Source: Ochromonadaceae sp. CCMP2298 (taxonomy: Eukaryota > Sar > Synurophyceae > Ochromonadales > Ochromonadaceae). Taken from it: a stretch of 35,688 nt of DNA. The stretch covers positions 23,576-59,263 of the forward strand of contig MU633564.1 of assembly GCA_026770595.1 (NCBI GenBank), read 5' to 3'. This document shows, piece after piece, positions 1 to 35,688 of the stretch; position 1 is the first letter of the stretch; each line of letters starts with the position of its first letter. The notes below the pieces were generated by a model that worked only from the letters and a program-made list of their open reading frames with translations, had not been told where the DNA came from and made no database searches. The translations under genes were made by a program, and so were the position numbers.

Positions 1-18
1 AAAAGTCTGGGGATGTAC

Positions 19-1457
19 CTTTCGGCCGGACTTAATGACCTTCACGGAAAGGTTGATGATGTTGGGCAGTAGCAAAGTGATGCACACGGCCTCGCAGACG
101 TCATCCACCTCTGCCTCGGCGTTCTCCCACAGTTCCGCGACCGCTTTTGCGCCTCTTTGGCACCTGGGGAAGTGGGGGAAGTAAGGTAGGGGGAGAAGGT
201 AGGGGAGAAGGGGAAGGTAGGGTGGGGGGTTAGGGGAAGCAAGGATAGGGGAGTTAGGGGGAGATAGGAGAGATAGGCGAAGGCAGGGGAGATAGGGGAA
301 GGCAGGGGAGATAGGGGAGGTAGAGAGAGTAGAAAAAGTGGGCACCTCTGGAAGCTCTGCTGCATCTCTTTGTACTTATAGCTCCGATGCGCCTCCCTCT
401 CTGTCTTCACTGCCATTCGCCGGGACAGCTCGAAGTCCTTCTTTGACTGCTCGTCTTCGGTCTTCTGCTGCTCGTGAAGCTGGCGCTGGGCGTCCTGTGC
501 TGCGCGCTCGTCGGCGTCTAATTGCTGAAACTTCTGGGACACTTCGCGCACCAGGGCCTCCTCATCCTCCCCCTCCTCCTTCTCCTCTACATCTTCCTTG
601 TAGTCACCGCAGCTCTTCTCATCGTCGCTGTTCTTGTCATCATCCGAATCGCAGTCTTTGCTGTCCTTGTCATCGGCCTGCATTGACAGTTGCCTTGCCA
701 ATTTCTCGTCCTCATGTGCACGCTGCATGTTGCTCTTGCTGCTCTCAAAGGCCTCCTTCTCGTCCGCCTCGTACATGCTCTTGGCCATGTCTGAGTCCTG
801 TGCCATTCTTGAGTCTCTCGCCTTGGCCTCAGCTTTAATGCGTCTAGTCTCGTCGATCGCGACCTGGGTGAGATAGTATAGAGGGGGTTATATAAGTATA
901 GATGGGGTTAGATACATAAAAGAGGGGGTTATATACATATTTTATCATAGAGTGAGGGGTTATAATTATATTGTAGCATAAAGGAGAGGGTATTATGCAC
1001 ATATTATAGTATAGAGGGGGCTACCTTCAGTGCAGCTGCCTCCCCCTGCGCCACTGCGCTCTTCACAGCAGCCTTGCGGGCCACCTCCTCTCTCTCCTCT
1101 TTCTCCGCCATCTCCTTCGCCAATGTGAGGTCTTTGTTCTCTCTGCACCAGTCGTCCATGATGTGGATAGCCTCGTTGACGGTGTAGTCCACGGCGACCT
1201 TCTCGTCATACTCGACGCGCACCTGGTTGGTCGCATCCTTGAGGAGGTTGCTGAAGGTACTCGAGCGAGCCTTTGCCGGGCCCTGGTATTGTATTGGTGG
1301 GTGGAAAGAGCGGTGGTGAGCTGGTTCTAGTGTGAATCGATGGTACGGGGGGAGGGGGGGTTACCTTGGAGCCTGCTGAGAGGGACGCCTTGGAGCTCGC
1401 CGATTGGGGAGCTGCGCGAGCGTTGCCGTAGCAGTTCTCGTCGTTCATCGTGCTCAT
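19..1457 (-). CDS. Acidic, charged coiled-coil protein, 3' end beyond the window
   Basis: Four exons join in frame on the minus strand: 1457-1365, 1282-1025, 863-346 and 163-19. All boundaries are GT-AG, and a further donor at 18 shows that the gene continues past the left edge. The visible 338 codons start MSTMNDENCYGNARAAPQ. They give a Ser/Ala-rich head, then long Lys/Glu/Ala helices, an Asp/Glu-rich stretch (about residues 190-230), more charged helix, and a final less charged segment ending NLSVKVIKSGRK. Motifs such as DEKLARQL and DFELSRRM resemble the ubiquitin-binding MIU pattern, but this is only a pattern match. I do not recognise the family. The start is the first ATG of an open stretch upstream of a well-joined exon. 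The gene is divergent from the rhomboid gene, with a 453 bp spacer. Intron 3 has near-identical sequence at both splice junctions. Confidence 0.7.
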
Positions 1458-1910
1458 CGTGGAGTTGACAGGGGACTGATTGTGCCACCAATCAACAAGG
1501 CGATCAATTCCTCTGGAATCCAGAACAGCAACCCCAAAAAGGAGCCTGAGGAGATCTTTGGCGATGCTCGCTCTTTTTCTGCCCAACCCAACGGTCATAA
1601 GTAACGGACGTAACGGCTTTTTTAGAGTTTCAGAGTTGTCAACATCCGGTAAACTTCCCATCGCATTCTCAATCCCACGAAGCCTCCGCCGATCTGCTTG
1701 GATGATCTGCTTGGATCCAAGCGTTCCTTCCTGATGCTTAGAGCAGATGTGCGCAGAGCCCAGCCGAGCCCAGCCCACAGCCCAAGCGCCAGCCCAGCCC
1801 ACAGCCCAAGCGCCAGCCCAGCCCCAGCCCAGCCGCAGCCCCAGCCTCAGCAGATCGGACGTTCCTGAACTGCTGGTGGCGACCACCTTTGTCACCTTTG
1901 AACACGCGCG
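1458..1910. promoter_or_regulatory. Divergent spacer between the coiled-coil and rhomboid genes
   Basis: These 453 bases separate two divergently transcribed genes and so probably hold both promoters. No TATA box or known factor site stands out. The rhomboid-proximal part (about 1751-1845) is an imperfect C-rich tandem repeat of about 24 bases built on CAGCCCACAGCCCAAGCGCC. Open frames across the repeat are low-complexity and look like shadows. Confidence 0.4.
1751..1845. repeat. C-rich tandem repeat, unit about 24 bases
   Basis: The unit CAGCCCACAGCCCAAGCGCC plus a short linker occurs twice almost exactly and is flanked by degenerate CAGCC/CAGCCC copies. It lies within the divergent spacer, 65-160 bases upstream of the rhomboid start codon. 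Confidence 0.75.
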
Positions 1911-4900
1911 ATGTGGCCCTCAGTGCGCCTCAACGGCCTCCTCATCTCCCTCCTAGCCCTCCTCAGCTTCTCCTTCTTCTCCTGGTACTCGCTGCACGAA
2001 GAGACCAGCTGCACCGTGCAGGATGCCGGACGCCCCAGCGTGAACGGTTTCTACGCCGCATTTGGGGGGATCTACATCAAGCGCGGGTACGAGCTGACCT
2101 ACATTCCGGACATATTCGGGCTCCTGGCTCTGCAGCGCTCCATTAGCGGCGCCACCATTGCCTTCTCTAAGAGGCAGTGGACCATCCACGACCACATCAT
2201 GAAAGACCCAGTCTACTCCAACTCCCCCCCCACTCCCGAGAGATACATTTACAACCCGCCTGGAGGCGGCTGGGAGTCGATTCAAGCCTCCGATCTGCCC
2301 GCACCCCAGGTACATATGTGTTTATGGGTAGGGGTGCTGGGTGCTGTCTCCCCCCCTCTCACCCTCCTCTCACCCTCCTCTCACTCTGTCTGCACCCCAG
2401 GTGGGTCACTGCAAAGGCTCGCTGGAAACGAGCGTCCCCATTAATGCCCAAGAGGTGTCCAACATCGGCCAACTCCTGCAGCGCCCAGTGACCACCCTCC
2501 TGCTGGGTTTTATATTCGCCGTGGCGTACTATTTGTGGGCTTTTAGGATCGACGTGGGCGCGGTTGCTTACAGCTATGACGCCGTCCTACTGCGGGGAGG
2601 TGAGAGATTGGGGAGAGAGGGGGAGAGGTGGGAGACAGCACCCAGCATACAGCATCCAGCACACATATGTACCCCTCACCCCTACCCATTACCCATTACC
2701 CACTACAGAGTACTGGCGAGGTGTAACGGCCTCTTTCGCCCACTACGACCTCATGCATTTGGGTTTTAATACAATGGCCCTATACTCTTTGGGGTCTTTA
2801 GAGGCCGTCTACGGCTCCTCCACCTTCCTCTACCTCTCCCTGGACCTAGGTAAACCCCACAATAACATAACAACATAACAACATTACAACATTACAACAT
2901 TACAACATTACAACATGATAACATGATAACATGATAACATAACCCTCTTCTATATACTAACACAATAAAACCCCTCTTATATATACTATTATCACAATAA
3001 AACCCTCCAAACCCTCCAAATATGTACGACCTAGTCGTGGTGACCATGATCCTCTGCACAGCCATGTACCACGTGATGATTACTCAATACGGGCGGTCAG
3101 GTAAACCCCCCAACATATTAACGTAACAACATGACAACATGATAACATGATAACATAATAATATGATAACATAACAATATGATAACATAACAATATGATA
3201 ACATAACAATATGATAACATAACAATATGATAACATGACAACATATTATCATATTATCATGATAACTTATCTTAAAAAATATATACTGATATCTTAATAA
3301 AACCCTCCAAATATATAATATACACTAATATCTCGATAAAAATCCTCACACTAATATCACAATAAAACCCCTAACAGACATGGCGTCACAACTAGCCGTA
3401 GGCTACTCCTGTGTGCTGTTTGCATGGATGGTTGCACTCTCCGTACGATTGAAGGAGTACTGCCCCATATTCATCCTCCCCTCAGGTACACCATATTAAA
3501 AATAATAACATAATAACATAATAACATAGTGACATAATAACATAACAATAATAACATAACAACATCATAATCCTCCATACTAATATAACAATTAAACCCC
3601 TTATAATATCACAACAGTGTGCATCGACACCTGGCAAATCCCCATCCCTGAGGCACTTACCACCGCCCTCGGCCTGGCCGCCTTCACCATACCCCTAAAC
3701 ATCGGACCCTTCGGGTTACTGCTGTTCACGAAGATAATCATGCCCCGCTCCTCATTCATCGGACATCTATCAGGAATCATTATAGGTACACACATAATAA
3801 AATAATTAATAAACCTCCAAATATATACTAATATCACAATATAACCCTCCACTTACAATAAAACCCTAGGCTACCCCCTGGCCTGGAATATGCTCAACTG
3901 GCTCACCCCGCCCCTCCTCCTCTCCGCCCTCACTCTGGCTTACATCTACTGCCACCACTTATACATCTGGACCTTCCCCGGGTTCCCTGCAAATACGGTC
4001 GAATTGTCAGAATTCGTCGCCCCCCACCTCCTCCGCTACTATAAAATCCTCCAAATATTGACCCTTTTTTTGCTGCTGGCCGTTCCAACCAGTGTCTATT
4101 TTATGGGTTTTGGACAGCTCATACCGCGACTGAGTGAGGTTTTTATAGCCTGGAGCGCGGTGCAGGCCTGCAGGTGTGAGTGGGTGACGGGCTTGGGTTC
4201 TGTGCGCGACAGCTGTGGGAATATAATGGCCCTAGCGGTCGTATTTATGGGTTTAATGCTACTTTACGACGTGTGCACACTGGCAGCGACGCTGTCCGGC
4301 GCGGGGCTGGTGCTGGGCTGCGGCATAACCTGGTCCTTCCTGCTCTCTGAACTGAATCTTCTGGGGTCACTATGCCTCGCAGAGGTATGCTTCTGCCTGC
4401 TGCTGCTGGGGGTGGCGCAGGAGGCGCGCTCTGCTGCGCCTATATTGGTCAGGTTAAGACTGGATGATGCGTCAGTAGTGTCTGACCTGAAGATACTGTG
4501 TCCCACAGGTGAGTGTCTTGAGACTGCTACCCAGTAGCTAACTATCTGCACTAAGCATCTGCACAATTCTATTTCCATCTACCTTATATATCTACACAAT
4601 TGTATATACATATATGTGTACCCAATCGTTCGTCTAATCCTTCTCTACCCCCCCACTCCCCCTCAACTCCCCCCACGACTCCCCCCACCAGCTCCAGCGC
4701 AGGCGTTCAGCGGTACATCGAACAGACTGACCGGTGTAGGGAGAGGTGGGAGAGATGTATATGGTGGAAATAGCGCAAACGGCGCACATAGCGCACAAGG
4801 TGCAAACGGGAACGGGGGGAATAGTCCACACAGGAGTAATCCAAGCAATCCCCCTGAGGGGGTTACAGGGGGTGCTGGGGGTGCTGGGGGTAGGGGCAAG

Positions 4901-5002
4901 GGCACATTAGCTATTGCGGGTACGGGGGGTGCAGGGGGTGCAGGACAAAAAGGGGGTACAGGGGGTACGGGGGGTTCAGGGGGGTCTGTCAGCTACGTGT
5001 GA
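1911..5002 (+). CDS. Rhomboid family intramembrane serine protease
   Basis: Eight exons join in frame to 676 residues: 1911-2309, 2401-2599, 2709-2849, 3036-3101, 3378-3485, 3618-3785, 3870-4508 and 4692-5002. Rhomboids cut transmembrane proteins inside the bilayer with a Ser-His dyad. Residues 1-25 are a hydrophobic anchor, followed by a roughly 120-residue soluble loop. The core then has the hallmark GEYWRGVTASFAHYDLMHL and NTMALYSLGSLE, a GxSx motif GYSC with the predicted nucleophile Ser279, and RSSFIGHLSG with the predicted base His354. After the core come several more hydrophobic segments (about residues 365-560) and a roughly 100-residue Gly/Ala/Asn-rich tail of no obvious function. 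Core spacing resembles RHBDD1-type rhomboids, but the extra C-terminal membrane domain makes orthology uncertain. Intron 1 is phase 0 and all six others are phase 1. Introns 3-6 are AT-rich and repetitive. Confidence 0.88.
3104..3260. repeat. AT-rich minisatellite in rhomboid intron 4
   Basis: A unit of about 15-16 bases, ATGATAACATAACAAT with small variants, is repeated about five times within the intron at 3102-3377. The neighbouring introns carry related ATAACAACAT arrays (about 2860-2940 and 3497-3566), so this word is characteristic of the introns of this gene. Confidence 0.8.
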
Positions 5003-5530
5003 GGCGCAGAGGCCAAAACCACATAGTCCCAAGCCTATACCTATATTCCCTTATCCCCATATCTCTACACACCCATATACCCACATACCCACATCCACAT
5101 GCCCATGCCCCATATCCCCATACTCCCATACCCCATACTTGTATAACACCACCTCTACATACCTATATACCACCTCTATTAACACCTCCCACCCATCAAT
5201 TCAATGTACAAAAAAAAACTAGATCCCAAAAAATCCCTTATCAATATTGGGTTTAATTAGTAAAAGAATAACCTAGAAATAGGTCGGGAATTAAAATAAT
5301 AGTATTATGCAATACGACTGTTATGGTAGTGGTTGTATACAGTAGCGGCATTTTGTTCATTTTTGATCACACCAACCTCCGTGTCTGTGACTGTTCAATT
5401 GTTCACTTGCTCCCTTGTTTACTGTCTTCACAGCAAACCTCCTCCCCCTCCTCCCCCTCCTCCCCCTCCTCCCCCCCCTCCTCCTCCTGTCCCTCTGACC
5501 CTCTCTACCTCTCCTGCCCCTCCTGACTCT
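5003..5530. other. Convergent intergenic spacer, low complexity
   Basis: This spacer lies between the 3' ends of the rhomboid gene (plus) and the sedolisin-like gene (minus). It contains a CCCATA/CCCACA-rich stretch (about 5050-5170), a short A-run with AT-rich sequence (5210-5320), and a pyrimidine microsatellite (CTCCCC units, about 5435-5485). I see no gene in it; the open frames are low-complexity Pro/Ser runs. Confidence 0.5.
5435..5485. repeat. Pyrimidine microsatellite, CTCCCC units
   Basis: CTCCCC is repeated in tandem with occasional slips just downstream of the sedolisin-like gene stop codon. It is simple sequence with no coding support. Confidence 0.75.
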
Positions 5531-7453
5531 TCACTTTCCTGACATGACCGCCTTCAGCAGGCACTGATAGTCAGGAGTGCCAAGACCAGTCACAGAGTCC
5601 CACCCCTCCACTGCCCTGTACCCTCCACCCCCACCCCTAGATTCCTTTATGACTCTAAAGCACCCCTGATTCGCATAGAGTAAGGGGCTGAGCCAGCCCA
5701 GGGGGGGCATGTGCCTGGCCAATCTCATATCATTCAACTGCGCTACCATACCAGCCACCACAGCTGCCACAGCCGTCCCCGCAGCCGCCCCACCAGCGGC
5801 AGTTACATAGGGAGAGGAGGCGGGGAAACTAGATCGGTACCCACTGCCAGTACCACCGCTGCCGCCGCTACTGTCGCAGCCGTTTCTGCCATTGCCACTA
5901 CCACTGCTTCCCCCACACCCGCCCCCCCCTGCCGAGAACACCAACGTCAATCCCATCGCCCCAGCCACCATAAACTGCTCATTTACAGCCTCCATATACT
6001 CTCCCGACACCTGCCCCTCCTCGTCATACCCGTACGTTACACTATGCACGAGCGGCGGTTTTCCCAGGTCAAGAAGCGTATCGATCCAGGTGAGAAGGGT
6101 GGTTGCCTGTGGTAGCAATAGAGGGTTTAATAGGTGTAGGAGGGGGTTAAATATAGGTACGGGGTGTTAAATACAGAGGTAAGGGGGTTAAATTCGTAGA
6201 TTAGGGGGTTAAATATAGATAGTAGAAGGAGAGGGGGGCAGTACCTGTAGCAGTAGGAGAGGTATGGGGTGCGCGACTGCGTTTATGTACTGGACATCTA
6301 GAAGCTCTTGGTTCCTAGGTTCACTATTCCCAGGTTCCCCTAGGTTATGGAAGCTCGCCACGGCCATCGAATTCCCAGGGGAATATATTTGCAACTCGCT
6401 GAACCCATAGGCGGCCCTCAGCACGGCTGGGGTTACCAGACCGGCACTGAACTCTTGATCAGATGCCTTGATTCGTCTATACCCACCACCTGTGCTCTCC
6501 CTGTCCCCCGTGCCCCTGCCCCCACTGTCCCCACTGCCCCCACTGCCTCTCCTATCCTTCCTGCCCTCCCTGTCCCAACTACCCCCACCGCCCCCACTGC
6601 CCGCCTGCCCCCCCCTACCCCGTGTACGTGCTGTGTCTGTACGTACTGTAGGAAGTCTCACCACATCCACCACCCTCACCACCGCTGCCACATTCCCAGG
6701 TAAAAAATAGGGACCCGTTACTCTCGCCAAAGCTACCTCCCGCCTCACGCTGGACCGAAAAAGAGCAAATTTTGTGTGGAGAACATCCTCTGCTTGCTCT
6801 ACAGTTAGAGAGAGGGTTATCAGATCGCCTAGTCGGGAGATGCGTATACCTATAGGGTGTATGGTGTGTGGTGTATGGTCATAGGTTGTATGGTCATAGG
6901 GTGTATAATTGAAAGGGATGAGTAATCGCAATCATACTACTTGTGATGTACTATTATATGTTTATAAGGCATACTCACCTGGTGTAGGTATGTGTGCATA
7001 GAGGAAGTCTGTGACGACAGAGATGTTTGCGGCACTGGGAGCGAGCATGGATCGAACGTCGTCCGCCTGTGGGGATATAAAGAGAGAGGGGTGAGATTGT
7101 GAGCTCTCTAACATGCTAGCGTGCTAGTGTGCTAGTGTGCTAGTGTACTACTGTGCTAGTGTGGGAGCGACGGGTGGTATTACCTTCAGCCACTTCCCGT
7201 ATCGCTTCGAGTGCGGTGTTGCCAGCTCCAGCAAGTCCGCTTCGAACCTTGCCACCCTAGACCTCTCATGCTTCATCACGATCACTATCTGAATCATCCG
7301 CTTCGGATCGATCCGCTCCCGTATCCACATAGGTGAGGAGAAGATGGTTATGGAGGGTTCCATCTGCACCCTCTGCGCATCATCTGTGTCTGTGGAGCCC
7401 ACACACCCCACACCCACCAACGTGGCCAGCAGCCAGCAGAAGAACCATATCAT
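5531..7453 (-). CDS. Sedolisin-like (peptidase family S53, TPP1-type) secreted protein, predicted inactive
   Basis: Four exons (7453-7184, 7066-6979, 6849-6245, 6106-5531) join in frame to 512 residues. A signal peptide (MIWFFCWLLATLVGVGCVG) is followed by a Pro-kumamolisin-type prodomain (about residues 30-185; SKRYGKWLKADDVRSMLAPS is typical). A Gly/Arg/Asp-rich low-complexity linker leads into a shortened catalytic domain (about 240-512). TPP1-like landmarks remain: LLDVQYINAV, VHSVTYGYDEE, FPASSPYVTAAGG, AQLNDMRLA and WDSVTGLGTPDY. The machinery is lost. The catalytic Glu position, four before Asp304, is Gln300, with a Glu only one residue nearer. The oxyanion SGDSG region reads SAGGGG, and the SGTSAS serine loop reads AGTAVA (Ala433). 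About 90 residues that normally separate the GG of PYVTxGG from that serine loop are absent. Frame and splice sites are intact, so this looks like a maintained pseudoenzyme or a very young decayed gene. Confidence 0.87.
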
Positions 7454-7774
7454 GGCTGCATCGCGTCTGCCGTGGGACCACTGCGCGGATCGTCCGATTA
7501 TACCATGCTTGGGGCAGGTTCAGCACAGCAAGGGCAGATTCAGTTGGACCGCACAGTGGCGATCCTCTCGCGATCTTTATGTTGATGTTTGCAAATTTTT
7601 GCGCAAAAGCCGAAACGGAAGATCGGATGCCCAGCCAAACCGGTTTCTTCAACTTCAAGATTAAAATAATCGACCATAGCTGTATAGCGCGGTATGAGGC
7701 GCTCTCTTCCTCTATCAATTCATCAAATTTATTTACTGTGACAATATACATTCCCCTGGGTCAGAGGTGGCAGT
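7454..7774. other. Spacer between the sedolisin-like gene and the broken ankyrin gene
   Basis: These 321 bases lie upstream of the sedolisin-like start codon and downstream of the broken ankyrin gene, both on the minus strand. The segment presumably carries the sedolisin promoter and the ankyrin 3' end. An AT-rich patch (about 7655-7750) is the likely 3' untranslated region of the ankyrin copy. Nothing else is recognisable. Confidence 0.4.
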
Positions 7775-8371
7775 CTACAGGTAGGATGCTATGCAGCACT
7801 GCACCTCGCGCGTCGCCAGCATCCGCAACAGCACCCCAGACCCCCCCTCGTCAGTGCCCCCCACACCGGCACCCCCACCCCCACCGCTTGTCAGCCCCAG
7901 CTCTCGCAGTATGATCACAAATGCCTTCCGGCGCTCCCATCGCTCATCCATATACCTACCATATTCGGTCAGATTCCTGCACTCCCAGGGCAGCCTTCCG
8001 TCCTTAACTTGTATGGGGAGGGCCCCTGCACGCTCGAGCTGCTTGGCCACATCGAAGTTTGACGCCTTATATGCGTCGTGCAGAGCAGTGCCCCCAAAAA
8101 TGGCACCGTTGATCACAGCACCATGCTGAAGCAGCAACCGCACCGTCTGCATCCGTGTGTGCACTGTTGCGCGAGAATACCTACCCCGATTACCAGAACC
8201 AGCAGCCCCCATGAGCGCGCGGCAGCCCATCGGCGGTGCCACCCCCGCACAGGAAGCCTCGCTGTCCACCGCACCCTGTGCTAGAAGGAACGCCGTAAGC
8301 GCCGGCCGGTCACCCCTATTCGCCACAATACAAAGGGGGGTGCACATCCCCCTATGACATCTGGCGTTAAC

Positions 8372-9308
8372 GGGGAATCGACGGGTAACATAAAACATCA
8401 CATTTGTGAAAGGTCGTTACATCCAAGCACATTTTTGACAGTTTTTCGTTAACTTTTAATCACATATGCGCTCTTGTGAGCTCCAGTCTATGAAGCCAGT
8501 GGGTTTTGGAGGCATTTGGACAGGGATAGATTGCACGGAGCTCCCGTTACAGACGACTGGCCGGCTCTTTCCTGTCAGAAAGAGGGAGGGAGCTGGCCAT
8601 CCTTCGCTGCCCGAGGCATTTCAATCCCAAGGAAAAAGACAACCGAAGAGTCCAAGGCACTAACGCCCAACCTCGCGGTCAAAGAACAACGCACACAACA
8701 ACGTGAACCTCTGCGTCGACCGCGAGCGCCCGAAGCCGATCAGTAAACTCCCGCAGGAAAGGACCAGAAAGTGATCCTGGCGACCACGCACTACTCCGAT
8801 GATGAATACCAATGAGCCGAACGAGGACCGTCCCGCGAAATTGTGGGAGAACAGCCGTCATGCGAACTCCGACTCCTACCCAGTCCCACCCGGATATCTC
8901 CATTCTGCTGATGAGGCCGATATGCGCGACCGAGCTGCCCGCTACACGGCTTACACGGAGCCAAACTCGGACCATCCCTACAACAAAAAACATAGGACAG
9001 GCGAGCCGGTCAGGGAAGTCTATAGGTCGGAAGTGGTAAACCGTGAGTGGTTAGTGGATGGTAAACGTTACGGATATCTGCCGACTCGACGCGACCAGGT
9101 GACTACTGAGCTTTTCATGGAGGAACGGCAAATTTATGAAAGCAGCTACAAAAGAGACGCACTCAGTAACGGGACGCACCATGAAGGCTATCCTCCGTCG
9201 ACGAAAAATTCAGTGTTTAGGGATCTCACACCTTGCCGTAAAAGATGTTCTTTGCTGTCAAGCATCTGGGGAAATCTTTGGGATAAGAAGAGCTTCCACG
9301 AGATTTTT
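8372..9308. mobile_element. Candidate insertion inside the ankyrin pseudogene, flanked by 8-base direct repeats
   Basis: Ankyrin homology stops abruptly on both sides of this ~937-base block. The flanks carry GCGTTAAC (8364-8371) and GCGTTGAC (9309-9316), while intact paralogues have this word once at the matching site, so it looks like an imperfect target-site duplication. I see no terminal inverted repeats, no transposase or reverse transcriptase motif and no poly(A) end. The block contains an unrecognised plus-strand frame starting at 8799. It could be a non-autonomous element, or DNA captured during break repair. Confidence 0.5.
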
Positions 9309-9488
9309 GCGTTGACCTCTGCGCCATTCCGGATCGCCATATCTACCATCTCAATGATGTCGTCGGGAACTTCATCTAGATCGCAGATGTCCCCCAGTAC
9401 GTCTCCTGAGGGGACCGGAGCCCCAAGGTCACACCTCGCCCCCCTCCTGAGCAGCTCTCGGGCGATTAGATATTTTTCCTCGAAATAA
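8799..9488 (+). other. Unrecognised open frame, 229 codons, partly within the insertion
   Basis: The frame begins MMNTNEPNEDRPAKLWENSR inside the inserted block. It is hydrophilic, with many Tyr, Arg, Glu and Asn residues and varied composition for about 150 residues, unlike the simple-repeat shadows nearby. From codon about 171 it runs antisense into ankyrin sequence, so the last 60 residues are probably spurious. No family is recognised. It may be the leading fragment of a gene carried by the insertion, or it may be non-coding. Confidence 0.25.
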
Positions 9489-10033
9489 TAACCATCAGTG
9501 CTAAGGACAGACTTTACAGCTGACTGATTTTTATAATCAGGAGTCACCCAGTCGATGTCGGCACCGGAGTCCAGCAGCTTGCATACTATGTTGAGGTTAT
9601 CGTCTATACTATTGCAGGCGCGAAATAGAGGCGTGACCGGTTCGACCGGGTCATCCCTTTCCGAACCCTCCTCGTCCTCCTCCTCGCCTCCCTCGCCGTC
9701 CCCGTCCTCGCTCTACTCCTCGACATTTACAGGCACTCCACCAGCTGGCACCTCAACATCAACAGCTATGATCTCGTCCTCGTTTACCCCCTCATCCTCC
9801 TCATCGTCGGGTTCTTCAAAATCAACGCCAGGCAGCGCCAGTTCGCCGTTGACATTCGCCCCCAGCGTTATCAGCGCAACAACTATCTCCAACCGGCCCA
9901 TATCGACTGCCCAGTGCAGTTGCTCCAGCAGCACCTCTGGAGTGGAGGCCTGCTTCCTGAGTCACTTCAACAGCGACGGCGTGGACTTCTTCTCCACTGT
10001 GTCAAAGAATTTACCTCTGTCCTTGTTGTTCAT

Positions 10034-10410
10034 CGTGACCGTCAAATGCCCAGCTGTTTCGGTCAGCTCTGGGTGCGGGTGTGGGTGTGGGTGGGTGCGG
10101 GTGGGTGTGGGAAGGAAGAGAGTTTAACGGACGAATGATCTCTTCATTCGTAGAACGTAGAAGCTTTTCCCACCGCCCATAGCTTTTGCGCTCCTGACTT
10201 TCCAGGATCAAAGTACGTACAAAGTACGTACTGAAAGTCTGGAAAGGGTTAAGGTTCAAAAATATCCGTTGAGAATGAGGCACTGCTTGGACAGTTGGAG
10301 CACACAGCCACAACACCAGCACTACCAAACGCGACCAATCGCCCCACCTTGACATATTCGGCTTCAGATCGTCTTGTGGATTCCAGAAATCTATCGGAGA
10401 ATCGAGGCGG
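10034..10410. promoter_or_regulatory. Divergent spacer between the ankyrin pseudogene and the KNL1-like gene
   Basis: This 377-base spacer holds the 5' region of the broken ankyrin gene, including the conserved AGCTGTTTCGGTCA element and a GGGTGTGG-rich run (about 10070-10120). It also contains CTCCTGACTTT at 10191-10201 and two GTACGTAC words (10213-10220, 10224-10231), followed by the presumed promoter of the plus-strand KNL1-like gene. No TATA box is evident. Confidence 0.45.
10052..10065 (-). promoter_or_regulatory. Conserved ankyrin-gene upstream element, pseudogene copy
   Basis: In gene orientation it reads TGACCGAAACAGCT, 19 bases upstream of the ATG. The same word occurs upstream of both intact ankyrin paralogues. 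It could be a promoter or initiator element, or conserved leader sequence. Confidence 0.5.
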
Positions 10411-13400
10411 ATGATGAAGAACTCGCGGAAGAGCGTCGGGGCTCCCACGAGCACGGCCGATCTGCGCAAGAGTCCGCGCAGAAAGACCATCGACGGCTTC
10501 CAGACAATCAAGGAGAACGCCATGGAGAACATCGAGAACGACGTAAACAGTACGAACAAGCGGAGATATTCGACCCGCTCTCCGGCGGTCAAGGGATCTC
10601 AGGAGGGAGCGGACAAGTCATCCAATCCCAACACTCGCCGCACCAGCAACGCCGCTGATCTCTCGGAGCTCCTGGACACCATCGCCAACGACTCTTGCGT
10701 CTCTATCTACTCCGAGGAGGACCCCAGATATGTCAGGGCGGAGATGGGGATGGGGATGGGGATGGGGATTACCGAGACGATGGAGGGATGGATGGAGGCA
10801 GAGACGGAGGCGGTTGTGGAGGAGGATGCGGAGGCAGGCGACGACACTCTAGAGCTCGCGCAGCTGGTCTCCGCCACCTCCAGGACCACCACGGATATCG
10901 ACAACCGCCGCAAGACCTTTGACGGGCAGGCGTGCTTGGGGGACTGGGACAGGGTTGGGGACAGGGGGGATAGAGGGGCCGGCGACAGGGACAGGGCGGG
11001 GGTGAGGGAGCGGAGGGCTACTGTGGATCCGAGTGATCTGGCGGCCATGCTGCGCGACTTGGAGGAGGAGTCCTACGCGAACGAATCTAACAACCAATCC
11101 AACCAGTCTAACCTATCGGCGAATCAGTCAAATCAGTCTGCCAACCAGCCCCATCTGTCGGTCAACCGCTCTAATCTGTCGGCGAATCAGTCCCAGTCCC
11201 AGTCCCACAACGGCCTCAGCTTCTCCTCCGCCTCCGCCAACACCTTCAACTCATCCTCGCTGCACTTCAGCCGCTCCTCAGACGGCGATATTGGTGGTGG
11301 CCGCTCTGTCGGTGGTACTGCCGATGATGCGGATGGGAGCCACTCCACAGTAGCCGGCACGGCTTTGCTGGACAGTGCCATGAGCCCCACTGGCAAAAGC
11401 CCAGCCTACAAGAAATCCCGGTCCGCCACCCCGGCGTCGGTTGCGTCTGCGCCTGGATCTGCGGTGTCTGGGAGCGCGCGTGGTGGGAGCGTGGGCAAGG
11501 GGCCCACCGCCGCCCCCTCTCCTGCGGTCTCCGTCACCTCAGTGGCCTCGGGGGCTTCTGGACGCTCCACGCGTAGCCAGAAGAGCGTACAGGGCTCAGT
11601 CTCCGCCTCTGCTGCCTTGGCTGCTGCCCTGGCCGCCTCTGCCTCCGACTCTGTTGTCCCTGACGCCTCTGCCGATCTCGACCTCGACCACGACCTGGGC
11701 CTGGACCTCGCCCTCTTCTCGCCCAACCAGTCCGGAAGGTCCACAGGGTTGGATATGTCAGGATCCGACAGGTCAGATATGTCAGGAAGGTCAGCAAAGT
11801 CAGGAACCGCTAGTGCCAGAAGGACTAACAGACGTACCACTGTGGATGCTGATGACTTGCAGAGCTTGCTGGAGGAGCTGGAGGAAAGTCAGGAGGGGGA
11901 AAGTCAGGATATGGGGAGTGTGGCGTCGTTTGCATCCCACACCTCCCATACATCCCATGTATCTAAGGCATCCAAGGCATCTAAGGGCTCAAAGGTATCC
12001 AAAGGCTCCAAAGGATCAAAGGGGTCCCATGCCTCTAATGCATCTGTGTCTGAGTCTGTGTCTAGTGTGAACACGCTGCAGCTGATGAGGGACGTGTCAG
12101 GCATGCTGGGGGATGGGGGGGATGGGGGGGATGGGGGGGATGCGGACTCTTATACTGCTGATGTCGATGCTGACGTTGGTGAGGAGGAGGGGCCTGCGGT
12201 GGCCGGGGAGGAGTATGAGGGGGCTGAGGGAGAGGCAGAGGGGGAGTATGGGGCAGAGGGCGAGGGGGAGGAGGGGCACGATATGAGCGAGGTGTCTATG
12301 CTCTCCTGCTCCACTGCCTCTTTCAGCACAGTGGAGATACCCGCAGCCCTGACGCGCTTCCTCTATGCGCAGACCAGCGCCGCGAAGGAGGCCAAGACTG
12401 GGGGCATTGGAAGGGCTTTGGGGGCTGGGGCTGGAGCTGGGACTGGGGCTCTGGACACCTCTGTGGTGGGAGAGGGTGTGGAGGAGGGGAAGGAGTTGGC
12501 GAGGCAGTCGAGTGCGGTGAGGGTGAGGGCCAGGGCGCTGCAGGAGGGGGCCAAGGTTCATGTTAGCAGCACCACCTACACCTCTAACCTATCCACTTCG
12601 GAGGCTGGGGTAGAGGAGGCTGGGGTGGCTGGGGTAGAGGGTGAGGAGGTGGGGGCAGAGACCGAGATGGGGGCGGGGGTTGGGGAAGGGGAGGTCAGCC
12701 ACGCCCTTTCTCTCTCCAACTCCCTACACTCCCTGCAGTCCCACGACTCTGCCGCATTCGGCTTCTCTCAAGGCAGTGACCGGAGGGCCACCGCAGACCC
12801 CGCTGATCTCGCCGCACTGCTGGGGGAGATGCAAGCAGAGCACGAGGCACAGGGCAAGGGGGGCAAGGGGCAGAAGGGGCAGGGACAAGGGGATACGAAT
12901 GTGTCAAATACGTTAAATACGTTCCACGATACGTCCAACGTATCGAACATGTCCCACAACAGCAACAACAATACGTCTGGCTTCGACGGCCTCATCATGC
13001 TGGACGGCTCTGACTACGACAACTTCGACTGCGGCAGAGAGAGCATCGAGACAGTCGTGCTGCTGCAGAGCGTGGCGGACACGCTCAACGCCCTGGAGAG
13101 CTCCCATACCTCCCATAACTCCTACAACGCCTCTGCTACCGCCGCCGCCACCTCTGGCTTCGCCTCCGCCGCTGCCCCTGGCCCCGGCACTGGCGCTGCC
13201 TTTGCAGCATCCCCCGCCCCCGCGCCCACCAAGTCCCCCCTCAGTATCGCTGTAGCGGGCCCGCGCGCAGACGCCCACCGTGCCCGCAGAGAGACCGCAG
13301 ACCAGGCTGATCTGGCACTACTGGCGCTGGAGCTGGAGGATGAGGATGGGGGGTCGGTGCAATCTGTGCCATCTGTCCGATCAATGCCCTCTGTGAAATC

Positions 13401-16400
13401 CACGCAGTCGGCGCAGTCTGGGCAGTCGGGTAGGAGTGGCAAGAGCGTCTCTGCCTCTGCATCTGGTAGTGTCCTGTCTGAGAGGTCGAGCAGATCCACT
13501 AGGTCTGCCTCTACCTCTGCCTCTGCCTCTGCCAAGTCCGCTGCCTCTGCCTCTAAGCCCGCCAAGGCCTCTGCCCCTGCCTCTGGCTCCTCCAAGAAGG
13601 GTAGGAAGGCCAAGGAGGAGAGGGAGGCACAGGAGCAACAGCAGGCATCGAAGGACGTACTGGCACAGGTGCAGGCAGCAAGAGAGCAGGCAGAGAGGGA
13701 CGCAGAGCAGGCACAGGGGGAGGAGGACGATGGGCAGCAGACAGTGGACCCCGCCTTCCTCGACGACTCCATGTCCACACAGTCCATGGCCACCATCGCC
13801 ACCCTAGAGCTGCTGGAGAACGTGGCTGCATCTCTGGAGCAGCAGCATGCGATTGACGCGTTGAGGGGGGAGGACTATGTGGACTACTCCGTATGCAGCG
13901 AGCTGACTTCAGGTATGTATAGTATGGGGGGGGGTGGGGTTTAGTGTATAGTATGGGGTATACTATATATAGTATGGGTTACACAATATATAGTATATAG
14001 TATGTAAGCTCACCTGATACTTGCTATGCGCTATTCCAGCAGGCTACTATCAACTACACACATATTTAAAACTCCCCATACCTCCCACACCCCATACCTC
14101 CCACCCCATACCTCCCATACAGGCTCCTACGCTCCTCTGGCGGATCTGCTGGCGCTGGCGCAGGAGGCAGGGGAGGGGGGGATGGTACTGTCCCCCACCC
14201 GCGCTCCCACCACCACCACCGTCGATACCAATGTCGCCGCTGCTGTTGCTGTCACTGCTGGCGCCGCTGATGCGGATGTCCCGGTCTCGGCCTCGCCCAG
14301 TCCCCGCAAGAGGGGCAAGAAGAGCCGCAGCGAGGAGAAGGAGAGCCGTCCAGTCACGCGCATCGCCCAGCGCCGAGCCTCTACTGGCGCTGTGCCTGCC
14401 GACCTGTCTACTGCCTCAGGCTCCCCCTATGCCTCTGCTGCCTCTCCCGCTGCATCGGTCTCTGCCTCTTTTGCCCACGATACAAGCATGGGTGCAGGTG
14501 TGGGTGTGGACGCCTATCAGGGCATGCCCCCCCCCAGCAGCCTCAAGAGCTGTCTCTCCACCCGCAAGGAGCCCCGCCCCAACCCCTCCAGCGCAGGCAT
14601 CGCCCACGACCCTTCACGCCGCAATGTGGTCTTCGGCTCCCCCCAGGTACTAAAACCACCCCCAACAAATCTGTACTATCACAATAAAACCCACATACCC
14701 ACAATAAAACCCTCCATCTATTATAATAACCCTACCCTACCCTATGTTCGGCTCTCCCCAGGTGGCTGAGTTCAACAAAACCAGCCCCACCACCTCCTAC
14801 ACCCCCCTGCACAAAGACCAGGCCAAGTCCCTCTTCTCCATGAGCGCACTGAGGGCCTACGACGAGCAGGGGGGGGATGTGGTGACGGAGGAGAACGATC
14901 GCATATTGGGGGAGTGGGACAGGCTGACCAATGCGTCTGACGGGTCCGATGAGGAGGATATGGGGTTGGAGGAGGGGATGGGTGAGGGTATGGAGGGTGA
15001 GGGAGGTATGGAGGGTGGGGAGGGTATGGGGATGGATATCTTCCCACACAAGCCCACCCCCCGCTCAGCTAGACGCCGCCGCTCCATGCTGCAGCCCCAG
15101 CCCGCCTCGGACAGCGAGGGCGAGGGGTCTGTAGGGTCTGTGGGGGGGGAGGGGTCGGGGGCTGACAGAATGCCCGTCAGCCCTGCCTTCATGCCGCACG
15201 AGGTCGAGTTGGACCACGCCCCCACCACCCACACCAATACCAGTGCATACGGGTACGGGGGAGGGTATGGGGGGGAAATATCCATGACCTCGGACCCCTC
15301 TGGTACCGTAAACCTACCCGCAAATCTGGCCGATCTGGTGGGGCAGAACGACTCAATCGCGGAGCAGCAGGCAAAGCAGCTAGCAGAGGCGCAGGCCGAG
15401 GCGCAGGCGCGATTTCTGAGCAGCAGTGCCTTCGAGGAGTGCAGTCGCACGGAGGAGATCGAGCTGGACCTTCAGGCGCTGATGAGACACGTAGACGACT
15501 CTGGACTGGGTATGGGTGGGGGCCTGGGTGTGGAGGCTGGGGATGGGGGAGCTGGTGCAGGTGCTGGGGATGGGGGGGGGGCTCAGGGGACACTCTCCCA
15601 GAGGGGATCTCTGGACAGCCAAGGCAGTCGGGCCAGCAAGACCAGTGGTAGTGGCAGCAGGGGGGGCAGCAGGGTATCAGGGAGCAGCGGGGGGTCTGAG
15701 GGGCTGTCCATGTTGGATCGCTCGCTGTCCCATCTCAGTGACGCCGATGGCAGCGAGGCCCTAGGGGAGCTCATGGGTATGGGTAGCGGGGGGGGGGATG
15801 TGTCCCTGGAGTCTACCCTTGGGGGGCTGGGGGGGGATGTGTCTACGCACTCTACAAGATCTACACGCTCCACGCGCTCCACTGCCTCCGCCTCTGCCTC
15901 AGCCAACAATACTTCTAACGCTTCTGCTGCCTCTGCCGGGTCCGCCGGTTCTGGACGCTCCACACGCAGTAAGAACGCCTCCAGGAATAACAGTGTAAGC
16001 TTCGGCAGTGTCCCCTCCGCCACCCGCACCAAGGGCAGGCGCCCCCCCACGCCTGCTGCGAAGGGGACGGGGATGGATGGGGGGGATGAGGAGTCAGGAA
16101 TGGAGGAGATGTCAGGAATGGAGGGGGGTGAGGGCGAGGACTTCACCTATGCGCTAGAGGGGGACCTGGCTGCAATGGTGGGGAACGTCGCCTCAACGCC
16201 CGCCCATGCTCACCCCGCACAAGCTTCTGTCGATGCTTCCATGTCCATGTCCCTCCATGCCTCCTCGACTAAGGACCAGGCAGAGGCACAGGAGGGGGGA
16301 CAGGGGGGCCATGGGTATGGGGTGGATCCTGAGATATCCGTGATAGAGGGGTACCTGCACGACCACACCGAGCACGACTGCGACTTCGCCTCCACCCCCA

Positions 16401-18588
16401 GCCACCACCACGCCCCCTTCACCCTCCCTACTACCCTCCCTACCGCCGCCTCCCACACCGCCCGTGCCGATGCCACCCCCTCAAGCCCCCCCTCGCGCGA
16501 CATCTCTGCCGACACGTATGGGGAGTTCGATGACGGGCCTGGGTACATGGGGGAGCAGGAGCCGAGCAGACTGGGCGAGTTTGATCTGCTAGAGCAGGAG
16601 GAGAGGGAGGACAGAGAGGCGGAGGCTAGAGAGGCAGAAGCGGGTGTGGACCTCATGTCCAGACTGAGAAGTCTCAACGCGGGCGCGCGCTCGAACACTC
16701 TTCTGCAGCTCGGTACCACCTCATCTGCTATGGGTGGTGCGTCCCGTATGTCTATAGGCATGAAGCGTATGAGCATGGTGAACTCTTCGCTGCTGCTGCA
16801 GAGCGCTGCGAAGACTGGCAAGAAGGCGAGAAGGGGGAGGGCCAGACTGGATGAGTCTGTGTGCTCTGTGGGGGAGATGGAGACAAGTGCTCTGGAGGGT
16901 GTGGGAGCTGGTGTTGGTGGGGTAGAGGCAGTAGGTGAGGAGTGGGGGGGAGATACGCAGGTGGATACACAAGATGATACACAGGAGGAGACTGCGGTGT
17001 ACGAAACCGCCATAGCGCTCCTGCGCACCCATCTGTTCAGCTACTTCGCCGCAGTACAGGGGGTGTGCATCCTGCTCCGCTCGTACCGCCCCGAGGTGCA
17101 GGCTATAGTACGTACTACTATGAGCACCCACCTGGCCTCCGCTTATCTGGACTCGCCCCTCAGCCACGTGCCCGCCCCTGCCTTGGAGGCCGCCTGGACT
17201 CTGGACTCCTCTGATAGCGAGTTCTTTCTGGATTCAGTGGTGGACAGCCATCCCGAGGCATACAAAGCACTGGGCATGACCCCTACCCCTACTGCCACTA
17301 CTGCACCTACCTCTACCTCTGCATCTGCGCCTACCCTCGCGTCCCCTGTCTCTGACTCTGCCCCCTCTGGGACCGGTTTGGGAGCGGGTACGGGAGCAGG
17401 TGTGGGGTGCGGTGCGGACAATCTGTGGGTCAATATGTGCGCTGCCAGCCTGCTGGGCCGTGCCTCGCGCCTCAAGGCGAGCAACGACCTGGGTAGCGAT
17501 ATGAGTGATACGGGGGAGGACATTTCCTCTGCTGATAATGGCACTGGTACTGTTACTACCACTCGCGCTGCTACTACCCCCACCACGGGCACGGATCGGT
17601 TCTTCGACAAGGTGCTCAACCGACCCGCTAGCCAGCAGGCACAGCTCACTGCCTCCATCGCTGCACAACTAAGCGCCCTACCCAGAGGCGTGGATGGGGC
17701 TATGGGTGGGGGTATGGGAGGTGTGGGGGTTGGGGGGGATTCACAAGTGTCCCTACGGCAGGCCCTGCAGGGGGCCAGACAGCTGCAAGAGACCACCCTA
17801 CAAGTCGACATTGTCAACAAACTCACCTACTGTCGCGTCACCACCTTCCAGGTACCTTATACACCTAATAACCCCATAAACCTATAATAACCCCATAAAC
17901 CTATAATAACCCTATAATAACCCTATAATAACCCTATAATAACCCTATAATAACCCTAATAACCCTGACCCTGACTCTATAACCCTATAAACCTAACCAT
18001 CACCCTTTCCCGTGACCCACCTCACCCTATCCCTCACCCTACCCTCTACAGAGTGACTGCATCTGCGTAACCGCCCAGCTGAGCGCAGAGGTGGCTGCCA
18101 AACTGGTATTTCATGTGTCCAAAACCTACCCCTCCATCTCCACCTCTAGCCCTACCTCTGCCGCCTCTGCAGTCCTCTCCATCTCCAACATCGAAGTGGA
18201 CCTGGAGATATCCCCCTCCCCCGCCTCCCACCTCGCATCGGCCTACTTCGCCACCATCATGTGCTCAGACGCACTGCAGGGGCCGCTCTCCAGCACCGTC
18301 CTGAGTCGCGTCGAGGCCCCGGGCCAGATTCCGCCCCTTTTGAGAGCCATTTCGGGCCATATCTCCACCCTCAGGGTGGTTTTGGCGCGCCTGGGGGGTC
18401 TGCAGGGGTTGGGGTGCGGGGTGAAGCTGGTGCGCTGCGGGGGGGCCTTTATGCTGTCCGTAACTCCCCCCGCGCCTGCAACTGGCGCAGCCCTGCCCCC
18501 GCTGCTCTTCCCGTACAGCAGCATTATCGCGGGGGCCGTGAGGGGCGCCGATGATCTTGAGCGGATGATCCAAAACCGGATGAAGTAA
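10411..18588 (+). CDS. Giant repetitive scaffold protein, candidate kinetochore KNL1/Spc7 homologue
   Basis: Four exons (10411-13912, 14123-14646, 14762-17851, 18052-18588) join in frame to 2,550 residues with no internal stop. Most of the protein is disordered, rich in Ser, Ala, Gly and Glu. A motif of the form RRxTxDxxDLxxLLxxLE recurs at about residues 201, 474, 791 and 959, with shorter relatives near 23, 76, 166, 1109 and 1251. RRNVVFGSPQ at about 1333 fits an RVxF PP1-docking site and is followed by EFNKTSPTTSYTPL. A helical segment lies at about 2085-2135. The last ~200 residues (about 2355-2550) are globular and end FPYSSIIAGAVRGADDLERM. KNL1 proteins combine an N-terminal PP1 site, many phospho-repeats that recruit Bub proteins, and a C-terminal RWD domain. 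The architecture fits, but no canonical MELT motif is visible, so the name is inference. The start is the first ATG of the open frame. Confidence 0.55.
17880..17975. repeat. CCCTATAATAA tandem repeat in KNL1-like intron 3
   Basis: The unit AATAACCCTAT is repeated about eight times, grading into CCCTAATAACCCTGACCCT. It lies inside the intron at 17852-18051. It resembles degenerate telomere-type CCCTAA sequence but is short and interrupted. Confidence 0.75.
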
Positions 18589-18950
18589 ATACGCAAATCC
18601 CCCTATCCATCCCAATATGCCCTGTTTTTGCTGGGGTGGGGTAATAAATTAGGATAAAAAAGATCAGCTTTTCCGAGGCAGGGAGTGGGTAGACCGCTGT
18701 CCTCCTAATCGGTTAAAGCATAGAGTGGCCCTTAGACCCGGGTCACTGTGCATTGCACCTCTAATATGTAAGGAAAATATACCACTTAATTGGGTTTTTG
18801 GTGAGGGTTTATTTACAATATTCCCCTGTTTGTGTTGCCTAGTGGTGCCTACAGGTGTGCAATGGTCGAAGAGTAACTTATATTAGTGTGCAGTGGTCCT
18901 TTTAGAGAACATAATATTCGTTTACAGTGCGTACATTGGCTCTCAGGTGC
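18589..18950. other. Convergent spacer, no gene seen
   Basis: These 362 bases separate the convergent KNL1-like (plus) and ankyrin (minus) genes. AATAAATTAGGATAAAA near 18640 may act in 3' processing of the KNL1-like transcript. I looked for tRNA-like structure around 18660-18770 and found none convincing. Confidence 0.4.
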
Positions 18951-20327
18951 CTACAGGTAGGATGCTATGTTGCTCTGCACCTCGCGCGTCGCCAGCATCC
19001 GCAACAGCACCCCAGATCCCCCCACCCCAGCACCCGCACCGCTTGTCAGCCCCAGCTCTCGCAGTATTATCACAAATGACTTCCGGCACTCCCATCGCTC
19101 ATCCATATACCTACCATATTCGGTCAGATTCCTGCACTCCCAGGGCAGCCTTCCCTTCCTATCTGGTAGGGGAAGGGCCCCTGCACGCTCGAGCTGCTTG
19201 GCCACATCGAAGTTTGACGCCTTATATGCGTCGTGCAGAGCAGTGCCCCCCACACCTTCAGAGTAGTGCCCCTTCATCCCCCACCATTGCTCAGAAATAC
19301 CGTCGATCAAAGCCCCATGCTGCAGCAGCAACCGGACCGTCTGCATCCGTGTGTGCACTATTGCTCTACCGGCAAAACCCCTAAGCCTAAAACCAGCAGC
19401 CTCAATGAGCGCGCGGCAGCCCATCAGCGGTGTCCGCCCCTCATACGAAGTCTCGCTGTCCACCGCGCCCTGCGCTAGAAGGAACGCCATAAGTGCCGGA
19501 CGGTCACCCCTATTCGCCACAAGACAAAGGGGTGTCCTTTTCCCTACCCCCACCGTGGCGTTGACCTCTGCACCGTTCCTGATCGCATCCCCCACCATCG
19601 CAACGATAGATTGCTCGTCGGGAAGCAGATCTAGCCAGCAGATGTCCCCCAGTACGTCTCCTGAAGGGCCCGGGAGATCACATCGCGCCCCCCTCCTGAG
19701 CAGCTCCCGGGCGATTTGATATAGCGCATTTATCTCTTCCTCTGCTGTGTGGTGCATTGTAGGTATGCAGCGTAGCACGTTCTTTAGGGCTGACTCGGCT
19801 GTATAGTTAGGAGTCGTCCAGTCGATGTCGGCACCAACATCCAGCAGTTTGCAGGCGATGTCGAAATAACCCCAGCTGCAGGCGCGAAACAGAGGCGTGC
19901 GCGCGTGTTCCGCGTTGTACTCGTCATCTTCGTCCTCCTCCTCCTCCTCCTCCTCCTCCCCCTCCTCCTCCTCCTCCTCCTCCTCCTCCTCCTCTTCTTC
20001 CTCCTCCTCCTCCTCCTCCTCTTCTTCTTCCTCCTCCTCCTCCTCCTCTTCTTCCTCCTCTTCAATATTTTCAGTCACCAATTCATCAGTCTTGAACCAG
20101 CTTATCATCCCGTTTGGGTCATAGCCGGGCAGCACCAGTGCTCCATTCACATCCGCCCCGAGCTCTATCAAGACCTCAACCAACTCCAACTTGCCTTCGC
20201 CGTTCGCGATTACCAAGTGCAGTTGCTCAAGCAGCGATTCTGGAGTGGATGTCTGCTTCCTAAGCCATTCGAATATGCATTCCCTGGGCACCAATTCCAG
20301 AGCGTCTAAGAATTTTTGGGCGTTCAT
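18951..20327 (-). CDS. Ankyrin-repeat protein with long glutamate tract (minus-strand paralogue)
   Basis: A single intronless frame of 458 residues starts MNAQKFLDALELVPRECIFE. Ankyrin-type units include VEVLIELGADVNG (about residue 45), RTPLFRACSWGYFDIACKLL (about 140), RTPLCLVANRGDRPALMAFL (about 257) and GGTALHDAYKASNFDVAKQL (about 355). Between the first two is an almost pure Glu tract of about 45 residues encoded by GAG/GAA repeats. The last ~70 residues (KGRLPWECRNLTEY, then LRMLATREVQSNIASYL) are shared by every family member here and may be a capping domain. Ankyrin repeats bind other proteins; the partner is unknown. The gene is divergent from its plus-strand sister at 20692 and convergent with the KNL1-like gene. 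The start matches the N-termini of its paralogues. Confidence 0.88.
   Translation of the reverse strand: MNAQKFLDALELVPRECIFEWLRKQTSTPESLLEQLHLVIANGEGKLELVEVLIELGADVNGALVLPGYDPNGMISWFKTDELVTENIEEEEEEEEEEEEEEEEEEEEEEEEEEEEEEEEEEGEEEEEEEEDEDDEYNAEHARTPLFRACSWGYFDIACKLLDVGADIDWTTPNYTAESALKNVLRCIPTMHHTAEEEINALYQIARELLRRGARCDLPGPSGDVLGDICWLDLLPDEQSIVAMVGDAIRNGAEVNATVGVGKRTPLCLVANRGDRPALMAFLLAQGAVDSETSYEGRTPLMGCRALIEAAGFRLRGFAGRAIVHTRMQTVRLLLQHGALIDGISEQWWGMKGHYSEGVGGTALHDAYKASNFDVAKQLERAGALPLPDRKGRLPWECRNLTEYGRYMDERWECRKSFVIILRELGLTSGAGAGVGGSGVLLRMLATREVQSNIASYL
19931..20062. repeat. (GAG/GAA)n trinucleotide expansion coding for poly-Glu
   Basis: About 130 bases of CTC/TTC triplets on the plus strand encode the Glu tract of the minus-strand ankyrin gene. 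The plus-strand sister has only a mixed Glu/Asp/Ser segment at the same place, so the tract has expanded in this copy. It keeps the reading frame. Confidence 0.9.
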
Positions 20328-20352
20328 CGTGGTCGTTCCACTCGGTATATAG

Positions 20353-20366
20353 AGCTGTTTCGGTCA
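20353..20366 (-). promoter_or_regulatory. Conserved ankyrin-gene upstream element, minus-strand paralogue
   Basis: Read towards the gene it is TGACCGAAACAGCT, 26 bases upstream of the ATG at 20327. Downstream of it, ACGACCACGATGAA closely matches the start context of the other paralogues. Confidence 0.55.
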
Positions 20367-20652
20367 ACTCTGTGTGTATGCGTGTGAAGGGGACGAGAGG
20401 GGGAAGCAGAGAGCTGCGGATGATTGATAGTAACAAGATTCTGAGGCGTTGGTTCAAGCAGCACACACTTTACCTCCTTGCAGGCATCAAAAAGGCTGGT
20501 GCTGACTCCTGACTTTCTCTGCCAGCCACCAAAGTACGTACAATTTATGTCCATTGTACGTACGTCGTTACGCCAAAATTAAAGTCAGGACCGACTCTCC
20601 ATCCCCCACCTCTCCCTCTCGTTCCCTTCACCTGTTCACGCACACACGCCCA

Positions 20653-20665
20653 GACGGAAACAGCT
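20653..20665 (+). promoter_or_regulatory. Conserved ankyrin-gene upstream element, plus-strand paralogue
   Basis: GACGGAAACAGCT ends 27 bases upstream of the ATG at 20692, and ACGACCATGATGAA follows. It differs from the other two copies by one base. Confidence 0.55.
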
Positions 20666-20691
20666 CGACATACAACGAGGACAGAACGACC

Positions 20692-22032
20692 ATGATGAAG
20701 AACAAGGACATAGGTAAATTCTTTGACGCAGTGGAGAATTCTTCGAAGAAATCCACGCCGTCGCTGTTGAAGTGGCTCAGGAAGCAGGCCTCCACTCCAG
20801 AGGTGCTGCTGGAGCAACTGCACTGGGCAGTCGATATGGGCCGGTTGGAGATGGTGGTGGCACTGATAACGCTGGGGGCGAATGTCAACGGCGAACTGGC
20901 GCTGCCTGGCGCTGATTTTGAAGAACCCGACGATGAGGACGATGAGGGGATAGACGAGGACGATCCTGCTGTTGATGTTGAGGTGCCTGCTGGTGGAGTG
21001 CCTGTTAATGGTGCTGAGGAGCAGAGCGAGGTAGGGAGCATCATTGACGGGAGCGAGGAGGAGGACGAGGAGGACTCGGACGAGGAAGACTCGGACGAGG
21101 AGGATTGGGTAGACCCGGCCACAAAGGTGGTCACGCCTCTGTTTCGCGCCTGCAGATTTGGATTTTTCGACATCGCCTGCAAGCTGCTGGACTCCGGGGC
21201 CGACATCGACTGGGTGACTCCGAACGAAGAAAGCGAGTCAGCGTTGAAGTTTGCTCTAGAACATATAGACGGGACTGAGAGCCCGCCATGCCTAATCGCC
21301 CAAGAGCTGCTCAGGAGGGGGGCGAGGTGCGACCTTCCGGGCCCCTCAGGGAATGTTATGATGGATATCTGTCAGTTAGACGTCTATTCCGACGAGCGCA
21401 CTGTCATTGCGATGGTCGGGGACGCTATCCGCAACGGTGCCGAGGTCAACGCCATAGTCGGGGTGGGCAAGTGGACCCCCCTTAGCTTTGTTGCAATGAT
21501 CGGTAACCGGCCAGCCCTGACGGGGTTCCTTCTAGCGCAGGGCGCGGTGGATCAATCACCGATGGGCTGTCGCGCGCTCATTGAGGTTGCTCGTTCTTCC
21601 TCGAGAAAGAGTCGGTTTAAGGGGCAGGAATTTGTCAGCAGGCAGATGCAGACGGTGCGGTTGCTGCTGCAGCATGGGGCTTTGATCGACGGTATTTCTG
21701 AGCAATGGTATGAGATGGATGCGGGGTGCACTGCTCTGCACTACGCATACGCAAAGGCAAACTTCGATGTGGCCAAGCAGCTCGAGCGCGCTGGGGCCCT
21801 TCCCTTTCCCGATCCAAATCGAAGGTTGCCCTGGGAGTGCAGGGATGAGGTTGCATACATTGAATATCTGGACAGCCGGTGGCAGCGCCGCAAGGCATTT
21901 GTATTTATGCTGCGAGAGCTGGGGCTAACAAGCGGTGCGGGTGCTGGTGGTGTTGTGGGGGAGGTTTCTGGGGTGCTGTTGCGGATGCTGGCGACGCGCG
22001 AGGTGCAGAGCAACATAGCATCCTTCCTGTAG
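20692..22032 (+). CDS. Ankyrin-repeat protein (plus-strand paralogue)
   Basis: This is an intronless frame of 446 residues starting MMKNKDIGKFFDAVENSSKK. The frame is open further upstream, but the ATG at 20692 matches the start context of the paralogues and follows the conserved upstream element. Ankyrin-type units include VVALITLGANVNG, VTPLFRACRFGFFDIACKLL, WTPLSFVAMIGNRPALTGFL and CTALHYAYAKANFDVAKQL. A Glu/Asp/Ser-rich acidic loop sits at about residues 120-140, where the minus-strand sister has poly-Glu. The C-terminus carries the family block RLPWECRDEVAYIEY and VLLRMLATREVQSNIASFL. The first ~100 residues are nearly identical to the broken copy at 10033, indicating recent duplication or conversion. 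Function and binding partner are unknown. Confidence 0.88.
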   Translation: MMKNKDIGKFFDAVENSSKKSTPSLLKWLRKQASTPEVLLEQLHWAVDMGRLEMVVALITLGANVNGELALPGADFEEPDDEDDEGIDEDDPAVDVEVPAGGVPVNGAEEQSEVGSIIDGSEEEDEEDSDEEDSDEEDWVDPATKVVTPLFRACRFGFFDIACKLLDSGADIDWVTPNEESESALKFALEHIDGTESPPCLIAQELLRRGARCDLPGPSGNVMMDICQLDVYSDERTVIAMVGDAIRNGAEVNAIVGVGKWTPLSFVAMIGNRPALTGFLLAQGAVDQSPMGCRALIEVARSSSRKSRFKGQEFVSRQMQTVRLLLQHGALIDGISEQWYEMDAGCTALHYAYAKANFDVAKQLERAGALPFPDPNRRLPWECRDEVAYIEYLDSRWQRRKAFVFMLRELGLTSGAGAGGVVGEVSGVLLRMLATREVQSNIASFL

Positions 22033-22056
22033 ACTGTCGCCTCTCTCACCCAAGTG

Positions 22057-22059
<3 letters not shown>

Positions 22060-22141
<82 letters not shown>
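22060..22141. repeat. (TA)n microsatellite
   Basis: This is an uninterrupted TA dinucleotide run of about 82 bases, starting 28 bases after the ankyrin stop codon. It may affect the 3' end of that transcript or simply be a slippage-prone tract. Confidence 0.95.
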
Positions 22142-22144
<3 letters not shown>

Positions 22145-22544
22145 GGCAGCTGATATAAATATGGTTTCTTGAGGGAGATGAGAGGCCAGGCCCCTAATTT
22201 TTGTCTCAGCTGTCGGTTACATTCCGTAGGGGATAATTCCCTTTTTCCCTCTTTTGTGCTGGGACCTTTTTTTCAGAGTTTTTGCCGTCTCGCTGCCCCC
22301 CTGATCTATCTGGCTGATCTGCTGTTCGTGCTTGCTGCCGCATTCACTCGTGTTTGGTATTGGTGACCTTGTCAGGTCTCACTGCCACCAGATCCAGTGA
22401 TCAGAGCGGGAGCAGCTCGAGCAGAAGAGGAGCAGAGGAGCAGAGGAGCAGAGGAACAGAGGAGCGGAACAGAGGAGCGGAACAGAGGACACAAGAGGAT
22501 CAGAGGATCAGGGGACAGGGCAAAGGATCAGGGGTTAAGCAACG
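22142..22544. promoter_or_regulatory. Spacer and presumed promoter of the ARFRP1-like gene
   Basis: This spacer lies between the ankyrin gene and the ARFRP1-like gene, both on the plus strand. It contains T-rich patches (about 22195-22290) and a purine-rich AGAGGAGC/GGAACAGAGG repeat (about 22410-22505). I see no gene in it. Confidence 0.4.
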
Positions 22545-24092
22545 ATGGTATGGAATACTGGATGCGGATTCGACACCCCGACTTTTCGTGGTACCTCTAA
22601 CTCTCTCTTCATTCACGCACCTCCACCTCCACCGCCCCCGTGCCTACCCTCCTGCCCCCATCCCCTCTCTATCCCCCTACCTTCACACTCTCAATCCCAC
22701 ACACCCACACTCACACCCCAAGTTCTCCCTCATCTCCGGCTTCCTGCGCCTCATCTTCGCCAAGCCCAAGGTACCCCCCCCTCAAACCCAACGCTCACTA
22801 TACACCTGACCCTATACCTAACTCTTACCTCCCACTTCCACACACACACCCCACTCTCCACCCCCCCCCCCCCCCACACACACACAAACACACACCCACC
22901 AGGTAAACATCCTCCTCATCGGGCTGGACTATGCTGGAAAGACCACACTGCTGGAGAGGATAAAGACGCAGTTCGGACACATTCCCGGAATCCCTGCTGA
23001 GCGCATCAACCCCACCATAGGCATGAACCTGGCCAAGATATTCTTCAGGGTGAGGGGATGGAGGGGACATGGGAGGGTAGTAGGGGGTGGCGGTGGGATT
23101 GGGGGGTACGGGGGAGTGGACAGAGCAGAGGATAGGGGGTAGGGGGGATATGGCAGAGGGCAGATTAGTGCATTGCGTCAGTTTAAATCTCCTAACGGAT
23201 CGATCCCACACTCGCACTCACTACTACCCCCAGGGCACACAAGTACTGTTCTGGGACCTAGGGGGTCAGATTAAGATGCGCAATATATGGGAAAGGTACC
23301 ACCTATGCTTCTGTATGTGTATCTCTAATAAATGTGATTATATACATATCCACCTAATGTATATGTACATATATACATATATACATATATACATATTTGT
23401 ACTCTAATATATGCGTGTATATACATATATACATATATACATATAAACACCTAAATGATGCCTTCATCGCCGCACAGGTACTACGACTCAGCACACGCTA
23501 TAATGTTCGTAGTGGACAGTGCAGACGTGGGCAGGCTGGAGGAGGCAAAACTGGCATACGGTGAGTGTGATTTACACATGTACGCGCATATATACTGTAC
23601 ACATAAATACGCATACACATATATGTATACACTACCCTCCATATTAAACCATCCCCCTTTCTATTCACCTAACTATTAAACCCTCCCTGCCTATATTACA
23701 CCTACCCATTAAACCCAGAATCTGTGTGCGACCACGACGGTGTGAATGGCATCTGCGTGTGCTTGGTGGCCAACAAGCAAGACCTTGGGGGGGCATTATC
23801 ACCAGGAGATTTGGCGCTTAACTTCTACGCAGTGCAGGATGCGGCAGAGAGATCGAGAGTATTTCCCGTGTGCGGGTTGAATGGGTAAGTGGGGTATTCT
23901 CAACACACATATACACAACTTAACCGTATACTACACCAACACACCAACACACACACGCACACAAACATCATAAACATATAATATACATAAATACCGTAAC
24001 CACACACCTACGCACATAGGGACGGTCTGGAGCAGGCCCTAGCGGCAGTGGTGGAGGAGGCGAGGCTTAGGGCAAGGCTGCTCGAGCGATGA
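22545..24092 (+). CDS. ARFRP1: Arf-related small GTPase, ARFRP1/Arl3p type
   Basis: Seven exons join in frame to 193 residues (ARFRP1 is about 200): 22545-22547, 22723-22770, 22903-23049, 23234-23295, 23478-23560, 23719-23884 and 24020-24092. ARFRP1 and yeast Arl3p act at the trans-Golgi, upstream of Arl1 and golgin recruitment. The G motifs are complete: P-loop GLDYAGKTT (residues 24-32), a switch I Thr in NPTIGMN, WDLGGQ (73-78) with the catalytic Gln, and NKQD (133-136). The N-terminal FSLISGFLRLIF is ARFRP1-like and lacks the Gly2 needed for myristoylation; Met-Phe would suit NatC acetylation, as in Arl3p. Exon 1 contributes only the ATG, chosen because ATG is followed directly by GTATGG and then splices in phase to Phe2. 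That first exon is inferred; the rest is firm. Confidence 0.9.
23340..23452. repeat. ATACAT tandem repeat in ARFRP1-like intron 4
   Basis: Repeats of ATACATAT fill much of the intron at 23296-23477. They are simple sequence. A poly-C run with CA repeats (about 22861-22900) similarly precedes the acceptor of exon 3. Confidence 0.75.
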
Positions 24093-24588
24093 GCACCCCA
24101 CTTCCCCTCCCCCCTATACCCTATACCGCCCCCCCCCTATACCCTATATCCTGCACCCTATACCCTATAAATCTGTGCTAGTATACCCTGCCCCCTGCAT
24201 CTGTAGCGATGCCTGGATGCTGTCCATATAAGCATATAGTACGTACTATGTGCTATGTACACAGTACTATGTACTATGGTCGTAGAGTACAGTAGTTGTT
24301 TAATGCGTGCTGAGTAATACACAAGTTAGTAATTCGACAAAGGCTCTCTTAACAGTATTAACTATTTTACGGTCAGTCAATGCACCAACCACTGTCAATG
24401 CCGCTGTACGCCCCACAGCTATTAACAACAGCATGAACAATATCCCCCTCTCCCGCCTTCTCCCCTTCTCCCGTTCTCCCCTGACCCCCTTACACCCTCC
24501 AACCCTTACCACCTTATCCCCTTATCCCCTTAACCCCTTATGCCCTTATGCCCTTATCTCCTTATTCCCCCAAGTTGAGCAGTCTAAA
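24093..24588. other. Spacer with repeated short palindromes, no gene seen
   Basis: After the ARFRP1-like stop come CCCTATA-rich sequence (24110-24180), then a cluster of palindromic words (GTACGTAC at 24239-24246, several AGTACTATGTACTATG forms to 24290), then CCCCTTA-rich sequence (24520-24570). No coding frame is convincing. Confidence 0.45.
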
Positions 24589-25097
24589 GGTAGGACGCTA
24601 TGTTGCTCTGCACCTCGCGTGCCGACAGCATCCGCAACAGCACCCCAGAACCCCCCACCCCATCACCCCCAGGTTCTGGTAGTATGTATAGGGGTTAAAG
24701 AGCAACAGTGCACACACGGATGCAGACGGTGCGGTTGCTGCTTCAGCATGGTGCTGTGATCAACGGTGCTACGGGTTCGGGGGTTACTGCTCTGCATGTC
24801 GCATACGCGGCGTCTAACTTCGATGTGGCCAAGCAGCTCGAGCGTGCAGGGGCCCTCCCCCTACCAGATAAGGATGGAAGGCTGCCCTGGGATATCAGGG
24901 ATCGGGCTGCATACGGTAGGCATCTGGACAGCCGCTGGTACCGTAGGAGGGCTTTTGTGCTCATGCTGCGAGTGCTAGGGCGGACACGTGCTGGGGGGGC
25001 TGGGGGGGCTGGGGGGGGTTTTGTGGGGGTTTCTGGAGTGCTGTTGTGGATGCTGGCTGCGCGTGAGGTGCAGAGCAACATAGCATCCTACCTGTAA
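24589..25097 (+). pseudogene. Truncated, rearranged 3' remnant of a fourth ankyrin copy
   Basis: From about 24699 the plus strand encodes only the last third of the family protein: VHTRMQTVRLLLQHGAVING, VTALHVAYAASNFDVAKQL, DGRLPWDIRDRAAY and a Gly-rich stretch, then VLLWMLAAREVQSNIASYL, with a TAA stop at 25097. The N-terminal two thirds are absent. Immediately before it, 24589-24650 is a minus-strand copy of the extreme 3' end of the family (through the IASYL codons), so this is a head-to-tail inverted junction. The frame from 24708 (129 codons) is open and could be translated, but there is no upstream family element. Confidence 0.8.
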
Positions 25098-25513
25098 TCA
25101 CCTCTCACACAGGTGTGAACAAATTGTAAATAATAAATCCTTGCCCTCAGCTCCTGACTTTTATACTCCTGACTTTTATAAACATAATCAACGTACGTAC
25201 TTTGGTACCCTGGACTCGTAGGAGATATAAGAACAAGGGGTAAACGAAGGAGTAAATGTCGAATAACTGCTATTCCAAAAGTGATTCTGACTCGCTATAA
25301 ATTTTTCTTATTAAATTTATATTAAATGCTACTCTTTACGACAAAAAAGACAATTGTACGGTAGAGAAAACTGTACAATTGTCTCTTAGGCCAAACGCCT
25401 AAGCAGAGCGTAGCCCAAGGCCGCCCATGCTACTGTGGTTGTCTTAGTCCCACACTAGTCCCACACATACAAAACAGGAGCACATACATAGCGCAGAGCC
25501 GCTCAGGCCTCGC
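25098..25513. other. Convergent spacer with shared words and tandem hairpins
   Basis: It separates the ankyrin remnant (plus) from the end of the giant DUF3638 locus (minus). It contains AATAAA near 25131, two CTCCTGACTTT words (25151-25161, 25166-25176), GTACGTAC (25193-25200), an AT-rich stretch (25295-25335) and the hairpins described separately. There is no coding frame. Confidence 0.5.
25348..25433. ncRNA. Candidate structured element: three consecutive hairpins
   Basis: Hairpin 1 has perfect 12-base arms (AGACAATTGTAC at 25348-25359, GTACAATTGTCT at 25373-25384) with a 13-base loop. Hairpin 2 starts at the next base, with 7-base arms (CTTAGGC at 25385-25391, GCCTAAG at 25397-25403) and a 5-base loop. 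A weaker 5-base stem (GTAGC 25410-25414, GCTAC 25429-25433) follows. It could be an RNA gene, a 3' end structure for either flanking transcript, or a DNA-level palindrome; no RNA family is recognised. Confidence 0.4.
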
Positions 25514-28500
25514 CTACCGCTCGCCTCGCCTATGTTTGCAGATTTCCTTCAGGTCGCTTCGGGACACCATGTGCTGCAGTCCGCGCATGGCAGGCAGGTG
25601 CAAAGCCGCCCGCCGCGCCTCGGGTGAGTGCAGCAGCCTCTTGACAGCCCGCCTGCGCGTCTCTGTGCCGAACACGGTCTCGCCTGCCAGCAGCTGCAGG
25701 CCCGCCAGTAAAAGCGTCCCCACCGGGTCAGATTTCAGGCCAGGGTTAGTACGAGGGAGCGGTAGGGGCGTCCCCACCAGCAACTGCGGTTGCTCCACCC
25801 ACCCCTCGTCTGCGGCCTGACGCAGGTAGGCCAGATCCACCAGACAGCAGGAGCCGCGTGCTTGTCTCCAGTCCAGCCCCAGCATCTGGTCAGCCTCCCA
25901 CTCGGAGAGCAGCAAGCACACTGTTGGGAGAACAAACCTGTCGTACAGCAGCATCGAGCCCACGGGGCGGGAGTGCTCGGAGTGATCTGCTAGCAACTGC
26001 CCCTCTCGACCTGTAACGGCCAGCATGAAGTTGCGCGTGACAGAGATGCGGCACAGGCCCCAGTTGATGGCCGCTAGAGAGGGCAGGTGCGCCCTGATAG
26101 CCTCGGCAAGAGGCAAAACATTCGCATTGGCTGGCAGGGTTATTGGGCCCACACCACGCAGCAGCACTGAGCTGAAGTCCCACCGCTGCGGCTCCCTGGG
26201 CGCCATCCTGGGGAACTGCCGCTCCACCTCCTTCTCTAACTCCCGCTCACACTCCAGTTCCCGCTCGCACTCTTTGTCCAGACCGCTGCACACAGGCGTC
26301 ACGTCGGAGCCGTATTTCCTGGCGTGGCTGCCGATGATGGCCTTGTTCGCCCCCCCCGCTGCGTCCAGCTGCACGCCCAGCCTCTCGATGCGCGCCTGGT
26401 CGCGCTGCTGCCGCTTGAGCACCACGGCCTCCGCTGTCTCCTCCACCACCGGGCCTGCGTAGAGGTCCTCGACGCGCAGGTTCTCGTCCAGCAGGCGCGT
26501 CTTCGGGTCCCTCGTGGTGGTGAAGTGGCTGCCCTGTCCGCCCCACTCAGGCAGGCCGGCAGTGATCGCCTCTACGGTGTTGTGCATTGTCCAGGTGAGC
26601 ACATGCAGGGGCGTGAGCTCCTCGGCCGCGACACGGTTCTTAGTGCGGATCTTGGCCACGAGCTCTGCAGGCACTGCGAGCATCAGTTTCTGTCAGTACA
26701 TGAGCTTGCAAATCCTGCCCGCCGCCTGCATTTTGTCCTTGCGCATGCCGGTGCCCACCATGAGCAGTGCGGTGGCATCTGCCTGCAGCTTGAGGTCCGC
26801 GCCCCTGCACCTGCTCTCGTCGAAGTACACAAAAGCGTCCTTCTCACGGATAGGCGAGCTACCCAGCGGCCAGCTGCGTCCGTGCCTACTAGTGACGGTC
26901 CATGCATTGGCAGCGGTGCTGAAGTAGGCCACTCCCTGGAAGCGCGACGAGGCGGGCAGCAGCTCCAGCACCGCTGCGCAACCTGCTCGTTGCTCAGGCC
27001 TGCCATCGTGGCCCCCGCGTCGATCAAAGCCGCCGCCTCCGCCTCCACCACCGCCAGCCGCAGCACCACCTCGCTGAGGGCCACTACATCGCTGCCCAGG
27101 CATACGACGCGCTGGCTGCGCAGGCACACGAGGTCCAGCATCTTAGCGTCCGTGCTCAGCAGTTCCTGGCACTCGGGCTGCTGCTGTTTGACCTGGAAGG
27201 GCAGCAGCACCGCATTGTCTTTCGTGCCTGAGAAGCCCATCACACGCTGCTGCTTGTTGTCCGCCAGGTGGAAGGCGGTGCTCACGAGGCGGTGCGGGAA
27301 CTGCATCAACTCCCTGGGCAGCACGCAGGTGGCCAGCCAGAAGTCCACTGCTGCCGTGTTGTTAGCGTAGACGTGGTGTAGCAGGGCTAGCTGCAGCTCG
27401 TTGGACAGATCCAATTTGCGCACATCGTCCAGGGCCCCCTGCTCGGTCGATAGGCGGGCGGCGTGCAGCCACAGCACGTACTCCTCCCTCTGCGCGATTG
27501 GCCCCAGGGACAGCAGCACCCGTGAGGCCTCCCGCACCTCGTCAATCGTCAGGCCGTCGTGGTAGTAAGACAGGTGCGTGTACAGGATCATAATGTCGGG
27601 CTGTGAGTATTCTGCGCGCTCGGAGGGTGTGTCGCTGGCACGGTAGGGGACCGCCACGCGCCTGCGCAAGCCGCGGCGCTCGTCCCTGCCGAAATCCACT
27701 CGGTGTCTGCGGCACAAGCAGTGCACCAGCAGCCCGTACGCCAGCATCCCCTGCAGCGCCAGCAGCTGGTCCAGCTGACACCCCCTGCCTGAGCAGGTCG
27801 CCAGATTGCCGCTCCAGCCACGCCAGGCTCTTGTCCTTCTCAGTCACGAAGGGGACAATAGTGGCGCGCAGGGGGTGGTTTTGCAGCCAGCGCATGTGGT
27901 AGGGCGGATCGTCCATGACCCCCTCCGCCAGCAAGATAAGCAACGGCAGCGTAACATCATCCAGCCCCTGTCCCTGCAGCAGACGCGTGTCATCGAAGGC
28001 GCGCGCCCCCCGCTCTGCCGACAGCCTCCTGGCCACGTCTGGATCCTGGAGGATGGCGGCGATCTTAGGGCTGGTCTGCAGCTGCCTCAATAGCGCCTGC
28101 GGCCCCACCCAGCGCTCCTTCCCGGCAGGCAGCTCCAAGCAGCTTCCCACTGCGTATGTGAGCTGATACTTGTGGGAAAGTATCTCGTCGCTCTCGTCCA
28201 GACAGGCAGCTCCTCAATTACCGTCCGCAGCTGCACGCACGTTGCCTCTTGTCCGTCGGCCATGGCGAGCTCGTCCCACTTCAGCAGCAGCGAGAGGCGA
28301 TGCTCAGGAGCTACGCACACAGCGCTCAGCGAGGCCTTGCAGCGCACGCAGCACTCTGCGGGTCCAGGCGCACGTTTCGGTGGAAGGGCATCTGATACAT
28401 CCTGCGGTTCATGGGGCTGGCAGTCACGTGGCAGTGCAGGAAGTGGTACGCCTCGCCCAGCAGCGGGGACAGGAAGTGCAAGGAGCATATCGGGCTGCGC

Positions 28501-31500
28501 CAGGGATAGCAGCAGCATGGGCAGGATGACACCCGGTACTGCACTTTCCGTATCTGTAGCTGCTGCTCTACCTCGAACACCAGCCACTGCGGGTGCTGCT
28601 GCACGTCCCGCTCGAGCTCCTCCACGCTGCCCACGCTGGCAAAATTTTGGGCCCCTCTCAACTTATCCTCCAGTACACAGGCCTGCAGCCACGTCAGCGT
28701 GCCGGTGTTCAGACGCAGCACCGCGGACTCCAACAGGAAGGGGTTGAAGCGCCGCAGCTCCTTGGGTGCCCACACTGCACGCGCAACATCGCGGGCAGTG
28801 GCGACGGGTTCCAGATTGGCAGCGCGGCTCATGTTGAAGACAGTGGCGTGCCAGCCCGCAGAGGCTAGTACGTGGGAGACACTACGCAGCAGCTCTGCCT
28901 CCAGCTGCCCGCGTACGTTGCGGATGCGGCTCAAGTGTTGTCTGAGCAGGCCCTCTGTGTGCTGCACGCTGTGGACCAGTCTCACTGCGTAGGTGCCCTG
29001 GTAGGCCTCCCAGCTCTGCTGCAGCTGCTCCACCAAGCTGCGCCCCAGCTGTGAGTCCTGGAAGACCGCCACGTGCAGGGGCAGCGCTGTGTGTTCTCCG
29101 CTGGGCTGCTGGCACACCATCCCCCGCAGCGCGTCCTCGATCGATGTCACCACCTCGGCGCACTTCATCGCATGCTCTGTGGAGGGGAGGTCCAGGGAGC
29201 CGACCTCGGGGAACACGCGGCCCTGGGGGCGGGCGGCCACGGGCAGGCCAAGTACGCGCTTCTCCTCGTCGGCGCTCAGGGCAGCTCGCGGGTTGAGCTG
29301 CCCCCGCTGCTTGCGGTGCCGATAGTCACTGGCGGCGTCGATGTCCAGCTGCAGTGGCGGCCTACGCAGGTCCTTCCTATTGTCGGTGTGCAGGAAGCTC
29401 AGCTCCCGCGCACTCTGGTCCAGCTCGCGGCAGGGCTGCGCCAGCGCAGGCGTGCGTATGCCGAACTGCACGATGGACTGCAGGTGGCCGTTCTCATTGC
29501 TGCTGAGGGGCCGGTTCACTCAGCTCTGCCGCAGCAGCTCCACCGCAGCCTCCCCGCCTGTGCGGCGCTGTCTGGGCTCTGGCACCTCTGCGTCTGTGGC
29601 GGCGTGCAGGGCGGCCAGCTGCAGTCTAGCCTCCACCGCCAGGGGCCCGGCCGCAGCCTCCAGGGTGCCGAAGCGGGCGTGCTCGTCGTACGCGTGCAGA
29701 CTGCGGTGCGCGTCGCAGGCGCTGTCCCCGTGCACAAACACTCTGTGCGCCCGGCGCTGGACAGTCCCCGCAGGCACGATCACCTTGCGGGCGCTGACTG
29801 CCTCCAGCACGAGGTACTGCTGGAAGCCCCTGAGCTGGTCGGGCAGCAGCTGGTGCGCACTGAGCTTGAAGCCTCGGTAGTTTATGCACTGCAGCTGCCC
29901 CTCCACAAGCTGTAAGGCCAGGTCGTACCGCGGCAGTTCGAACAGAATGGCGCCGCGACGGGGCGCGCGCAGCGTTTGCACCAGCTCTGCATCGGTCTCG
30001 AGCTTCTCCAGCACGCGCAGCAGCTGCGACTCCCCCTGCCTAGTCTGGATCACGAGCTCGTCCAGCGAATCAGACCCCCTAGCCATTATTATCCCAGTGA
30101 TACAGCATCTGTTGACCTCCCTGCGCAGCTCCGTCCAGTGCACCTGCCTCTGGTTCTCGCCCATGCGGAAGCACAGCATCCTGAGCGAGCTGTTGCCAAC
30201 TGCGTGGAAAACAATGTAGTTCCGCTCCAGGAAGAAGAACACGCCTCGCTCCCGGTACAGCAGCCCGCGCAGCACCACTGTGTCTGTATCTCTGCAGAGC
30301 CAGTAGCTGTGCATCCGCTGCAGCCGGAGGGGCAGGTCGCCGCCCCACGCCTTGACGCCCTCCTCGGTCTCATCCAGCAGCTCCAGCTTGTACGGCCTGT
30401 CCGGGTCGATCTCGTGCACCACCAGCACACCTGCGTCAACGGAGAAGCTGTACATGTGACCGTCCACGGGGCGTGCTGTGAGGAGCGAGCCGTCGCTGCT
30501 GGCAGTCACCTCGAAGTTGCGATCCCCAAAGGTGCAGCGGTACAGGGGCATCTGCAGAATGGTCTGGGGCAGTCGACACGGGGGCAGGCCGTCGAACAGC
30601 AGCACGCCCGTCATCGCGTTGAGGCTGTAGAGGTTGCCGCTAGGGGAGACGGCCTCGTAGCACGCAGTGTCGCCGTCAGCCACCACCCGCCTCCATGTCA
30701 GCTCGCTGGGCGTGGCGTCCAGCACGAGCTTCACCGCCGCAGTCAGCAGGTGCGGGTGCAGGTCGAGCACGCGGAGCACCTCAGGCAGGCGGCGAGCCAT
30801 CACTGCGAGAGTGACTGCCTTGAGCGCCTGCACCTGTGCGTCATAGGGCGTGGGGTCTTCGAACAGCCTGTTATAGTCTGCCAGCAGCACCTGCTGCACT
30901 AGCTCCCCGACATCGTCCACGGAAAGCTCCCCTGCGCAGTGGCAGACGATCGCATACATGTAGAACATGCAGCGACGCGCGCGCAGCACCAGCACCTGCT
31001 CCATCGCAGCCCCCTCGATCTCCGCAGCGCCTTCATCGGCCCAGGCTCGCGATATCTGCGCAAACTGGCGAGCCGTCTCGCGTGTGGCAGCATCCCACTG
31101 CGAGGCCACGGCTGCAATCTCCCCCAGCACCAGCACTGCGCCGTGCTCTCTGGGCTTGTGGCGCAGCTCGTCCACGAGCTCGTTTAGCTCCGTTCTCAGG
31201 GCTGCCCAGCCGCCATGCTCGGCTATGTCGGTGCGCCAGAGCTGCCGGGGCATGTCGTCGTCCGTGAGCTGGCCCAGATGGTACAGCGTCTGCTGCAGCA
31301 ACAGACGCACTGCTGGGGCGTCTAGGGGCAGGGTGCGGTCCCGCAGAGCCACGCAGAGTCTGCGCAGCTGCTGCAGGGGATAGGCGCGCAGGGCCCCGAA
31401 GGCAAGGAAATGCTGCTTGCTGGGCAGCCAGGCGGGCATAGTGTCCAGCACTGCCTCGGGCCAGTTGCCGCGCGCAGGGGCCGACTGGCCACCGCCCTCC

Positions 31501-33781
31501 AGGGCCCACTGCAGGGCGTGGTCTGCCTCGGGCAGCGGCTCTGTGAACTTGTGTCGGAGCATAGCTGCTGGGAAGGGCCTGAATGGATCGAAGAAGCTGC
31601 CCTTCATAGGGCGTGCGTCCAGCGAGAAACCCCCGCCCGCCCAGTACAGCACTGGCGTTAGTGTGTCGGGGTGCCAGATGCCCTACGAGCGGATGCTATA
31701 CTGGCGCACATTCTGGGGGTACCATTCCCCTTCAATCACCTCTCCCACAGACCCGACCGCACCTTGGTGTCCTCGGTGGCGTATACCCTCGCAGTGCTGC
31801 CCGACCTGTAGTAGCTCTGCCACCAGGTCTTGGCCTGCATTGCCTTGTCAACAGCGAGCAGCCCATTGACGTCCACTAGTTGCTCCTCCGCAGCGTCTAG
31901 AGCGGGCTGGAGTAACGTTGTCTCCGGGCAGCAGCATCCGCTGGGCAGTGAAGCTTAGGCGGGACAGCACGCAATAGTCCTCCGGCATGAATAGCAGGAA
32001 GAGCACAGGCATGGCTAGTGAAGATCCTGAGGGGAGCGGCTGCTTGACGGGGCTGGGTGGAATCTCGGCTGCATTGATCTCACTGTCCGTCTGCTGGATA
32101 GCTTCGTCGCATCCTTGCATCTCCCTCTGCGTGGCATAGTAGAGGTCGTTCTGCTCAGCAGACGTTCCGTAATGGCGATTATAATACGGCGCCGGAAGAT
32201 TACTCAACGTCTCCTGGACTGAGTCACGCTGTCTGGTTTGCACTCGCAGCTGTTCATCCAGCACGCGCAGGAGCTCCTGCATCCCCAGTACTTCACGCCA
32301 GTGCTGCACCTCCCTCTCCGCCGCAGCTGCCTGCTCCACACGCCAGATCTACTGCATGGATTGATCAGCAGTGGCGCAGCGCTTGGCCAGGTCGATGGTG
32401 GCGTCGTCGCACAGCAGCGAGAAGACTGGCCGCCCCCCCTGTCCGTCCACACCCCGCAGGTACGCCGCCACATGCAGGGCGCTGTCCACTGCTCGCCGCT
32501 CCGAGAGCACGAGGTTCTGCAGGTTTTGCCACTGCGGGGCCGCCTTGTACTCCCCCAGCAGCGGGCTGCTGATCCTCGTGGCGCGGTGGGCGACGCAGAA
32601 GGCCACCCACACCACCAGCAGCTCCCTGCTTTTCACCTCCACTGACAGCAGCGCCGCGCCAGTTTTTGACTGCTGCAGCTGCGCCACGGCCAGGCGGTAT
32701 GTCTCCACCAGGTCTCTGAGACTCGAAGGACTGCGCCACCAGGGAGGCGCGATGTTGCGCGGCGTGCTCCAGCTCATACCTGGCCAACACACAGCGCGCC
32801 TCGAAGCCACCCATATCGTGCCCCTCGTCCGCCAAAGCTGCGCTCTCCGCCACCGCCGTCTTAAGCATCTGTATGGCTGCGTTGCTGCCTTCAGCGCTGT
32901 CCACCGATAGAGCGCGCTCCGTGCACCACATCTGCAACTCAGCCATCGCAACCCGGTACAGCAGGCGCCTATCTCGAGACTCCAGCAGCACCTGCAGCAC
33001 CGCACGCACGAGGGGCCAGGTGGCCTGCACCAAGGCGGGAGTCTTCTGGTTGCCCTGCTCGTTGTGGTTGGCGCTGCGCTTGTCGCCCGTGCGAGCCTTT
33101 GCCTTCTCCAGCAGATAGTAGGTCCTGGACACGAAACCCCTCATACTCGGCCGCGCTCACGTAGCCCACATGGAGGGGCGTCGCTTCACCCGCGAGAGAG
33201 CAGTGCGTGCGAGAGTGCCCACCGCGGTGCAAGTGGAACTCTCACTCATCGGGACACACCAGCATCAGCACCACCTCTCCCACGCGCGGCGTGGTCGCCA
33301 GCAGCGCACAGCCGTATTCGCCGAACCAGCTCACGTGCGCACCAGAGCCCATGCCAGTGAAGACAGAGGCAGCCCAGGCAAGCACTACGAGATCTGCCCG
33401 CTCAGGCTGCCACGCTGCCTTGCCGCCAGAGAGCGAGTGCACGAAGGAGGTCACGAGCGCTATCTCGGGGCTGAGGTCGTTCTGGCCATCTGGTGGAGGG
33501 AGGCGGCTGAGCAGGGGGAACAGCGCCCCCGTATCGAGGGACTGGTCTTGCTGACCCTGCGCGACCACGACGGAAAGGATGGCATCTGGCTCCACGAGGC
33601 CGGCCAGTTTGGCACTGCTATCGGACAGGACAGATCCGCCATGCACCAAGTGGATCGAAGATGGAGGTGCAGGCGAGAGGCGCGCCGCCAGGGACCTAAC
33701 TGATTCCACCGTGTAGTCGGGGAGAAGGCGCACCTTATGGAGATGGCCCTGAGGCAGCCGTAGTTTGATACGCATACTCAT
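25514..33781 (-). pseudogene. Giant UBL + DUF3638/DUF3645 family gene, multiply disrupted
   Basis: Successive minus-strand frames spell one ~2,750-codon, apparently intronless protein of the family often labelled ubiquitin thioesterase-like. A ubiquitin-like fold (SMRIKLRLPQGHLHKVRLLP) opens it at 33781. Family landmarks follow in order: VLYWAGGGFSLDARPMKG (~31640), PRYDLALQLVEGQL (~29930), LDESDEILSHKYQLTY (~28175), VDFGRDERRG and VAVPYRASDTPSERAEY (~27650), GFSGTKDN (~27230), FDESRCRGADLKL (~26800), and an intact 389-residue C-terminus. In-frame stops with homology continuing in the same frame lie at 33244-33242 (TGA), 32351-32349 (TAG), 29522-29520 (TGA) and 26695-26693 (TGA). Frame changes occur near 33140, 32730, 31750, 28540-28360, 28200, 27790 and 27010. 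The usual nucleotide-binding-like GEGKSS is not recognisable. Sequencing error is possible but less likely, because the neighbouring 7.6 kb KNL1-like coding sequence is clean. Confidence 0.85.
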
Positions 33782-35342
33782 AGTCGAATAGGATTAGTAT
33801 GTCAGTATAACATATCATAGGCCGACAATCTTTCAGAACATCGTTCTCACCACTCTTGTGCTTCAGGTAGCTCTGTAGTTATCCAAGATCCCCCGAGAAG
33901 TTGATGACGACAAGGACAGACAGAGAAGAAGGCACCGTGGTCGATTCCAACTCGGAAAGGATTCACCCTTATCTGACCTTAATTGCAGGCCTCTTCCGTT
34001 CCTCTGCCACTCTCCCTGCTCTCCTTGCGGAGAGAGGGCCATCTCTCCCTCCGCCCTCCTCACTTTTTTTAAAAATATGGGAATGGGCTCCGAGTCCCTA
34101 GAAGAACAGCTCCGGTCTGATCCCTGGCTGACCTGGCGGCATTAAGAAGTGATTTGTTCATCACCCTACCAAACACGGGTGAATGGCAGATGGGCTGGAC
34201 AGAACAGATCGATGATAGATTTCAGGGGGTTCAGCCAAGATCAGGGGACCCGCAAATTATGAGATCCTGATGCATGTGACTGGCAACAGAGGTGACATGG
34301 CTGAGTTGGACAGTCGGACAGTAAGACAGATCTCCAAGGCAACTGGCGTCGCCACGGGGATGAAGCGTGTGAATCAGGGTCAAGAAGACTCCATTGAGTA
34401 AGGTGGGGCCGCCACCATCCCATCCGCTGCGCGCAGCAGCTAACACCATCAAGCGAATATAATATTGTTGCCAGGGGATATGAGGCCTACGGCCGCGACA
34501 TCGCCCTACATGTAGTAATCATGGATCGTTTTATTAGTTTTCCCCTTTCCATGTGTGTATAATGTACATATAATAACAATTAATAAGCATCATGAAGAAT
34601 CGATTTATGAGAGAAAGATGGCTGCCTCATGTCTTTTGCCGTCCCGAACAGATTCGAGCCGTCGCTTCCTTAAGCAAAATGCAATCGAACAAGGTTGCAG
34701 GACGAATCTAATACATATATATTATTGTGGACGCTCTTCTTTAATTCGCTCGTTATAAGCCTTACATTTTACATGCATCTTATCAGGGTTCGCTTTTTGA
34801 TAATTCGTGACTCGTTTCTTGTGATTGTTATAGAATCGCTCACCAACTGCTAAAATTAATTCGGTTCTGCTAGTTTCCATTATATACTGTGTATAGATAT
34901 TAAATTTAAACTTTATATTGTTTATATTTATATTTCGTAAAAAAAGAGTGAGGATATTTACGGAAATACGGAAACATTTTTGCGTCTTTTTTTCTTCAAA
35001 AAAGAGTTCTTGCGGAGAGGAAATAAAGCGAAGGAATTATATAAGTTCTTCTATCTCACACATCGTTTTTTCATTTTAAAAAGTTGATATGGATAATTAT
35101 ATATTTTATTTTCACAATTTAACGTCGGCACCAAAGCCTATCCAACTTGGGTATTTCTCGGTTCTTCAGTTAAATTATTGGCTCGTATGTAATGATATAG
35201 TGTATGGTTAGATAGATATTGACTTCTGGTGATTGGCTACTCATATGCGTATGTACATACTACTAAACATCAAGAACTACCGAACTATTTGTCGGATTAT
35301 TCCAAGATTTTTACATGATGCTGCTATTTACAAATCTACAAC
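33782..35342. other. Long non-coding stretch, AT-rich towards the right
   Basis: About 1.56 kb contains no recognisable gene. The first part (to about 34450) has balanced composition with only short frames. From about 34450 it becomes strongly AT-rich (A/T runs around 34900-35110), unlike other spacers here, which are built of CCCTA- or ACAT-type repeats. The promoter of the giant locus should lie just above 33781. Confidence 0.5.
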
Positions 35343-35688
35343 CTATTTTTCAATCAATTTTTCAAGCGACAGTGCGAGTTTATCGCCAGCGACCTTGCCG
35401 GCTGCCTTCACAACTTCTTCTACGCCAAGCATCGCAATGCGCTTAAATTCCGTCATGTCCGGCTTGGCGCTGCTGATCGTGGCCTCCATCTGTTTCATCC
35501 ACTTCTCCGGCATTCCTGGGAGCAGTGCGCGAATGAACACCGTCTGCATAATCACGTTGGGGCTTGTCAAGATTGAGTTCGATTCCTCATCGAACTTGTA
35601 GGTCAGGAAGCCGTGGAAGTACGCGAGCGAGATCAAACTGGCACTGACGGTTGCCTCGTCGAACAGCGCCTTGCTGTTTAAAGATGGC
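35343..35688 (-). CDS. Unrecognised protein, 5' end beyond the window
   Basis: An open minus-strand frame enters from the right edge and stops at 35343, giving at least 114 codons. The visible part reads SKALFDEATVSASLISLAYF near the edge and ends KVAGDKLALSLEKLIEK. It looks helical and globular, of mixed composition, with hydrophobic and charged residues alternating. This is unlike the low-complexity shadow frames. I do not recognise the family, and the true start is not visible. Confidence 0.55.
   Translation of the reverse strand, partial: PSLNSKALFDEATVSASLISLAYFHGFLTYKFDEESNSILTSPNVIMQTVFIRALLPGMPEKWMKQMEATISSAKPDMTEFKRIAMLGVEEVVKAAGKVAGDKLALSLEKLIEK

Follow-up and report, generated by a model that had tools for sequence, protein, structure and literature searches.

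Does this locus encode a KNL1-type kinetochore scaffold and, if so, what has become of its MELT repeats? A first-pass annotation of the window (the whole stretch of 35,688 nucleotides analysed here) had proposed a candidate KNL1 lacking canonical MELT repeats, in which a recurrent RRxT motif was a lineage-specific replacement. KNL1 arrays serve as the platform of the spindle checkpoint, and MELT is lacking in land plants, which raises the question of how such arrays are rewired upon its loss.

Gene structure and identity of the protein

Splicing of four coding exons, all introns being GT-AG, yields 2550 amino acids followed by a stop. The product is P0004 across its full length, held in nr as 'hypothetical protein B484DRAFT_441336 [Ochromonadaceae sp. 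CCMP2298]'. The array had been placed at 10411..14646, where it does lie, but the gene does not end there: coding continues to 18588, and the region beyond 14646 holds a second motif family relevant to the claimed absence of MELT.

10411..18588, + strand: putative KNL1/Spc105 gene, four coding exons, 2550-aa protein, spliced reading identical to P0004
10411-13912, 14123-14646, 14762-17851 and 18052-18588, + strand: its exons, from the spliced reading
14617..14643, + strand: VxF-type PP1-docking candidate RRNVVFGSP, residues 1333-1341, sequence motif
17816..18585, + strand: predicted C-terminal RWD region, residues 2361-2550, fold modelled on relative P0013; its coding region is interrupted by the last intron, 17852-18051

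Relatives came from scoring the 7988 and 7992 candidates with most words in common, an incomplete list that with the window protein comprises at least 24 proteins. The close groups P0012/P0013, P0017/P0018/P0021 and P0011/P0014 within this set are not independent, and several metagenome proteins appear truncated at their ends. Alignments comprised five of the six proteins then known (A1), 14 of 24 (A3), seven of 24 (A4) and four of 24 (A5).

Fold prediction, made on the tail of the relative P0013 rather than on that of the window protein, gave human KNL1 as the nearest known structure, consistent with the C-terminal tandem RWD domain of KNL1/Spc105 and not with a non-kinetochore family. Profile evidence points the same way: Knl1_RWD_C (PF18210) matched five of 14 A3 members within an E limit of 10 (best E 0.0024), a count that no other Pfam family reached, all being below the cut-off. 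Among five full proteins P0005 alone matched (17.8 bits against a cut-off of 27.8), and a Pfam profile search of the window protein gave no match to this family. Profile A1 against the PDB returned six chance-level matches, none to KNL1 (best E 0.85), so that a KNL1 identity is not evident from sequence alone. The Spc7 family profile found no match in the alga's own genome, where 14 controls were equally silent, and a search of this partial assembly yielded no second KNL1 gene. A non-KNL1 identity was rejected on the predicted fold, with which the sub-threshold Knl1_RWD_C matches agree. The proposal that the gene encodes the KNL1/Spc105 scaffold of a chrysophyte-type alga is thus supported by the modelled fold of a relative and by profiles. 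A canonical MELT array is absent from the protein (0 matches); this does not exclude KNL1, since land-plant KNL1 also lacks one.

Repeat arrays on either side of the VxF motif

The motif [RK]-x-V-x-F, a candidate PP1-docking site expected of KNL1/Spc105, was present in 24/24 proteins. Its 'x', Val in the window protein, was never Ser or Thr (24/24), and the conserved block extends over the intron as Q followed by VAEFNKTSPTTSYTPL. RRNVVFGSP had been noted as following the array, and lies at residues 1333-1341. Across the 24 proteins two repeat families occupy opposite sides of this motif, class A before it and class C after.

Class A has the consensus RRxT[AV]DPxD[ML]xxLLxxL. Full copies in the window protein start at residues 201, 474, 791 and 959, with a near-full copy at 76 and partial copies at 23, 166, 1109 and 1251. 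A matrix of 20 columns was built from 83 copies in the other proteins, 21 of 23 contributing and the window being excluded; it found five sites of at least 10 bits in the window protein and none in 300 shuffles. The earlier count of four full and about five partial copies therefore holds, as four and five others across about 1,240 residues.

10477..10536, + strand: degenerate class A RRKTIDG, residue 23, below 10 bits in the matrix scan
10636..10695, + strand: near-full class A RRTSNAADLSELL, residue 76, 11.5 bits, register off by one residue
10906..10965, + strand: degenerate class A RRKTFDG, residue 166, below 10 bits in the matrix scan
11011..11070, + strand: class A RRATVDPSDLAAMLRDLEEE, residue 201, 45.2 bits
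11830..11889, + strand: class A RRTTVDADDLQSLLEELEES, residue 474, 37.8 bits
12781..12840, + strand: class A RRATADPADLAALLGEMQAE, residue 791, 37.1 bits; columns R, R, T, D and D invariant or near-invariant in the 24-protein alignment
13036..13095, + strand: class B RESIETVVLLQSVADTL, residue 876, fitting the relatives' consensus 'GRESxDTxxLxxSV'
13285..13344, + strand: class A RRETADQADLALLALELEDE, residue 959, 31.0 bits
13735..13794, + strand: degenerate class A-like QQTVDPAFL without RR, residue 1109, -2.4 bits, under threshold
Residue 1251: partial class A copy RRASTGAVPADL

Class A was found in 22/24 proteins at one to ten copies each, P0007 carrying five tandem units of 42 residues; the two outgroup proteins have none. 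The search patterns fix RR, T and some other columns, and the main counts were redone with RRxT alone, which gave 124 bare sites before VxF against eight after. Conservation reaches about column 18 through an acidic-amphipathic stretch, including columns unfixed by the seed pattern, and a short N-capped amphipathic helix is predicted three residues after the Thr. The array is real, and RRxT fits a basophilic kinase site, as had been suggested. Its description as lineage-specific is borne out in part: the outgroup proteins lack it, but only two organisms are named in the set, from Synurophyceae and Chrysophyceae. Among papers listed from one open-licence library on chrysophyte kinetochores, on KNL1 of stramenopiles and Ectocarpus and on lineage-specific MELT-like repeats, no title or abstract describes this array.

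Class C, with the consensus [DE]xTxxLEx[ND]LxxL[LM], lies C-terminal of VxF in 24/24 proteins.

15296..15349, + strand: class C' TVNLPANLADLV, Thr at residue 1524, motif comparison
15443..15499, + strand: class C SRTEEIELDLQALMRHV, residue 1570, motif comparison
16139..16195, + strand: class C DFTYALEGDLAAMVGNV, residue 1802, motif comparison

The MELT consensus is M-[E/D]-[L/I/V/M]-T (PMC3779320), and M[DE][LIVMF][ST] gave no match in the window protein. Neither family conforms: class C has Glu at the place of the Thr in 53/53 copies, as set by a search pattern that fixes T, E and other columns, and the 87 class A copies read RRxT, Arg at -2 and -3 defining the class. MELT-like strings occur in P0027 ('MELE') and P0026 ('IELE/VELE/IEME'), with weak family scores (E 0.31, 1.6e-4), and in P0027 the class C Thr immediately precedes Met, reading T-M-E-L-E. 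From these two proteins the class C array looks like a diverged MELT array. The claim that canonical MELT is lacking thus stands for the pattern itself, but an apparently MELT-derived array, class C, lies beyond the span first annotated and in 24/24 proteins, making class A less likely as the MELT replacement. When the profiles of classes A and C were compared, the D-L-x-x-L-L core that they share gave a probability of only 31.5%, at most suggestive of a common origin.

Checkpoint partners and readings of the arrays

The first-pass annotation had proposed a check for Bub3, Bub1 and Mps1. Mps1 is present; neither Bub1 nor Bub3 turned up in the partial assembly. As a gauge, proteasome queries gave 12 matches on seven contigs, C231 and C321 having the same scores, or about six genes where 14 are expected, so that gene absences are not conclusive. 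The N-terminus of Mps1 is Mad3_BUB1_I-like (E 2.8e-4, 23.8 bits, under the 31.4 cut-off), and the single match of PF08311 (Bub1/BubR1, E up to 1) in this assembly falls in the Mps1 gene; PF08171 had none there. Two Bub3 queries gave four and one matches to WD40 stretches 24-46% identical, judged in a one-way search to be other WD40 proteins from their identity and inspection by eye (four loci). No INCENP was detected in the partial assembly, where the controls were silent too, nor a member of the Mad1 family at E up to 0.1; one HORMA match appeared Hop1-like by eye and was not assigned as Mad2. Aurora is assigned on 61% identity to a human Aurora B kinase domain in a one-way search.

In the reading given most weight, at slightly under an even chance, class C is a diverged MELT array read by Mps1 and Bub3-Bub1, and class A an added series of Aurora-switched, PP1-reversed docking sites. 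Class C, with Glu replacing the Thr of MELT, would offer an upstream Thr with an acid at -2; Mps1 would phosphorylate it, making class C the main Bub3-Bub1 site. Class A would add one to ten switchable docking sites, its Thr phosphorylated by a basophilic kinase, with Aurora B the likeliest candidate; the helix, in many copies, may be bound by a factor of the checkpoint or of error correction, and PP1 at VxF would reverse the phosphorylation. Aurora's usual target lies inside RVSF. As the VxF 'x' is never Ser or Thr in these proteins, PP1 docking lacks its usual Aurora switch, and Aurora's input to KNL1 may hence have moved to the class A array. Several observations weigh against this reading: Ala, not ideal for Aurora, often occupies +1 of class A (45/87 copies; 50/124 bare RRxT sites); the partial assembly yielded no Bub1, Bub3 or INCENP; the MELT origin of class C leans on P0027 and P0026 with their weak scores; the two families compare at 31.5% probability only; only two of 24 proteins have named organisms, and several of the 24 are closely related; and the fold is that of P0013, not the window tail.

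Were class A itself to replace MELT, as the first-pass annotation had it, the phospho-Thr of RRxT would be read by Bub3, perhaps in a changed form, which would bring Bub1. Its variable copy number (22 proteins) and the tandem units of P0007 recall MELT arrays, which vary in copy number and repeat units (PMC7292645), and canonical MELT is missing from the window protein. In the solved complex, however, the two hydrophobic residues of MELT occupy a hydrophobic pocket of Bub3, with Glu and phospho-Thr facing Arg (PMC3779320); in class A, Arg stands at the places of Met and Glu, and the Thr is followed by a predicted helix. With class C the better heir and Bub3 not found in the partial assembly, this reading is unlikely. 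Equally doubtful is a KI-like role, in which the helix would dock on the TPR of Bub1, BubR1/Mad3 or Mps1 and the Thr tune docking. Human KI2, SENKIDFNDFIKRLK, docks on the BUBR1 TPR in the form of a short helix (PMC3267040), and class A likewise combines hydrophobic-Asp-x-x-Asp-hydrophobic with a predicted short helix; the Mad3_BUB1_I-like Mps1 N-terminus, though sub-cut-off, would suit it. Yet the essential core I.F..F[IL] occurs in 0/87 copies, the place of F215 is Pro in 63% of seeds, and a Bub1/BubR1 TPR was not found in the partial assembly; as a strict KI motif, with I-x-F-x-x-F-I-x-R-L contacts, class A was rejected.

That class A is a repeated basic patch contacting microtubules or DNA and neutralised by phosphorylation, rather than a docking site, is favoured by the bare RRxT counts, RRxT itself being enriched before VxF, but conservation to about column 18 is unneeded for a charge patch, and we regard it as very improbable. 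Least credible is a role for class A in docking PP2A-B56 or 14-3-3. An LxxIxE-like string occurs in 19/87 copies and is lacking in 68/87, and so is not a conserved feature; the usual 14-3-3 mode needs Pro at +2 of the Thr, seen in 0/124 bare sites before VxF. Both assignments were rejected.

Returning to the Mps1/Aurora reading, an extension holds that control of KNL1 in this algal lineage is split between two kinases: Mps1 would act after VxF, on a MELT array with Glu substituted, and Aurora, its usual target inside RVSF lost, on a new multi-copy helix array before VxF. We consider this possible but rather unlikely. If it were true, tension sensing would write docking sites directly on KNL1 rather than only evict PP1. 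The readily recognised second motif family and the clean two-family split around the PP1 site, with a VxF of non-Aurora type, would offer a test of whether kinase input and docking module can be exchanged in evolution.

Comparison with known systems

Vertebrate KNL1 has two KI motifs; class A differs in its many copies and in lacking the essential Phe/Ile (0/87). Shared with KI motifs (PDB 3si5; PMC3267040) are the short hydrophobic-Asp helix and its occurrence in the same protein. MELT is resembled by the T-M-E-L-E of class C in the outgroup P0027, in the same protein, after VxF and with an acid at -2 of the Thr, but differs from class C, which has Glu at the phospho-Thr place, and from class A, which has Arg-Arg, lacks a Met/Leu pair and is predicted to form a helix beyond the Thr. 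Land-plant KNL1 lacks canonical MELT (PMC11794483, PMC12526889), as does the window protein. For the Arabidopsis protein, contacts with BUB3 are predicted at two disordered segments, in one of which Met-Ser-Ile-Val replaces MELT (PMC12595034); the passages cited on land plants mention no RRxT array.

Compared with KNL1/Spc105/Spc7/Blinkin, the window protein departs in lacking canonical MELT and in its array before VxF, in a VxF 'x' that is not Ser/Thr (24/24), and in Knl1_RWD_C being sub-cut-off in relatives and absent in itself. It shares the long disordered chain, VxF, repeat arrays and, by the modelled fold, the C-terminal tandem RWD. With docking repeats that look altered and a second repeat family bearing a different type of kinase site on this common plan, these algae may have a spindle checkpoint that is wired differently.

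KNL1 gene and related proteins

The window, which lies in contig C9 of an assembly of 11.2 Mb in 724 contigs, encodes a KNL1 protein. The extent given by the first-pass annotation covered exons 1 and 2, but in the spliced reading the gene comprises four exons and runs on through exons 3 and 4 to 18588. Each of the three introns has GT-AG ends, and after splicing the frame stays open up to the last codon. The product of 2550 aa has exactly the sequence of P0004 (nr record 'hypothetical protein B484DRAFT_441336 [Ochromonadaceae sp. CCMP2298]'), whose organism is placed by NCBI in the Ochromonadales, Synurophyceae, Ochrophyta. The third intron (window 17852-18051) is mostly built of ACCCTATAATA-type repeats. 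Other frames are listed below; the two with ankyrin repeats adjoin KNL1 and run in opposite directions.

18951-20327, minus strand, ankyrin-repeat frame
20554-22032, plus strand, ankyrin-repeat frame
26683-29519, minus strand, DUF3645 and DUF3638 frames, perhaps exons of one large gene

Protein searches yielded 23 further proteins (P0005-P0027), including P0006 from Paraphysomonas (Chrysophyceae). Family matches were weak for P0026 (E 1.6e-4) and P0027 (E 0.31); both possess the block containing VxF, the candidate PP1-docking motif (RRVAFGSPTVAEFNKTSPSMRLTPM in P0027), and together they served as the outgroup. Their N-terminal parts have SDTTELTASN[FY]V in common and P0027 carries several DSTVxLGDLLD-type copies upstream of VxF; this is perhaps a different pre-VxF array.

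Two repeat arrays around the PP1-docking motif

The motif [RK]-x-V-x-F was present in 24/24 proteins, some closely related to each other. Among these 24, close relatives included, the 'x' of VxF was V in 13, I in 4, A in 3, M in 2, F in 1 and N in 1, and Ser or Thr in none. Ser/Thr at this position turns the motif into an Aurora B site in other organisms (PMC5874294, available text). Judged from sequence, the Aurora B switch is absent at the conserved block in these 24 proteins. The window protein also contains an unconserved VxF-like sequence whose x is Ser, RNNSVSFGSV (residue 1750, window 15983-16012); this second stretch could keep an Aurora-type switch in the window species.

Two arrays are split around VxF. 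The consensus of the upstream repeat, class A, was R-R-[EMLQV]-T-[AVI]-D-[PAS]-x-[DE]-[MLI]-x-x-[LMI]-[LMI]-x-x-L-[ED] (83 copies, window excluded), in which RR, T and the residue classes at columns 6, 9, 10 and 13 were fixed by the seed pattern. A leave-one-out scan at 10 bits located 99 copies in 22 of the 24 proteins (1-10 each), all 99 upstream of VxF, and none in the outgroup. Counted independently of the seed pattern, bare RRxT sites numbered 124 before VxF, 92 of them with Asp at +2, vs 8 after it, although pre-VxF sequence accounts for 16,302 of 40,181 residues. P0007 has a 42-residue unit, five in tandem, which represents turnover comparable to that described for MELT arrays (available text of PMC7292645). 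Class A was more conserved than the flanking linkers in all seven protein pairs tried, at 86/90 vs 505/652 and 53/78 vs 146/454 in two example pairs and a smallest margin of 51/54 vs 306/352. AlphaFold modelled a part of P0009 that contains seven copies of RRxT.[DN]P with low overall confidence (pLDDT 53, pTM 0.16), as expected of a disordered chain; a helix was predicted to begin exactly at the Pro in 7/7 copies, with one more helix outside them. The model thus suggests a class A anatomy of Thr, one residue, an Asp-Pro helix start and an amphipathic helix.

The downstream repeat, class C (T-x-x-[LIM]-E-x-[NDS]-[LIMV]-x-x-hydrophobic pair), occurred after VxF in 24/24 proteins (53 copies) and before it in none of the 24; shuffling all 24 proteins 50 times gave a mean of 0.1 and a maximum of 1. 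A TxxLP version, class C', had one post-VxF copy in each of 19 proteins and one extra match pre-VxF. The window protein has two class C copies and one class C'; class C copies in P0027 read ENTMELETNINTLL and ENTMELETDINDLL, and in P0026 DNTIELEADLTSLL and DDTVELETNIEGLF. Class C would be a MELT motif in which Glu replaces the phospho-Thr, with another Thr just before Met. That Thr has D/E/N/Q at -2 in 38/53 copies, fitting the preference of Mps1 for E/D/N/Q there (PMC3076450, in the text available), and R/K at -1 in 12 and at -2 or -3 in 0/53. The kinase signatures are therefore opposite, class A having R at both -2 and -3 and class C R/K at neither. Between class C and the C-terminal RWD domain lies a LRSLNAGAR..SIGMKR block (window 16637-16780), prominent in the consensus of the relatives.

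Kinetochore partners in the genome

Whether Mps1, Bub3 and Bub1 are encoded, a question raised by the first-pass annotation, was settled for Mps1. Its single gene has a TTK-type kinase domain (the best 22 of 60 listed PDB matches were TTK, ~200 bits; next family 67) and a Mad3_BUB1_I-like N-terminus (E 2.8e-4, under the family's cut-off). The locus, L006:2277-6959 (G000:C631), is one long open frame with a TPR-like N-terminus and the C-terminus ETLDMTGFNDFF, containing a MELT-like LDMT. Aurora (61% identity, E 7.6e-110) and Ndc80 (E 2.2e-41) are also encoded. No gene for Bub3, Bub1/BubR1, Mad1 or INCENP was found in this partial assembly, in which ~6 of the 14 proteasome-family genes expected were detected, so that these absences say little. 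MadBub genes are present in stramenopiles such as Ectocarpus and Aureococcus (PMC5204127, available portion).

Proposed working and known motifs

Class C may be an Mps1 target at which Bub3-Bub1 docks, and class A an Aurora target whose phosphorylated, N-capped helix would recruit many copies of a putative effector; PP1 on VxF would reset class A phosphorylation. Against this working stands the Ala at +1 in 45/87 class A copies.

KNL1 with unusual repeats is an already known kind. The bipartite array with opposite kinase signatures and a PP1 site without Ser/Thr had no description in the portions of the literature searched, a scope outside which the main KNL1-repeat survey fell. Class A was rejected as a MELT motif, and also as a KI motif because the essential residues of the latter are missing. 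The vertebrate KI motif, a short KNL1 helix binding the BUBR1 TPR (PMC3267040, available text), is the nearest precedent found for the possible action of class A.
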